Positions 1 to 64,000 of a stretch of 64,000 nt of DNA are shown piece after piece. Below the pieces are notes generated by a model. The model ran no database searches. It saw only the letters and a program-made list of their open reading frames with translations, and was not told the origin of the DNA. Source of the DNA: Rhodococcus sp. OK302 (lineage in GTDB: Bacteria; Actinomycetota; Actinomycetes; Mycobacteriales; Mycobacteriaceae); contig NZ_NPJZ01000001.1 of the NCBI RefSeq assembly GCF_002245895.1, positions 5,926,501 through 5,990,500 on the forward strand. The letters are read 5' to 3'. The position numbers and the translations under genes were made by a program. Each line of letters opens with the position of its first letter. Positions within the stretch are counted from its first letter, which is position 1.

Positions 1-1253
1 CCACCGCTGGCATCCGCAGCTATGGACTCGGGAGGCATCGCGTCCGGAGGCATAGCCGAGTAAGCGGGGGCGTCGACCATGACCGATTCGACTTCGACGG
101 GAGCCTGTCCGGCGTGTTCGTCGACGGCTCCGCGGAGAGGTGCGACGGCCACAACCGCAGATTCGGTTTCGGAGGCTACTTCGACAACAGCGGGCGCATC
201 GGGCACCGAAGGAACCGTCGGCTCGACACTCGGCCGTCGATGGTGCGTGTTCACGCGACTGGTCCTCGCCAGTCCACCGTGGGCGAATGCTTCAACGGGT
301 TCGGGCACAGCCGCCGGCGTGTGTATCGGATAGGGAGCAAAGATCGGTGCGACGGCCGACGCCGAAACAGTCTGCGCAACCGGTGCCACGGCAACTGTCC
401 GGTCCGTAGGCCCCTCGGCGAGCAAGGCTGCACCTTGGGCGGCCAACAGGTCGGGTTGTTCCGGCGCGATAACCGGGACTTCGAGCCACATTTCCAGAAC
501 CGTGCGGATGATAGGAATTCTTGCACCGCCGCCGATCAGTACAACTGCGTCCGGGTGCCTGCCGGAAGTCGCGACAACCTCCCGGACCTCACGGGCCAGT
601 GCCTCGACGAAGGGCGCGACCAAGGAATCGAATACTTCACGGGAGAGCAGAAGCAATCCGCCCGGTCCCGGAAGGCAGACTGCGCTGCGTGTCGAAAGCT
701 GTTCCTTGGCGAGCCTGCACCGGGACTGAAGTTCAGCGATGCTCTCCGGATCTGTCGGGGGCACGATCCGACGTCGTTCGGTCTGATCGCGGTAGACGAG
801 CGCGTCGAAACGATCTCCGGCGACCTGGCTCGATCGCGCCGTGACCACTGTCGAACCGCTCGCCCGATCAATCACGTCCACAGTTGATCCGGTGCTACCC
901 AGGTCGACGATGACCAGGGTGTTCTGCGTCCCGAGTGTTCCCGGTTCCTCGAGCATTCGCAGTATCGCGGTCGATTCGGGAACAAGTTGGTAGTGGTCGA
1001 TCAGACCGCGATCGAGCGCATTGGTCAATGCACCGGCCTGATTCTGATCGCGGTAGACGACTGCGACGACGTTGTCCTGCCCGGTAAACTCCGCGAGAGC
1101 CACACGAATCGAGTCGGCCGCTATGTCTTCAGGTATCTCGCGTCCGCGCTCGATCGCTCTCGAGCGGAACACCGGACCACCGTTGTCGGGCGTACCCGGG
1201 CGCGCCAAGCGGACAGCACTCGCCCCCACTGTTACACCCAGCACCAAGTTCAT
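1..1253 (-). CDS. Hsp70-family (DnaK-like) protein, 3' end cut by window
   Basis: Translating the minus strand from the ATG at 1253 gives an open frame of 417 codons that runs off the left window edge. It shows an actin-like ATPase fold: the N-terminal phosphate strand is degenerate (LVLGVTVGASAVRLARPG), the second phosphate motif is VDLGSTGSTVDVID near residue 120, and the adenosine motif is VLIGGGARIPII near residue 240. The C-terminal part is rich in Pro, Ala and Val and has no recognisable DnaK substrate-binding domain. Such stand-alone Hsp70-like ATPases with disordered tails are common in mycolic actinomycetes; their function is mostly unknown. AGGTGG lies 3 bases before the ATG. The gene lies 148 bp downstream of ugd on the same strand. 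The call to the Hsp70/actin ATPase superfamily is firm; a true chaperone role is not shown. Confidence 0.8.
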   Translation of the reverse strand, partial: MNLVLGVTVGASAVRLARPGTPDNGGPVFRSRAIERGREIPEDIAADSIRVALAEFTGQDNVVAVVYRDQNQAGALTNALDRGLIDHYQLVPESTAILRMLEEPGTLGTQNTLVIVDLGSTGSTVDVIDRASGSTVVTARSSQVAGDRFDALVYRDQTERRRIVPPTDPESIAELQSRCRLAKEQLSTRSAVCLPGPGGLLLLSREVFDSLVAPFVEALAREVREVVATSGRHPDAVVLIGGGARIPIIRTVLEMWLEVPVIAPEQPDLLAAQGAALLAEGPTDRTVAVAPVAQTVSASAVAPIFAPYPIHTPAAVPEPVEAFAHGGLARTSRVNTHHRRPSVEPTVPSVPDAPAVVEVASETESAVVAVAPLRGAVDEHAGQAPVEVESVMVDAPAYSAMPPDAMPPESIAADASG

Positions 1254-1401
1254 GAGCCACCTTCGTCGACCGCAGACAAATCCATGATCAGATCCGTCAC
1301 TCCCCGGCGCGAAGTCTACCCATTCGATTGCATCGAGGAAATGTGTCGAGTCGCGCCGAACCAACTTCTCGGCAATCTATCAGCTAATGTCAGCTTAGCT
1401 A

Positions 1402-2721
1402 TCATCGACCTAGTCCGCGATAGATCCATCCCGCCGACCGCCAGACCGAGGGATCGAGACAATTTCGCCCGTCGACGATCACCCGAGTCCGAACTGCCGA
1501 ATCGAGTTCACCGGGATCCAGAGCGACAAACTCGGCCCATTCTGTTGCAACAAGCACGACATCAGCGTTATTACAGGCTCCCGACGTCGAAGTTGCGTAA
1601 TCGAGGGTAGGAAAGAGATTGCGCGAATTCGCCATCGCCTTCGGGTCGTAGACCGACACTGCAGCACCATGAAGTTGCATCATGCCCGCGACATTCAGCG
1701 CGGGCGAATCACGAACATCGTCCGATTCCGGCTTGAATGCGGCCCCCAGTACGGCCACGTTCATTCCCAGCAAACTTCCACCACAAGCCTCGGCAACAAG
1801 TTCAACGACTTTTGTGCGCCTTCGCATATTGATGCTGTCGACCTCCCGGAGAAATGACAGCGCCTGATCCACACCCAACTCCCCGGCCCGGGCCGCGAAC
1901 GCACGGATGTCCTTCGGCAGGCAACCTCCCCCGAACCCCAACCCTGCATTGAGGAAGCTGCGACCGATACGCGCGTCGTAGCCGAGCGCGTCGGCAAGCA
2001 CGGTCACATCGGCTCCGGTGGCCTCACAAATTTCTGCGATCGCATTGATGAAGGAAATCTTGGTAGCCAGAAAGGCGTTGGCAGAGCTCTTGACCAGTTC
2101 CGACGTCGCCAGATCGGTGACAACAAGCGCGACACCGTTGGCCAGGAGCGACTCATAGACATCCCGTAGCGCCCCTTCCGCGGTCCCCGGCCGATCACGC
2201 TCGATTCCGAACACCAGCCGATCCGGACGCAAGGTGTCGGCTACAGCAAATCCTTCACGCAGGAATTCCGGATTCCACGCAACTTCGACGCCTTCACCCG
2301 CCGGAGCAGCGCCACGAACTCGGGATGCCAACCGTGCTGCCGTACCCACCGGGACGGTCGATTTTCCGACGATCACCGTCGGCCTCGTCAACAACGGCGC
2401 CAAGGTGTCGATGACAGCGTCGACATGGCTCAGATCCGCCGCATTCTCGCCCCGCTTCTGTGGAGTGCCCACACACAAGAAATGAAGGTCGGCGAATTCC
2501 GCAGCATCTGCGTACGACGTACTGAAACGCAGTCGTCCCGATTCGAGATTCTGAAGCAAGAGTTGCTCCAGCCCAGGCTCATAGAACGGAACCCGACCTT
2601 CCCTCAACATCTCGATCTTCGCGGCGTCGATGTCGATCCCCAGGACTTCGTGTCCCAGCTCCGCCAGACACACAGAATGGGTCACACCCAGATACCCGGT
2701 TCCGAACACGGTTAGTCGCAT
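1402..2721 (-). CDS. ugd: UDP-glucose 6-dehydrogenase (UDP-glucose/GDP-mannose dehydrogenase family)
   Basis: Oxidises UDP-glucose to UDP-glucuronate with two NAD+, supplying acidic sugar for surface polysaccharide. The protein begins MRLTVFGTGYLG, the Rossmann NAD-binding loop. It continues with CVGTPQ and GKSTVPVGT of the N-terminal domain and the catalytic-cysteine motif GFGGGCLPKD (Cys about residue 267), then a C-terminal UDP-binding domain containing GAAFKPESDDVRDSP. The length of 439 aa is normal. An in-frame GTG lies two codons upstream (2727), but the ATG at 2721 places the Rossmann strand at the usual N-terminus. No strong ribosome site is visible. The gene is divergent from the tyrosine phosphatase gene and fits the neighbouring EPS locus with galU and manA. 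A GDP-mannose dehydrogenase specificity is less likely but cannot be excluded from sequence alone. Confidence 0.93.
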   Translation of the reverse strand: MRLTVFGTGYLGVTHSVCLAELGHEVLGIDIDAAKIEMLREGRVPFYEPGLEQLLLQNLESGRLRFSTSYADAAEFADLHFLCVGTPQKRGENAADLSHVDAVIDTLAPLLTRPTVIVGKSTVPVGTAARLASRVRGAAPAGEGVEVAWNPEFLREGFAVADTLRPDRLVFGIERDRPGTAEGALRDVYESLLANGVALVVTDLATSELVKSSANAFLATKISFINAIAEICEATGADVTVLADALGYDARIGRSFLNAGLGFGGGCLPKDIRAFAARAGELGVDQALSFLREVDSINMRRRTKVVELVAEACGGSLLGMNVAVLGAAFKPESDDVRDSPALNVAGMMQLHGAAVSVYDPKAMANSRNLFPTLDYATSTSGACNNADVVLVATEWAEFVALDPGELDSAVRTRVIVDGRNCLDPSVWRSAGWIYRGLGR

Positions 2722-2784
2722 GAACACTTGTTACATCTCGTGCGCAGACGAAACAGAAACCCCGAGTGGGTAACTGGCGAACAG

Positions 2785-2812
2785 TTCGAGTCGAGACCGT
2801 GCCGCCTATGAT
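2785..2812 (+). promoter_or_regulatory. Likely promoter of the tyrosine phosphatase gene, possibly leaderless
   Basis: A near-consensus -10 box TATGAT lies at 2807-2812, and a weak -35 candidate TTCGAG at 2785-2790 is 16 bases upstream. The -10 box ends 6 bases before the ATG at 2819, so transcription would begin at or next to the start codon. No Shine-Dalgarno sequence is present. A leaderless transcript, common in actinomycetes, is inferred. Confidence 0.5.
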
Positions 2813-2818
2813 GACTCC

Positions 2819-3337
2819 ATGCACGTCCTATTCGTATGTACCGGAAACATCTGCCGCTCCCCTACCGCCGAACGGCTGGCGCTTGCGTTTGCCGGCGAAG
2901 CGCTCATCCCCGATTTTCGCGCATCGAGCGCCGGAACCAGAGCCGTTGTCGGGCACCCGATCGAGCCCACGGCCGCCGACGTTCTCGAGGGGCTGGGCGG
3001 CGATCCGACCGAGTTCCGCGCACGATTGTTCACGAAGTCGATTGCAGCCGAAGCAGATTTGATCCTGACGATGACCGAGCGCCACCGTGACCAGGTCCTG
3101 ACGCTGGCTCCGGCACAGTTCAAACGGACCTTCACCCTGCGCGAGGCAGCCCGCTTGGCCAGGGCTGCGGATGCGAGGGGTGTTTCGGATCTCGCTGCGG
3201 CCCGTCCGCTCCACCGAACCACTGACATCGAAGACGTCGTCGATCCGATAGGTAAGGACTCGAACACTTTTCACGCGGTGGGAAACGAGATTGCAACGCT
3301 CCTCAAGCCATTGATACTCCGAATGACTACACGCTGA
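2819..3337 (+). CDS. Low-molecular-weight protein-tyrosine phosphatase
   Basis: Dephosphorylates phosphotyrosine proteins. In EPS loci the usual partner is the BY-kinase, whose phosphorylation cycle controls chain length and export. The P-loop C-X5-R appears as CTGNICRS at residues 7-14 with the general fold intact, and an Asp-Pro general-acid candidate (DVVDPIGKD) lies near residue 140. At 172 aa it is slightly longer than the approximately 150-aa family norm. It is transcribed toward the kinase gene (3679-5124), with a bidirectional hairpin between them, and away from ugd. Its role as the kinase antagonist is inferred from context. An arsenate-reductase function is less likely because of the EPS neighbourhood. 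Confidence 0.9.
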   Translation: MHVLFVCTGNICRSPTAERLALAFAGEALIPDFRASSAGTRAVVGHPIEPTAADVLEGLGGDPTEFRARLFTKSIAAEADLILTMTERHRDQVLTLAPAQFKRTFTLREAARLARAADARGVSDLAAARPLHRTTDIEDVVDPIGKDSNTFHAVGNEIATLLKPLILRMTTR

Positions 3338-3345
3338 AGCACACA

Positions 3346-3384
3346 ACAGCCCCCTCACTCCAGGGGAGGGAGTGCGGGGGCTGT
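3346..3384. terminator. Bidirectional terminator-like hairpin
   Basis: A 16-bp stem with one mismatch (3346-3361 with 3369-3384) closes a 7-base loop. It sits between the convergent phosphatase gene and the small ORF downstream of the kinase. Only a short T run follows on the plus strand. Confidence 0.75.
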
Positions 3385-3425
3385 TTCGCAGACGACGCTG
3401 TATGTGGAGCGTGAACGAAGACGGA

Positions 3426-3533
3426 TCAGCTCAACGCGAACAGTGCTGTGACGAGAACACGTGCGAATTCGAACAACTGGTCAACCGAAGGAGCGCCTAC
3501 TGCTTCACTGATGCCCATGAGAGAACCTAGCAT
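3426..3533 (-). CDS. Small hydrophobic peptide (35 aa), unknown function
   Basis: A start ATG at 3533 is preceded by a strong ribosome site (CGGAGGAATAGA), unusually good for this window. The 35-codon frame ends with TGA at 3426-3428. The peptide begins MLGSLMGISEAVGAPS and ends FARVLVTALFALS, so it has a probable amphipathic or hydrophobic C-terminal helix and no signal peptide. It lies 145 bp downstream of the BY-kinase gene on the same strand and immediately before the bidirectional terminator, so it may be the last gene of the NRPS-kinase unit. I do not recognise a family. A small cell-envelope peptide or a membrane modulator of the kinase are speculations only. Confidence 0.5.
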   Translation of the reverse strand: MLGSLMGISEAVGAPSVDQLFEFARVLVTALFALS

Positions 3534-3678
3534 TCTATTCCTCCGAAAGTTGTGGGATCTGAATGGCTCACTGCCACTGCGAAAATGGTAACAACTGTGT
3601 ATGGCTCACGTCACGCAACTTCGACAAGTCGAGGACGATCCCGGACCAAAGTCCCACGCTCTCTCCGAATCTTTTCAC

Positions 3679-5124
3679 TCAGTGCGTATTTGACGCCAAC
3701 GCCACATCAGACCTAGGCGTAGCAGGTGCCTGGATGTCCGCAGAGTCCTTGTTCACCACCGGATCCGAGTCGTAGTAGTACTTGTACTCGTAGACTCCAC
3801 GGCCTCGTTCCGGCGTCATCGTGATCACGGTACCGAGAATGACAGCACCGACACTGCGCAGGTTGCCGACTGCCCGCGAGAACTGATCACGCTTGGTCTC
3901 CCCGTGGCGTGCAATCAGCAATGCACCGTCCGACATCGCCGACAGCACAGCCGCATCGGTAACCGGCAAGAGTGGCGACGCGTCGATGATGACGTAGTCG
4001 AAACGAGACCTCAGCTCTGTCAAAATTGTTCGTGCAGTATCAGTTCCCAACAGTTCGCTGGGATTGGGCGGAATCGGACCTGATGCGAGCACTGTCAAGC
4101 CAGTAGCGCCGTCCTGCTGGAGCACGTCGTCCAATTCGGCCTGTCCGGACAGGACCGAACTCATCCCCACACTCCCGATGATCCCGAGATACTTCGAAAT
4201 GCGAGGCTTCCGAAGGTCACCTTCGACGAGGCAAACGTTCTTTCCACCTTCAGTAAGTACCAACGCGATGTTGAGCGCAGTCGTCGTCTTACCTTCTGCT
4301 GGTAATGAACTCGTCACCACGATCACCCGTGGAGGGTTGTCAACCGCAAGAAATTGCAGATTGGTACGCAGTTCGCGGTACGCCTCGGCGCTCGTCGAAT
4401 TTCCGACGTTGAAGTCGATCGCTTGACTGACCTGCCGATCCTTGTCGAACGGGATCGTGCCTACCATCGCGGAACCGGCGATCTCTTCTACTGCCCGTCT
4501 GTCCTTCACCGTGTTGTCCAGGCGATCTCGGAGGACAGCCAACGCAATACCCAGAAGGAGGCCGACAGCGATACCGAGTGCCACGTTGCGCTCCGTCTTG
4601 GGCGACACCGGTTCACTGGGTGCTTGCGCCCGCTGTTCTACCACTACGCGCGCCGGCGGCGTCCCACCGTTGTCCGGAGTACCGAGTTCCTTTGCCATCA
4701 CAACAAATTCATCCGACAATGCATTGGCGATATCCCGAGCCTGCTCCGGCGACGTGTCCTGCACATTCACATCGATCAGCACGGTATCGGGTGCAGACGT
4801 AGCGCTCACCTTCGTTGCGAGTTCTTTCCCGGACATCCCACCGACCTTGTCCGGACCGAGAACATCAACTGTTCGCTGAGCGAGAGTTTCACCGGTCAAC
4901 AGCTTGGTGTACGACGTCACCAACTGCTGTGACAATTGATTTCCCCTGAATGCCTCGTCCACCGACGTTCCCACCGACGTGGAGACGAACAGTCGTGTCG
5001 ACGATTGATAGACGGGCGTCGAGATCAACGACGCACCAAGAGCGCCCAGCGCTGCAACTACGGTGACGACAGCGATGATCCTCCACCGCGCCTGCAGAAT
5101 CTTCAGGTATTCCTGTACTTCCAT
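3679..5124 (-). CDS. BY-type tyrosine autokinase / polysaccharide co-polymerase (Wzz + CpsD/Wzc kinase)
   Basis: Controls polysaccharide chain length and export through a periplasmic Wzz domain and a cytoplasmic ATPase that autophosphorylates its C-terminal tyrosines. Visible parts in order: TM1 about residues 16-37; Wzz-type extracellular segment; TM2 about 180-200 preceded by a Pro-containing stretch; Walker A SSLPAEGKTT with Lys279; Walker A' VCLVEGDLRKP; Walker B YVIIDASPLL; and a tyrosine cluster YEYKYYYDSDP close to the C-terminus. The start at 5124 is chosen because AAGGAG lies about 8 bases upstream and the protein then begins MEVQEYLKILQARWR, typical of the family; a longer in-frame extension exists but looks non-coding. 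It lies 91 bp downstream of the NRPS gene on the same strand. Length is 481 aa. Confidence 0.93.
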   Translation of the reverse strand: MEVQEYLKILQARWRIIAVVTVVAALGALGASLISTPVYQSSTRLFVSTSVGTSVDEAFRGNQLSQQLVTSYTKLLTGETLAQRTVDVLGPDKVGGMSGKELATKVSATSAPDTVLIDVNVQDTSPEQARDIANALSDEFVVMAKELGTPDNGGTPPARVVVEQRAQAPSEPVSPKTERNVALGIAVGLLLGIALAVLRDRLDNTVKDRRAVEEIAGSAMVGTIPFDKDRQVSQAIDFNVGNSTSAEAYRELRTNLQFLAVDNPPRVIVVTSSLPAEGKTTTALNIALVLTEGGKNVCLVEGDLRKPRISKYLGIIGSVGMSSVLSGQAELDDVLQQDGATGLTVLASGPIPPNPSELLGTDTARTILTELRSRFDYVIIDASPLLPVTDAAVLSAMSDGALLIARHGETKRDQFSRAVGNLRSVGAVILGTVITMTPERGRGVYEYKYYYDSDPVVNKDSADIQAPATPRSDVALASNTH

Positions 5125-5215
5125 CTTCGAATCTCCTTCGGCTCGAACACATCTCAACGCATCCGAGTAGTTATCACCAGTCATCCGCAGCGAGTCGTTT
5201 TCACTTCTTGACGCT

Positions 5216-8200
5216 TTAGTTCCCCACGACGAAATCGATACCCTCCCGCTCCAGTAGTACATGTGCGACAGCCGACAGTGGGCCGGCTGTGGTCATATCG
5301 GAATGCACGCAGTCCACGAAGTGCGGGCGAACTGCCCTCACGTACTCGGACCAGCGATCGATCAGTTTCGGATGGCGACATAAATCCCTTTGTGCGACAA
5401 AAATATCCGCCCGTCCGCAGTAGGGCACGCTCTCGTGATCTTTGACGATACGAGCGAGCTTCTCTACCCTCGACGCGGCAGACTCGAGCACGGCAGGAGT
5501 GACGAAGTCGAGTCTCGTTCGATTCCGGATCTCGTCGGCAACTTCTACGAAAGTCAGTGCTTTCGAACCGCTGTCAGGGCATCCCAGTCCGATCTGCGAA
5601 TACAGTTCGGACGGTGTCGGCGCCTTCTGCGATGCCGGGAGCATCTCGGGAAGCAGAGTGTCGAGTAAGACCAACGAGTCGACACCAGCGCCTGAGCACT
5701 CCAACTGCACCGCCATCTCGAGTGCGATCGTCCCGCCTGCAGACCAGCCCAGCAAGTGGTAGTTCCCCGTCGGCTGCGCCGCGCGAACTGCGTCGACATA
5801 TCTCTGCGCCAATGCCGTTACCGTGCCGGGCAATTCACCCACACCAGTAGCTTGCACCCCATACACACGCCGTCCGCCGAGTTGCGATGCGAGACCGGCG
5901 TAGCACCACGAAATCCCGCTGACAGGATGAATACAGAACAAGGGTTCACGGCGATCATCCGGATCTCCACCAAGCAGGATGATCGTATCGAGTGGATCGG
6001 TTCTGCTTCCGGATTCGATACGAGCAGCCAACGCAGCTACCGTCGGATCGCTGAACAACCACTGAACTGCAATCTCGCGCCCGGTCAGTTCACGAAGTTG
6101 TCCGGCGACCTCGACGGCGCCCAGCGAAGTCCCGCCGAGCGCGAAGAAGCTATCAGCACGGAACACGCTCTCTGTGCCCGTCGTCGCCGCGAATGCCTCG
6201 GCGACTTCCCGCTCGAGGTCCGACGCTGGTAGCTCGCCACCACCGCTGCATCCGCGCTGAGGCTCCGGAAGCTCCGACACATCGATCTTGCCGGAAGCCA
6301 GCAACGGCATGCCCGCCATGATCGTGACAGAAGCCGGTACCAGATGCCGTGGTAACCGGCCACGCACGAATGTCAAGAGACTTCCACTGCTGACATCGTC
6401 ATTCCCCGGTATCAACGAGATGTACGAATGTAGGTCAGTCCTACCGAGGTCGTCAGTCGAACCGACAGTGACCGAAGACGATACTGCGCGGTGCATTCCG
6501 AGTACAGCATCCACTTCCGCGGGCTCGACCCGGATCCCCTGCACCTGCACTTGGCGGTCGATTCGTCCGAGGAAATCCAAGTCGCCGTTGCCCCGTGCCC
6601 TTCGTGCGACATCGCCGGTGCGGTAAATCCGGGTTCCGCAACCGAATGGATCGGCCACAAATCGCTCCGCGGTGAGACCCGCGCGGCCCACGTATCCACG
6701 AGCGAGGTTTTCACCGGCCAGATACAACTCACCGGTAACTCCCGCCGGCACGGGGTGCAGACGATTGTCGAGTACGCGCGCCGTCGTCCCGAGAACTTCG
6801 GTGCCGATTGACGCTGCTCCGATTGGGCGTTCGGAGCCCGTGATCAGCTTCGACACCGTTGCAGCAACAGTGGTTTCAGTCGGTCCGTAGCCGTTGAAGA
6901 TCCGGTGATGCCTGGACCAAGCCGCGGCTAGTTCACCGGGTAGCGACTCACCCATCGACTCCACTGAGACGGGAGGTAGTGCAGTGGGGTCCATCGTCGC
7001 AAGCACCGTCGGGGTGAGCGTGATGTGAGTGACGCCGGTGCGCCGGATGAAGTCGGTGAGTTCACTGCCGGCAAAGACAAATTCGGGTCTGAGCACGAGA
7101 GTTCCAAATCCCGCTGCTGCAATGAGGATTTCGATAACGGATGCGTCGAAGGTCGGGGAAGCCGACTGTAGAACTCGCGCCGGCGCGGCTGACAGTTCGG
7201 CGTGGGACGAATACACATTCATCAGACCACGATGCGAAACGGCAACGCCTTTGGGAATTCCGGTGGATCCCGACGTATAGATGACATACGCCAAATTATC
7301 GACTCGAGGTGTTCTGACACCGGTCAACTCGGTGACCGCCGCAAGGTCTGCGTCGACGGCAATCCACTCCACCCGTGGCGGCAGATCCTCAATGGTGTCG
7401 CTCAGAGAGAGACCGAGTACTGCGCCGCTGTCCTCAAGTATCCAGTCGAGTCGCGCCGACGGTTGATCCGGATCAAGCGGAACCCAGGCGGCGCCCGCCC
7501 GCGCAACCGCCCATACTGCAACGATCCAGTAGTAGCTACGCGCTGTCGCAACTGCGACAACATCATCCGGACCGATTCCGCGCGTCACCAAATGATCAGC
7601 CAGCCGTGTAGAGGCTTCGAAAAGATCGCGATAAGTCCAGAGTTCGTCGCCGATTTCCACTGCGCAGGCTTCGGGAACTCTTGCCGCCGCTGCCTCGAGA
7701 ATCTGCCCGAAAGTCTTGGGCTCGGTCAGGTTTGGATTGCACCGAACCAAATCTCTACGCTCGTCGGACTCCAGAAGATCGATATCGCCCACCAGACTGT
7801 AGGGTTCGACAACAACAGCGTCGAGCAAACGAAATAGTCTACGTACCAACGCTTCCGCAGTCGCTGCTTCGAAGATGTCCGTGGCGAAGATCAGGCGCAG
7901 CGCCATCGACTCACCGGTGTCGGAGAAATCCCAAGTCAGGTCATACTCAGCCGCAACGCTTTTCAGTCCCGTGCCGGCGCCCTCGAACTCAGCTGCCGCG
8001 AAGCCTGGAATCGTCGTCGCCGAACCACGCCGGTACGCCAGCATCGTGGTGAACAGCGGATGCACGTTGTCTCGTCGTGGTGGCGAAACTCGCGCTACCA
8101 CTTGATCGAAGGACACGTCTGCATTAGCCAGGGCACCGAGATCGACCCGACGAACCTCGTCGAGTACTGCGGTGAACGAGTCTCCTGGTTTGACGGCCGT

Positions 8201-11200
8201 GCGCAGTGCAACGGTGCCCACCATCATCCCGACGGTTTCGCGCAGGGCCGGATCGTTGCGCACACTGACGGCAGCACCGATCACGACATCCTCGGTGGCA
8301 CATCCCCGGGCTGCCAACACCGCAATTGCGCTGTGCACCAGCATGAATAGCGTCACGCCTCGGGACCGCGCCAGATCCGCCAATCGCGCGTACAGTTCTT
8401 TACTCACCGAAGCCGAAATCACGCTGCCTCGGCCGGACGCGACTCCCCGTCGAGCCTTGTCGGTGGGCAGAGCCAGAACCTCGCCCACTCCGCCCAAAGC
8501 CCCTTCCCAGTAATTCAACTGGCGATGCGCCAGGCTCGACGGATCATCGACGATGCCGAGAATCGACTGGATCCAGCAACTGTAATCGGCGTAATCGACT
8601 GGAGCGGGTCTCCACTGTGGTTGGCGCCCTTTGCTCCGCGCCGCATAGGCAGTAGCCAGATCTTCGACGAGAGTGTCCACCGAGCTTCCGTCCAGCGCGA
8701 TGTGGTGAGCAACCGCCACCAGTGTCCTCGCGCCGGAGCCGTCGCCCACAAGTTGGACTCTGACCGGTACCTCAGTCTCCAACCGAAATGGCGTGGCTGC
8801 ATAATCTGCGATCGCCTGATCTACGTCTACTACCTCAACGGTGTCAAGATCAACTGATACAGAGCGGATCTCGCGCTGAAAAGGACCGTACTCGTCGGAC
8901 GGAAACATCGTACGAAGTGCAGCGTGTCGGACAAACACGTCTTCGATTGCCGCGGTCAAGAACGTCAGGTCTACGTCATCGCCCAGTCGCGTCGCAAATA
9001 CGAGGTTGTGTGCAGCCGATTCCCGATTGAGTTGGTGCGACAGCCACATCCGTTGTTGAGCGGGCGCCAACGGCACCCTCGACCCGGCTTTGCGCGGTAC
9101 CAGTTCCGGGCGAGCCAGTGCGCCGTTACCGGCTTCCAACCAACCGGACAACTCGCGAGGCGTCGGATGGTCGAAGACCGCACGTACCGGCACGTCAGTT
9201 CCGAAGATCGACGACAGTCTTGCGGCTACCGAGGTTGCTGCCAACGAATCTCCGCCGGAATGGAAGAAGTTGTGCCGTGCACCGAAACTGCCCGTTGCAT
9301 GCTCGGCCATCACAGCTGCGACCAACTCTTCCGAGGCGTTGAGCGCGGTATCACCATCGGCCGTTTCGCGGAAGTATTCGTACACGGCATCGGTATCCAC
9401 CTTGCCGTTTCCCGTCACCGGAAGTGCGTCGACGATCGCGATCCGACTGGGTACCAGGTATCGCGGCAAGGATTTCGCCAACTCGGAGCGAAGCTTCTCG
9501 TCGCCCTCGTCGCTGGCCACAACACAGGCAGCCAAGCTGTCCCCGAGCGTCACCACTACCGCAGCTCGAACGCCGTCACACCGACGCAGGACCGACTCGA
9601 TCTCGGCCAATTCGACGCGTATGCCCCGGACCTTCACCTGGCGATCGGTACGTCCGACAAATCCCAGCGCGCCGTCTGCGCGGCGGTGCACAAGATCTCC
9701 AGTTCGGTAGCGTCTGGTACCGCCGGGTGCCGCAACAAAGGCACCGGCTGTCGCCGCGGGATCGCCGACATACCCGATCGCCAACCCTGGACCGCTGATG
9801 TACAACTCGCCCGTCCCGGCGCACGGGACGTTTCGCATCCACGTATCCAGCACGTCGACGCCGACACCGACAATGGGTTCCCCGATCGTCACTACTTCCC
9901 GCACGTCGCCGAGAGTGGCGACGACGCTGGCCTCGGTGGGTCCGTAGGCATTGAGCAAGGTGGCGCGATCGCTCCACTTGCGGGCCGTCTCGGGCGCCAG
10001 AACGTCACCGCCCACTCCGACTACCTCGACCATCGGTAGTCGGTCCGGGTCCATCGTCTCGAGTACCGCCGGCGTCGACAAGAGGTGCGTCACACGTTGT
10101 TCCGCGATGAAGTGCTCCAGATCAACGCCTCCGTACACGTCGGAGGGAGCGACCGCCAACGTGGCTCCCGATCCGAATGCAAGCAACATCTCGAGGAGCG
10201 CCGCATCAAAGCTCGGATTATAGCTTTGCAGTACAACAGAATTCGAGGATACTCGGTATCTCCGCACAGCTTCGTCGGTCAACGGGCCGAGCCCACGATG
10301 TGTGACGGCCACCCCCTTGGGTGTACCGGTGGATCCGGACGTGTGAATGACGTAGGCGACCGCGTCGGCAATCCGGGATCCGGCTATCGGACTGTGCGCG
10401 TGTAGTACAGACCGCATCTCCCGTAGACGACTTTCGGGAAATGCCGGGTCGATGGGCGCAAAAGCTGCACCTGCCTTGGTAATTGCCCACAATTCGATTA
10501 CGTAGTCGATCCCCCGTACGGCCGGCAGTTCGAGGACCGCACCGGGTCCGGCTCCGGCTGCGACCAGTTCACGCGAGTGAGCATCCGAGTGTGCGTCCAG
10601 TTCTGCATACGTCAGCGAACGCTTGCCATCAACGAGCGCGACCCTGTCAGGGTGGAGAATTGCCGTGCTAGTGAATATCTCGGCTAGCGTGCGCGAAGTA
10701 TCAACGGGCGCAGCTACCCAAGCCGGCGACCGTTCGATTGCGATGTCCCCCACTGCTCCAGCGGGATTCCGGAAACCCACCCCAAGGATGCTGTCCAGCA
10801 GTGTTGCCACCGAGCGAGCGGTATCTTCGTCGAAAGTTCCGACCGCGTACGTGACGGTGCCGTCGAGAGCGCCGTCGGTAGCCGGCGCGAACGCCACCTG
10901 CAGCGGGAACTTTGCTTCACGAGTATCGATTTCGGCCGTCGTTACCACCAATCCATCGAAATCGAGCGAAGGTACTGCGAAGTTCTGGAAGGCCAGTGCG
11001 ACCTGAGGCGTCGATCCACCGAGCAGTTCTACGAGCAGTTCGGACGCGACATCGCTGTATTGGAACGCCGCGACATCGGCATCACGCACACGACGGATCA
11101 GTTCGCCGACCGTTTCACCGGACCGAACCTGTACCCGCAGCAGAACGGTATTGACGAACATCCCGACCGCACCATCGGAAACCGGGTGCCGTCGGCCGTC

Positions 11201-14200
11201 GACGGCTGTGGCAATCACAACGTCCTCGCTGCCGCTCAGCCTCGACAGCGCCACCGACAGCGCGGCATGCAGAACCATGAACAGCGTCACCTGCAGTTCA
11301 GCAGCCAATTCATTCAGCGCGGACACGATCCGGGGTTCGATCGAGAATTTCACTCGACCGGCCGTCGACGGAACCTGAACTGGTCCGTGATCAGAGACAA
11401 GTGGCGTCACGGACGTTACGTCCGACAGTGCAGTTCGCCAATAGTCTGTGGCCACACTGTCAGTCGGTGCGCCTGAATTCTGTTCCAGTACTGCATAGTC
11501 CGCATACTGAACGGGCGTCGACAGCCATCGGGGAGCCTGTCCGGCGCAGCGAGCACGGTAGGCCGTGAGCAGATCAGTGACAACGGGAGTCAATGATTGC
11601 CCGTCAGCAGAAATGTGGTGCACGCTCACAGCAAGCACGTGATGTGTGGCAGACAATTCGAAGAGTCTCCACCGAATCGGCAGTTCGAGTGCAAGGTCGA
11701 AACCTTCGCAGGCGAATGCCAACAGAGACGCTGCCAGCGAAGCCTCGCTGATGCGGCACTTCTCGAGGACGTGGCCGGGCGCCGGAAGTACCTCCTGCAC
11801 CGGAGGATTACCGGGGTACCGGGTACGAAGCACTTCGTACCGGTCCATCAGATCCAGCGCCGCGGACGCAAGGGCAGACACCTCGAGTTTCCCTCGAATT
11901 TCGATCGCCACGGGGATGTTGTACGCGCTGCTCGACATATCGCGCCGGTTGAGGGCCCACAGACGGTGCTGATTGCGAGAGAGGGGGACGATGTCGGGAC
12001 GCGGGCCGAGCACCGCCGCGGTAGCGGACCGAACAGCACCGGGTCCATCAGTCTCGTCAAGCACCGCTGCCAGCTCTTCTACCCGGGGATACAAGAACAG
12101 CAGCCTCAGGGGAACGTCGCGCTCCAACTCCGCAGACGCCCTCGACGTGACCATCGTGGCCGACAACGAGTTTCCACCGAGTTCGAAAAAGCTTGTACCC
12201 CGATAAATTTCATCAGTACCGAGCACGCTGGCGTATGCCCCCGCCAGTACCCGCTCGGTTGCGGTACGCGGCAATTCGTCCGCCGCCGAGACGGGTAGAG
12301 GCAGGGCATCGACGTCGAGCTTTCCGTTTCGCATCGGCAGCTCGTGTTCCACTGCGATCACCGCCGACGGAACCATGTACGACGGGAGAACCTCGACCAG
12401 ACTACGACGAACACAGTCAGTGTCGAGCACCGTCCCCAGCCGCGGGCGAACGTAGCTGACCAGCGCACCGGATCCGGATCTACCGCTGCGAAAGACAGTC
12501 GCACAGAATTCGGCGTCCGCTAAACGCCTTATCGCGGAATTGATCTCACCCGGCTCGATCCGAACCCCGTTGACCTTGAGCTGCGCGTCACTACGACCGC
12601 GATAGTGAAGGGTGTAGGCGCCGGCGCACACCTTCCACTCCGCCAAGTCACCGGTCCGATACATTCTGCGTCCACCGGCGCTCGCGACAAATCTCTCCGC
12701 TGTGAGCGCTGGACGCCCGGCATACCCCCGTGCAAGCGACTTACCGCACAGGTACAACTCCCCGATCACTCCAGTCGCTACCGGCTCGAGAAATTCGTCG
12801 AGAACCAACGCGTCGACGCCCACAATCGGTTGTCCGATCGGCACTTCGGACAGGTTACCGTCAAGTCGCCCGGTCGAAATGGCATACATCGTCGCCTCGG
12901 CTGGTCCGTAGGCATTGACAACATGCCTTCCACCACCCGTCCAACGATCAACCAGATCGCCGCCGAGCGCTTCACCGCCGAACAACAGCGCCCGAAGGCT
13001 CGGTACGTCGTCCGCCGGTACCGTAGCCATGACCGTCGGAGTTGCACAGATATGGGTAATGCCTTCTCGCCGAATAAGTTCCGCTAGTGAACTGCCCACA
13101 GACTCCGATACGGGGGCGATAACGAGCGTCGCCCCCGCCGCCCCCGCCGACAACACTTCGAGCAGCGTCATGTCGAATCCCGCAGCACCTCGATGCAGTA
13201 CTCGCGAGCCCACACGCGCCCCGAACCGTGAGAACAGATCCGAATCGAGGGAACCAAGACCGGCATGGGTGACCACAACAGCTTTCGGTGTTCCCGACGT
13301 CCCGGAGGTGAAGACCACGTAGGCAGCCGAAGCAAGCTCGAGCGTGCTCGACCCCCGTCCGGTTCCTCTGAGGTCTTCCAGGACAGTTGCAGTGCGAGCG
13401 GCAGGCTGGTCGGGATCGACCAGTACCGGTGCTGCACCGGTTTTCGCGATGGCCCACAAATCGACAATGGATTCGACAGTGCGGTCGGATGCCCAGGCAA
13501 TCAGTTGTTCCGGCCCGGCCCCGCGAGCTCTGAGCGCCGATGCGACCGTATCGGAGCGAACATCGAGTTCGCGGTACGTCAACTGCTCCGAGCCGAACCG
13601 GACGGCAACACCCTCGGGGGCAATACTGCAGCCCCTGGTCAGCATCTGGGCGAGCGAGATACCTTCCGCCGATACGGCACCACGCGCCGGGGCTGTTGCA
13701 GCACGCTCGGACGCCTCCAGAAGGTCGATCCGACCGACACGGATGTGCGAATCGATCGAGACCTGATCCAAGAGAGAGAGATAGCGTTCGGCAAATCGTG
13801 CGATCGTCGAGGCGTCGTACAGATCTGTGTTGTAGACAAAGTCGAGTGCCGTCCGTTCACCGTCGGTCACCGTGAGCTGGAGGTCGAAGTTCGAACGCAC
13901 GAAGCCGGCGTCCAGATGCGTCAGGGACAGACCTGGCCAGGACAATTCACTGCGCTGCGACTCCTGAAAGGACAGCGCCACTTGGAACAACGGATGATAC
14001 GACGTCGACCGAGTCGGCTTGATCAGGTCCACAACAGCTTCGAAGGGGAACTCGGCGTGAGCGTAGGCGGCCAGGTCCTGTTCCCGGATGTCGCGAAGGA
14101 AGTGGGAGAACGACTGCGCGGGTTCCACCGTTGTTCGCAGGACGACAGTACTCGCGAACATGCCGACCACGTTGTCCAGCTGCGGATCCGAACGTCCGGC

Positions 14201-17200
14201 AACCACGGTTCCGATCGGAATGTCCCGGCCCCCGGTATACCGCGCGAGCAGTGCGGCCAACCCGGCGTGGAGAACCATGAACATGGTGGACGAGTGTGCA
14301 ACTGCGAGGTCACCGAGTCGGGTGCGCAACGCCGGCGGAACCTCGAGACGAATCGACGCCCCGTGGCCGGATGCCTGCATCGCTCGGCCACGATCCGTCG
14401 GAAGCGTTACCTGCTCTGACAGACCAGCCAACGCTGATGCCCAGTACTCCGCGTCGACCTCGGTCGATCCGGAATTCTGCTGCCAGTGGGCGTAATCCGT
14501 GTAGTGAACGGGTATTGGTGCCCACATCGGTAGGCGCCCGATCATGTGCGCCGCGTACGCACTCGAGGTGTCTCGAATGAGGGTGTCCAGCGACCAGGCG
14601 TCAGCGGCAATGTGGTGAACGACCAGCACCAGAATGTGAGTCTGCGCATCGATCCGCAACAACTCGGCTCGCAGTGGCGCGTCGGTCCGCACGTCGAATT
14701 CGGCTTCGGCCCACTCTGCTACGCGACTCTCGTACGCAGCGTCGCCGAATTCCACGGCTTCCAACCGCGGAGCAGCCTCGGTGGTCGCCAAGACCTGTTG
14801 CCGGACAATGCCGTCGACAATCGGATATACGGTTCGAAGCGTGCGATGACGCTCGACAACATCGGTGAATGCAGCCTCGAGCGCATCCATGTTCAGATCT
14901 CCGTCAATGCGCAGGACGACGGGAATGTTGTAATTCGCTGCAGCGGAGTTCAATTGATTGAGCGTCCACATACGTTGCTGAGCGGGTGAAAGCACGGAAT
15001 CCGTGCCGGCATCGGACGCAACCAACCGTGGTCGTGATCGCCCCGAACCTGCCCTCGAACCAATCCACTCCGACAACTCCTCCACCGTCGGATGATCGAA
15101 AATGTCGCGAACATCCACGTCGAGGTCCAGTACGGCGCTCAGCCGCGTAGACAGCCGACCTGCCGCCAAGGAGCTTCCGCCCGCATCGAAGAAGCTACGG
15201 GTGAAATCGATCTTTTCCGCATTCAACAGTTCACGAAACACTCCGGCTACGGCAAGTTCCACGGGATTCCGGGCATCACGCCCCCCGGATACAAGTGGTT
15301 GCGGATCCGGTAGCGCGGCTCGATCCAGCTTCCCGTTCACAGTGACCGGAAAATTCTCCAGGCTCACGACAAACCCCGGAACCAGATGCCCCGGCAATCG
15401 ATTTCGAAGGTCACGAATCAACTGTTCGCTGTCGAGGTTCTTGTCCGGTGCGACATAGCCCACCAGCGCGGGACCGCTTGCCAACTCCCGCAGAACTACC
15501 ACTGCCTGGTCGATGTCGGGGTGTGTGAGCAGTGCACTTTCGACCTCGGCCAGTTCGATGCGGTACCCCCGCAGTTGAACTTGTGCATCCGCTCTGCCGA
15601 CGTAGAGCAAGTTTCCCTGTCGCATTCGGGCCAGGTCACCACTGCGATACATGACCGAACCGTCGAATCCCGGCTCGGGAACGAATCGAACGGCACTCAG
15701 GGCCGGCCGCTGGAAATAGCCCGACGCAATCTGTGGTCCGGCTAGGTACAACTCACCGATAGTTCCCGGCGGCACCGGATTCAACGACGAGTCCAGTAGA
15801 TACGTCCGCATTCCGGGAATCCCGGAGCCGATGGGTGAGCCGCGACCGCCTGGCACCGGACTGTTCGAGTGCTCGATCTCGAAGGCTGTAGCGTGAACCG
15901 TGGTCTCGGTGATACCGAACATGTTGACGGCGCGAATATTCCGATGCTGGTCGAGCCACGGCGTCACCTGCGAAATGTCGACGCGTTCGCCTCCCAAGAT
16001 CAGGAGTCGCACGGAAAGTTCGGCGTCCGTGGTGACTTCAGCCAACGCCCGGAACGCAGCCGGGGTCTGATTGAGAACCGAGACCTGCTCGCGCACCAAG
16101 AGTTCGGCAAAAGCTTTGGCAGACTTGGCCACCATGGAATCTACGATGACCAGACTCCCGCCGGTCGTCAGAGGCCCCCACAGTTCCCACACCGAGAAGT
16201 CGAATGCGTACGAGTGGAACATCGTCCACACATCGGCCGGCCCCAGATCAAAGTCTTGACTCGTCGCTGCCAAGAGCGCCAGCACATTTCCGTGAGAAAC
16301 GACCACACCCTTGGGCGTTCCACTCGAACCGGAGGTATAGATCAGATACGCCTGCTGTTCACAAAAACCGACCCGTGTACGAGCCGGCGCCGGATCTCCC
16401 ACAGATTTCACGTCGACAACAGTCCGGACCATGTTGCGGAATCCGCGCATCTGGTCTGCCTCGCACACGATGGCGGCCGGTACCGAGTCCTGGAGAAGGT
16501 ACGCAATGCGCGCCTCGGGATAGTCGAGGTCGATCGGGACATACACGGCGCCGCATCGCACGACAGCGATCAATGCCACGACGAGGTCTAGCGAACGGGG
16601 AATCGCCACAGCAACCCTGCAGCCGGGCCGGACTCCACCTTCCATCAACGCGCCCGCCAATTCGGCTGAACGCCACTCCAATTCGGCGTAGGTCAGCGCG
16701 TCGGCACCGAAGGTCACCGCCGTCTTCTCGCCACGTCGCGCAACCTGATTCATGAACAATTGATCCAAAGACAGTGCGCTGCAGTCAGGTAAGGAATTAC
16801 CGGGCAGCAATTCCTGCCGTTCGGAATTACTCAGCACGTCGACGCCGCGCACCGAAATCGCGGGGTCATTCGCCACCGTTTCACAGACCCGCCGCCATCG
16901 ATCCATCAGTACGGAAACAGTTGCGCCGTCAAAAATGTCGGATGCAAAGGTGACCGTCCCCGTAATCCCGCTGGGCGTGCCTTCGGCCGAACGCTGTTCG
17001 GCAACCGAGATCTCGAGGTCGAATCGAGCTTGAATCGGCGGTATCGACTTGCCCTGCAGAGTGATCGACCCCATCACCAGCGCCGGGACGGGACCGACAG
17101 CATCGAGCGCCAGCAGAACGCGAAAGAGCGGCTGCCGAACGTCGCTACCCGCAGAACTCAGTCGATCCACGACCCAGTCGAACGGAACGTCGGCATTCGC

Positions 17201-20200
17201 GAACGCCGCGAGGTCGACGTCTCGAACACGGGTGAGAAATTCCGAGTACGACTCGTCCGGTTCAACCGAGGTACGCAGCGCCACCGTCCCGACGAACATC
17301 CCGACAGTGGACTCGAATGCCGAATGGGTACGCCCCGACGTCGGTGTACCGACCGTCACGTCATCCACCCCGGCGACTCGGTGAAGCATTATCGCCAAGG
17401 CTGCATGCAGCGCCATGAAGAGAGTGCAATCATTCTTCCGCGCAACTACTTCCAATGCAGCGTGCAACGGGGCCGGCAAGTCGAACTCGATCACACCAGC
17501 CCGGATACCCTTGTCCGACAAACGATCTCTGTCGGTGGGAAGTTCCAAGGCCGGGGGCAACCCACTCAGCGTCTCCGTCCAAAACTGCAACTGCCGAGAA
17601 GCGAGGGACAGTGAATCGGACGGGTCGCCGAGCACATTCCGCTGCCAGACGGAGAAGTCTCGATAGTCCAAGGCTGCATCGCTCCGCGACGACGACGTGT
17701 CGTCCTCGTAGAACTGAACAAGATCGGCAATGATCGTCTTGAATGACAACCCATCCATCGCGATGTGGTGAGCTACAACGGTAAGCCGATGATCGGCTTC
17801 TCCCAGCGAGGTAACCACAAGTCGCAGTGGCACTTCGCACGTCAAGTCAAACCCGGTACCCACCGCCAGTGCGGAGGCCTTCCCGTAATCGTCTGCCGAA
17901 ACCTCCTTCAAATACGCTGTGTCCGAATAGTATTGGATTGGCGCACCGTGCTCAGCGAGCGGAAATATTGTACGGAGCACCCGGTGCCGCCGCGACAGCT
18001 CTGCGAACGCTCGATCCAACCGCGCAATGTCCAGCGCACCACCGAGGGCCACTTCGAAGGCAATGTTGTACGCCGACGACTGTGGGTCTCTCCGGTTGAT
18101 CAGCCACATTCTCTGCTGTGGCAGTGCAGGTTCCACCGCAATTTCCCGAGCAACTCTAGTAGGTTCGAGTTCCGCAGCGGTCCCGAGCATCACTCTGACG
18201 CGTTTGCGCAGAAGCGCCGGAGTGGGCGCGTCGAACACATCCCGAACGCCGATGTCGACGCGCAACGTTTCCCGCAGCCTACCGACTACGTGCACCGCGG
18301 CCAACGAATTGCCACCTAGCGCAAAGAAGTCGGAATCTGACCCACATACTCCGACACCGAGCACATCACCCATGACCGTCGCAATGACTCGCTCGACCTG
18401 ATCCGAGCCCGGGAGATCCGAGGGAAGCTGGACGACCGGTGCCGGTAGCGCACGGCGATCAATCTTTCCGTTGGCTGTCAACGGCCATTCGGGAAGTACG
18501 GTGATCGAGGCCGGAGTGAGCGCACGGGGCAGAATCTCGGCGACCCGCGACGCGATTTCCGACGAAACTAGTGAAACACCAACAGTTTCCAATGGTAAGA
18601 CGACGTAGGCGGCAATGCCGCCATTGAACTCGAGTGCGATCGAAGAGCTGACACCGCTCACCGACTCGAGCGCTGCCTCGACCTCGCCCAACTCCACCCG
18701 AACGCCGCGGATCTTCACCTGATTGTCCACGCGACCGACAAACTCCAGTTGATACGAATCGGACCAACGAACAAGATCGCCGGTTCGATACATACGAGCG
18801 CCCACATTCCCGAACGGCGCCGCGACGAAGCGCTCCGAGGTCAACGCCTCTCTGCGTTGGTATCCTCGCGCCAATCCTGGCCCCATGACATACAGTTCAC
18901 CGGTCGCCCCGACAGGCACCGGCTGCAATCCCGAGTCGAGGACCACGGCCGTCACACCGTCGACAGGCCGGCCAATCGTGATCGATGTGCCGTCGACCAT
19001 CGGGTCACTCATGAATACGGCTACGCTCGCTTCGGTGGGTCCGTACGAGTTCACCACTCCGGCGCGCTGTGACCAACGCTCGACAAGTGCGGGCGTCGGG
19101 CGCTCGCCTCCGACATTGACCATACGCAGATCGGGAAGCGATGCCGGGTCCATCGACGCCGGAATCGCCGGGGTGGCAATAAGATGTGTCACTTTCTCGT
19201 CACGCAGGTAATCGGCCAGCGGCACACCACCGACCAGATCACGGGGCACGACGACGCAGGTTGCGCCCGTGCCGTGCGCAAGCAGAATCTCGAGAACCGC
19301 AACGTCGAAGGCAGGGGACGCGAGATGTGCGACTCTCGCCGACGCATCGACGGCGAGACGCCGCGAGTGCGATCGGAGAAGCGACGTCATACCGCGATGG
19401 GTGACTGCCACGCCTTTCGGAAATCCGGTCGACCCTGACGTGTACACGACGTACGCCACGTCGTCGATGTTCGGAGTACGTGCGTTCGGGTGCCCCTGGT
19501 TCGAGTCCAGAATCGCTCCCGCGGTATCGATGTCAACACATCGAACCCCCGCTACCACCGTTCTGAACTGTGAACCGATCATCGCGGCCGAAACGGAATC
19601 CTCGAGAATGAATCGGATGCGCTCGTCCGGGTAGTCGGGATCCACGAACAGGAATGCTGCGCCGCATTGCACGACGGCATGTAGTGCGATCACGGAGTCG
19701 AACGATCTCTCGGCCGAGATCGCCACGACATCACCCGGTCCGATACCGAGCTCGATCAGACTGCGGCACAGATAGTTCGAACGAACTTCCAGCTCTCCAT
19801 AGGTGAGTGTCACCCCGGCGAAGCGCAGTGCGGCGGTGCGACTGCCCCCGCGCCCGGCCGCGAACACGTCTCCGAGAGTCTGGGGTGCGGACGCGGCCAC
19901 TCCCGCACAGGGCACCAGATTCCGAGACTCCGCCGGTGACAGGACCGCGAGTGCGCGGATCGGTGTCTCCTCGGGCGCGTGAACGAACTCGTGCAGTACG
20001 CGCAAGAACTGACGGTGGTGAACAACCAGATCGTGCTCGCTGTACACGTTCGGGTTCGCTTCGAAACCCACCCGTAGATCCGAGCCGACGACCGACGGAT
20101 AGATACTGAAGAAAAGATCCTCGACAGGCCCCGAGGTCAATACGTGAAACTCGCCGACAACCTCGCCGAGTCGAATGGTGTCGTGAAACATCATGACGTT

Positions 20201-21214
20201 GACCGAAGGTCCGGCGGTATCGCGACTTCCGGCCGCCATGTCCTCGTAGCGGAACCGTTGATGGCGCAGCGCTCCCACAATCTGCACTGCGAGTTGCTGC
20301 GTCAACTCCTTCGACGTCATCGTCGGATTGACGCTCGCAAACAGCGGAACAATGTTGGCCAGAGTACCGCCGGAGCGCCGCATTGCAGCCGTTGTCCGCC
20401 CCGAAACCGGCAGACTCAAGTTCACCTCGGTCGTGTCGGACATCCGCGCGAGGTAGACCGCATATGCGCCCGCAATGATCGGGACTTCGCTGGTATTCCA
20501 CTGTTGCGCAACGGTAGTGATGCGTTCCACCAATGCGGGTTCCATACTGCGCGTCAACATCCGCTGCGGCATCGAAGTCGAAGCACGCCGATCTGTGAGC
20601 CGTACCGATTCTTCAAGCTCCGACGTAACCTGTGACCAGTACTTCCGATCGGACTCGAACCTCGTCGATGATCGATACGTGGCGTCGAGTTGATGAAGTT
20701 CGTGCGCGCTCAGACGAGTCGGATACGGAATCTCTGTACCCGAGCGCAGATGTGAATAGATTTCTGCAATGCGAGTCGTCAACGACATGGCACCGTGACC
20801 GTCGAACACAAGATGATGGGCGTGCGTGTACCAGAAGTAGTGGGCCTCGCCGAGATGAAGCAACGTCGAACTGATCATCCTGTCTGCCATGACGTCGAGC
20901 GGGCGCGAATGCGCTTCCACCATCCACCGATGTGCTTGCCCGACGGGGTCGTCGACGGTCCGCAAGTCCTGGTAATCGAGACCGTCGACAATGGCGTGAT
21001 CGACAACTTGCCGGGGAACGTCATCCGTGGGTACGAGTCGGGTGTACGCCGCATCGAATTCGTGGCTACCGATATCGGTCGCCTCGACGAGTGCACTCAC
21101 ATCGACGTATCCGCGAAGTTCGACATACTGCGCAACCACGAACGGAATCTGAGGCTCGAGTTGCTGGGCAAGCCACAGAGCGACTTGCGCGCGAGACAAC
21201 GGGATCGAATCCAT
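5216..21214 (-). CDS. Five-module nonribosomal peptide synthetase, (C-A-T)5-TE
   Basis: Assembles a pentapeptide, probably N-acylated, and releases it through a type I thioesterase. Positions are counted from the ATG at 21214 (GAGAGG 8 bases upstream; a GTG three codons earlier is possible), giving 5332 aa. Condensation HHxxxD histidines are near 133, 1149, 2200, 3199 and 4170. Adenylation A3 cores are near 590, 1625, 2635, 3625 and 4645. Carrier-protein serines are at about 970, 2015, 3016, 3990 and 5030. The thioesterase GWSAG serine is at about 5158. No epimerisation, methylation or cyclisation domain is seen. Reading the binding-pocket positions by eye gives module 1 DVLINGSVAK, module 2 DFWNIGMVHK (the standard Thr code), module 3 DMLCLGAMYK, module 4 DALLGGAVVK and module 5 DAITEMGVAK. 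Only Thr is a confident substrate. Module 3 has HHIAADA instead of HHxxxDG. No MbtH-like gene or carrier-protein transferase is in the window. Followed by the BY-kinase. Confidence 0.95.
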
Positions 21215-21407
21215 ACCCGTCACCTCTCTTCCGTCGCCTTCGATTTGTGTCTGCAGAATGGCGGCTCATCACCCGGGATCGCGAGAGCACACGCCACGCA
21301 CGAACACTCTGAACCCTACTGTCTCAGTCTGCCTTTCACCACTCGCCTCCCACTCGAAAAGGCCTCACGGTAGCCTCTGCCCAACCCGAAAGTCAGGAGC
21401 GTTACGC
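21215..21407. promoter_or_regulatory. Divergent promoter region, NRPS versus DUF4012 gene
   Basis: These 193 bp separate the divergent NRPS and DUF4012 genes and must hold both promoters unless transcription comes from further away. Weak -10-like hexamers are visible (TAGCCT rightward near 21371; TAGGGT leftward near 21313), but no convincing -35 boxes or palindromes. AGGAG before 21408 is the ribosome site of the DUF4012 gene. Confidence 0.4.
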
Positions 21408-23267
21408 ATGACCGGTAATACGTCGGGACCAAAGTCCGACGATCAATCACACACCTCCGAATCAGTCCGATCTACCGATGAGGTGCGTCCCTCGACGAGG
21501 CGGCGCGTACGAGTCAAGGCCACGCGATCCCGGCATAAAATCGCGATCGGACTCGGCATATCAGCACTGGTCGTCACCGCTTTCGGGGCAATCCTCGGCT
21601 ACACCGCTCTCGAGGCGAAGTCCGATCTCGAATCCGCAAAAGACCATGCCCTCGCCGCCAAGGACGCTTTGCTCGACGGTGACACCGAGACTGCGGAGCA
21701 GGCTGCAGCCGATGCCAATCGCTATTCTTCGGCTGCCTACGCGAAAACCCGTTCACCACAGTGGAGAATCGCCTCGGCCGTACCGTTTCTGGGCAGCCCC
21801 TTCCGTACCACCGAAGAGATGGCCGACGTGGCGTCGGGCTTGACACACGATGTACTCGGCCCTGCCGTGAAGGCTGGAACCTCGCTTGCTCCAAGCACAT
21901 TGATTCAGCCCAACGGGAAGATAGCACTTACACCGCTACGTTCCGCCGCTCCTCTACTGGCCGAGACAGCTACCGCTGCGCAGGCCCTTGCTGCGCAGGC
22001 CCAGGAAATTTCTACCTCCGAGTACATCGCGGCAGTTAACGATGCTCGCACGCAACTACAGGCCCAGACGAGCGAACTGGCAAACTTACTCGACAACACC
22101 GCTGTCGCAGCGCACATCGCCCCCGCCCTGCTCGGCGCCGACGGTCCTCGTAGCTACTTCATGGGGTTTCAGACCAACGCCGAGGCCCGCGGCACCGGTG
22201 GCCTTCTCGGCGGCTACGGGATCATTCGAGTCGAGGACGGCGCGGCTCGCGTCAACACACTGAACTCCAACTCCGCACTCTCGCTGGACAATCGACCAAT
22301 AGACCTTGGTCCTGACTTCAACGCACTCTATGGACAGAGTCGACCGACCACAGATCTACGCAACAGTAACCTCAGCGCCCACTTTCCCCATGCCGCGCAG
22401 ATCTGGCAATCGCTGTGGGCCCAGGAATCGGGAGGCGAGGTTGTGAACGGCGCCATCGCCACCGATCCGATCGCGCTGAGCTACATCCTGAAAGCATTGG
22501 GTCCCATCACGATGCCTGACGGTGAAGTGGTCTCGGCGGACAACGTCGTCGAACTTACGGAGTCCACCGCGTACGTCCGGTTTGCCGAGGACAACGCTGC
22601 CCGCAAGCAGTATCTGCAGGAGATCGCCGCACGCGTCGTGTCAAAGATGACGGGGCAGATCCGTTCGCCGGCCTCGTTGCTCGACGCGTTGGGCCGCGCC
22701 GCGAGCGAGGGTCGCATCGCGGTATGGAGCGCACAGGCCGACGAGCAGAGTGTTCTCGCCGGAACGCCGTTGGGACACACCGTTCCGGACGATGCGGCCC
22801 CCTACGCGGGTGTTGTCGTCAACAACCAGGCCGGAAACAAGCTCGACTATTATCTCAGCCGAGAAATCGACTACACGGCAGGCAGTTGCACGGACGGAAC
22901 TCGCGCCTCGACCGTCACGATCCGGCTCACGAACAACGCTCCGGAAGGCGATCTACCGAACTACGTGGACGGTATGGTCGACAACCGAATCAATGCGAGG
23001 GAGGGCACGAACGTCGCAGCGCTCACTCTTCTCGCCACCCGCGGCGCCAAACTTGACAAGGTATCCGTCGACGGACGAATGACGTTTGCCGCCAGTGGAA
23101 AAGAGCAGGGACACCCGGCATATATGATCCGAGCAGCCATACCTCGAGGTGCGACGAGTGTGGTGGAATTCAAACTCACCGAACCCAGTTCGGATGGTAC
23201 GGCCCGCGTTCCGGTTCAACCGTTGGTAGACGATCCGAAGATCACGGTGAACGTACCCACCTGCTGA
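21408..23267 (+). CDS. DUF4012 domain-containing membrane-anchored protein
   Basis: Function unknown; DUF4012 proteins recur next to EPS and surface-glycan genes in actinobacteria and are predicted to lie on the outer face of the membrane. The start at 21408 (MTGNTSGPKSDD) has AGGAG at a proper distance; an upstream in-frame extension lacks one. An Arg/Lys-rich cytoplasmic segment (RRRVRVKATRSRHK) precedes a single membrane helix at about residues 46-68. This is followed by an Ala-rich helical stretch (about 70-130) and a large extracellular domain with GFQTNAEARGTGGLLGGYG near residue 255. Length is 619 aa. It is divergent from the NRPS and convergent with the pyruvyl transferase, sharing a perfect terminator. 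A role in EPS attachment or transport is inferred from location only. Confidence 0.88.
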   Translation: MTGNTSGPKSDDQSHTSESVRSTDEVRPSTRRRVRVKATRSRHKIAIGLGISALVVTAFGAILGYTALEAKSDLESAKDHALAAKDALLDGDTETAEQAAADANRYSSAAYAKTRSPQWRIASAVPFLGSPFRTTEEMADVASGLTHDVLGPAVKAGTSLAPSTLIQPNGKIALTPLRSAAPLLAETATAAQALAAQAQEISTSEYIAAVNDARTQLQAQTSELANLLDNTAVAAHIAPALLGADGPRSYFMGFQTNAEARGTGGLLGGYGIIRVEDGAARVNTLNSNSALSLDNRPIDLGPDFNALYGQSRPTTDLRNSNLSAHFPHAAQIWQSLWAQESGGEVVNGAIATDPIALSYILKALGPITMPDGEVVSADNVVELTESTAYVRFAEDNAARKQYLQEIAARVVSKMTGQIRSPASLLDALGRAASEGRIAVWSAQADEQSVLAGTPLGHTVPDDAAPYAGVVVNNQAGNKLDYYLSREIDYTAGSCTDGTRASTVTIRLTNNAPEGDLPNYVDGMVDNRINAREGTNVAALTLLATRGAKLDKVSVDGRMTFAASGKEQGHPAYMIRAAIPRGATSVVEFKLTEPSSDGTARVPVQPLVDDPKITVNVPTC

Positions 23268-23272
23268 CAGGT

Positions 23273-23317
23273 AGACGAATGGGCACCCAACCCCCCGGGT
23301 TGGGTGCCCATTCGTCT
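23273..23317. terminator. Bidirectional terminator, perfect 21-bp stem
   Basis: A perfect 21-bp inverted repeat (23273-23293 and 23297-23317) with a 3-base loop lies between the convergent DUF4012 and pyruvyl transferase genes. It is the strongest hairpin seen in the window. Confidence 0.92.
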
Positions 23318-23324
23318 GTATTCG

Positions 23325-24569
23325 TCAGGCGGTAACGAGACCTACTCGTGCTAGATCCTGAAGTTCCGTCAGCAATGCAGCGTCCCGGCCAAAATTTCGG
23401 TTGACGACAAGCGCGTCGTCGAACACGTCGGTGATGCGTTGCCCGAAGTCGGAAACCGGTTCTATGCAAAGGTTTTCGCACCCAAGTAGCCGATAGAGCC
23501 CTTCAACCTTCCCCTGCGTGGTCAAGGTAATCGGAATGACTCCACCTAAGACCGACAGCACAGCCAGGTGCATCCTGCCTGTCACGACCGCGTCGACCCT
23601 CGAGACCAGTGAGTGAATCGCGTCTGGTGAAAGCAAGCGCGCGACAACAAAAATCTCGTCATCGTCCCGGCCACGCGATACCACGCGAATCAGTTCGAGG
23701 TCGTCGTTGCCCGGCCGCATCACATGCGGCACAAAGACTATCGACCACGAATGCTCGATCAACCAGTCGAGAAGATGCGAGTACTGCGCCAGTTTCCCAT
23801 CATCTTCTCCGATGAGTCCGCTGCAATTGACGACAACAACCTTCTTGCCCTGACTTCTTCGCGCATCGATCCACGCCGAGGCGTCACTGTCTTCACCGGA
23901 CGTGCAGTCCCGCGCGAAAACGATGTCTGCACAAAGCTGCACGCCTTCGACGCCGTCCTTCGTCAGACGATCGTAGGACACGGGATCTCGAACCCAGAGT
24001 TCCACGTCGGCGCTTGCGCGTTGCGCAGACCACACCGCAGACGGCTTCGGGTGTGCGTTCCAACTGAATCCGAGGACGCGGGTGCGGGCGCCGACCTTCG
24101 CTGCCCCCCGAACTGCCGAGAACCGCACAATGGACGACAAACTGCTGTATCCACCATCCATGATGTCTGCACCGATCAGCCAGACATTTTTTGCCGCGCG
24201 AGCCGCCAGCAAAAATCGGAAGTAGTCGATCCACCGAAGAACTGGGTTTCCGGACAAGAGATTTCGTGATTCGACAAATTCCACACGCCCGCGGTAGCGC
24301 GCCGGCAGCGCAAAGTCCTCCCGGTCCATCACCATCACGACAGCACTTCCCGGAGTGTTGTCCAGAGCGGATTCCAGGAGCGCCTGGTCACCGATGTTTC
24401 CTCGACCGGGAGGTGCAATTATGAGGCATTCGACGGTTCGTTGCGGAACGGAAACCCTCATTGACAGGGACACAATGCGGACCAGAATCCCGTCCAGCAC
24501 AAATATTGTCCTCGCAGCAATCTTGCTACCGAGAAGTTCGGAAATTCTCGCCCTGAGCGATCTGATCAC
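23325..24569 (-). CDS. Polysaccharide pyruvyl transferase family protein
   Basis: Family members add ketal-linked pyruvate from PEP to sugars of exopolysaccharides, giving negative charge. The sequence shows LIIAPPGRGNIGDQALLESAL, the N-terminal signature of the family, WLIGADIMDGGYS in the middle, and a C-terminal VDAVVTGRMHLAVLSVLGGVIPI, where the Arg-x-His region is conserved. The GTG at 24569 overlaps the flippase stop by four bases (GTGA), which is why it is chosen over an upstream in-frame extension that lies inside the flippase gene. Length 414 aa. It is the last gene of the leftward EPS operon. A related sugar-specific transferase without pyruvylation activity remains possible. Confidence 0.88.
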   Translation of the reverse strand: MIRSLRARISELLGSKIAARTIFVLDGILVRIVSLSMRVSVPQRTVECLIIAPPGRGNIGDQALLESALDNTPGSAVVMVMDREDFALPARYRGRVEFVESRNLLSGNPVLRWIDYFRFLLAARAAKNVWLIGADIMDGGYSSLSSIVRFSAVRGAAKVGARTRVLGFSWNAHPKPSAVWSAQRASADVELWVRDPVSYDRLTKDGVEGVQLCADIVFARDCTSGEDSDASAWIDARRSQGKKVVVVNCSGLIGEDDGKLAQYSHLLDWLIEHSWSIVFVPHVMRPGNDDLELIRVVSRGRDDDEIFVVARLLSPDAIHSLVSRVDAVVTGRMHLAVLSVLGGVIPITLTTQGKVEGLYRLLGCENLCIEPVSDFGQRITDVFDDALVVNRNFGRDAALLTELQDLARVGLVTA

Positions 24570-25819
24570 AACGCACCCTTCAACACATCGAACTTCGTTT
24601 GCATACGCCGATTCATCAAGACCCACATCCCTACTGCCCGGCCACAGGCAACTATCGCCAAGCCGATCTGTGAACCGATCACGCCGAAATAGATACAACC
24701 GACAATGACTGCTCCGATCGACATCGGCGCTGTCACGGACTTCAGTACAAACGCCTCCTTAACCTTGCCGATCGCTCGAAGTACCAGACCTGGACCCACT
24801 CCCATCGACACCAGACACGTCGCCAAAGCCACAGAGGGGAGCAACGCGGATGCACCGGGCGCCGCATCACCCAGCAGTCCCGTCATAACACTGCTGGGGA
24901 GCAAACTGAGCGTCCCGACACAGACCAGCCCGGACACTGCGATGAGAGTCGCGTACATTGCAGGAACGGATCTCAGCCGTCGGAACTCCGAGCGTCCCGC
25001 CATCCGTGCCACTTCTGGTGAGAGCGCAAATGTCAGTCCGAGTGTGAGAATGGACAGTGGCATCAGCAACATCTGCGCGCCGCGATACTCGCCGGCCGCC
25101 CCCAATCCGGCAATCGCCGCCACAAGGAATGTCACCAGTTGTGCAATTCCCCCGCCGAGCAGGTAGTCGAAGGCGTACACGAGACCGATCCTGAAGCTGT
25201 CACGAATCCACGAAACACAGTCTCGCCACGAAAAGGACAGTCGCAGGCACCAGATACCGTAGACGACGCTGCACAGCGCTCCGATCGTCCAGCACAGAAC
25301 CAACCAGGCCACCGAATGTCGGTCGTATGTCAGCCAGATCAACGGCAACTGCACTGCAATCCAGACGCACTCCAGCACAAGAGCATTGCGTGATCGCTGC
25401 GTTGATACGAGGACGAACCGGATGGCGTCCTGCGCTCCCACCAGTGCACCGGCAACTGTGAATGTCGCCGCGAGGATCCAGTTGCCTGTAATCAGTCCGA
25501 TCACCGGTAACAACAGCAAGGACACTGCGCCGGCAAGCAACGCCGACGATCCCACAACGGCGTTGTGGCGTCTGACCCCTTCGTAGTGGGAGACAGACTC
25601 CTCACCGAACGTCATAGGTTCGGAGGTGAAACCCCGAACGATCCCGACCACCAAGCCGTTCACAGCCATGAGGATCGCGAAGAGACCGAGGTCGGCAGCG
25701 GAAACGGCTCTGGCAACAAGGACAGTGAGCAGGAAATTCGATCCGTTGGAGGCGATTTGAGAGGACAGTGACCATCCGACTCTACGAATCCCGGATCCCG
25801 CTGCGAGTGGATTTTTCAC
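24566..25819 (-). CDS. Wzx-like polysaccharide flippase (MOP superfamily)
   Basis: Flips lipid-linked oligosaccharide repeat units across the membrane. The 417-aa protein is hydrophobic throughout, with about 12-14 predicted membrane segments. It starts VKNPLAAGSGIRRVGWSLSSQIASNGSNFLLTV in chunks typical of oligosaccharide flippases (N-terminal Ser/Gln-rich first helix, then VLVARAVSAADLGLF). The GTG at 25819 overlaps the polymerase stop by four bases. An in-frame extension upstream would lie inside the polymerase gene and is rejected. Located between Wzy-like polymerase and pyruvyl transferase genes, so a Wzx/Wzy-dependent pathway is implied. Confidence 0.88.
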   Translation of the reverse strand: MKNPLAAGSGIRRVGWSLSSQIASNGSNFLLTVLVARAVSAADLGLFAILMAVNGLVVGIVRGFTSEPMTFGEESVSHYEGVRRHNAVVGSSALLAGAVSLLLLPVIGLITGNWILAATFTVAGALVGAQDAIRFVLVSTQRSRNALVLECVWIAVQLPLIWLTYDRHSVAWLVLCWTIGALCSVVYGIWCLRLSFSWRDCVSWIRDSFRIGLVYAFDYLLGGGIAQLVTFLVAAIAGLGAAGEYRGAQMLLMPLSILTLGLTFALSPEVARMAGRSEFRRLRSVPAMYATLIAVSGLVCVGTLSLLPSSVMTGLLGDAAPGASALLPSVALATCLVSMGVGPGLVLRAIGKVKEAFVLKSVTAPMSIGAVIVGCIYFGVIGSQIGLAIVACGRAVGMWVLMNRRMQTKFDVLKGAL

Positions 25820-27183
25820 AATGCAGGCTCGAGTCGACGCGCCGAGGCAGTCTCCGACGCGGTGTCCTCGCCTGATGATCGAGCGTTCACATATTTTCCG
25901 ATTGCCAACCCGCTCAACATCATCAGCAACTGAGATGCTCCAGCGTCGTTCATGTACGGATGAATGAACATCAGCACCATCAGCCCGAGTATGGCGAATC
26001 CCAACGCACCACACACACTCGCGCCGAGCGACTCACCGGACATGGAAAAGGATCGCCCGGCCTTACGCAATGAAGAGATGAGGGCCCACATCAGAACGAG
26101 GAACAGAAGCAAAGCCGGCACACCGGCGATCACCAGCAGATAGATGTACATGGACTCGAAGTACGAGAAGACTCGATCCGTCGAGCGAACCGGACCGTAT
26201 CCGATGAGTAGATTCTCTTGGACCAGCGGGAGGTAGTCGCGCATCCAGACGTTCAGCCGAAACTGGATGGTCTGCGGCAGAATTCCGCTCGAGACCGTCG
26301 ACGTTTCCTGCATTTCGACTCGACGATCGAGGTAGTCGGATACCGGACTGAACTTGACCACCACAAGAACAAAAAGGGCGGCCGGCAGCAGGGCGAACCT
26401 TTGTCTACTCCGGAGAACGAAGAAGGCGAATCCGATGAACCCGAAGGCAATAGTGCCGAAGGTCAGGCTCGACAGCAATCCCCCACCGATGCAAGCAGTT
26501 ACGACCAACATGGACGCGGGGCGCTTGAACAGCTTCACGTTTCGGGAAAGGCAGGCCCCTGCGATGATCAGACAGAGCGCCATGTACCCGGCATAGGCGT
26601 GCCAGGAGTTGAAGATTCCGACGCTTCTCGGGACTTTCCACGAAATCGGGTTCAGAATGGACATGTTGTTCGTCATCGCCGAACCGAGCGCCCTCGCGAA
26701 GTGGACGCCGAACGCCTGGAGAAGTCCCACCAATCCCATCGCTGCGCTGAGCACGAGTAGGTACTTCACTGTGAGGGTGAGGATTCCGGGCAATCCACCG
26801 GCGGCGAACGCACCCAGGTAGATCAACAGCAGGATCGTCGGCCCAAGTCCGTAGTTGATGAAGTCCGATGAATAGAGCGAACTGGAGACCATGATGTGGT
26901 AGGCGCAGATAGCAGCGACGGTGCCGGCGTACGCGACAAGCGCCCAGAACACCGCACCACCGATCATCATTCGCCGGTGTAGTCGAAGCACCATGATGCC
27001 GACGAGTGCTACGGCAAGTACCTCCGAAATCCGAAAGCCCGGGACTATCAACCCGCGTGCGGTTCCGGCGAGAGTCGGAATCAGCACAAAAGCGAACGCG
27101 ATGAAACGAACGGAGCCGTCAGCGCGATCAGCCTCGAGGTCACCATCACGAACAACAACAGCCGAACCCCCAACGGTGTTCAT
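25816..27183 (-). CDS. Wzy-like polysaccharide polymerase / O-antigen ligase-fold protein
   Basis: Probably polymerises flipped repeat units on the outer face of the membrane. The 455-aa protein has about 11-12 membrane helices and the large external loop (about residues 265-340, ending in NLLIGYGPVRSTDRVFSY) characteristic of the Wzy_C/O-antigen ligase fold. The start ATG at 27183 overlaps the nitroreductase stop (ATGA), which supports translational coupling. Specificity cannot be predicted. It could be a ligase, but with a flippase, priming transferase and co-polymerase in the same locus polymerase is more likely. Confidence 0.87.
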   Translation of the reverse strand: MNTVGGSAVVVRDGDLEADRADGSVRFIAFAFVLIPTLAGTARGLIVPGFRISEVLAVALVGIMVLRLHRRMMIGGAVFWALVAYAGTVAAICAYHIMVSSSLYSSDFINYGLGPTILLLIYLGAFAAGGLPGILTLTVKYLLVLSAAMGLVGLLQAFGVHFARALGSAMTNNMSILNPISWKVPRSVGIFNSWHAYAGYMALCLIIAGACLSRNVKLFKRPASMLVVTACIGGGLLSSLTFGTIAFGFIGFAFFVLRSRQRFALLPAALFVLVVVKFSPVSDYLDRRVEMQETSTVSSGILPQTIQFRLNVWMRDYLPLVQENLLIGYGPVRSTDRVFSYFESMYIYLLVIAGVPALLLFLVLMWALISSLRKAGRSFSMSGESLGASVCGALGFAILGLMVLMFIHPYMNDAGASQLLMMLSGLAIGKYVNARSSGEDTASETASARRLEPAL

Positions 27184-28253
27184 CCCCGGGACTCACCGGA
27201 AGTCGTCAACGCGCGGAACTCCGGTGGCCCCGACTCCAGGATCACGCGACTGAGCAATCGCTTTCGCGAGATCGTGGCCTTGGCGTTGTCTGCGGCAAAC
27301 CCCACAGCGATCAACATGACAACCGCCTCGTCGTCCTCGATCGACAACAACCGCCGAATCTTCGCGTCCTGCGCCTTTACTGTGCTCCAGTTCAAGCAGC
27401 AGCTCGAAATCCCTTGATCCTGCAGTGCATACACCAAGCTCATCGCGAACATGCCACCGTCCACAAATGGCTGGTTCCTCTCGCCCGCCGAGACGAATGC
27501 CGTCAGATCCGACGTCACGACGAGAACATGACTCGCAGTGTGCCCGAATCCTCGATTTCCGTTCTGCAGCGCCAAGACTGAATCCGCAGCCACGCCGCGC
27601 GGATAGATCCGGACCCTCGACGACTGTCTGTTACAGACGCTCGGCGTCTTTTGCGCAATGACAATCGCGTGCTCGAGACGCGCGCGGTCCACAAGTTCGT
27701 CCGAGAAGTTTCGAATGCTACTTCTGCTCTCGGCAAGATGCTCGAAGCTCCAACTGCCCGTCGAATCGGAAGAATCCTCCCGCGGACTCTTGACCCCACC
27801 ATAGTGTTCCTCGGCGTCGACGAGAGCGCCTTCGAGCTGAACAAGGACAGCGGAAACCTCTTTCCACCAATCACATTCAATGTCACCGAAGGTCTTCTCG
27901 TAAGTGAGCAGTGCTCCCATCGAAGCGCCTGCAATCGACACGTCGAAATCGTCGGTATCCATATACAGCGCCAGGTTCGATACCAGCCGCTCGACCACGT
28001 CCCGTCCGAACCACGGTTTGGGCTGAGGAAGACTCAAACCTTTCTCCACACGGTGATAGTCCATGGTGATCTCGGCTTCGACGATTTCCCGGCGCTCGGA
28101 AAAAACGACTCCCGAGCGGCGGGAGAACCGCCGTGCATCAGCGACGTACGACACTGCGAGATGCGTCAGCGATCTCGTTTTTCTCACTGCAGGCTTGGTC
28201 TTGAGACCGTTCACGACCCACGACTTCACACTGTGCACTGCACTACTCCACAT
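27180..28253 (-). CDS. Nitroreductase-family FMN protein within the EPS operon
   Basis: The C-terminal half (about residues 165-345) carries the nitroreductase fold: SRSSIRNFSDE for FMN phosphate binding, TPSVCNRQSSRVRIY, and YALQDQGISSCCLNWS. The N-terminal 160 residues (with MDYHRVEKGLSLPQPKPWFG) are not a standard nitroreductase part and resemble an extra helical domain found in polysaccharide-locus members of the family. The start ATG at 28253 is uncertain because no good ribosome site is seen; its stop overlaps the polymerase start. Located between a glycosyltransferase and Wzy, it may modify a sugar or lipid intermediate by redox chemistry, but the substrate is unknown. Confidence 0.82.
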   Translation of the reverse strand: MWSSAVHSVKSWVVNGLKTKPAVRKTRSLTHLAVSYVADARRFSRRSGVVFSERREIVEAEITMDYHRVEKGLSLPQPKPWFGRDVVERLVSNLALYMDTDDFDVSIAGASMGALLTYEKTFGDIECDWWKEVSAVLVQLEGALVDAEEHYGGVKSPREDSSDSTGSWSFEHLAESRSSIRNFSDELVDRARLEHAIVIAQKTPSVCNRQSSRVRIYPRGVAADSVLALQNGNRGFGHTASHVLVVTSDLTAFVSAGERNQPFVDGGMFAMSLVYALQDQGISSCCLNWSTVKAQDAKIRRLLSIEDDEAVVMLIAVGFAADNAKATISRKRLLSRVILESGPPEFRALTTSGESRG

Positions 28254-28312
28254 TCATTCGAGATCGTTCTTCGTCGTGATCGTTGATCACTGTGATCGCA
28301 TCAGAGTCACTC

Positions 28313-29251
28313 TCAACAGGTAACGGACTTCAACTCGTCGATCGACCGCGACTGCTCGCGTATCCGGTCGTTGAGCACGCCGGTGGCCACTCGCATTTGC
28401 GCTGCGCTGTCCTGCGACACCGTGCGCAACGCGTTCGCGATCTCTTCCGACTGCATCGGATCCACGTAGTGTGCCGCCTCGCCGAGAAATTCCCGAAGGA
28501 CACCGAAATCCGAAGTAACCTGAGGCTTTCCGTACATGAGCGCTTCGTAGCCAGCACGCTGCATCGTGAAGTCCCGGGTAGTCAACGCCACCACTGCAAT
28601 CGAGCTACCGAGAAGATCGAGATACTCTTCGGTCTCCAGAAATCCGGTGAATTCGATGTTGTTCGGAGCACGGTCCTTGATCTTCTGTGGTGCGCGTCCG
28701 GTAAACGCAAAGGTCAATTCCGGACACAAACGTGCCGCCTCGAGGAGTTCGTCGATCGGCTCATCGCTCGCGTAACTCAGAGGGCACAGAACAATATTCG
28801 TTGTCGGCTCCGCAGCGCTACGACGGGCCTTCGAACGGTCCGCAAGGATGTCATGAAGAACGACGGACCTAACCCCGGCCTTCTCGCACCGCTGGCGCAA
28901 TGGTTCGTTGGTGACGATTGCAGTCGAATTGCGCAGCAGTCGAAGCCCGATCGGTGTGAACCACTTCCATTTCGGATCCAGGAAGAATCCGGTATGCAAA
29001 TCCGCAACGAGTTGACGCTTCCGTCCCTTGAACATAAGGACGGTCAACAGCGCCGGAGCGGGGGGCATCATGAGGTAGATGCTCGCACTGTCCGACTCAC
29101 GCAGTTTTCCGACGGTCCACCGAATGGCCGAACTGTACCGGCGCAGTAGATTACCTTGTGTATCAGCCGGTTCCAGGAACTCGGCTTCGATCCCGAGTCG
29201 CTCGGCCAACTCCTGGCTGCGGCCGTGATAACTGATCCAGCTCAGAAACAT
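28313..29251 (-). CDS. Glycosyltransferase, GT4-like
   Basis: Adds one sugar to the growing lipid-linked repeat unit, presumably at the cytoplasmic membrane face. The N-terminal half is a Rossmann-like acceptor domain (LVADLHTGFFLDPKWKW). The C-terminal half has FTGRAPQKIKDRAPNNIEFTGF in two parts and the donor-binding signature MQRAGYEALMYGKPQVTSD, with Glu at the position used by retaining GT4 enzymes. At 312 aa it is short for GT4 (usually 350-400) and the N-terminal domain is compact. It starts four bases after the stop of the preceding glycosyltransferase gene, so the two are cotranscribed. Sugar and linkage cannot be predicted. Confidence 0.83.
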   Translation of the reverse strand: MFLSWISYHGRSQELAERLGIEAEFLEPADTQGNLLRRYSSAIRWTVGKLRESDSASIYLMMPPAPALLTVLMFKGRKRQLVADLHTGFFLDPKWKWFTPIGLRLLRNSTAIVTNEPLRQRCEKAGVRSVVLHDILADRSKARRSAAEPTTNIVLCPLSYASDEPIDELLEAARLCPELTFAFTGRAPQKIKDRAPNNIEFTGFLETEEYLDLLGSSIAVVALTTRDFTMQRAGYEALMYGKPQVTSDFGVLREFLGEAAHYVDPMQSEEIANALRTVSQDSAAQMRVATGVLNDRIREQSRSIDELKSVTC

Positions 29252-29255
29252 GTTG

Positions 29256-30242
29256 TTACCAATCTGTCTGCTCGATTTTCTTCATGTGGGCACGGTGGAT
29301 GTCGTCCCGCGACAAGTGCTCGGACTCGACCGATACAGCCAGTCCGGATTCGCTGATCCACTTCGCAATTTGACTCTGGTGATCGTCGACGTGCTCATCG
29401 CGGTGTTTACGGCGTGCGACCACTACTGGGCTCTTACCGCACTCGAGGGCCCGGATGATCGTGCCCACTCCGCTGTGAGTGATCACTACGTCGCTGTCGC
29501 GGATCGCCGACTCGAACTGAGCGTCCCGCATAGTCGACACCACGGTGCCCGGCAGATCGGACCGATCCGTCGCGCCCACCTGCCATACCGTGTCACCATC
29601 TGCCAGGCCGGTACCGATGACTGCGTCGATCATCGAATCAAAGCGATACGGCTGTATCGTCCCCAAAGTCACGAAGAGCTTCAGGGGCCGCGAGAGCGGT
29701 GGCCTGTCAACCGCGCAGTACGAACCGAGCACGTTCCCGTCGAACTTCCACCTACCGGTAGCCCAACTCTGATGTTGGGTACGCAGAGCGGCGATCCTCG
29801 ATGCCGCCAGGAGATTTCCGGTCAGAGACGGACCGTCTGTCCGACAGACACTCTCGATGTATCGAGCTGGGATCTGAACCGAGCGCGCCGCCGGGAGTGC
29901 CGCCAGAGCGAGAGCGGCGCCTGTACTGACGGCCTCGTCAAAGGTTTCACCGCTGTTTCGGAGAATCTTCCGGATCTGCGAGTACGCACCGAATACTCCT
30001 TTGAAGTCACGCGGTGCGATGTATGGAACGAACATGGTGCGTCGTCCCGCTAAGAGCGATCGACTCTGATCTGTATCGAACGTGATCCAGAGCGAGTCGT
30101 CGGATGCCCGCAACTGCGGCGCTAACCTTGCCAGCTCGGAGAGATGTCCACCGGTTGACGCAGCGAGCACAAGTTTGCGGCACGCGTTCGAGTTGGCTAA
30201 ACCTGCATCAACAGCTGACTTGGCTGCCCTGTTGTGCCGCAT
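29256..30242 (-). CDS. Glycosyltransferase, fused Alg14-like/Alg13-like (GT28 type)
   Basis: Likely adds the second sugar onto the polyprenyl-diphosphate-linked first sugar. The N-terminal half shows the Alg14/PssD motif ASTGGHLSELARL and a membrane-associating helix. The C-terminal half shows the Alg13/PssE and MurG-like donor domain: FVTLGTIQPYRFD and THSGVGTIIRALECGKSPVVV, with RRKHRDEHVDDHQ following. In many bacteria these halves are two proteins; here they are one of 328 aa. The ATG at 30242 is chosen because GGAG lies 8 bases upstream and it clears the preceding gene by 22 bp; a longer in-frame version would overlap that gene. Sugar specificity unknown. Confidence 0.85.
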   Translation of the reverse strand: MRHNRAAKSAVDAGLANSNACRKLVLAASTGGHLSELARLAPQLRASDDSLWITFDTDQSRSLLAGRRTMFVPYIAPRDFKGVFGAYSQIRKILRNSGETFDEAVSTGAALALAALPAARSVQIPARYIESVCRTDGPSLTGNLLAASRIAALRTQHQSWATGRWKFDGNVLGSYCAVDRPPLSRPLKLFVTLGTIQPYRFDSMIDAVIGTGLADGDTVWQVGATDRSDLPGTVVSTMRDAQFESAIRDSDVVITHSGVGTIIRALECGKSPVVVARRKHRDEHVDDHQSQIAKWISESGLAVSVESEHLSRDDIHRAHMKKIEQTDW

Positions 30243-30264
30243 GGTGTTAACTCCGGTCCTCGTT

Positions 30265-31785
30265 CTAGTACGCGCCGTCGCTGCCGACAACAGCCTTCAG
30301 CGTTTTGGCGACGATCAGGACATCGCCCATCATGGACCAGTTGTCGACGTAGGAAAGATCAAGTCGCACAGTCTCTTCCCATGAAAGGTCCGATCGTCCA
30401 CTGACCTGCCACAGCCCGGTGATTCCGGGCTTGACCAGCAGGCGCCGCTTCACGGTCCCGTCGTAGGCTTCTACTTCGCGTCGCAGCGGCGGCCGCGGTC
30501 CCACCACACTCATCTCGCGCCGCAGGACATTGACGAACTGAGGAAGCTCGTCGATGGAATACCGGCGAATAATCTTCCCCACCTTGGTCACTCGGGGATC
30601 TTCACGCATCTTGAACAGGACGCCGGCGCCTTCGTTGTTTTTCATCAGCGCCTCGACGTGCTTGTCTGCATTCTGAACCATCGACCGGAACTTGAGCATG
30701 GGGAACGGCTGTCCGTCGAGGCCCATACGTTCGGACTTGTAGAAGATCGGGCCCTTGCTTGTCGCCTTGACCGCAATAGCTGTAGCAAGGAGTACAGGGC
30801 TGATGGCAAGCAGAATCAGCGAAGCGAAGAGAAAGTCGAACGACGTCTTCGCGAAACGCTGCGCACCGTGATAACGCGGCCGTTCGACGTGAATGAGCGG
30901 TAGACCTGCCACCGGTCGCATTGACAAGCGCGGGCCGGCCACATCCAGGATGCTCGGCGCAACAACAAGATCCACATCTTTGGTTTCGAGATCCCAGGCA
31001 AGTTTCCGCATGCCGTCACACCCGAGCCGTTCCGTTGCGGTCACCGCAACAGTGTCGGCCTGGACAAGATCGAGGGCGCCGATGACATCGTGCTCGTCGC
31101 CGAGGATGGGTATCTCCCGGCCACCGACGGTAATGACCTTGTCTTTGGCGCCGATATGCCCGGGGACGCAAACTCCGACAACACGAAAACCGTCGGCCGT
31201 TCCACGTTCGAAGTTCTCCGCCAGATTCAATACCGCGCTTCGACTTCCGACCACAAGCACCGAAGTCTGGAACTCGCCGCGAGCACGCCTGCGCGCAATC
31301 AACTTTCGACTCACCATGCGACTGACCATCAGCGCACCCAAACCGAGAGGGAAGGCAAAAGCCAAATAGAGGCGTGCGATATCGAGCTGAAGTAGGAGAC
31401 TCACGATTGCGATCAACCCGAAAAGTCGAACTGTCGCAATGAATATGCGGCGATATTCCTCGGGACCACTACCGATCACACGAATAGAACGTGTCCGGAA
31501 AATGTCGAGGGAGGCCAACCACATTCCGGCAAGAGCCAGGGACACACCGGTGTAACTGAGGTGGCCGAGCACTCCCGATGTCATCGAGGTTGCGTCACCA
31601 CCGAATCGGAACCACTGCGCGAGGAACACGGAAGCAAGAACGATAACCACATCACCACACACCAACCGGCGGCGGTACACGGCTTCCCATTGACTCCGAG
31701 GCGCGGAATCGTGAGTCGCATCCGGAACCGCTCGAGGTCGCCTGTGCTCGGAGTTGTGCAGCGTGGATACGTCGAGCGCCGTCAC
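30265..31785 (-). CDS. Polyprenyl-phosphate sugar-1-phosphate transferase (WbaP/WcaJ-like, EPS priming enzyme)
   Basis: Starts the repeat unit by moving sugar-1-phosphate from a UDP-sugar onto undecaprenyl (or decaprenyl) phosphate. The N-terminal half has four to five membrane helices and a Rossmann-like domain (VLVVGSRSAVLNLAENFERG). The C-terminal bacterial sugar transferase domain (about residues 310-500) shows KSERMGLDGQPFPMLKFRSM, RYSIDELPQFVNVL and MSVVGPRPPL, then VKPGITGLWQVSGRS, all hallmark motifs. The GTG start at 31785 has GAAGGG 9 bases upstream. It is the first gene of the leftward EPS assembly operon, after a 1.2-kb gene-free region. Glucose or galactose is the usual substrate; which one applies is not visible. 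Confidence 0.93.
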   Translation of the reverse strand: MTALDVSTLHNSEHRRPRAVPDATHDSAPRSQWEAVYRRRLVCGDVVIVLASVFLAQWFRFGGDATSMTSGVLGHLSYTGVSLALAGMWLASLDIFRTRSIRVIGSGPEEYRRIFIATVRLFGLIAIVSLLLQLDIARLYLAFAFPLGLGALMVSRMVSRKLIARRRARGEFQTSVLVVGSRSAVLNLAENFERGTADGFRVVGVCVPGHIGAKDKVITVGGREIPILGDEHDVIGALDLVQADTVAVTATERLGCDGMRKLAWDLETKDVDLVVAPSILDVAGPRLSMRPVAGLPLIHVERPRYHGAQRFAKTSFDFLFASLILLAISPVLLATAIAVKATSKGPIFYKSERMGLDGQPFPMLKFRSMVQNADKHVEALMKNNEGAGVLFKMREDPRVTKVGKIIRRYSIDELPQFVNVLRREMSVVGPRPPLRREVEAYDGTVKRRLLVKPGITGLWQVSGRSDLSWEETVRLDLSYVDNWSMMGDVLIVAKTLKAVVGSDGAY

Positions 31786-32991
31786 GGAATCAGTCCCTTC
31801 TTCATCGTGGACCCAGGGGTGGGGACGACTCGTAGCGAAATGTTCCCCGGCATGCGATCAATACGGATCGGAGCAAATTGTTCGCATCCCGTACTCACCA
31901 AGGGAATTCAGATCGATCGAGTCGCACATGCAAGTCGAATGGACTTCATTTCAACACTGTCTCAGCGAAGGATCAAATGCGATGATCGTGCAGTTCAGAC
32001 CCGCTGAGGGTTCTAGTTGCACAAAGTCGAACCCAGCCACACTTTGCCGGACTTGTCCAGTTTTCGCAGACCGACTGAACGTTCAACTATCCAGGCCCAA
32101 GAGAGGGTTTCAAGTAATTTGTTCGTTAACCAAGCCCAAAACCTCGGATCGACGGGACGTTACCGACAGGTACGCGATAGCTCAGCCGGACCGGCGTCAC
32201 CGAACCTGCAGTACAAGTGACAGATCGGCAACGTAACTGCGCCCCAGCATTTTTCGTGGGACAACGACCAGGCGGAGCGGGGACCTACGTCCTACGCAGG
32301 GAATTTGGTCCCGGAACCCGCAACTTGAAGGCGAATCGCGCTCAGGCACTTCACAATACGGCGGACGCCGGCAAATCAATCTGGTCAGCCGTCCAGGTGA
32401 TCACCGAAATTATGGTCAAAAAAGTTTGCGGTCATCCCACCATGTGGAACGTAAGTGGTTTCGTCGCGCGAGTACGCACAGATCGAACTTCCAGTGCGAA
32501 TCTCACCGCAGGCAGCGGGCCGGAATATCGAGTACACAACCTTCCCGCGCTTTTACGCTCCTAAGATCGGAAACGCCGGCGATCTCACCCCGAGTAGGGT
32601 CGCCTCGTCAGTTTCCGGCATTGGCATCGTTCATCCTCGGCGCGACAATAGTGCTCTACGGGCAACGGTGCCGCACAGACAGCGACTGCACACGAATCTG
32701 ATCGCGTACATAAAGCACGGCCAGATAGCGGGCTCTGATGAGCATCGCGCAACCCAGGGCGCGTACCCATTGTTTCGCAATCGCCCATATCGGGAATAAA
32801 CATTCCATGGACTTGGAAACTGATGACATGCATGACTAACCGCTGGGCGAAATGCCCCGATAGTCGGAGTTGTTTTGTAACTGCAGCGATGCGCGAAATG
32901 TATAAAGAGATTGCCACAACGTGACAGAAGCGACATTATTTCGGACAAGCCCGACAGGGCAAACTGGCATAAGCGGACATACTCAGGCAAT
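31786..32991. other. 1.2-kb gene-free region upstream of the EPS operon
   Basis: No frame on either strand looks like a real protein here: open frames are short, low in hydrophobic core patterns and lack ribosome sites. Base composition looks somewhat lower in GC than the flanks, especially 32780-32990. It must contain the leftward EPS operon promoter and the promoter of the HTH gene at its right. I see no hairpin or repeat strong enough to name. A regulated leader or decayed gene are both possible. Confidence 0.5.
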
Positions 32992-33372
32992 ATGGCCGTT
33001 ATGAGTGGTTTTTCCGAATGGGTCAAGAATCAACTGGAACTTCGCCAGCATGGGGATATCCAGGATGCTGCACGTGCGCTGAAAATCCGACCATCCGAAT
33101 TGGGTCGATGGCTCGCATCCAAACGTCCACCGACACAAGACACCATGCGGACTGCCAGCCGCATCTTCGATGTGCCGATCCTGGAGATCCTCATCGCCGC
33201 GGAGTACCTGACGGCAGAGGAGGCACGGTTGGACCTGCGCACCGTCCCGACGTCGACGCCCCGCGCCAAAGGTCTCAGCACACCAAAGCTGAGGAACGAA
33301 CTGTCCCGACGGATGGATCTACAACCGGGCAGCAGGTTTCCCACGGTCAGCACTGGGACCGCTGCCGACTGA
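32992..33372 (+). CDS. XRE-like helix-turn-helix protein
   Basis: Probable DNA-binding regulator. The 126-aa protein begins MAVMSGFSEWVKNQLELRQ, followed by an XRE-type helix-turn-helix at about residues 20-65 (IQDAARALKIRPSELGRWL then TQDTMRTASRIFDV). The tail is basic and disordered. Either ATG 32992 or ATG 33001 may be the start; a weak AGG precedes 32992. It faces away from the EPS operon across a 1.2-kb gap and converges on manA 14 bp away. A role in EPS control is a guess from location. Confidence 0.72.
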   Translation: MAVMSGFSEWVKNQLELRQHGDIQDAARALKIRPSELGRWLASKRPPTQDTMRTASRIFDVPILEILIAAEYLTAEEARLDLRTVPTSTPRAKGLSTPKLRNELSRRMDLQPGSRFPTVSTGTAAD

Positions 33373-33386
33373 CACCACCACTGCGG

Positions 33387-34607
33387 TCAGAACCCGCCGA
33401 CGGATCCGACAAAGAGTTGCCCATGCGGGCCGTCTGCCGCGACGCTCAGTTGACTCTCGCCGGCCGGAACCCAGATTGCCTCACCGCTGCCGATTCTGCG
33501 TGCCTTCGATCCACACCGGATTGTCGCTCGCCCCGACGTGCACAGCACTATCGAGGGTCCGGGACTTTTCACTACGCGCTCGGCACTGTCGTCGAGCTCC
33601 CACCGGGTGAGCGTGAATTCACGAGCGGGAGTGGGATACGTGAATTCCGTTGCGGTGGGATGGGGCCGAATAACATCAGCCGAGATCGGATTGAAATCGA
33701 GAATTTTCGACAACTCGGCGACATCGACATGTTTAGTGGTCAACCCGCCGCGAAGCACGTTGTCGGAATTGGCCATGATCTCGACAGCAGTGCCGCTCAA
33801 ATACGCGTGCAGGTTGCCCGCCGGGAGATACAGACCTTCTCCGGGAGCGAGGGTAACTCGATTGAGCAGCAAGGACATCAAGACCCCACGGTCCCCACGA
33901 TAGTTTCGCGCAAGCTCCGACGCAGTCGACAACTCGGCGCGGTACCGGTCCACGACGCTTCCCCCGGAAGCTAACAGAGCGGTGATTCGCTCCAGGACCA
34001 CGTCGCTCGCGCGCGCATGATGTTCACTCGACATGCCCAGCCAGCGGATAGCCACCTGTTCCAGCTGTTTCGGCGTGGGAGTGGACGTCAGGGCCGCAAC
34101 ATCTTCCGCCAGATCCGGAACGTCGATCGCGGTCAGGAAATCCACGGTTTCCGATATACCACGAAACCCTGCCAGAACCTCGAACTGTTCGAGGGCAACA
34201 ACTAATTCCGGCTTGTGGCGATCATCTCGATAGTTGCGATGCGCTGCATCCAGCGGAATTCCGGCACGGTTCTCGGCATCGAATCCGGTACGTGCCTGCT
34301 CTTCCGTGGGATGCGCTTGAAGTGAAAGAGGTTTCTGCGCTGCAAGAACTTTGAGTAGAAACGGAAGCTTTCCACCGAATGCATCACTGCATTCCTCACC
34401 CAGTCCTGCCGCAGGGTCAACTCCGATCCGGCCGAAGAGCGTAGCGGGATCGGAACTCTCCAGGAGCGGCGACGGTGCTGATTCATGTGCACCGAACCAC
34501 ATTTCAGCTTCGGTGTGTGCTGACGGGACGGGCCGACCGGTGAGCTCGGCCAGCGCCGTCCGTGAACCCCAATCGTACGATTTGATCACGCCTGCGATCA
34601 ATTCCAC
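33387..34607 (-). CDS. manA: Mannose-6-phosphate isomerase, class I
   Basis: Zinc enzyme interconverting fructose-6-phosphate and mannose-6-phosphate, feeding GDP-mannose synthesis. The N-terminus IKSYDWGS is the family hallmark; KVLAAQKPLSLQAHPT carries the zinc-ligand Gln and His, and the later YLPAGNLHAYLSG and LRGGLTTKHVD segments are conserved. At 406 aa the length is normal. The GTG at 34607 gives the expected N-terminus MELIAGVIKSYDWG; no strong ribosome site, but the galU stop lies only 12 bp upstream, suggesting cotranscription with galU. Confidence 0.95.
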   Translation of the reverse strand: MELIAGVIKSYDWGSRTALAELTGRPVPSAHTEAEMWFGAHESAPSPLLESSDPATLFGRIGVDPAAGLGEECSDAFGGKLPFLLKVLAAQKPLSLQAHPTEEQARTGFDAENRAGIPLDAAHRNYRDDRHKPELVVALEQFEVLAGFRGISETVDFLTAIDVPDLAEDVAALTSTPTPKQLEQVAIRWLGMSSEHHARASDVVLERITALLASGGSVVDRYRAELSTASELARNYRGDRGVLMSLLLNRVTLAPGEGLYLPAGNLHAYLSGTAVEIMANSDNVLRGGLTTKHVDVAELSKILDFNPISADVIRPHPTATEFTYPTPAREFTLTRWELDDSAERVVKSPGPSIVLCTSGRATIRCGSKARRIGSGEAIWVPAGESQLSVAADGPHGQLFVGSVGGF

Positions 34608-34619
34608 TGCGGTGCCCGA

Positions 34620-35543
34620 TCAGTAGGTAAGTTGCGGATCAGGTTGACGCAGACGCTCTTCCAGCCACACACGTAAGGCCGGGCCGTAGTCGTCTCTACC
34701 AAGCGCATGATCCAACGACGCCCGAATGAAGCCGCCCGGGTTTCCGAGGTCATGCCGAGTGCCGTGATGAACGACCACGTGAACCGGGTGCCCTTCGGCG
34801 ATCATGAGGGCGATGGCATCCGTCAACTGCAACTCCCCACCCTTGCCCGGTTCGATCCTGCGCAGCGCATCGAAGATCTCACGATCGAGGAGATAACGAC
34901 CGACAGCCGCCAATGTGGAAGGAGCTGAAGATGTTTCCGGCTTCTCGACCATACCGACAACCTTCAACACGTCACGGTCATTGCTTCCGTGGGCAGGTAC
35001 CACATCGAAAATTCCGTAGGCGCTGACCTCGTCAGGTGCAACATCGAAGGCACACAGAACCGATCCACCGTATTCGGACCTGACCTTCGCCATCCGGTCC
35101 AAGACACCACTGGGATGAACCAGATCATCAGGCAGGAGGACCGCGAAGGCATCCTCGTCGTCACCGAGAACTGTTTCGGCGAGTCCCACCGCGTGCCCAA
35201 GACCCAAGGGCGATTCCTGCACCACTGATTCCACCGAAATTAACGCGGGTGCTTTGCGGACCTTCTCGAGCAGATGAAGCTTGCCCGACTCCTGCAACTT
35301 CCCTTCGAGGACAAGATCTTCGAGAAAATGCCCGGTCACCCCGGCTTTACCGGGCGCCGTGACGATCACCAGACGGCTCGCACCCGCACGCGCGGCTTCA
35401 CCGGCTACCAGTTCGATGCCGGGTGTATCCACCACGGGCAGTAGCTCTTTCGGAACGGTCTTGGTTGCCGGAAGAAAGCGCGTGCCGAGGCCTGCGGCCG
35501 GTACGACGGCAGTCTTGACCGAGCACCTGTAAGTCGAAGTCAT
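34620..35543 (-). CDS. galU: UTP--glucose-1-phosphate uridylyltransferase
   Basis: Makes UDP-glucose from UTP and glucose-1-phosphate, the precursor for the Ugd reaction and for glycosyltransferases. The nucleotide-binding signature AVVPAAGLGTRFLPATKTVPKE appears at the N-terminus in consecutive pieces, followed by KELLPVVDTPGIE and KPETSSAPS; FGTRH-like HGTRHDLGNPGGF lies near residue 275. The ATG at 35543 has AAAGGTGAT upstream. Length 307 aa is typical. Probably cotranscribed with manA. Confidence 0.95.
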   Translation of the reverse strand: MTSTYRCSVKTAVVPAAGLGTRFLPATKTVPKELLPVVDTPGIELVAGEAARAGASRLVIVTAPGKAGVTGHFLEDLVLEGKLQESGKLHLLEKVRKAPALISVESVVQESPLGLGHAVGLAETVLGDDEDAFAVLLPDDLVHPSGVLDRMAKVRSEYGGSVLCAFDVAPDEVSAYGIFDVVPAHGSNDRDVLKVVGMVEKPETSSAPSTLAAVGRYLLDREIFDALRRIEPGKGGELQLTDAIALMIAEGHPVHVVVHHGTRHDLGNPGGFIRASLDHALGRDDYGPALRVWLEERLRQPDPQLTY

Positions 35544-35774
35544 CAATCACCTTTCAGGGCAGCACTACGCACAGTCCTACTGCGTACCGCGACCGAAACA
35601 GCGTGTGGATTCCCACCATTCGCACGTTTTGTGCGAGCCGGCCGCAAATGTTGCCGCCTGGAGAAGCACTAGACCGCGAACCTACCGCACACACACCGGT
35701 CCTCGCGAGAGCAGCAACCACACTCGCGCACTACGTCCACTCCACACGCAGACGTAGGTCCCGGGCCCTTTGCC

Positions 35775-36479
35775 TCACCGAAACCCTGGGTCCTCGACCA
35801 TTTTCCGGGCGTACTGCGTCAGTGATATTCCCTGCGCCTTCGCTGCCGCGACCATCGTGTCCGTCGCAGAACCGATATCGAGGTCGTCGAGTTCGGCGAT
35901 CATTCCCGCTGCCAGTTCGATCGTGGATCGAGACAACAGAATTTGTTGCGCAGCCACCGTCGCGGCCTCGGTCCGGTTGTCTATCCCCCGCATAGAAAGC
36001 GCAATCGCCGCCAAATCGGCCATCGATTGCCCGTAGGCGTTGCTTCGCTCGCGAGAGTTCCACGGGTCGACGGTGAACACGGCCAACGACCCCAGCGTGG
36101 CCTGCGCCAGTTTCAGGGGAAATACACGGCACCCCCCGAGTCCGTGGAGCGCGGCGCTTTCCGCGAACGCTGCCCATCGCGGACTCGCGATATCGAAATC
36201 GTCGATCATCACAACAGATCCGTTGAGTGCGCTCAGTGCAACCGGAACACGATGAACCAAATCACGGGGCGGTTCGAAGCCCAATTCGATGGACTCGCAC
36301 ACGAGCTCGATTCCGGGCGCGTCGACCGACTTCAGTACGAGCACACACCACGTTGCACCGAAGGCACGACGCGTTCGCTCGGTGATGGTCGAAAGAAGAT
36401 GCTGGGAGTCGAAATCGGTAGTCAACAGATGAGTGATCTCGGCTATCGCTACCTGTGCCAAGGGCGTGTTCATCGGCAT
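35775..36479 (-). CDS. GAF-ANTAR domain protein (1)
   Basis: Likely RNA-binding antiterminator controlled by a sensory GAF domain. GAF occupies about residues 20-160 (WCVLVLKSVDAPGIELVCES, CRVFPLKL). The C-terminal ANTAR-like three-helix region (STIELAAGMIAELDDLDIGSA, then TQYARKMVEDPGF) is degenerate: the usual IEQAKG core reads IELAAGM. A strong GGGAGG lies before two candidate starts, ATG 36479 (4-base spacing) and ATG 36473 (10-base spacing). The gene lies 52 bp downstream of the second GAF-ANTAR gene on the same strand. Confidence 0.78.
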   Translation of the reverse strand: MPMNTPLAQVAIAEITHLLTTDFDSQHLLSTITERTRRAFGATWCVLVLKSVDAPGIELVCESIELGFEPPRDLVHRVPVALSALNGSVVMIDDFDIASPRWAAFAESAALHGLGGCRVFPLKLAQATLGSLAVFTVDPWNSRERSNAYGQSMADLAAIALSMRGIDNRTEAATVAAQQILLSRSTIELAAGMIAELDDLDIGSATDTMVAAAKAQGISLTQYARKMVEDPGFR

Positions 36480-36531
36480 ACTTCCTCCCTCGTCGCTGTT
36501 CGCCATACTTGCACTTCGCTGGGTCGATTCG

Positions 36532-37290
36532 TCACTCGCCCTCACCTCCGCGGTCGGAAAAGCGGATACGCCGATGAACAACGTCGGCGGCCACCTCCCA
36601 AATCGGCTGGCCGGTTGAAAATGCAGTTGCTCGCAACCTCGACAATGCTTCGGCCACAGAAACTTTCAGCTGCACCGCGATCATCCCGACCGCCTGATTG
36701 ACTTCCGGACGGTGAAAAGCGTTGGTCACTCCCCCACCCTCCGGATGATCATCAAGCAACAACTCGTCCAACAGCGCTGCGGCGATAGCCTCCGCGGACA
36801 CCGCAGCCACCGTCATCTGACTGCCAGTCAGTGCGCCGGGAACTCGCCGGTACAGTTCCAACACTCCGAAGACTCTTCGTCCACCACGGAGAGGAAACGC
36901 ATACACCCCGCCGACGCCGGCACGTTCAGCTTCGTTGGAGAATCCGGGCCACGCAGAAACTGACGGGGCATCCGAAGTGTCGTTGCACAGAACCGGTCGA
37001 CCGGAAAGAAAGGCGTCGACGCACGGCCCGTCGCCGCTGGTGAACTGAAGTTCGTCGAGATGTTGGGCAAGCGCATCGGTCGCGTACATCAGTTCGCGCG
37101 CTGAAGAACTACTCAGTACCGTGACTGCGGCTCCGTCGACAGAAGCGAGCGAAACACACTTTTTGCACAGATCCGCTGTCACCGGGAGTTCGACGGCCGC
37201 CCGCGCACTTCGGCTGAAAGTCGGGTTCGAGGCGTCATCCCCGTACGATTCGGGACTACCTTGCCCGTTGCCGCGAGAATGCGTGTCCAC
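36532..37290 (-). CDS. GAF-ANTAR domain protein (2)
   Basis: Sensor and RNA-binding antiterminator. GAF is at about residues 35-175 with the recurrent actinobacterial signature FTSGDGPCVDAF and GGVYAFPLRGGRRVFGVLELYR. ANTAR is at about residues 190-245 (VNQAVGMIAVQLKVSVAEALSRLR, then PIWEVAADVVHRR). The GTG start at 37290 has a strong GAGGAGG site. It is the first gene of a leftward pair and is divergent from two more GAF-ANTAR genes. Ligand and RNA targets are unknown. Confidence 0.88.
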   Translation of the reverse strand: MDTHSRGNGQGSPESYGDDASNPTFSRSARAAVELPVTADLCKKCVSLASVDGAAVTVLSSSSARELMYATDALAQHLDELQFTSGDGPCVDAFLSGRPVLCNDTSDAPSVSAWPGFSNEAERAGVGGVYAFPLRGGRRVFGVLELYRRVPGALTGSQMTVAAVSAEAIAAALLDELLLDDHPEGGGVTNAFHRPEVNQAVGMIAVQLKVSVAEALSRLRATAFSTGQPIWEVAADVVHRRIRFSDRGGEGE

Positions 37291-37599
37291 GGGTTCACCT
37301 CCTCGCGCATCCGACGTCGAAATTTCAGATCACCATGACCACATTGCGTGCGCTATCAAGGTGACATCGTCACGAGGCCCGCGACGACGCCGAACAAGCG
37401 TACTGTCGAGATTACCGAATATCGGGACATCTCCGGCGCGCGACCGGGTTGGACGTGTCGATGCCACAGAAAAAATTAGGTGGCGGTCATCTGGCGCGCA
37501 GATCGGGTTCCGATTCCAATGGTTATTTCCCGTGAGCCTCGCTCGTCTCCGGACAGGTCCGATTCGTTTCGACGCGCTCATCGCGTGGACCCGATCGCT
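37291..37599. promoter_or_regulatory. Divergent regulatory region between GAF-ANTAR gene pairs
   Basis: About 300 bp separate the two divergent GAF-ANTAR pairs. A perfect inverted repeat GTGAC-N3-GTCAC lies at 37361-37373 and could be an operator. No consensus promoter can be assigned by eye. Confidence 0.4.
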
Positions 37600-38289
37600 A
37601 TGGAACGACTCCAGCGTTACCTGGACATCTCCGCCGACACACCGGATCGTGTGATCGAGCTGATGACTCGATGCACCGGCGCCGCCGTTGATCTTATTTC
37701 GGGCGTTCACCATGCCGGTGTGACAGCGACGTTGGACAAGACACCGTTTACCGTCGCGCCGACAGATCCCCTGGTCGAGGCATTCGACCGCGCCCAATAC
37801 TCGTTCGACGAAGGACCATGCCTGCACGCATCACGATCAGGCCAATTCGTGCGCATGTCTGTCGGCGAACTCGAGGAACGTTGGCCGGCGCTGGGAGTAA
37901 CCGCCCGCGCCGCGCATCTCACCGATTTTATGGCAGTACCGCTCTTTTCCGAACGATCACCGGTGGGTTCACTCAATCTCTACTCGCAGGCCAGCATCGA
38001 CCACTCCACTCGCGACCGAGATCTGGTGACCGTACTAGCCGACTATCTGGGACAGGCGCTCGAAGCTGCGTCGCAGGATCAGCGGCGGGGTCAGGCAGCT
38101 GCCACATTGCGCCATGCCGTCGGGGCGCGAGTCGACATCGAACGCGCAGTCGGCGTTTTGATGTACCGCCACGATTGTGATGCGGCAACCGCATTTCGCG
38201 AACTCGAAGCACTTTCCGATCTAAAATCGGACAATATACTCAAGGTAGCCCGCAAGATCCTCGGAGCGACCGAGGATGAGTCCATCTGA
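37600..38289 (+). CDS. GAF-ANTAR domain protein (3)
   Basis: Same architecture as its neighbours: GAF at about residues 10-150 (FDEGPCLHASRSGQ, TDFMAVPLFSERSPVGSLNLYS) and ANTAR at about 165-225 (DIERAVGVLMYRHDCDAATAFRELE, then NILKVARKILGA). The start is uncertain: ATG 37600 (MERLQRYLDISADTPDR) begins where homologous GAF domains do, but no clear ribosome site precedes it; GTG 37585 or ATG 37519 are in frame. The next GAF-ANTAR gene begins 23 bp after its stop, so the two form an operon. Confidence 0.83.
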   Translation: MERLQRYLDISADTPDRVIELMTRCTGAAVDLISGVHHAGVTATLDKTPFTVAPTDPLVEAFDRAQYSFDEGPCLHASRSGQFVRMSVGELEERWPALGVTARAAHLTDFMAVPLFSERSPVGSLNLYSQASIDHSTRDRDLVTVLADYLGQALEAASQDQRRGQAAATLRHAVGARVDIERAVGVLMYRHDCDAATAFRELEALSDLKSDNILKVARKILGATEDESI

Positions 38290-38312
38290 GAGAACACACG
38301 TGCGAGGTAGCC

Positions 38313-39101
38313 ATGACTGAACGAACTGAAGTCGAACTACTCGATGCCGAGTACGGCAGCGTAATCCACGGTAATAAGGTCGACGGCAAGGTAGTCGACC
38401 AACTCGATGCCCTTGCAAGCGCGTTGGCCGATATCGCAGCAGGACTGGGCAGCAACATCACGACCGATGAGCTTTTGCATCACGTCTGTACCCTCATTGT
38501 CGATACCATCCCCGGCGCCGATATGGCCGGGGTAACTCTCCTGTCCGAAACTGGTTCTCCTCGTACTGCGGCAAATACCGACAGCGCCGTGATCGACGTC
38601 GATTTCGATCAGTACGCCTCCCGCGAGGGGCCATGTCTCGAAGCTGCACGAACTCGGTCCGTCGTGAGTGCCACCGTCGCCGAATCCGAATCGCGCTGGC
38701 CAACTTTCAGTGCGCATCTCGGTAATGCCGGCGTACAGAGTTTCCTTTCTGCGCCGTTGTGGGTCGACGAGCGACATGCAGGCGCCCTCAATATCTATGG
38801 TCGCGGCCCTCATGGATTCAGTGAAGTCGACGTATTGATCGTGCGTGTCTATACAACGTCGATCGAAGGCCTGCTTCGTATCGCGCGTGAAGTCGAGTTC
38901 GCCCGGAACGAGATCGCCGGCCTCAACGCCGCTATGAAATCCCGGGCGACGATCGAGCAGGCCAAAGGGATACTGATGGCAATACGCGGGTTCGATTCCG
39001 AATCGGCGTTCCGGGTCCTTGTGGAGGAGTCTCAACGATCGCAACAGAAGTTGAGTGTGATCGCCGAGCAGATCCTGAAGCGCGCTGAAGCGGCACGTTA
39101 A
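38313..39101 (+). CDS. GAF-ANTAR domain protein (4)
   Basis: GAF at about residues 50-190 (GADMAGVTLLSETGSPRT, REGPCLEAARTRSVV, SAPLWVDERHAGALNIYG) and ANTAR at about 205-260 (MKSRATIEQAKGILMAIRG, RSQQKLSVIAEQIL). This member keeps the full IEQAKGILM core, unlike protein 1. Its start ATG 38313 has a modest AGGT site. The 262-aa length is typical. It is followed by a hairpin terminator and then by the anti-sigma-factor-like gene, which has its own promoter. Confidence 0.9.
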   Translation: MTERTEVELLDAEYGSVIHGNKVDGKVVDQLDALASALADIAAGLGSNITTDELLHHVCTLIVDTIPGADMAGVTLLSETGSPRTAANTDSAVIDVDFDQYASREGPCLEAARTRSVVSATVAESESRWPTFSAHLGNAGVQSFLSAPLWVDERHAGALNIYGRGPHGFSEVDVLIVRVYTTSIEGLLRIAREVEFARNEIAGLNAAMKSRATIEQAKGILMAIRGFDSESAFRVLVEESQRSQQKLSVIAEQILKRAEAAR

Positions 39102-39129
39102 ATTGGGACAAAACAAGTATTTGTCATTA

Positions 39130-39153
39130 AACGGACTGAAAGTCCGTCTTTCG
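39130..39153 (+). terminator. Terminator-like hairpin after GAF-ANTAR operon
   Basis: A perfect 7-bp stem (ACGGACT with AGTCCGT, 39131-39147) with a 3-base loop, preceded by A residues and followed by CTTTC, sits 30 bp after the stop of GAF-ANTAR protein 4. Confidence 0.65.
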
Positions 39154-39171
39154 CCATTTTTCATAACCATC

Positions 39172-39197
39172 GGTTTACCCCGAGTCTCGACGGGGTA
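39172..39197 (+). promoter_or_regulatory. SigF-type promoter upstream of anti-sigma-factor-like gene
   Basis: GGTTT at 39172-39176, a 16-base spacer, then GGGTA at 39193-39197 match the mycobacterial/actinobacterial SigF consensus GGTTT-N15-17-GGGTA exactly. The element lies about 110 bp upstream of the RsbW-like ATG, giving a moderate 5' leader. This suggests SigF-type control of its putative regulator. Confidence 0.7.
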
Positions 39198-39306
39198 TTG
39201 CTCAGTCGTAGGGGTCGGCCGACACTCGCCCGACACCCTGCGGACACCTAACCACCAGCCGACTCACCAAGAGGTTGGACCCCGAAAAACTCGACTCAGG
39301 AGACCA

Positions 39307-39765
39307 ATGCCCGTGACCATCTTCCCGACCGAAGTGGACGCAGGATCTTCCATCCCCACAATCGCAACTGTTCGCGTACGCGCCGCAGCGGAACAATTGA
39401 GCACCCTCCGCGGATTTACCGGCACTATCGCCCTCAACCACGGTTTCGACGTCGATGCCGTCGCCGATCTCGAACTTGCCATCGACGAAACCGCCGGCAT
39501 GTTGATACCCCTGGCAACGCCGGGCACCGATATTGTCTGCACTTTCGAAGCCCCTGTCGACGCACTCCGGATAGTCATGTCCGTGACGACCAGTTCCAGC
39601 GTGGCTTCTTCTCAACACTCGTTCGGATGGTTTGTACTCGAGGCACTCACCGATAACGCAGTACTCGAACAATCTCCCCTCGACAAGAGCCCATCGGGTG
39701 ATGCAAGTAACAGCTCGACGGTGACAGTGACACTGCTGAAGAACCTTCTTCAACGAGGCGAGTAA
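39307..39765 (+). CDS. RsbW-like anti-sigma factor / serine-protein kinase domain protein
   Basis: Probable partner-switching regulator of a SigF/SigB-type general stress sigma factor. The 152-aa protein has a compact HATPase-like fold: [18 protein letters not shown], then the N-box-like helix [19 protein letters not shown], as in UsfX/RsbW relatives. The canonical GxDxGxG ATP-lid motif is not visible, and the usual Asn of the N-box is absent, so kinase activity may be lost and binding may be its only role. The ATG at 39307 is chosen because CAGGAG lies 4-5 bases before it. No cognate sigma factor gene is in the window. A SigF-type promoter precedes it. Confidence 0.75.
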
Positions 39766-39791
39766 CACAGACCTCGGCCACTTTCTACATG

Positions 39792-39807
39792 ATCGAAGGC
39801 CTTCGAT
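39792..39807. repeat. Perfect 16-bp palindrome
   Basis: ATCGAAGG joined directly to CCTTCGAT forms a perfect palindrome 27 bp after the anti-sigma-like gene. With no loop it is more like a protein-binding site than a terminator, but a short hairpin is possible. Confidence 0.5.
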
Positions 39808-40054
39808 AACTCGTCGGGAGCAAAAAATCTTTACCGACACCCTGCCAGCACTACACCCCAAAAAAGCATCATTAATGCAGGTCAGATGCAATATTGCGAG
39901 CGCGGGACGCCAACACCAAGGTCCCGAATGTCCATACTCGTTAGGGTTTAGTGCAAGTTATCGAAGACAGAAAAAGAAGAGCATGGCAGGATCAAGGGTG
40001 AGACCGAACTCTCGATGGGAGGGCTCGGCTCGATGGATCCAGGAGAATTTGGTT

Positions 40055-40258
40055 ATGGCTCAGGGCAGTGTCAAGTGGTTCAACGGTGAAAAGGGCTTCG
40101 GATTCATCGAGCAGGAAGGTGGCGGACCGGATGTGTTCGTTCACTACTCGGAGATCCAGGGCAGCGGCTACAAGTCCCTCGACGAGGGCCAGAAGGTCGA
40201 GTTCGAGATCGGACAGGGCCAGAAGGGCCCCCAGGCTCAGAACGTTCGCGCCATCTGA
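40055..40258 (+). CDS. cspA: Cold-shock protein (CspA family)
   Basis: Single-stranded nucleic-acid chaperone. The 67-aa OB-fold has both RNA-binding motifs, KGFGFI (residues 13-18) and VFVHYS (about 27-32), and starts [14 protein letters not shown]. The ATG at 40055 has AGGAG about 10 bases upstream. There are 289 bp between the previous gene and this start, consistent with the long 5' leader usual for cold-shock mRNAs, and a strong terminator follows. Confidence 0.96.
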
Positions 40259-40285
40259 GTTCGATCCCCGTCTGACTTCAGACTG

Positions 40286-40330
40286 AAAAGGCTGGACGCT
40301 CGCACTAAGTGCAAGCATCCAGCCTTTTTA
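40286..40330 (+). terminator. Rho-independent terminator of cspA
   Basis: Long inverted repeat: AAAAGGCTGGA-type arm (40286-40305) pairs with an arm ending in TCCAGCCTTTTT (40309-40329), giving a stem with an internal mismatch followed by a T run. It lies 28 bp after the cspA stop and faces the convergent tatA gene. Confidence 0.9.
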
Positions 40331-40362
40331 TGTCTCGAGTCTCATGCCTCGAGGGATTTGTT

Positions 40363-40560
40363 TTATCTACGGCTCTGACTCAGTGGTTCTTCGAGATCGA
40401 GCGCGAGGTCGCTACCGGAGTGCAGTTCACCGACTTCGGTTTTGAGGATCCGCATCGACCTGCCCAATCCCCGGGCTGCGTCGGGCAGCTTCTTCGAACC
40501 GAACAACACCAGCAGCACAACGGCAACGATTGCCCAGTGGGTTGGGCTGAGCGCACCCAT
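40363..40560 (-). CDS. tatA: TatA-like twin-arginine translocase component
   Basis: The 65-aa protein has one membrane helix (WAIVAVVLLVLFGSKKLPDAARGLGRSMRI in two parts), the FGSKKLPDAARGLG hinge and amphipathic helix of TatA/TatE, and an acidic C-terminal tail. The start ATG at 40560 shares one base with the RidA stop (TGATG), so it is translationally coupled. A housekeeping tatA is expected elsewhere; this copy belongs to an operon encoding a Tat substrate. Confidence 0.9.
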   Translation of the reverse strand: MGALSPTHWAIVAVVLLVLFGSKKLPDAARGLGRSMRILKTEVGELHSGSDLALDLEEPLSQSRR

Positions 40561-41231
40561 CAGGCGGGTTCCTTACCTTCGGGGTACACGGCGTCGACCT
40601 CGACCTCGACGAGCCACCCCGCTACCGGTAGTCCGGCAACTTCGAGCGCGAAGCGAGTGGGTCGGGCGCTGTTCCGTTCGATCGGTGCAATTGGTGCCGC
40701 CGTCCCCATCGGAACCAACTCCGTGTCCCCGGTATCGAGGTTCGTGTTAGCGAAGAACTGCCGGTAGGCGCGATTCCATCCCGCGTAGTCGGCTTTGTCC
40801 GCACCCGGTGCGTTGTCGAGGAATACTCGCATAGTGACGACGTCTTCAAGACTCAGACCTTGGGCTTCGAGATTGTCGCGAATCTTCTTGAGTACGTTGA
40901 TGCCTTGAGCCTCGGTGACGCTCACTCCGGCCGGCAGAACTCCGCCCGAGAACTGAGAGTCGATATACGACTCGGGAGAGCCTTCGGGTGCGGTCTTGTT
41001 TCCGGCCGACGGTCCGATACCACTGGTCTTGTACATCGCGGTGTCACTACCGATTGCCACACCCTGTGCGATCATCGGATTCGCTTGTCCGGCTTCGAGT
41101 ACCGACTTCGAGACGAAGGAACTCTTGACGGTATCTGCTTCAGCTGTGTCCGTTGTGCAGGCGGTGGCCGTGCTGAGCACGACTGTGGCAGCGAATGCAG
41201 CAGCGACAATTTTGGTGGTGCGAGATTTCAT
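40560..41231 (-). CDS. RidA-family lipoprotein (putative exported imine deaminase)
   Basis: RidA (YjgF/UK114) proteins hydrolyse reactive enamines and imines released by amino-acid enzymes. The 223-aa protein has a basic N-terminus, hydrophobic segment and a lipobox-like TATAC with Cys at about residue 25, so it should be a membrane-anchored lipoprotein rather than cytosolic like most RidA. The RidA fold spans about 50-220: NVLKKIRDNLEAQGLSLEDVV, MRVFLDN with a conserved-position Arg, and ARPTRFALEVAGLP near the end. GGAG before the ATG is good. It lies downstream of the L-amino-acid oxidase and is coupled to tatA. Confidence 0.85.
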   Translation of the reverse strand: MKSRTTKIVAAAFAATVVLSTATACTTDTAEADTVKSSFVSKSVLEAGQANPMIAQGVAIGSDTAMYKTSGIGPSAGNKTAPEGSPESYIDSQFSGGVLPAGVSVTEAQGINVLKKIRDNLEAQGLSLEDVVTMRVFLDNAPGADKADYAGWNRAYRQFFANTNLDTGDTELVPMGTAAPIAPIERNSARPTRFALEVAGLPVAGWLVEVEVDAVYPEGKEPA

Positions 41232-41285
41232 GGTGTGCTCCTCGGAAAAGGTGATTGATGGAGACGGCCTGCTGCGCGGTCCGCG

Positions 41286-43034
<1,749 letters not shown>

Positions 43035-43105
43035 TCAGGCGAGTGCGATCAGCGGAAGCATGTTCGAAATATCGCTGTTACAGAGTCCGACTAGCGTGAC
43101 GCGAC

Positions 43106-44632
43106 ATGTCCGCTCTCACCGAAGCCATCGCGAAGTCCTTCGCGACGCGCGCCAAGCAGCCACCGGCTCGCTCGCCGCTGCGCGCTCTTGGGCGTCGGCA
43201 ACTTTCGGGTGCCGAAGTACTCGCGCAATCGGTGGCGACGACGGCGCCCGCGGTCTCGATGGTCGTCCTGCCCGTCACCATGCTGACACATGGACACCTG
43301 CTCGGCGGAATGATCACGATCATCGTCGCAACAGTGTTGGTGACTCTGATCGCGTTCTGCGTATCTCAATTCACCAGGCGAATGGCAGCGTCGGGCGGAC
43401 TTCACAGTTTTGTGTTCCGAGGACTCGGCACCCGAGCCGCCCTCACAACTGGCGTAGCCATGCTGGTCAAGTACCTCGGCAGCGCGGCTATGACCTTGTA
43501 TCACGGTGGACAAGCAGCCATTGCGCTACTCGGGTTTGCCGGCATACACCTGCACAACACATTTCAGGTGACCGCTCTGTATGCGGGCATCTCCGCGCTG
43601 ATACTCGGCGCCCTGGTCCGCAGCGTCAGATTTGCGGCCTGGGCAATCCTGATCGTCGAGGCCTGTTCACTGCTCTTCATCATCGCGCTCATGCTGATCG
43701 GCCGGTCGGGAAGTCAACAAGCACAGATTGTTCCTCCGACATCAAGTCACGGACTGTTGCTTACGGCGTTGGCTGCCGTATTTGCACTCGCCGGCTTCGA
43801 GAGCGCCGCATTCTTCGGTCCCGAAGCCCGGAGACCCCTGGTGACCGTCACGCGCACAGTACTTCTCACGCCCTTGATCTGTGGTGGACTGTTCGTCTTT
43901 GCCGGATGGGCAGCGTGGTCCGGACGCAGCGATACTCTGGTCAACGCATATCTTCACGGCACCGCAACCGGCGTGAGCCCAGCAGTGGTGATCGCGCTCA
44001 ACATCGGGTTGGGGTGCTCGTGGCTGGCTTCGTCGATGGCATCGTCGAATGCTGCTTCGCGCCTGATCTATTCGTTCGGGATCGAACGTCTTATCCCCCG
44101 CCGATTCGCCTCCGTACACAGCGTCTTCCGCACTCCCCACATCGCATTGAGTGCTGTCATCACCGCAGTCCTGCTGGGTGGCGGCGCATTTGCGGTTCTC
44201 GGACGAGGTGAGATTTTCGACGATCTGCGTCTGACGGTGCGCGGCGCAGTCATCCTCGCCTACACTCTGGTGGCAATCGCGTCCCTCGTATTCCTCACGC
44301 GCATCAGCGAACACACTCCCGGCATTCTTGCCGCTGCATCGTGCGGTAGCGGCGCAGGTGGCGTGACTCTCGGTTATCTGGTGTATGTCAACATGATCGA
44401 CCATTCCTATGTCACACCCATTGCCGTGCTGTCGATCCTGATGTCAGGCACATTCTGGCAGCTCTATCTTGCTCAGCGCAGCCCGAAAAGCCTTCTCCAC
44501 ATCGGAGCCTTCGACAGGCCCGAGACCGAGGACGTACTTCCGGGCGCGGGGGTATTCACCACCGATGCAGCCGGAAACATCGTGCTGGTACGCGAATCGG
44601 TTGTGGGCGAATCGGCGACGGGTGCCCGCTGA
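43106..44632 (+). CDS. APC-family amino acid permease
   Basis: A membrane transporter of 508 aa with about 12 helices. The N-terminal LSGAEVLAQSVATTAPAVSM matches the APC-family first-helix region, and FALAGFESAAFFGPEARRP is the conserved Glu-containing sixth-helix region of amino acid permeases. The C-terminal tail is hydrophilic. The ATG at 43106 has no obvious ribosome site, so the start is uncertain. It is divergent from the L-amino-acid oxidase operon and coupled to the IclR gene (TGATG). Likely imports an amino acid or keto-acid related to the oxidase substrate; this is inferred from location. Confidence 0.87.
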   Translation: MSALTEAIAKSFATRAKQPPARSPLRALGRRQLSGAEVLAQSVATTAPAVSMVVLPVTMLTHGHLLGGMITIIVATVLVTLIAFCVSQFTRRMAASGGLHSFVFRGLGTRAALTTGVAMLVKYLGSAAMTLYHGGQAAIALLGFAGIHLHNTFQVTALYAGISALILGALVRSVRFAAWAILIVEACSLLFIIALMLIGRSGSQQAQIVPPTSSHGLLLTALAAVFALAGFESAAFFGPEARRPLVTVTRTVLLTPLICGGLFVFAGWAAWSGRSDTLVNAYLHGTATGVSPAVVIALNIGLGCSWLASSMASSNAASRLIYSFGIERLIPRRFASVHSVFRTPHIALSAVITAVLLGGGAFAVLGRGEIFDDLRLTVRGAVILAYTLVAIASLVFLTRISEHTPGILAAASCGSGAGGVTLGYLVYVNMIDHSYVTPIAVLSILMSGTFWQLYLAQRSPKSLLHIGAFDRPETEDVLPGAGVFTTDAAGNIVLVRESVVGESATGAR

Positions 44633-45384
44633 TGGTCGGTAGACCTCGAGATCTGGGCGGCCATGAACCGCGAGCCGTGCAGCGTGCGCTGGCGCTCCTC
44701 GAATCGGTTGCCCGTCTGGGATCCGGCGCACGAGCCAAAGACATTGCCGCACTTGCCGAAATTCCACCGGCAACCGCATATCGGCTGCTCAACATCCTCG
44801 TCGCCGATGGATACCTGGTTCGGATCGCGGACCTTTCCGGATTTGCGCTCGGCCGACGCACCCGCGAATTGGCTGGAGCAGCAGGAGAACCCACGACTGT
44901 GGACAACGCCGCGATTCTCGAAGAACTCCGGGAGCAACTCCGCTACGGGATCTACCTCGTGTCGTATACCGACGGAAAGATCAGACTCGTCGACCGCGAT
45001 CCTGATCACGAACTCAGCGGTGAACGCACTCTGGTGAGCGTGCTGCATGCGTCTGCCATCGGCAAGCTTTTGCTTGCTTCGCTGGCCGAGCCGGCAGTTT
45101 TGCCGCTTCGGAAAGTTACCGCATACACCATCATTGATGCGGATCGCCTCGAATTGGAGCTCTCGCGAATCAGGCGCGGGGAGCCGGCTCGTGAAGTCGA
45201 CGAAATTCGAGTGGGCCGCTCAGCCGTCGCCGTACCGATTCACGATGCGCAACACAGCGTCGTCGGAGCGCTCGCGGCGATCGGACCGACTGGCAGACTA
45301 TCTACCGAGGACACCGAACTGTCAGGTTTGCTCCGTGAATATGCCGACAAAATGGTGTCTCCGGAACTCTCCCGCGCAAGCTGA
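44632..45384 (+). CDS. IclR-family transcriptional regulator
   Basis: DNA-binding repressor or activator with a ligand-sensing C-terminal domain. A winged helix lies at about residues 14-75 (VQRALALLESVARLGSGARAKDIA in pieces; IPPATAYRLLNILVADGYL), and the IclR effector domain at about 85-245 (HASAIGKLLLASL, FDDEE-like DEIRVGRSAVAVPIHD). The start shares one base with the permease stop. Likely controls the permease and the divergent oxidase operon. Length 250 aa is normal. Confidence 0.9.
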   Translation: MVGRPRDLGGHEPRAVQRALALLESVARLGSGARAKDIAALAEIPPATAYRLLNILVADGYLVRIADLSGFALGRRTRELAGAAGEPTTVDNAAILEELREQLRYGIYLVSYTDGKIRLVDRDPDHELSGERTLVSVLHASAIGKLLLASLAEPAVLPLRKVTAYTIIDADRLELELSRIRRGEPAREVDEIRVGRSAVAVPIHDAQHSVVGALAAIGPTGRLSTEDTELSGLLREYADKMVSPELSRAS

Positions 45385-45387
45385 GCG

Positions 45388-46911
45388 TCACAGCCCGAAT
45401 ATTCGTTTGAGAAGACCGAGATGTTCGTCAGCCCATCCGATAAGCCCGAGAGTGTCGTCGAGATTCTGCGGCGGGTTCCGTACCAGTGTGTCCCGCCTGA
45501 CCAGCCGATCAAAATCCACAGTCGCGGAATCGAACTGCACCCCCGCAACCGACATGATCTTCACCAGTTCCTGTGCCAGAACTCCGTAGGCCACCGTGGT
45601 CGGATGCACTCCGTCCAGCGAGAACAGGCCGCCGGACGCTCGACCTCCCCTCCCGTCGGCGGACAGGAACCGTGAATCCGGTACCGGCGCAAGATCAGTG
45701 ATCGCCTTGGGCAACGGATAGGGCGTCCACCACGACGGCCTCGCGTTGACGTCAGCGATGTATCTTCGCGATGCCACGCGCTCGAGAAGTCCCGCGACAT
45801 CGAAGAGGTGCCAGTCTTTGCCCACCCGCCGAGCGTTGGCCACGGCCTGCTCGATCCCCTTGTTGTACAGGTCGATCGCCGTGTCGACTGCCCAGGCCTG
45901 CGCTCCGGTGATGTGCTGATCACGTCGGGGATCGAAGTCGGCGTCGCGCACCCAAGGCCGGGCATAAAACGGGAAGTACCGCGAACCGGTTTCGACCTTG
46001 CCACCCAGACCGCGCGCTATCGGGGCAATCGTGACGTGCGGAACCGTGCAGAGGATCACGTGTTGCGCATTGATTCGCCGAATCGCAGTGAGTACGTCGG
46101 CGTACTCCGACGCGAAGTGACTCGGCTGCCACACCGTGTAGTCACGCTTGGCATCTTGGTCACGAAAGTTGTTGCCGCTCCACTGCACCCGAAGCTCTGT
46201 CACCGTCCGAAGCGCATTGTTCGCGCCGAGAAAGACAATCAGAGTTTCGATTCCCTCCTTGCCCAGTTCTGCTGCCGCGTCGAATGCCGTCATGTGTTTC
46301 TCGGCATCCGTACCGCGCGGGAGTACCCGCAGTGCGGCGCGCTCGCCGTTGTTCTCGACGATCTGACTGAGCACATCGTCGTGAGGTTGATGCATCGCAG
46401 CTTCGCAGGATGCTGCGGTTTTGGTGAGCGCATCCCGCAAATCCCAACCGTAAACCGAGAGATTGTGATTGATCGCCGAGAATGTCGGTGCGAAGCTGCC
46501 CGCGCCACGTTCCCAATAGTCCTCGACCTGATCCATGAATCCGCGTGCCGCGAACAATGCCAGTGGAATCTCCCACAAGTCAGTCGTGGTACCGAAACGC
46601 TCTTCCAATGTTCGTAGCAGCAGTTCGATGTTGAGCGGAAGACCACCAGGGCCGCCGTATCGAGGGAATCGAAATTGGTCGAACCAGCCCAGTTGATACG
46701 CGATGATCGCCGGATACGACAGATCGGTATTGAACACCGCCCCGCTCTGAAATCCCTGGCTCAGGGAGTCCCCGATTGCCACCAACCGATGGCGGGCGGA
46801 GCCGGCAGACGGGACTACCGAGATTCCGAGTGTGGAATCGAATTGTGGAACACGCGGCCCGGCAGCTGCTGCGGCCACGACGTCGGCCGGAGTATCAGAA
46901 GGCAGTTCCAT
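45388..46911 (-). CDS. SGNH/GDSL-type hydrolase
   Basis: Probable esterase or lipase. Catalytic Ser lies in AIGDSLSQGF near residue 48, block III appears as IVFLGANNAL near 227, and the Asp-x-x-His block as SLDGVHPTTVAYG near 440. At 507 aa it is larger than usual (200-400) with insertions between blocks. No signal peptide is seen. The ATG at 46911 has AGGTG upstream. It converges on the IclR gene with only 3 bp between the stops. Substrate unknown. Confidence 0.83.
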   Translation of the reverse strand: MELPSDTPADVVAAAAAGPRVPQFDSTLGISVVPSAGSARHRLVAIGDSLSQGFQSGAVFNTDLSYPAIIAYQLGWFDQFRFPRYGGPGGLPLNIELLLRTLEERFGTTTDLWEIPLALFAARGFMDQVEDYWERGAGSFAPTFSAINHNLSVYGWDLRDALTKTAASCEAAMHQPHDDVLSQIVENNGERAALRVLPRGTDAEKHMTAFDAAAELGKEGIETLIVFLGANNALRTVTELRVQWSGNNFRDQDAKRDYTVWQPSHFASEYADVLTAIRRINAQHVILCTVPHVTIAPIARGLGGKVETGSRYFPFYARPWVRDADFDPRRDQHITGAQAWAVDTAIDLYNKGIEQAVANARRVGKDWHLFDVAGLLERVASRRYIADVNARPSWWTPYPLPKAITDLAPVPDSRFLSADGRGGRASGGLFSLDGVHPTTVAYGVLAQELVKIMSVAGVQFDSATVDFDRLVRRDTLVRNPPQNLDDTLGLIGWADEHLGLLKRIFGL

Positions 46912-46942
46912 GCACGTTCACCTCCAGCGAGGTCCCGCAATG

Positions 46943-47155
46943 TCAGCCGATCAGCGGTGGATTACGACGATCATTGTGCGGACGTTCGGATGATGCGTCC
47001 GCTTCGAAGGACGCGGCAGTCCGATCCGCCCAGGCTTGATTGCGGCTTTCGAATTCGGCACGGTCGCGCCTCGCAATGGCCCGACCGAAAAGAATGGCGA
47101 TCGGAATGGCACACACCACCCACACGAGCAGTACGCCGCCCACAATCCACCACAT
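46943..47155 (-). CDS. Small single-pass membrane protein
   Basis: A 70-aa protein starting MWWIVGGVLLVWVVCAIP, with one N-terminal membrane helix and a charged cytoplasmic tail (ARRDRAEFESRNQAWADR). No family recognised. Such small membrane proteins are common and annotated as hypothetical in actinomycetes. The gene ends 31 bp upstream of the GDSL hydrolase and may be cotranscribed with it. Confidence 0.55.
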   Translation of the reverse strand: MWWIVGGVLLVWVVCAIPIAILFGRAIARRDRAEFESRNQAWADRTAASFEADASSERPHNDRRNPPLIG

Positions 47156-47238
47156 AACACGCCATTATGCCCGAATAGTGGAGAAGATCCCGACAGCTAT
47201 CCCATGAGTCCACAATGTGACATCTGAGATGCCACTCA

Positions 47239-47520
47239 TCAGTCGGCCGAATTGTTGGATTCTCGGCGTCTACGGATCCGAATCCATTCACGAACTGCAA
47301 TGCCGAATGCCGCAAAACCCAGCAAATCAGACATGGTTAGTCCGTGCTGCGAGTTGAGCGACCACAACACTTGTCCCTCGAGTGGTCCGTTGAACAGCAG
47401 CCACGCCACTGCCGCAACTGCAGTGGCCACGGCACTGCCCATCGAAGGCTTGAGCAGACACACAGCGGTGGTGACAAACAGCAAATTCATGAAGATCAGG
47501 CCGTAAAAGAGACTGATCAT
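47239..47520 (-). CDS. Small integral membrane protein, unknown function
   Basis: A 93-aa protein with about three membrane helices (LFYGLIFMNLLFVTTAVCLL; TAVAAVAWLLFNGPL; LLGFAAFGIAVREW) and a positively charged C-terminus RIRRRRESNN. The ATG at 47520 is preferred over GTG 47523. It starts 15 bp after the dcd stop and is probably cotranscribed with dcd. I do not recognise a family. Confidence 0.65.
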   Translation of the reverse strand: MISLFYGLIFMNLLFVTTAVCLLKPSMGSAVATAVAAVAWLLFNGPLEGQVLWSLNSQHGLTMSDLLGFAAFGIAVREWIRIRRRRESNNSAD

Positions 47521-47535
47521 CACCGTGATCCACCG

Positions 47536-48105
47536 TCAGCCGCGGTTGAAGTTCAGGTACGCCTTCGACGGGGTCGGTCCGCGCTGGCCCTGGTACTTGG
47601 AACCTGCCTCGGAACTTCCGTACGGGAACTCGGCTGCGCTCGAAAGTCTCAGCAGGCACAGCTGACCGATTTTCATTCCCGGCCACAAGATGATCGGGAG
47701 ATTCGCGACGTTGGACAACTCCAGCGTGATGTGGCCGCTGAAGCCCGGATCGATGAAACCTGCGGTGGAGTGCGTCAGCAGGCCCAGACGCCCCAAGCTG
47801 GACTTACCTTCGAGGCGTCCCGCCAAATCGTCGGGCAGTGAGCACACCTCGAGCGTCGAACCGAGGACAAACTCTCCAGGGTGCAGAACGAACGGCTCGC
47901 CCTCCGCCCGCTCGACGAGGCTGGTCAGTTCGTCCTGACGCTGCGCCGGGTCGATGTGCGTGTATCGCGTGTTGTTGAAGACCCGAAACAGACCGTCCAG
48001 TCGCACGTCGACACTGGACGGCTGAACCATCGTGTCGTCGAAGGGGTCGATGCCCAGGCGTCCAACGGAAATTTCGGCACGGAGGTCACGATCGGAGAGC
48101 AGCAC
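47536..48105 (-). CDS. dcd: dCTP deaminase
   Basis: Converts dCTP to dUTP in thymidylate synthesis; in actinobacteria a bifunctional form may also hydrolyse dUTP to dUMP. The sequence shows [43 protein letters not shown] with the conserved Ser-Ser-x-x-Arg and the [11 protein letters not shown] core, and the C-terminal [12 protein letters not shown]. 189 aa is normal. The GTG start at 48105 has no ribosome site and may be translated from a short or absent leader. Confidence 0.96.
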
Positions 48106-48171
48106 ACGTAGAGGTTACCGGTTCAGGCCCTCCGAGCCGACCAATCGTCACAGCCGTAGGGGTCAGGGCCA

Positions 48172-49698
48172 TCACACCGTGACGTGCCGCACCGCCCTGG
48201 TCTTGTAGGCCGAGAGGTCGAAGCGTGAGAGCTTACGACGCAAGTTGCTCATCGATCCCGGCCACGGCAGCGCCACCCGGCCGTTATCGGCAAGGTAGTA
48301 ACTCGCGCATCCACCCAGCGCAAAAGTCGATGATTTCATTGTCTTGTCCACGGCGTCGACAAAAGCCTGCTGCTCTTCCTCCCGAACCTCGATGCTGGTC
48401 AGTCCGTGCGAACGTAAGGATTCGAGCGCCCCGAGAATGTAGTCGGTTTGCGCCTCCGCCATCACGAAACCCGACAAGGTTCCCGCGTTGGGTCCGAACA
48501 TGATGTACGCGTTGGGGAATCCCGCCATGGTGGTTCCCATGTAGGCCGTCGGGTTGCCGTCCCACACGTCGGCGAGGCTCCGGCCGTCTTTTCCGTGAAT
48601 GCGTTCAGCCACCGGATGATTTTGCAGAGTATGAAATCCGGTGCCCAGAACGATGGCATCGGCGACAGCTTCTCGGCCGTCCGCCGTAATGACGGAGTTT
48701 TCGGTTATCCGAGCTGCCGGGGACGTCCAGAGGTCGACATTGTCGCTCGCCAACGCCGGGTAGAAGTCGTTGGAGAACCCCAATCGCTTGCACGCCGGCG
48801 CGTAGTCAGGAGTGAGATCGGCAATCATCTGCGGGTCGGTAATCGACTTCCGGATGTGTGCCTTCGCCACGGTCGACATCGCACGCGCGAAACGCGGAAA
48901 CTTCGTCGCGAGAACAAAGAAGATGTCCATCGGAATCCAGATTCCCAGTCGCATTGCCTTCATCAAAGCCGGGAATCTGCGTAGCATTCGACGCTCGAAT
49001 GCTGTTGTCTTCCAATTTGGTTTGGCCATCACCCACGACGGAGTTCGCTGCAGAACCGTCATCTGCTTCACCGCTGGTTGGATGGCCGGTACAAACTGAA
49101 TTGCCGACGCGCCCGTGCCGATGACTACGACGTTCTTGCCCGTCGGATCGAAGTCTTTCGGCCAGTTCGACGAGTGGAAGACTTCACCCGTGAAATCCTC
49201 CAGGCCCGGCAACGACGGGATGATCGGCTCGTGGAGTGGACCTGCGGCGGCGATGAACGAACGAGCTTGGTAGACACCTTGATTCGTCGTAATTTGCCAA
49301 CGCTGGAGACCGTCGTCCCACGTTGCGTCGAGCACTTCCGTTCCCAGTTCGAATTTCTCCGCCAACTGGTACTTCTCGCACACACGATTCAGGTAAGTCT
49401 CGACTTCACTCTGGGGTGAGAATCCGGCGCTCCAATCGGGATTGAGCTCGAACGAAAATGAATAGACATGCGACGGAATATCTACGGCGCAACCGGGATA
49501 CGTGTTGTGGTGCCAGGTCCCGCCGACGCTGTGCGCTCGTTCGACGATCACGATGTCGTCGATCCCTTTTCGTAGGCAGCCGATCGCGGCCGAGATTCCG
49601 CAGAGTCCCCCGCCCAGAATCAGCACGTCGACGACGCGCTCGCCTTGCCCTTCGACAGTGGGAGTCGACTCCGCGATTCTCAGGTCCTGTGTAGGCAT
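48172..49698 (-). CDS. Type I Baeyer-Villiger monooxygenase (FAD/NADPH)
   Basis: Inserts oxygen next to a ketone to give an ester or lactone. The 508-aa protein has the FAD motif VLILGGGLCGISAAI, the Baeyer-Villiger fingerprint FTGEVFHSSNWP (FxGxxxHxxxW), and the second nucleotide-binding motif VVVIGTGASAIQF, in the expected order. PGCAVDIPSHVYSFSFE is also family-typical. It sits downstream of a TetR gene with two palindromic sites in its promoter, and an esterase gene lies just beyond, suggesting ketone to ester to acid plus alcohol. Natural substrate unknown. Confidence 0.92.
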   Translation of the reverse strand: MPTQDLRIAESTPTVEGQGERVVDVLILGGGLCGISAAIGCLRKGIDDIVIVERAHSVGGTWHHNTYPGCAVDIPSHVYSFSFELNPDWSAGFSPQSEVETYLNRVCEKYQLAEKFELGTEVLDATWDDGLQRWQITTNQGVYQARSFIAAAGPLHEPIIPSLPGLEDFTGEVFHSSNWPKDFDPTGKNVVVIGTGASAIQFVPAIQPAVKQMTVLQRTPSWVMAKPNWKTTAFERRMLRRFPALMKAMRLGIWIPMDIFFVLATKFPRFARAMSTVAKAHIRKSITDPQMIADLTPDYAPACKRLGFSNDFYPALASDNVDLWTSPAARITENSVITADGREAVADAIVLGTGFHTLQNHPVAERIHGKDGRSLADVWDGNPTAYMGTTMAGFPNAYIMFGPNAGTLSGFVMAEAQTDYILGALESLRSHGLTSIEVREEEQQAFVDAVDKTMKSSTFALGGCASYYLADNGRVALPWPGSMSNLRRKLSRFDLSAYKTRAVRHVTV

Positions 49699-49761
49699 GT
49701 GTATTCACCTTCCCGATCGGCCGAAACTGGCCATTGAAGTGACGCACACCACACGTTAGTC

Positions 49762-49775
49762 AGTAACCACTTACT
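49762..49775. promoter_or_regulatory. Candidate TetR operator 1 (AGTAA-N4-TTACT)
   Basis: A perfect inverted repeat with 5-bp arms and 4-bp spacer lies 64 bp upstream of the monooxygenase start. The same TTACTTG arm recurs in operator 2, which supports a shared binding protein. Confidence 0.6.
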
Positions 49776-49830
49776 TGTCTAGAGCCAATTTGGGCACGTC
49801 AGAGCCCTTGACAAGGGATGCAAAAGGGAT

Positions 49831-49850
49831 AAGTATGCAAACACTTACTT
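49831..49850. promoter_or_regulatory. Candidate TetR operator 2
   Basis: AAGTA and TACTT arms around a longer spacer, with the CACTTACTTG direct repeat shared with operator 1 (49768-49777 and 49842-49851). It lies directly downstream of the TetR stop codon and 130 bp upstream of the monooxygenase gene. Confidence 0.5.
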
Positions 49851-49854
49851 GAGA

Positions 49855-50475
49855 TCAGGGGTTTCGCTCGACCAAACCGTCGATCACGATCGCGGTGATC
49901 TGTTCCGCCAAGGTCACCCGATCACGCGAGCGTTGATTGAGCTGATCCGAGACAGTGAGAAACCATGCCGCTCCGAAGATCATCTGAACAACCAGCTCGG
50001 CATCAAATTTCTTGTGCGCCCAGGCTTTCAGATTGATTTCCACAACTTCTTGAATCTTGTCCAGCGACGGCATGATTCGAGTTCGAAAATAGTCGGTCGA
50101 CGCTTCCGACTGACCGAACAGCATCACACCCAGTAGGGGCGCAACCTCCCCCATCACATCGAGGAGTTCGGCAATGAATGCAGATGTACGAGCGCGCATG
50201 ACCTCCGCAGTCACGTCGAACTCTTCGGGTGGGGCACCGGACGCATCGACCAATCGCATCACCGCAGCCTCGAGGGGCGCCGCCACCGCAGCCTCGAACA
50301 ACTCTTCCTTGGATGCGAAGTGCCGGTACAGCAACGCCTCGTTGACGCCGGCTTCCACAGCGATATCGCGGGTTCTGGCTCCGGCGAGCCCGGTGCGCGA
50401 GAAGACAGTTCGAGCAGAACGAACAATTTGTTCGCGACGGTCGTCGGCGCTCAAACGCTTGCGCGGCGCGGTCAC
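49855..50475 (-). CDS. TetR-family repressor of the monooxygenase unit
   Basis: N-terminal TetR helix-turn-helix at about residues 10-60 (IVRSARTVFSRTGLAGARTRDIAVEAGVNEALLYRHF in pieces, ending RHFASKEELF), C-terminal ligand domain to residue 206. The GTG at 50475 has GGGAG about 12 bases upstream. The gene is upstream of and codirectional with the Baeyer-Villiger monooxygenase, with two palindromes in the 157-bp gap, and divergent from the esterase gene. Autoregulation and control of both neighbours is inferred. Confidence 0.88.
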   Translation of the reverse strand: MTAPRKRLSADDRREQIVRSARTVFSRTGLAGARTRDIAVEAGVNEALLYRHFASKEELFEAAVAAPLEAAVMRLVDASGAPPEEFDVTAEVMRARTSAFIAELLDVMGEVAPLLGVMLFGQSEASTDYFRTRIMPSLDKIQEVVEINLKAWAHKKFDAELVVQMIFGAAWFLTVSDQLNQRSRDRVTLAEQITAIVIDGLVERNP

Positions 50476-50560
50476 CGTTCACGCTCCCATCGCACTGACA
50501 CTGTTCTAGTCCGGTTCTGCACCATCCGACCCTACCGCCCGTCTCCCAGAAAGAAATCTC

Positions 50561-51520
50561 ATGAAACTACGAATGCCTCCCGCACTCCTCCGAATGGGAC
50601 TTCGCGGTGCCCGCCCCCTCTTCACCTCATCTCGCCTACCGATTTCGACCAAACGCACACTCGTCGACCTGCTGTCGCAAGGTGCGCGGCCACCCCGAGG
50701 AACCCGAATCCAAGGCACCGACCACATCGGCGGCGTCGAAGTCGAGCGGGTACGGCCACCCAATTCTTCGGACTCCCACACACTCCTGTACCTGCACGGC
50801 GGTGGCTACGCCCTGGGAAGTGCCCGCGGCTACACCGGATTTGCGGCCAACCTCGGAGCTGCAGCGGGCATGAACGTCGTCCTGGTCGAGTACAGACGTG
50901 CCCCCGAACATCCGTTTCCGCACGCCCTCGACGACGCACTGGCCGTGTACCGGGCACTCGTCTCCAGCGCGGAAGATGCATCGAAGGTGGTGATCGCCGG
51001 CGATTCTGCTGGCGGCGGTTTGGCTCTGGCACTCGCGATGGCCTTGCGTGACAACGGAGATCACCTACCGGCGGCCCTCGGATTGATCTGCCCGTGGGCC
51101 AACCTGGCTGCCGACGTCGAACACCGTCGGAAAGCCGGAACCGACCCCTTAATCATTCCTTCACTCATCTCCGATTGGGCGCCCGCCTACGTCGGGAGTG
51201 CCGACGCGGCAGATCCGATGATCTCCCCCGTGTACGGCGACATGAGCGGCCTACCGCCCGTCGTACTTCATTCAGCCGGGCAAGATCCGATCTCAGCAGA
51301 TGCCCATCTGCTCGAAAAATTGTTCCACGACAACAACTCTGGCGCCATTGTCGAGCACTTCCACAATCCGCATCGGTGGCATGTCTATCACCTGCAGGTC
51401 GGATTTCTCCGCGATGCGGATGATGCCCTCACGCACTTGGGTCAACGACTGGCTGCGTATGCAAAACACCCGCGGCAACAACGCCAGTCAGGCTTCGCAC
51501 ACAATGGGCAGGTCGTCTGA
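50561..51520 (+). CDS. Alpha/beta hydrolase, hormone-sensitive-lipase-type esterase
   Basis: Ester hydrolase. It shows the HSL oxyanion motif LYLHGGGYALGSARG, the nucleophile motif IAGDSAGGGLALA (Ser near residue 149), a candidate Asp in SAGQDPISADA and a His-rich segment near residue 268. Length 319 aa is typical. The gene is divergent from the TetR gene by 85 bp. It probably hydrolyses the ester product of the monooxygenase. The natural substrate is unknown. Confidence 0.9.
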   Translation: MKLRMPPALLRMGLRGARPLFTSSRLPISTKRTLVDLLSQGARPPRGTRIQGTDHIGGVEVERVRPPNSSDSHTLLYLHGGGYALGSARGYTGFAANLGAAAGMNVVLVEYRRAPEHPFPHALDDALAVYRALVSSAEDASKVVIAGDSAGGGLALALAMALRDNGDHLPAALGLICPWANLAADVEHRRKAGTDPLIIPSLISDWAPAYVGSADAADPMISPVYGDMSGLPPVVLHSAGQDPISADAHLLEKLFHDNNSGAIVEHFHNPHRWHVYHLQVGFLRDADDALTHLGQRLAAYAKHPRQQRQSGFAHNGQVV

Positions 51521-51577
51521 TAATGTTCGCAACGCAGGGTTTCGGGTGGGATGTGAACGTCCCCGATCCCTGGTTGT

Positions 51578-51651
51578 GCCGGTGTGGTGAAGTGGTATCA
51601 CGTGACCTTCCCAAGGTCGAGTTGCGGGTTCGATTCCCGTCACCGGCTCCA
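51578..51651 (+). tRNA. tRNA-Gly (anticodon CCC)
   Basis: A 7-bp acceptor stem GCCGGTG/CACCGGC encloses a D-arm with AAGTGGTA, an anticodon arm TGACC-TTCCCAA-GGTCG with anticodon CCC, and a T-arm GCGGG-TTCGATT-CCCGT. A discriminator T and encoded CCA end at 51651. The sequence closely follows the actinobacterial tRNA-Gly pattern. Confidence 0.95.
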
Positions 51652-51659
51652 TAGGGTGT

Positions 51660-52210
51660 TCACCACGCGGCTCTCACGGCGCCGTCCGGGTAATCCGCCG
51701 CGAGAGCGTCGTCACCGTCGCGCGGCGGGAGCGACGCGTCGCATCCGAGACACCGAGACACCGAGACACCGAGACGCGGGGTGACGGCATAGCGGTTCAC
51801 CGTGGCCGGATGAAAGATCTGCCCGACGTCGAGCGGTAGCCCTTGCTCTCGAGCCCACGCCACCAGCCCTGTCACCGTCGCGATTCTGTCCATCACCACC
51901 TGCGACCGCTGGGTAGGCGCGAAGCCCTGCCGGACGGAAGATACGGGAGAGGATCCGAGAATGCCTTCCTGCTCACGATCCCGGCGGCCGAGAAGATCTC
52001 CGCCACACCAACGTCGGTCAACACACCTGTCAGCCACGTCGACCTCAACGCACCGCCACCAACCGCGGCAGTCTCGCCGGGTACTCGAACGTGGCTATCA
52101 GCGCCGCCGCCTGATCCCGGCTCGTCCGGTGCGAGGCCACCAACGGACCCGACCCCGCACCAGCAACATCCTTCTCCAGCCGTTCGACCCACTGCGCCCG
52201 CACCGGACCA
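51660..52210 (-). pseudogene. Decayed coding region, possibly integrase-derived
   Basis: Protein-like stretches occur in shifting minus-strand frames. Near 52045-52200 there is QWVERLEKDVAGAGSG with RDQAAALIATFEYPARLPRL, ending in a stop. Near 52000 there is STWLTGVLTDVGVAEIFSAAG. Near 51750-51890 there is MDRIATVTGLVAWAREQG then PLDVGQIFHPATVNRYAV, which resembles the N-terminal DNA-binding part of tyrosine recombinases. The breaks between frames indicate frameshifts. Location beside a tRNA-Gly fits a remnant of an integrated element. The integrase reading is tentative. Confidence 0.35.
51745..51776. repeat. 8-bp tandem repeat, four copies
   Basis: CCGAGACA repeated three times, then CCGAGACG, inside the decayed region downstream of the tRNA. 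An 8-bp unit changes reading frame with copy number, which fits a non-coding or broken gene. Confidence 0.85.
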
Positions 52211-52315
52211 CACGAACAGCTCCGGAACCGACCCGCACCGCGGTCACTCTCCCGACATCGACGATCATTCTTAGCGACGGAAAATCAAAACCAGATGTGC
52301 AGTCGTGGTTCGCGT

Positions 52316-52714
52316 CTAGCGTTGGAAATGGCTGTTGATCGATTTGGCCGGGTACTTCGGTCGTTTCCACAGAGGGACGTTCTCGACGACGGCGTCATAC
52401 GAGTCGATGACGAGGCTTTCGACCAAATCCTCCGTAATACCGGGTCCTGTGCCGACGGATACCCAATGTCGTTTGTCGAAGTAGCGTCCGGGCGTTATGG
52501 TTTCGTGGTTTCTTTGAAGTGCACGCCCACGTTCTGGTGGCACTTTCACGGTCACGATGAGATTGGCGGGGTCGTCGGTGACGATCAGGAACACCTTGTC
52601 GGCGACCTTGTAGACATCCAAAAACTCCGTCAAGGGGTATCCGTGACTGACTCCGGGAAGACGCATCGCTGTACGTCGACCGACCAGTTGAACGTCGGTG
52701 TCAGGCAACGTCAT
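52316..52714 (-). CDS. MmcQ/YjbR-family protein (copy 1)
   Basis: A 132-aa protein of the MmcQ/YjbR fold, annotated as DNA-binding-like but of unclear function. It shows MRLPGVSHGYPL, VFLIVTDDPANLIVTVKV, ITPGRYFDKRHWVSV with the His-Trp typical of the family, and a C-terminal helix SYDAVVENVPLWKRP. Its start overlaps the stop of copy 2 by four bases (ATGA). The two copies share the same block order, indicating duplication. Confidence 0.85.
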   Translation of the reverse strand: MTLPDTDVQLVGRRTAMRLPGVSHGYPLTEFLDVYKVADKVFLIVTDDPANLIVTVKVPPERGRALQRNHETITPGRYFDKRHWVSVGTGPGITEDLVESLVIDSYDAVVENVPLWKRPKYPAKSINSHFQR

Positions 52715-53112
52715 GATCGGCTCTGTCCGAATGTTTTCGGGTCGACAGGCCTCTGACTCTTGGGAAGCTTTTCCAGTACCAGGAGGTACGACTCCGTCAC
52801 CAGTTCGTCGACTAGTTTCTCGTCGATCCCACCACCAGGAGTCAGCGTGATCCAGTGCTGTTTGTTCATGTGATAGCCCGGCGTGATGTGCTCGTGCGAA
52901 GCCTGTAGCGATTTTGCATCTTCCGGGTCCGCTTTCAAGATCACCATTGGTTCACCCGTGACTTGGGTGAGCAGCATAAAGACCTTTCCACGGACTTTGA
53001 AAACCTCCCAGCCCTCCCCGAACGGGTGCTCCAACCCTGCTCCTGGTAGTTCCGCCGCTCGCTCGGCCGCTCGCTGCTGAAGCTTCGTCCCATTCATAAT
53101 TGCTCCCGCCAT
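52711..53112 (-). CDS. MmcQ/YjbR-family protein (copy 2)
   Basis: A 133-aa paralogue of the downstream gene: VFKVRGKVFMLLTQVTGEP, ITPGYHMNKQHWITL and ESYLLVLEKLPKSQRP align with copy 1. The start may be ATG 53112 or ATG 53097; AGGA precedes the first and GGGAG the second. Translationally coupled with copy 1 through ATGA. Function unknown; the family often lies near unrelated metabolic genes. Confidence 0.86.
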   Translation of the reverse strand: MAGAIMNGTKLQQRAAERAAELPGAGLEHPFGEGWEVFKVRGKVFMLLTQVTGEPMVILKADPEDAKSLQASHEHITPGYHMNKQHWITLTPGGGIDEKLVDELVTESYLLVLEKLPKSQRPVDPKTFGQSRS

Positions 53113-53332
53113 GTCGCTGTCCTGGGTAGCCTTGCGTCACACGCGACCGGTGATGGACTTTCACAGGTTAACTTCTGAGTCCCGAGACGCTCCGATGTTC
53201 GTGTGAACAATTGTTTTCCAACGCCATTGCGGAACGACACCTACGCGTCGTCGCCATGGTTGTGCCTCGAAACGTCACTGGGGCTCTTCCGGTTCGGCCG
53301 ACCGAGCGACGTCGCAGAGGTCAGCTGTGCGG

Positions 53333-53935
53333 TCACTGCGGCAGGAGGACGGACACCTGGCCCCTGATGTCCTCCACGATCTCGTCGACACTGCGAGCAA
53401 TGTTGATCGTCAGCGACATGCTCAGGAACATGACCGCGGAGACTATGTGCGCCAGGGTGGCTGCGTAATCGGGCCGCACGCTCTGGTCGCGTTGCAACAC
53501 CGCAGCGATCGCCTGCTCCGTCTGGACGGTCAGGTCGAGGGCCTCGGCATGGTGCGGTTCGCTCGGATCGCCGAAGACCATTTCCTTGAGATAGGTGCGG
53601 CCGTTCTCGATCTGCGTCCGGTTGCATTCGACTATCTGTCGGACAATCGCCATGATCGCGCCGAGTGCGTCAGGGACGATCTCGGCTGCCTCCCGGCCGC
53701 GGGCGAGCGCCTCGGTGTAGGCGGAGTTCTGAACGAGCAGGAGTAGTTCGCCTTTCGTCTTGACGTACAGAAACAGTGTTCCGGTGCCAACGTCGGCTTT
53801 GTCGGCGATCTGTTGGGTTGTGACCTCGTCCACGCCGTGTTCGACAAAAAGTTCTCGGGCGGCGGCGGTGATGCGGTCGAGTTTCTGCTGCTTGTTTCGC
53901 TCGCGCCGTCCGGACGGCTGGGGAACGGATGACAT
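53333..53935 (-). CDS. TetR-family regulator (ene-reductase cluster)
   Basis: A 200-aa repressor: helix-turn-helix at about residues 18-65 (ITAAARELFVEHGVDEVTTQ, IADKADVGTGTLFLYVKTK), ligand domain after that. It is divergent from the ene-reductase gene. The intergenic region contains a perfect palindrome at 53961-53974, so it probably represses the downstream reductase cluster in response to a reactive electrophile; the ligand is unknown. Confidence 0.88.
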   Translation of the reverse strand: MSSVPQPSGRRERNKQQKLDRITAAARELFVEHGVDEVTTQQIADKADVGTGTLFLYVKTKGELLLLVQNSAYTEALARGREAAEIVPDALGAIMAIVRQIVECNRTQIENGRTYLKEMVFGDPSEPHHAEALDLTVQTEQAIAAVLQRDQSVRPDYAATLAHIVSAVMFLSMSLTINIARSVDEIVEDIRGQVSVLLPQ

Positions 53936-53960
53936 GACGGATATCCTTCGGGAATAATTT

Positions 53961-53990
53961 CTGAGTAGACTCAGTTTTGAGTATAGTCAC
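53961..53990. promoter_or_regulatory. Candidate TetR operator with overlapping -10 region
   Basis: CTGAGTAGACTCAG (53961-53974) is a perfect 14-bp palindrome. It is followed at 53978-53989 by TGAGTATAGTCA, a second imperfect palindrome that contains a TATA-like core, so a repressor bound here would cover a promoter for the reductase cluster or for the TetR gene. Confidence 0.65.
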
Positions 53991-54093
53991 TATTGATGCA
54001 GTTCAGACGTTCCTCTCGATCGTCCCACGAGAAGACACATCTGCTCCGGACCGGTGACCTCCCTGGCCGATCAACCTAAGGAACACCCAGCTC

Positions 54094-55170
54094 ATGACCT
54101 CACCTTCACTCTGGCAGCCGTTCACCCTCGGACGCGTCGAACTCCAGCACAGACTCGCCTTGGCCCCGATGACCCGCAACCGGGCACACCCGGACGGCAC
54201 CCCGGGCCCGCTCGTAGCGACCTATTACGGCCAACGCGCCTCGCTCGGACTGGTCATCACCGAGGGCACACAGCCCTCCGACGACGGCCAGGGTTACCCG
54301 AACACGCCTGGGATTTACACCCCGGCACATATCGAGGGCTGGTCGCACGTCGCCGACGCAGTCCACGCTGGAGGTGGGGCACTGTTCATCCAGCTGATGC
54401 ACGTCGGCCGGATGTCGCACCCCGACAACACAACCCACCACCGCCAGCCGGTAGCGCCGTCGGCGATCTCGGCCGATCAGGACATGTTCACCGCGACCGG
54501 TCCGCAGAAGACTCCGGTGCCGCAGGAGCTGAGCATCTCGGACATCGAGACCACGATCGCCGATTTCCGCCACGCCGCCGCATCCGCAATCGCGTCCGGC
54601 GCCGACGGCGTGGAGATCCACGGCGCGAACGGGTATCTGCTGCACCAATTCCTCTCCCCCAATTCAAACCACCGCGCTGATCTGTACGGCGGATCGGTGG
54701 AAAACCGGTCCCGATTCGTGATCGAGGTTGCCGCCGCAGTAGCCGAGGAGATCGGAGCCGACCGGGTAGGAATCCGGCTGTCACCGTCGATGCCACTCGG
54801 CGGTATCGACGAGGGCGATACCGAGAGTGTCCGCGCCCAGTACACGCACCTGGTCGGAGAACTCGCGGCGCTGAACCTTGCTTACCTCCACCTCCACCAC
54901 GTCGGTGACGACGAGCTGCTCCGCACTTTCCGCGACGTGTGGCCGACCGCAGTACTCGTAGTGCGGTACGGACGCACGCGTGAGCAGATCGCCGGCGACA
55001 TCGATGCCGGCCTGGCGGATATCGCGCCGCTGGGACAGTTCGCACTGGCGAACCCCGATGTCGTCGAGCGCCTGCGCACCGATGCCGCACTCAACGCTGT
55101 GGATCCGGCCACCCTGTACGGCGGCGGTGAATCGGGGTACACCGACTACCCGACCCTCGCACGCGTCTGA
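54094..55170 (+). CDS. Old-yellow-enzyme-family ene-reductase (FMN)
   Basis: NAD(P)H-dependent reduction of activated C=C bonds or nitroesters. The 358-aa TIM-barrel protein starts WQPFTLGRVELQHRLALAPM. The substrate-binding His/Asn pair is in EIHGANGYLLHQFLSP, followed by NHRADLYGGSVENRSRF, and the FMN phosphate motif near the end reads PLGQFALANPD, a slight variant of the usual GRPFIANPDL. The ATG at 54094 has AAGGA at an unusually long distance (about 12 bases). First gene of a four-gene cluster divergent from a TetR gene. Confidence 0.93.
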   Translation: MTSPSLWQPFTLGRVELQHRLALAPMTRNRAHPDGTPGPLVATYYGQRASLGLVITEGTQPSDDGQGYPNTPGIYTPAHIEGWSHVADAVHAGGGALFIQLMHVGRMSHPDNTTHHRQPVAPSAISADQDMFTATGPQKTPVPQELSISDIETTIADFRHAAASAIASGADGVEIHGANGYLLHQFLSPNSNHRADLYGGSVENRSRFVIEVAAAVAEEIGADRVGIRLSPSMPLGGIDEGDTESVRAQYTHLVGELAALNLAYLHLHHVGDDELLRTFRDVWPTAVLVVRYGRTREQIAGDIDAGLADIAPLGQFALANPDVVERLRTDAALNAVDPATLYGGGESGYTDYPTLARV

Positions 55171-55200
55171 CCACCCGCCACGCAACCCAAGGAGCCTGAC

Positions 55201-55914
55201 ATGCCCTCACTCAACGGATCCGTCGTTCTCGTCACCGGAGCGAACGGCGGCATCGGAACCCACTTCGTCCACCAAGCCCTCGCTCGCGGTGCCACCAAGG
55301 TGTATGCGACCGCCCGCACCCCTCGCACGTGGGACGACAAGCGGATCGTCCCTCTGACCCTCGACGTAACCGATCCCACGTCTATCCGAGAGGCGGTCGC
55401 CGCCGCACCGGACGTGACGGTGCTCATCAACAACGCGGGCACTTCCACCTCCAGTGCCGGGATCCTCACCCATACCGACGAGGAAATCCGCGCCAACGTC
55501 GAAACCAACTTCCTCGGCCCCCTCTTTCTCGCCCGAGCCTTCGCACCCATCCTGAGCAGCAAAGACGAGTCGGCCATCATCGACATCCACTCGCTACTGA
55601 GCTGGTACGCCGTCGCGGGTATCTACAGCGCCACCAAGGCAGCCTTATGGTCGGCAACCAATTCCCTGCGCCTCGAACTCGCTCCCCAGGGCGTCCACGT
55701 CGTGGGCGTGCACGTCGGCTGGGTCGACACCCCCATGGCCGCGCACTCCACCGACCCCAAAACTGATCCCGCGGACCTCGTACGCATCGTGTTCGACGCC
55801 GTCGAGGCCGGCGAGTACGAAGTGCTCGCCGACGAAGCCACCGTCCAGGTCAAAGCGGGACTCAGTGCACCCGTCGAAGCGCTCTACCCCCAACTCAAGG
55901 CCACCGACGCCTGA
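55201..55914 (+). CDS. Short-chain dehydrogenase/reductase
   Basis: NAD(P)-dependent oxidoreductase of 237 aa. It has the TGANGGIG cofactor motif (residues 12-19), NNAG (about 79-82), the catalytic Ser in IHSLLSW, and YSATK with catalytic Tyr and Lys. After the catalytic region is GWVDTPM. AAGGAG lies upstream of the ATG. It follows the ene-reductase by 30 bp. Substrate unknown; the cluster may remove reactive carbonyls. Confidence 0.92.
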   Translation: MPSLNGSVVLVTGANGGIGTHFVHQALARGATKVYATARTPRTWDDKRIVPLTLDVTDPTSIREAVAAAPDVTVLINNAGTSTSSAGILTHTDEEIRANVETNFLGPLFLARAFAPILSSKDESAIIDIHSLLSWYAVAGIYSATKAALWSATNSLRLELAPQGVHVVGVHVGWVDTPMAAHSTDPKTDPADLVRIVFDAVEAGEYEVLADEATVQVKAGLSAPVEALYPQLKATDA

Positions 55915-55923
55915 CAAGCCATC

Positions 55924-55964
55924 GCGGAGGCGTCACGGAACACAAATAGCCGCGACGCCTCCGC
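55924..55964. repeat. Inverted repeat between SDR and MDR genes
   Basis: An 11-bp perfect stem (GCGGAGGCGTC with GACGCCTCCGC) around a 19-base loop lies 10 bp after the SDR stop. There is no T run; it may weaken read-through or stabilise mRNA. Confidence 0.55.
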
Positions 55965-56000
55965 TAGCTACCCGTCCTCGTATCAGAAGGAATCAAAGTC

Positions 56001-57035
56001 ATGAGAGCGTTCGTCGTCACCAAATACACAGGGCCACTCCAAGAAACCGACGTCCCCGAGCCGGCTGTCGGAGACCACGACGTACTCGTTCGGGTTGACG
56101 CGGCGGGACTCAATCAACTCGACGAGAAGATTCGCGTCGGCGAATTCAAACAGATACTCCCGTATCAACTTCCCTTGATCCTCGGCAACGATCTCGCCGG
56201 CGTTGTCATCGAGGTCGGGCCGAAGGTTCAGTCGTTCAAACCCGGCGACGAAGTATTTGCCCGACCTGACAAAGACCGCATCGGCACATTCGCGGAGCGC
56301 ATCGCCGTCGCAGAGTCGGACCTGGCGCTCAGGCCGGCATCGATCAGTCTCGTAGAAGCGGCATCCATGCCATTGGTGGCGCTGACGGCGTGGCAGGCAC
56401 TTGTCGAGCGCGGCAACGTGCAGCCCGGGCAGAAGGTCCTCATCCATGCCGGCGCCGGTGGTGTCGGATCCGTTGCGATACAGATCGCGAAACACCTCGG
56501 AGCAACCGTGGCAACCACCGCAAGCGCCGCCAACGCCGACTTCGTTCGTGAACTCGGCGCTGACGTCGTCATCGACTACCGCAACGAGGACTTCGCCGAA
56601 CTCCTACACGGCTACGACCTGGTGCTCGACAGCCTCGGCGGGAAGAACCTCGAAAAATCCCTGCGCGTGTTGCGGCGCGGTGGCAAGGCGATCGGGATCT
56701 CCGGTCCCCCGGATCCGGCTTTCGCCCGCGAGAACGGCCTCAATCCGCTACTGCGACTGGCGATCACCGGCCTCAGCTTTGGCGTCCGCCGCCGGGCCCG
56801 CAAGCTGGGGGTGAGCTACGAGTTCCTCTTCATGCGTGCCGACGGCGATCAACTCCGCAAGATCGCACAACTCGTCGACGACGGTGTGCTCCGTCCCGTC
56901 GTCGGAAAGGTCTTCCCGTTCGACCAAACCCCGCAGGCGCTCCAGGCGCTGAGCAAGGGCGGCATCCGAGGCAAAGCTGTCATCAGTAACACCCGACACT
57001 CCGAATCCGCAACCGACACAAGGACATCACCATGA
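56001..57035 (+). CDS. MDR-superfamily NADPH:quinone reductase-like oxidoreductase
   Basis: A 344-aa zinc-independent medium-chain reductase. The N-terminal GroES-like domain (GNDLAGVVIEVGPKVQSFKPGDEVF) lacks the catalytic-zinc Cys, and the Rossmann motif is HAGAGGVGSVAIQIAKHLGA. C-terminal ISGPPDPAFA and related parts resemble the RTN4IP1-type quinone oxidoreductases. AAGGAA precedes the ATG. Its stop overlaps the hydrolase start (ATGA). Likely reduces quinones or alpha,beta-unsaturated carbonyls. Confidence 0.9.
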   Translation: MRAFVVTKYTGPLQETDVPEPAVGDHDVLVRVDAAGLNQLDEKIRVGEFKQILPYQLPLILGNDLAGVVIEVGPKVQSFKPGDEVFARPDKDRIGTFAERIAVAESDLALRPASISLVEAASMPLVALTAWQALVERGNVQPGQKVLIHAGAGGVGSVAIQIAKHLGATVATTASAANADFVRELGADVVIDYRNEDFAELLHGYDLVLDSLGGKNLEKSLRVLRRGGKAIGISGPPDPAFARENGLNPLLRLAITGLSFGVRRRARKLGVSYEFLFMRADGDQLRKIAQLVDDGVLRPVVGKVFPFDQTPQALQALSKGGIRGKAVISNTRHSESATDTRTSP

Positions 57036-57889
57036 GTACCGACAGCGACTCCGTCGTCACGTCTTATGCGAAAGCTCCGACCCGCACCGTCACCGCCGGC
57101 GGCGTCACCTACGCGTACCGCGAAGTGGGCCCGAAGGGCGGTATCCCTGTCGTCTTCTTCGTCCATCTCGCCGCGAACCTGGACAACTGGGATCCTCGCA
57201 TCGTTGATCCCATCGCCCAGGACCACCACGTCATCACCTTCGACAACCGTGGCGTCGGGGCCTCCACCGGAACAGTTCCCGACACCATCGAAGCAATGGC
57301 TGCCGACGCCGTCACCTTCATCAAAGCTCTGGGCTTCGACAAGATCGACATCTTCTCATTTTCTCTCGGCGGAATGGTTGCCCAAGAACTTACGGTCCAA
57401 CACCCCGAACTTGTCCGCAGGCTCGTCCTCACCGGCACCGGCCCCGCAGGAGGAAAGAACATCGACAAGGTCGCCGGCACAACCTATTACGACATACTGC
57501 GGGCTACCCTGACCCGGTCCGACCCGAAGGAATTCCTGTTCTTCAACCGCAACACCACCGGAAAACGTGCCGCTGCCGCATTCGTCAAACGACTCGAGGA
57601 GCGCACCGAAGACCGAGATACACCCGTCTCGGTCAAGGCCTTCCTGACCCAACTCAAAGCGATCAAACGATGGGGCCGCTCCACACCGGCAGACCTCTCG
57701 AGAATCACCGCACCCACCCTGATCGCCAACGGCGACCACGACCGCATGGTGCCATCGAACCTCTCCGACGACCTACACCGCCGAATCCCCGGTAGCAAGC
57801 TGATCATCTACCCCGATTCCGGGCACGGCGGCATATTTCAATACCACGACACGTTCGCCCCGGCTGCCGTCGAGTTCCTCTCACACTGA
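57032..57889 (+). CDS. Alpha/beta hydrolase
   Basis: A 285-aa hydrolase with HLAANLDNWDPR as the HG-type oxyanion region, DNRGVGASTG, the nucleophile elbow FSFSLGG (G-x-S-x-G variant, first Gly replaced by Ser), Asp in NGDHDRMV and His in DSGHGG. Translationally coupled to the MDR gene. In this cluster it may cleave an ester or serve as a haloperoxidase-like enzyme; the sequence cannot tell. Confidence 0.87.
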   Translation: MSTDSDSVVTSYAKAPTRTVTAGGVTYAYREVGPKGGIPVVFFVHLAANLDNWDPRIVDPIAQDHHVITFDNRGVGASTGTVPDTIEAMAADAVTFIKALGFDKIDIFSFSLGGMVAQELTVQHPELVRRLVLTGTGPAGGKNIDKVAGTTYYDILRATLTRSDPKEFLFFNRNTTGKRAAAAFVKRLEERTEDRDTPVSVKAFLTQLKAIKRWGRSTPADLSRITAPTLIANGDHDRMVPSNLSDDLHRRIPGSKLIIYPDSGHGGIFQYHDTFAPAAVEFLSH

Positions 57890-57935
57890 ATGCGCGAAAG
57901 TACCTCCAGGCCAAGATAACCGAAAGGAACCGCCG

Positions 57936-58025
57936 GTGACGATTGACCAGATCCTTGCTCAATGGAGCGAGGACGAGAAGGCAGTTCGCGCGCAATTGAG
58001 CTCACCCGACGCCGACCCGAAGTAA
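57936..58025 (+). CDS. Short ORF (29 aa), unknown
   Basis: GTG at 57936 with AAAGGA upstream encodes MTIDQILAQWSEDEKAVRAQ plus nine residues, ending at TAA. It follows the hydrolase by 46 bp on the same strand. It could be a small real protein at the end of the operon or the truncated start of a lost gene. No family recognised. Confidence 0.3.
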   Translation: MTIDQILAQWSEDEKAVRAQLSSPDADPK

Positions 58026-58262
58026 TGTGCTGCGACAACCCCTCCATCTCCGCCTCCGCCGCATGCCTTCTCCCACAATCTCTCGGTGACTGAACTGCCA
58101 AGGGCTCGCGAAATCGATCATTCTGTTCAGAGAAATCGACACCGGCACAACCGGATTCTCGATGCACCCGATGCGATCAAAGCAGGCACCAACTGGACGA
58201 GCGACATATATGGTCTTCTAGGCGTCGTTCGGCGTCGAACAGCACTAGCGAAGAGGATCGAC

Positions 58263-58517
58263 TTGAAGCGTTCAATCATCGTTGCGCTGGCCAGCGCAAC
58301 CATCGCTCTCGGCACCGTCGCTTCGGCATCGGCCGCGCCCTCTAACCTCGCAGCTCCGACCGCTGGCGGCAGCTCCGGCAGCGTCGACTTCTTCTACGGG
58401 CCCCCTGGCGGCGGCAACTCCGGATCGACCGATCTCGCCAACAGTTCGATCCAGGGCCCGATCAGAGTGCTGTGCTTCTTCGTCGCAGTCTGTGGTGAGC
58501 TTCCCGACTGGCCGTAG
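58263..58517 (+). CDS. Small secreted Gly/Ser-rich protein
   Basis: TTG at 58263 with AGAGGA 5 bases upstream starts an 84-aa protein with a classical Sec signal: KRSIIVALASATIALGTVASASA, cleavage after about residue 24. The mature part is Gly/Ser/Pro-rich (GGSSGSVDFFYGPPGGG) and ends with a Cys pair in VLCFFVAVCGELPDWP, which could form a disulphide. No known family. An isolated gene between two regulator-controlled clusters. Confidence 0.65.
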   Translation: MKRSIIVALASATIALGTVASASAAPSNLAAPTAGGSSGSVDFFYGPPGGGNSGSTDLANSSIQGPIRVLCFFVAVCGELPDWP

Positions 58518-59183
58518 GACTGACGGCGCAGTTGCCGTGCCGGAAGCCGACCCTTCGCCTCGACCAATTCGCATGCACCCCAAGGTGACCCACCATTTGC
58601 GAACACCCCCTCCATCCACCGTCCGAACATGGGGCAGATTCCGGCCGACCGCCAAGGTGGATCGTCGACATCCCTCGATGCGGCGATCCGCACTGCGCGT
58701 GTGACCAGTCCACTAAGACCTGCCCGCGGTTCCACCGCCGAAAATTCGCTCAGCATATTCTTGGCTGGCTACGATCGAACACTCAGGTGTCAGATGGGAT
58801 TCGAGTTCCTCCGGCTACACAGTAAGCGCTCCGTCGAAAGTTCTTTGTTCGCTTCGGGTGATGTGCTGCAGGACCATTTCTCAGGCGCCTGGCGAGCCTT
58901 CATTGGAATCCTGCGTGAGGAGTTGCTCGGACAGCATTCCAATGCCTGCCGGGCGTAGCCGCGCCACATCGAGGCGAGCAGGGCCATGACGACGTCACCA
59001 CCACCCTCGCCGCCCGCCGGCAACACCCGAAACGCCCCGCCTACCCTAAGTTAAAGCCTGCCAACGCTCGAGACTTGTACGATCGCCAGACACCGCCGTC
59101 GCGGTAGCACCCACAACGCTCGTTGCCGGATTACCTTCGGCAGCAACCCGACCGCTCAAGCTGACCAGAGGAGTCCGAGGGCC
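58518..59183. other. Gene-free region of about 670 bp
   Basis: No convincing gene, RNA or repeat is seen. Open frames on both strands look like composition artefacts. It separates the secreted protein gene from the TetR gene at 59184, whose GAGGAG ribosome site is at its right end. Confidence 0.5.
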
Positions 59184-59819
59184 ATGGCCCGACCGTCAAA
59201 GCCGTTGATCAGCCGCGCCGCCGCCGTTGCCGCGGCAATTGAGATCATCGACAACGAGGGCCTGGAGGCATTCAGCCTGCCGCGGCTCGCGCGGGCGCTC
59301 GGCGTCAAGGCCCCGTCGCTCTACCACCACTTCGCCGACAAGTCGGAGATCCTGTCCGAGGTCGCGAAAGCAATCGTCTATGAGACCCGTATCCCCCGCG
59401 ACCGGCCCTCGGACCAATGGCAGGACTGGCTCATCGCCTACAACTTGAACTTTCGAGACGTGATTCTGCGCCACCGGAACGCGGCCCCAGTGCTGTTGCA
59501 GTTCCTACCCCGCGACATGGTTACCGATGTCTGGGAGCAGGCTGCCGTCTATCTGGAAGAGTCCGGGGTCCCGATCCAGCTGCACGTCCCAATCCTCGAC
59601 GGCACGGAAAAGCTGACGATGGGTATCACGCTCACCGAGGCGATGCGGCCGGAGTCCAAGCGCGCAGTGGTCTTCGCCAACGTCAAGGCCACCGCGCACC
59701 CGGTCCTCAGCGCGGCAGAGGCAGCGCATACGGCCACACCACGGCAGCGCCACGAGCAGATGCTGCGCAGTTTTCTCTACGGCGTGACGCACGAGGACCG
59801 GGACGAGATAGCTCACTGA
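59184..59819 (+). CDS. TetR-family regulator (catabolic cluster)
   Basis: A 211-aa protein. The helix-turn-helix lies at about residues 10-58 (AAAIEIIDNEGLEAFSLPRL, then ALGVKAPSLYHHFADKSEIL). The C-terminal part resembles TetR_C domains that bind large hydrophobic or CoA-linked ligands. It converges with the MFS transporter gene (stop codons adjacent, 0 bp between). Probably regulates the transporter and acyl-CoA ligase genes through the operator-like site at 61374-61391. Confidence 0.87.
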   Translation: MARPSKPLISRAAAVAAAIEIIDNEGLEAFSLPRLARALGVKAPSLYHHFADKSEILSEVAKAIVYETRIPRDRPSDQWQDWLIAYNLNFRDVILRHRNAAPVLLQFLPRDMVTDVWEQAAVYLEESGVPIQLHVPILDGTEKLTMGITLTEAMRPESKRAVVFANVKATAHPVLSAAEAAHTATPRQRHEQMLRSFLYGVTHEDRDEIAH

Positions 59820-61151
59820 CTAGACGGCCGCGAGCTCCTTGGTCGCGGCGCCGGTCGTCCGACTGTTGCGGATCTGTGCGTAGGCGATCCCGAGCGCTGC
59901 GAGCAGGGCCGGGAGGACAAACGTGAGGAAGATCGAACTGGTCGGCCAGCCGAGGTCCACCATCGCGCCCACGATCATCGGGGTCGCAATGCTGCCGACC
60001 CGGCCGAGACCTGCAGCGATGCCCATGGCCGAGACTCGGGCCTCCGGACGGAACAGGATGGGCACCATGACGTACAGGCCGGTGAAGGTCGCCATCAGGC
60101 AGACACCGAGCAGTGCGGTGGAGACCAGAACCGGGTTGAGCTGGGTCGAGATGATCGACATGAAGCCGAACAGCACCGCACCTCCGAGTGCGAATCCACA
60201 GGTCACCCACATTGCGGAGAATCGAATTGCGAGCGCAGCGAAAATCAGCGTTCCGATCACGCCGCCGAGGGAGAACAGCAGCCCGCCGCTGATCCCCTCG
60301 TTCTGGGACATGCCCGCGAGCGTCAGGAGCTTGGGCGTCCACGAGTTCCCGAAGAAGTAGACAGAGTTGACCAGGAAGAACACCAGGCACGTGATGACGA
60401 GCGCCCAGGACTTCAGCGCCGCGTTGCCGGAACCGGCGGCGACCTTGGGAACGACGCCCGCGGCCTCGACGACAGTGGAGGGCTTCAAGTTCATCTTCCG
60501 GACCAGCTCGTCGAGCTTCTTACGCGCGGCGGCGGTTCCCCGGGACTCGAGGTAATCCGGCGATTCGGGGATGGCCAAGTAGGCAACGAGCGCGATGACA
60601 CCGGTCATAACCGCACCGAGCCAGAACGCGGACCGCCAGCTGAAGTGGTTCATCAACACGGCCGCGACGGCCCCACCCAGTAGGCCGCCGAGCGGGATGC
60701 CGATGGCGAACAGCGCAATTAGTGTCGGGCGCTTGCGTGCCGGCGCGTACTCGCCCACGATCACCGGCAAGCTGGGGATGATGCCGCCCATGCCGAGCCC
60801 TGTGAGCAGACGGAGCAGCGCGAGCTGGGTGACGTCCCCGGCTACCGCCGAAAGTGCCATGCCGAGGGTAATGATGAGCAGCGAGGCCACCAACAGCGGC
60901 CGGCGACCGTAGCGGTCGCCCACCGGGCCTAGCGCGATGGAGCCCACCGCCATGCCCACCAGCCCGGCGCTGAACAGCAGCCCGGATTCGGTGCCGGTGA
61001 TACCCCAGTCATCGGTGATCGGCAGCACCGCGAGCGAGATGGAAATGATGTCGTAACCCTCAGCCATCGCGGCAAGTCCGCAGAGGAGGATCACCCGGAT
61101 CTGGAGTTTGCTGATCGACGAGGAGTCGATCAGTTCGCGTGCTGTGAGCAT
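59820..61151 (-). CDS. MFS transporter, aromatic acid:H+ symporter (AAHS) type
   Basis: A 443-aa, 12-helix major facilitator. The N-terminal AMAEGYDIISISLAVLP is the AAHS signature region (DGYD-like acidic motif in helix 1), followed by GDRYGRRPLL between helices 2 and 3 and PESPDYLESRG after helix 6. The ATG at 61151 has AAGGA 6 bases upstream. It is divergent from the acyl-CoA ligase gene; likely imports an organic acid that the ligase activates. Confidence 0.92.
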   Translation of the reverse strand: MLTARELIDSSSISKLQIRVILLCGLAAMAEGYDIISISLAVLPITDDWGITGTESGLLFSAGLVGMAVGSIALGPVGDRYGRRPLLVASLLIITLGMALSAVAGDVTQLALLRLLTGLGMGGIIPSLPVIVGEYAPARKRPTLIALFAIGIPLGGLLGGAVAAVLMNHFSWRSAFWLGAVMTGVIALVAYLAIPESPDYLESRGTAAARKKLDELVRKMNLKPSTVVEAAGVVPKVAAGSGNAALKSWALVITCLVFFLVNSVYFFGNSWTPKLLTLAGMSQNEGISGGLLFSLGGVIGTLIFAALAIRFSAMWVTCGFALGGAVLFGFMSIISTQLNPVLVSTALLGVCLMATFTGLYVMVPILFRPEARVSAMGIAAGLGRVGSIATPMIVGAMVDLGWPTSSIFLTFVLPALLAALGIAYAQIRNSRTTGAATKELAAV

Positions 61152-61163
61152 CGAATTCCTTAC

Positions 61164-61206
61164 GTGAGACTGGGATCGTGAGACTGAGATCAGTGAGACT
61201 GGGATC
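61164..61206. repeat. Three tandem copies of a 14-15-bp unit
   Basis: GTGAGACTGGGATC, then GTGAGACTGAGATCA, then GTGAGACTGGGATC, starting 13 bp upstream of the MFS start codon on the divergent side. It lies in the 5' leader region of the transporter gene and could be a regulator-binding array or a duplication scar. Confidence 0.85.
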
Positions 61207-61373
61207 GGGGGCCAGGCCTAGTGCGCGAACGCGTCCGGGCTACCTCATTGGAACGTGATGAGGGCTGCGGCGGCACGGCCTGTTCGGCCTGCACACCGGG
61301 GCGACACAGCAGCAGAAACACGTCCGCTTGTGCCTTGAATCACATCGGAAACCTAACCCATGTCGGTTAATTG

Positions 61374-61391
61374 GTCAATCGATAAATTGAC
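61374..61391. promoter_or_regulatory. Candidate operator GTCAAT-N6-ATTGAC
   Basis: A perfect 6-bp-arm inverted repeat with 6-bp spacer lies in the divergent region between transporter and ligase. A second related element TAACC-N6-GGTTA is at 61354-61369. Both are plausible sites for the TetR at 59184. Confidence 0.6.
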
Positions 61392-61586
61392 TGGAGCTGC
61401 CACTTTGGGTTCACTTGTGATGTCTCGCACATGATGATTTAATCTAACGTCGTACGGTTTAACGTGAATAGTGGCGGTCGGCGATGCCCGACGAAACTAC
61501 AGCGCCGCCGGGCGTCAATTGCCTCCCCGGACCGTAAAAACCACGTCCTGGATTTGCCACAGTGGACACGATGGAAGGACGACCCC

Positions 61587-63155
61587 TTGGCTTTGTCTGA
61601 TTTCTTCGATCAGGGTTGGAACATCAATCCGAAGGCCGTCGCCTATCGCCACGGCGATACCACCTGGACCTTCGACGAGGCGGGCGAACTGTCCTGCCGA
61701 GTCACCAATGCACTGCTCCGCGACGGCATCCAGCTCGAGACGAAGATCGCGGTGCTCTCGCCGAACGACCCGGCAGCGTGGCTGTGCGTCATCGGCGCCT
61801 GGCGCGCCGGTGGGGCCTGGGTGCCCTTGAACCCCAACAGCCCGGTCAGCGACAGCATCGGCTTTGTCCAGCGGTTCGACTGTGAAGTGCTGTTCTACCA
61901 CCCGTCCAAGGCCGCGTCCGTCGACGAGATCCACGCGGCAGTGGGCGACGCCGTCAGGTATGTCTGCCTGGACGGCGACAGCGACGGACACCGCCCGTAC
62001 GCCACCCCGCTGCAGGAATGGCTGGGCGACGTACCAGCCACCCGCCCCCGCGTGGACATCCCGCAGGACTCCCTCGCGATCATCTCGCCCACCGGCGGCA
62101 CCACGGGCCTGCCCAAGGGTGTCATGAACACCCACCGCAGCTTCGGCATGTGCATCACCCAGCTGATGATGGCCATGCCGTACCGGGCCGACGAGCCCGT
62201 GGTGAACCTGGCCGCGGCCCCCATGACCCACTCTGCGGGCATCCTCACCCTGCCGGCCAGTGCCCGCGGCGGCAGCGTCGTCGTGCTGGCCCGCCCCGAC
62301 CCGACCTCCCTGCTCGATGCCATCGACCGGCACCACGTCACCGACGTGTTCCTGCCGCCCACAGTGATCTACCGCCTCATCGAGACCCCCGATCTCGGCA
62401 ACTACGACTTGAGTTCGCTGCGGTACTTCCTCTACGGCTCGGCGCCCATGTCCGTGGAGAAGCTGCGCCAGGCCATCGGCCTGTTCGGCCCCGTCATGAT
62501 CGAGTGCTTCGGCCAGACCGAGGCCCCCGGCTCCATCGCGTTCCTGCGCCCCGAGGAGCACTTCGTCAACGGTGAGATCGCCGACGACAAGCGCCTGCTC
62601 AGCTGCGGACGCCCGTTCCCGCTGGTCAAAATCGAGATCCGCGACGACGAGCACAACCCGGTGCCCACGGGCACGCACGGCGAGATCTGTGTGCGCGGCG
62701 ACCTCGTGATGAGGGGCTACTACAAAAACCCCGAGGCCACGGCCGAGGCCGTGCGCGACGGCTGGCTGTACACCGGCGACATCGGTTTCCTCGACGACCG
62801 CGGCTTCCTGACTCTGACCGACCGCAAGAAGGACATGATCATCTCGGGGGGCTTCAACGTCTTCCCCGCCGAGGTCGAGCAGATCATCTGGACCCACCCC
62901 GCTGTCCAGGACTGCGCCGTCATCGGCGTGCCCGACGCCACGTGGGGCGAAGCGGTCACCGCCGTCGTCGAGCTCAAGCCCGACGCGGACATCGACATCG
63001 CCGAGTTGCTCGAGCTCTGCCGGGAAAAGCTCGGCTCGGTGCGCACCCCGAAGCGGGTCGACATCATCGAGCGCCTCCCCCGCAGCGTCAACGGCAAAGT
63101 ACTGAAGAAGGACCTCCGCGAGCTGTACTGGACGAACGAAGACCGGCGCGTCTAG
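61587..63155 (+). CDS. AMP-dependent acyl-CoA synthetase/ligase
   Basis: Activates a carboxylic acid to acyl-AMP and then acyl-CoA. The TTG at 61587 is chosen because AAGGA lies about 7 bases upstream and the protein then begins MALSDFFDQGWNINPKAVAYR as in relatives; a GTG at 61464 would add 41 unlikely residues. Core motifs: SPTGGTTGLPKGVMNTH (A3), GYYKNPEATAEAV, DGWLYTGDIG (A7), DRKKDMIISGGFNVFP (A8) and PRSVNGKVLKKDL with catalytic Lys (A10). 522 aa is typical. Likely first gene of an operon with the DUF35 and thiolase-like genes. Confidence 0.93.
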   Translation: MALSDFFDQGWNINPKAVAYRHGDTTWTFDEAGELSCRVTNALLRDGIQLETKIAVLSPNDPAAWLCVIGAWRAGGAWVPLNPNSPVSDSIGFVQRFDCEVLFYHPSKAASVDEIHAAVGDAVRYVCLDGDSDGHRPYATPLQEWLGDVPATRPRVDIPQDSLAIISPTGGTTGLPKGVMNTHRSFGMCITQLMMAMPYRADEPVVNLAAAPMTHSAGILTLPASARGGSVVVLARPDPTSLLDAIDRHHVTDVFLPPTVIYRLIETPDLGNYDLSSLRYFLYGSAPMSVEKLRQAIGLFGPVMIECFGQTEAPGSIAFLRPEEHFVNGEIADDKRLLSCGRPFPLVKIEIRDDEHNPVPTGTHGEICVRGDLVMRGYYKNPEATAEAVRDGWLYTGDIGFLDDRGFLTLTDRKKDMIISGGFNVFPAEVEQIIWTHPAVQDCAVIGVPDATWGEAVTAVVELKPDADIDIAELLELCREKLGSVRTPKRVDIIERLPRSVNGKVLKKDLRELYWTNEDRRV

Positions 63156-63192
63156 CCCCGAATCGACTGCCCTTCAACCGAACTAACAAGAG

Positions 63193-63588
63193 ATGAACCC
63201 CGTGAGCCATCCCTCCTTTGACAACGCCGCGCTGCGCGTAGACGACGACGCCGTCACCCTCCGCGGCGCCCGCTGCTCCCGCTGCGACACCGTGAGCTTC
63301 CCCTCCCGCGAGCGTTGCGCGAGCTGCTACGCCCCTGCCAACCTCATCGACCTTGCCGGAACCGGGACCGTCGTGTCCCACTCCACCGCGATGTTCCCCA
63401 TCGCCGGCGCGCAGCCGCCCGTCACCATTGCGCAAGTCAGCCTTGAGAACAGCGGCGTCGAACTGCTCGGCGTCAGCGACGGTCCGGTGCACATCGGCGA
63501 CCGGGTCGCCGTAATCCCCCGCGTCGTGGGCGCCGACGACAACCTATTCACCACCTACGGCTTCGGCAAGGAGTCCTCCGATGCGTGA
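63193..63588 (+). CDS. Zn-ribbon OB-fold (DUF35) protein
   Basis: A 131-aa protein with a rubredoxin-like zinc ribbon (CSRCDTVSFPSRERCASC, about residues 29-46) and an OB-fold acyl-CoA-binding domain (GTGTVVSHSTAMFPI, then GDRVAVIP). DUF35 proteins form complexes with thiolase-fold enzymes, as in steroid side-chain retro-aldolases. The start ATG 63193 is uncertain; GTG 63202 also fits. Its stop overlaps the thiolase-like start by 8 bases, supporting a complex. Confidence 0.9.
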   Translation: MNPVSHPSFDNAALRVDDDAVTLRGARCSRCDTVSFPSRERCASCYAPANLIDLAGTGTVVSHSTAMFPIAGAQPPVTIAQVSLENSGVELLGVSDGPVHIGDRVAVIPRVVGADDNLFTTYGFGKESSDA

Positions 63589-64000
63589 AACCTACATCGC
63601 GGGGGTCGGGATGACTCCCATCGTCTCGCGCACCACGACCCCTGCCCCTGTCCAGGGCGGGCAGGCGCTTACGATCGCGCTCACCGATTCGGGTCTCGAC
63701 TGGGGCGAGGTCGGCGTGCTCGTCGTCGGCGCCATCGGCACCGACATGTCGGCCGCACCCTCGGTACTCCATGAGATGGGCTGGACCGGAATCCCGACCT
63801 ATGCCGTCGAAAATGCCTCTGCCACAGGAACTGCCGCGTTCGAGCAGGCGCGCTTCGCTGTCGCCTCCGGCATGGTCGAGACCGCGGCGGTGGTCGGCAT
63901 CGGCAGCCTCGGCGCCCTCCTGATGAGTCGCGCAGCCGAGGAGGCACGGCCCCCGGACCTGATCTCCGTGTCGGGCATGTCCGTCCCCGCAGTGCCGTTC
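63581..64000 (+). CDS. Thiolase-fold protein with Ser at nucleophile position, 3' end cut by window
   Basis: 140 codons are visible before the right edge. It starts MRETYIAGVGMTPI, a thiolase/lipid-transfer-protein N-terminus. The segment that carries the nucleophilic Cys in thiolases (consensus NACASG) reads VENASATGTAAFEQA, with Ser80 in place of Cys. Pairing with a DUF35 partner suggests an Ltp2-type retro-aldolase, which uses other residues, rather than a thiolase. The catalytic residues of the C-terminal half are outside the window. Confidence 0.85.
   Translation, partial: MRETYIAGVGMTPIVSRTTTPAPVQGGQALTIALTDSGLDWGEVGVLVVGAIGTDMSAAPSVLHEMGWTGIPTYAVENASATGTAAFEQARFAVASGMVETAAVVGIGSLGALLMSRAAEEARPPDLISVSGMSVPAVPF

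Follow-up and report, generated by a model that had tools for sequence, protein, structure and literature searches.

An NRPS gene set between BY-kinase and DUF4012 genes in a Rhodococcus EPS locus, and its probable role as a lipopeptide arm of the coat

Why should an EPS locus carry a giant NRPS, and does the peptide belong to the coat? The DNA analyzed here (referred to as the window) is a stretch of 64,000 nucleotides from Rhodococcus sp. OK302 (contig NZ_NPJZ01000001.1, positions 5,926,501 to 5,990,500), in which a gene for a 5335-aa NRPS (5216..21223, - strand) lies between a BY-kinase gene and a DUF4012 gene. We favor, with moderate confidence, the reading that this NRPS is the lipopeptide arm of a Wzx/Wzy-type EPS system in Rhodococcus and near relatives, and that its product acts with the EPS or anchors it. 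We do so because the NRPS and DUF4012 genes stay paired through genome rearrangement and the triad of NRPS, DUF4012 and kinase is kept in many species, and because the NRPS has a starter-type condensation domain, complete modules and a thioesterase.

The genes around the NRPS include those typical of a Wzx/Wzy EPS locus with a BY-kinase: a Wzz-fused autokinase, Wzx, Wzy, an initiating sugar-phosphate transferase (PGT) and a low-molecular-weight (LMW) tyrosine phosphatase. The kinase (3679..5124, - strand) has Pfam Wzz and AAA_31 matches, exceeds the NCBIfam cut-off for 'polysaccharide biosynthesis tyrosine autokinase', and has a tyrosine cluster near its C-terminus, as read from the DNA. It is followed by a 35-aa ORF with a strong ribosome-binding site (3426..3533, - strand), the phosphatase gene (LMWPc; 2819..3337, + strand; PF01451, 2e-24), the UDP-glucose dehydrogenase gene ugd (1402..2727, - strand) and an Hsp70/actin-like ATPase gene that runs off the end of the window (3-1364, - strand) and that, in many of the related loci, again lies close to Ugd and the kinase. 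Beyond DUF4012, and all on the - strand, Pfam identifies genes for a polysaccharide pyruvyl transferase (23325..24698), the Wzx flippase (24566..26014, longest ORF; PF01943), the Wzy polymerase (25816..27183, longest ORF; PF04932), a nitroreductase-family protein within the EPS gene run (27180..28253), two glycosyltransferases and the PGT (28313..31785), and a mannose-6-phosphate isomerase and nucleotidyltransferase (33387..35546). The nitroreductase-family gene holds the same place between Wzy and the glycosyltransferases at loci L137, L157, L160 and L168. A preliminary description of this DNA had listed DUF4012, the phosphatase, Ugd and Wzx/Wzy as neighbors of the NRPS, and Pfam agrees; the phosphatase gene is on the + strand, and so lies outside the NRPS-kinase transcription unit. 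That description also took the NRPS to be inserted in the locus, which we do not find: bins within the gene have a G+C of 0.60-0.62 against 0.56-0.62 in the surroundings, which gives no hint of a recent insertion, and an NRPS is the rule in the nearest Rhodococcus s.l. loci. Recent insertion is rejected on both the lack of a G+C break and the conservation of the NRPS in relatives.

The NRPS and kinase genes are on the same strand and separated by 91 bp (5125..5215, - strand), the spacing first reported, and their cotranscription in the window is very likely, judging from gene layout. A consensus scan of positions 4900-5500, which is a weak test, gave no promoter-like sites and a single terminator-like site inside the kinase gene on the + strand, leaving neither kind of signal in the 91-bp gap. 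Elsewhere in the genus the kinase gene follows the NRPS at no more than 129 bp in 18 of the 23 genomes that carry DUF4012, the NRPS stop overlaps the kinase start at three junctions in sister genus g27 (G209, G107 and G092), and these close gaps and overlaps support the proposed cotranscription. The two genes also abut in a second locus of G011. The synteny search that had been suggested for the NRPS beside BY-kinases thus finds it conserved, in these 18 genomes as well as in sister genera.

The NRPS was described as a single protein of five modules, and this is what Pfam and motif patterns recover; the gene ends at 21223 rather than at 21214, a difference in start codon alone. It is composed of five C-A-T modules and a thioesterase. 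With the protein searched in two pieces, Pfam reports five each of condensation stretches and carrier domains, along with AMP-binding domains and a thioesterase at the C-terminus, and the motif patterns give five HHxxxD, five (Y/F)GxxE, five YR(T/S)GD, five carrier serines and one GWSAG. The A3 pattern is matched in three of the five modules and the remaining two A3 sites were recognized by eye, so that by pattern and eye together the core motifs are present across all five; the module 3 condensation motif is HHIAADA, in place of HHxxxDG. The thioesterase, which contains the GWSAG motif, spans approximately 5219..5971 (- strand; PF00975, 1e-23), and complete modules with a release domain are what is expected of a lipopeptide NRPS.

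The condensation domain of module 1 (approximately 19904..21211, - strand) resembles the starter type, and the NRPS therefore appears, from its nearest solved relatives, to open with an N-terminal acylating domain. Its best matches among solved structures are the condensation domains of CDA synthetase I (4.9e-49), 7c1k, ObiF1 and EntF, all of which we take to be starter C domains. The N-termini of related NRPSs behave likewise, with 45 of 46 closer in sequence to the window's first condensation domain than to its second through fifth; the one that is not comes from an ORF truncated at the edge of the sequence analyzed.

Because the first condensation domain is of starter type and five modules carry adenylation codes, the predicted product is an acylated pentapeptide. 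The codes in the window are DVLINGSVA, DFWNIGMVH, DMLCLGAMY, DALLGGAVV and DAITEMGVA, of which, going by published codes, we take DFWNIGMVH to specify Thr and DALLxGAVV a Tyr-like residue. Relatives' NRPSs have three to eight modules, and among the 47 with two or more code readings DALLxGA(V/I)V is found in 43, next to last in 41 of them, and a Thr-type code in 32; the recurrent next-to-last residue is probably aromatic. The four without DALLxGA(V/I)V are three collinear triads and the NRPS of G002, whose gene is split into ORFs of 3815 and 249 aa (L035) by a frameshift or an assembly error. The idea that this code is exclusive to NRPSs of the locus was dropped: NRPSs elsewhere in the same genome carry the similar DALFIGAVA and DPLLSGAII, so that DALLxGAVV is not far from other codes, and DALLxGAVV itself is absent from those other NRPSs (eight loci sampled, 15 readings). 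There is no acyl-ligase or carrier-protein gene among the window ORFs scanned, which counts against the lipopeptide arm.

The NRPS is transcribed divergently from the DUF4012 gene (PF13196; probable coordinates 21408..23267, + strand), with 184 bp between them (21224..21407) if the probable start is used; a start at 21408 is favored over one at 21258 because most relatives are 606-630 aa long. A scan of positions 20900-21700, across the divergent region, gave no sigma-70-like site. The middle of the DUF4012 protein is LCP-like, in that residues 247-455 of its predicted model match structures of LytR-CpsA-Psr (LCP) transferases, a list of matches that speaks for the fold and is no proof of LCP function. 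The likeness to LCP proteins is confined to this fold: PF03816 (the LCP family) has no match in the protein, PF13196 being the sole family found at E up to 0.001; the protein has long N-terminal helices and a C-terminal beta domain, the latter with middling structural matches only; and the aspartates that we take to be usual in LCP proteins are apparently not kept. The profile-profile match to LCP is weak (probability 15%) and its 103-column alignment covers the second half only, and among solved structures a profile of the DUF4012 alignment picks up titin alone, at E 0.2-0.3. DUF4012 is present in 91 of the 249 genomes sampled from the order, and in 128 of 301 family genomes in 15 of 31 genera. 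Contigs labeled Akkermansiaceae, Planctomycetota and Acidobacteria (L169, L176, L177 and L188) also encode DUF4012 proteins, 49-62% identical to the window's, and are perhaps mis-binned. In the literature passages available, DUF4012 is placed only near polysaccharide genes. The protein is likely a membrane-anchored partner at the outer face, acting there on EPS chains and, in these genera, on the lipopeptide as well.

Within the genus, 28 genomes were compared, the window's own included, with kinase and DUF4012 matches taken at E up to 1e-20. The kinase is matched in 24 and DUF4012 in 23; G007, G015, G018 and G025 have neither, and in G020 only the kinase is matched. In all 23 genomes with DUF4012 an NRPS stands head-to-head with it, counting contig-end pieces in G016 and G019 and the split NRPS of G002. 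The kinase is less constant, and five genomes (G001, G002, G012, G013 and G022) retain the NRPS, DUF4012 and the 35-aa ORF with no kinase adjacent, the kinase being 1.1 Mb away in G001, 2.2 Mb away in G012, and on other contigs in G002, G013 and G022. In G001, the only one of the five with annotated surroundings, the neighboring genes are not EPS genes but encode LysR, DHDPS, a mannosyltransferase, a binding protein, an MFS protein and others. DUF4012, and not the kinase, is the tightest partner of the NRPS. The 35-aa ORF (MLGSL...PSVD...LFALS) is matched in 10 of the 23 genomes, directly after the NRPS in the five with the kinase elsewhere and after the kinase in the other five.

Two flanking genes were used as controls for synteny. 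One, an amine oxidase gene, lies 18 kb from DUF4012 in the window. It shares one large contig with the NRPS in G005, G006, G009, G010, G011 and G027, where 3.5-4.7 Mb separate the two and the triad is intact; it is about 20-60 kb away in G003, G017, G021 and G023, lies about 50 kb from the kinase and not with the NRPS in G001 and G012, and is uninformative in G004, G008, G014, G016, G024 and G026, whose copy sits on a different contig. The other, the mannose isomerase gene, belongs to the EPS genes. Apart from the window's own genome, seven (G003, G005, G006, G008, G017, G021 and G023) have it at 12-32 kb from DUF4012, the remainder having distant copies only. Simple shared synteny was set aside on the amine oxidase control, but the mannose isomerase does stay near in those seven genomes. 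Some lineages thus preserve part of the wider synteny and others have lost it, and the triad persists in both.

Beyond the genus, 40 family loci were picked by hand from DUF4012 matches to spread over genera, and 26 of these have an NRPS. The 14 without include four from sister genus g6 (G032, G097, G125 and G205), in which five further genomes of the nine examined (G062, G230, G268, G273 and G298) do have one. Among named loci, the best 80 of at least 578 confirmed, which favor near relatives and partly repeat genomes of the other sets so that the counts are not independent, an NRPS was called where an ORF has both adenylation and condensation domains. On this basis NRPSs are present in 39 of 44 loci of Rhodococcus s.l. 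(Rhodococcus, Prescottella and Rhodococcoides), in none of 31 from Mycobacterium s.l., and in none of five from other-labeled bins. Two of the five Rhodococcus s.l. exceptions (L162 and L167) have condensation-domain pieces beside DUF4012 near a contig end, and one (L207) has no NRPS trace. In the other two, L154 and L159 (Rhodococcus sp. 105337 and R. coprophilus), the kinase is directly beside DUF4012 with no NRPS between, and a condensation-domain piece lies at the far end of the stretch; the NRPS may still lie beyond it, or may have been lost or moved. The earlier statement that an NRPS is not a normal constituent of EPS loci thus fails for Rhodococcus s.l., and stands for Mycobacterium s.l. 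(none of 31 among those best 80 loci) and for four of the nine g6 genomes.

Outside the family, none of 16 DUF4012 loci (15 genomes) has an NRPS and ten have the kinase, so the NRPS is rejected as a general companion of DUF4012. Kinase and DUF4012 are thus the wider pair, to which the NRPS looks like an addition made within the family. Many of the DUF4012 loci without an NRPS carry the kinase, and since such loci are common EPS in itself does not depend on the NRPS.

The arrangement of the three genes varies beyond the genus. Of 17 loci, ten have the kinase no more than 147 bp after the NRPS and G298 has it 959 bp after; in three it comes before the NRPS, and in G268, G054 and G052 the two are not adjacent. 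In the collinear triads of G231, G115 and G087, which belong to other genera, the order is kinase-NRPS-DUF4012; in G087 the end of the NRPS gene and the beginning of DUF4012 overlap by 4 bp, as they do in G115 if a TTG start is inferred, while gaps exceed 500 bp in G231. Seven genomes of the R. opacus/jostii type have a second locus with its own NRPS and DUF4012 (L063-L071 and L074-L076), with PGT in view in six, and that of G011 also has a kinase, 46% identical to the window's. Among the named loci, those of R. jostii NBRC 16295 and R. opacus ATCC 51881 hold an NRPS paired with DUF4012.

A tree of 63 thioesterases, with long branches flagged, has one clade of 29 rows (96/100) that unites locus-1 NRPSs from the genus, from g27 and from three of the four g10 genomes. 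G083, G054, the genomes of g6 and the collinear triads are placed elsewhere, and so are the second loci, whose thioesterases are among those of other rhodococcal NRPSs. This scattered placement means that NRPS parts were swapped in place or that NRPSs joined more than once, and the association with DUF4012 is kept or regained under either history. The DUF4012 tree, in which one row scored as lacking an NRPS (L127) is from a contig that ends soon after DUF4012, is compatible with the NRPS joining once or several times.

The pairing of NRPS and EPS genes is probably long established, and its survival of rearrangement points to the peptide as a functional component of the coat. We propose that the NRPS would make a fatty-acylated peptide, of five residues here, together with the kinase that would control export of the EPS chain. 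The lipopeptide would leave the cell with the EPS and serve the coat as a lipid, surface-active or anchoring part, with DUF4012 at the outer face handling EPS chains and, in these genera, the lipopeptide. Conservation across rearrangements thus strengthens the link between NRPS and EPS that was first suggested; whether as a substituent of the polysaccharide, an anchor or a free lipopeptide, the form that the peptide would take, its chemistry and any covalent link to the EPS are matters on which we can only infer.

A bolder proposal, which we regard as rather unlikely, is that the lipopeptide is the acceptor and membrane anchor of rhodococcal EPS, with the LCP-like DUF4012 moving the finished, Wzy-made chain from its lipid carrier onto it to give a lipopeptide-anchored polysaccharide. 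The LCP-like fold of the model and the persistence of the NRPS-DUF4012 pair in genomes whose kinase lies apart are consistent with such a transfer, and the Thr and probable Tyr codes, if their presumed meanings are right, would supply hydroxyl acceptors. DUF4012 is also found without an NRPS, however, and needs another acceptor or role there, and the faint profile-profile match and the apparent absence of the LCP aspartates speak against a transferase of this kind. Somewhat less probable again is a free surface lipopeptide, either a biosurfactant or an antibiotic, whose regulation would coincide with that of EPS simply because life at surfaces calls for both. A starter domain with a thioesterase is the usual lipopeptide plan, and the range in module number is as may be seen in secreted lipopeptides, but close pairing with DUF4012, elsewhere a protein of polysaccharide loci, is not expected for a free surfactant, and the C-terminal code is largely conserved. 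That the genes have no functional link and are neighbors through shared ancestry is very improbable, for although conservation is clearest among related genera, many of the genomes compared are closely related and the mannose isomerase also stays near in some, the triad is kept where the amine oxidase gene is megabases away in six genomes, two gene orders exist, and the NRPS-DUF4012 pair is repeated at a second locus.

The lipopeptide arm that we favor can be compared with two known systems. Mycobacterial glycopeptidolipid (GPL) is an NRPS-made acylated short peptide bearing a few sugars, which are added singly by glycosyltransferases. The window's system would be alike in placing an NRPS-made acylated short peptide with sugars in the envelope of a mycolic-acid bacterium, and differs in having Wzx/Wzy, the BY-kinase and DUF4012 as neighbors and in release by a thioesterase; the terminal reductase of the GPL type was not found at the NRPS end, where Pfam reports the thioesterase. 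With Wzx/Wzy EPS loci that have a BY-kinase and phosphatase it shares the kinase, LMW phosphatase, PGT, Wzx, Wzy, Ugd and pyruvyltransferase, and it is the NRPS that sets it apart from the DUF4012 loci of Mycobacterium s.l. and of other families.

Such a role would give an orphan group of giant NRPSs a testable place in the cell envelope, rather than as makers of an antibiotic or siderophore, and points to a function for DUF4012; if DUF4012 does join the two polymers, this would be its first function and the product a new kind of envelope glycolipopeptide. A lipopeptide that anchors or modifies EPS could also help to explain the lipid-rich slime of rhodococci and their life at oil-water boundaries.

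In the open-licence literature, a scope that excludes most subscription journals, we found no description of the NRPS-kinase-DUF4012 linkage. The nearest is PMC12298843, whose Table 3 includes NRPS-type clusters among 'putative exopolysaccharide-related' clusters of Rhodococcus, one of them weakly similar to a glycopeptidolipid cluster and one type occurring in 24 strains; these NRPS rows rest on 3-27% cluster similarity, and the accessible parts describe no kinase, DUF4012 or gene-order link. The NRPS-2 family of Ceniceros et al. 2017 (PMC5550956), from an NRPS cluster 'conserved in most rhodococci' in the portion available, may be that of the window; the main text of that paper, as available, has no words beginning 'polysaccharide' or 'kinase'. 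The EPS of another strain, R. erythropolis PR4, described in the accessible portion of PMC12786566 with neither a gene link nor a mention of peptide, contains Gal, Glc, Man, GlcA and pyruvate together with stearic and palmitic acid. Its sugars would fit the window's pyruvyltransferase, Ugd and mannose genes, and its fatty acids are a hint of a lipopeptide that is suggestive only.
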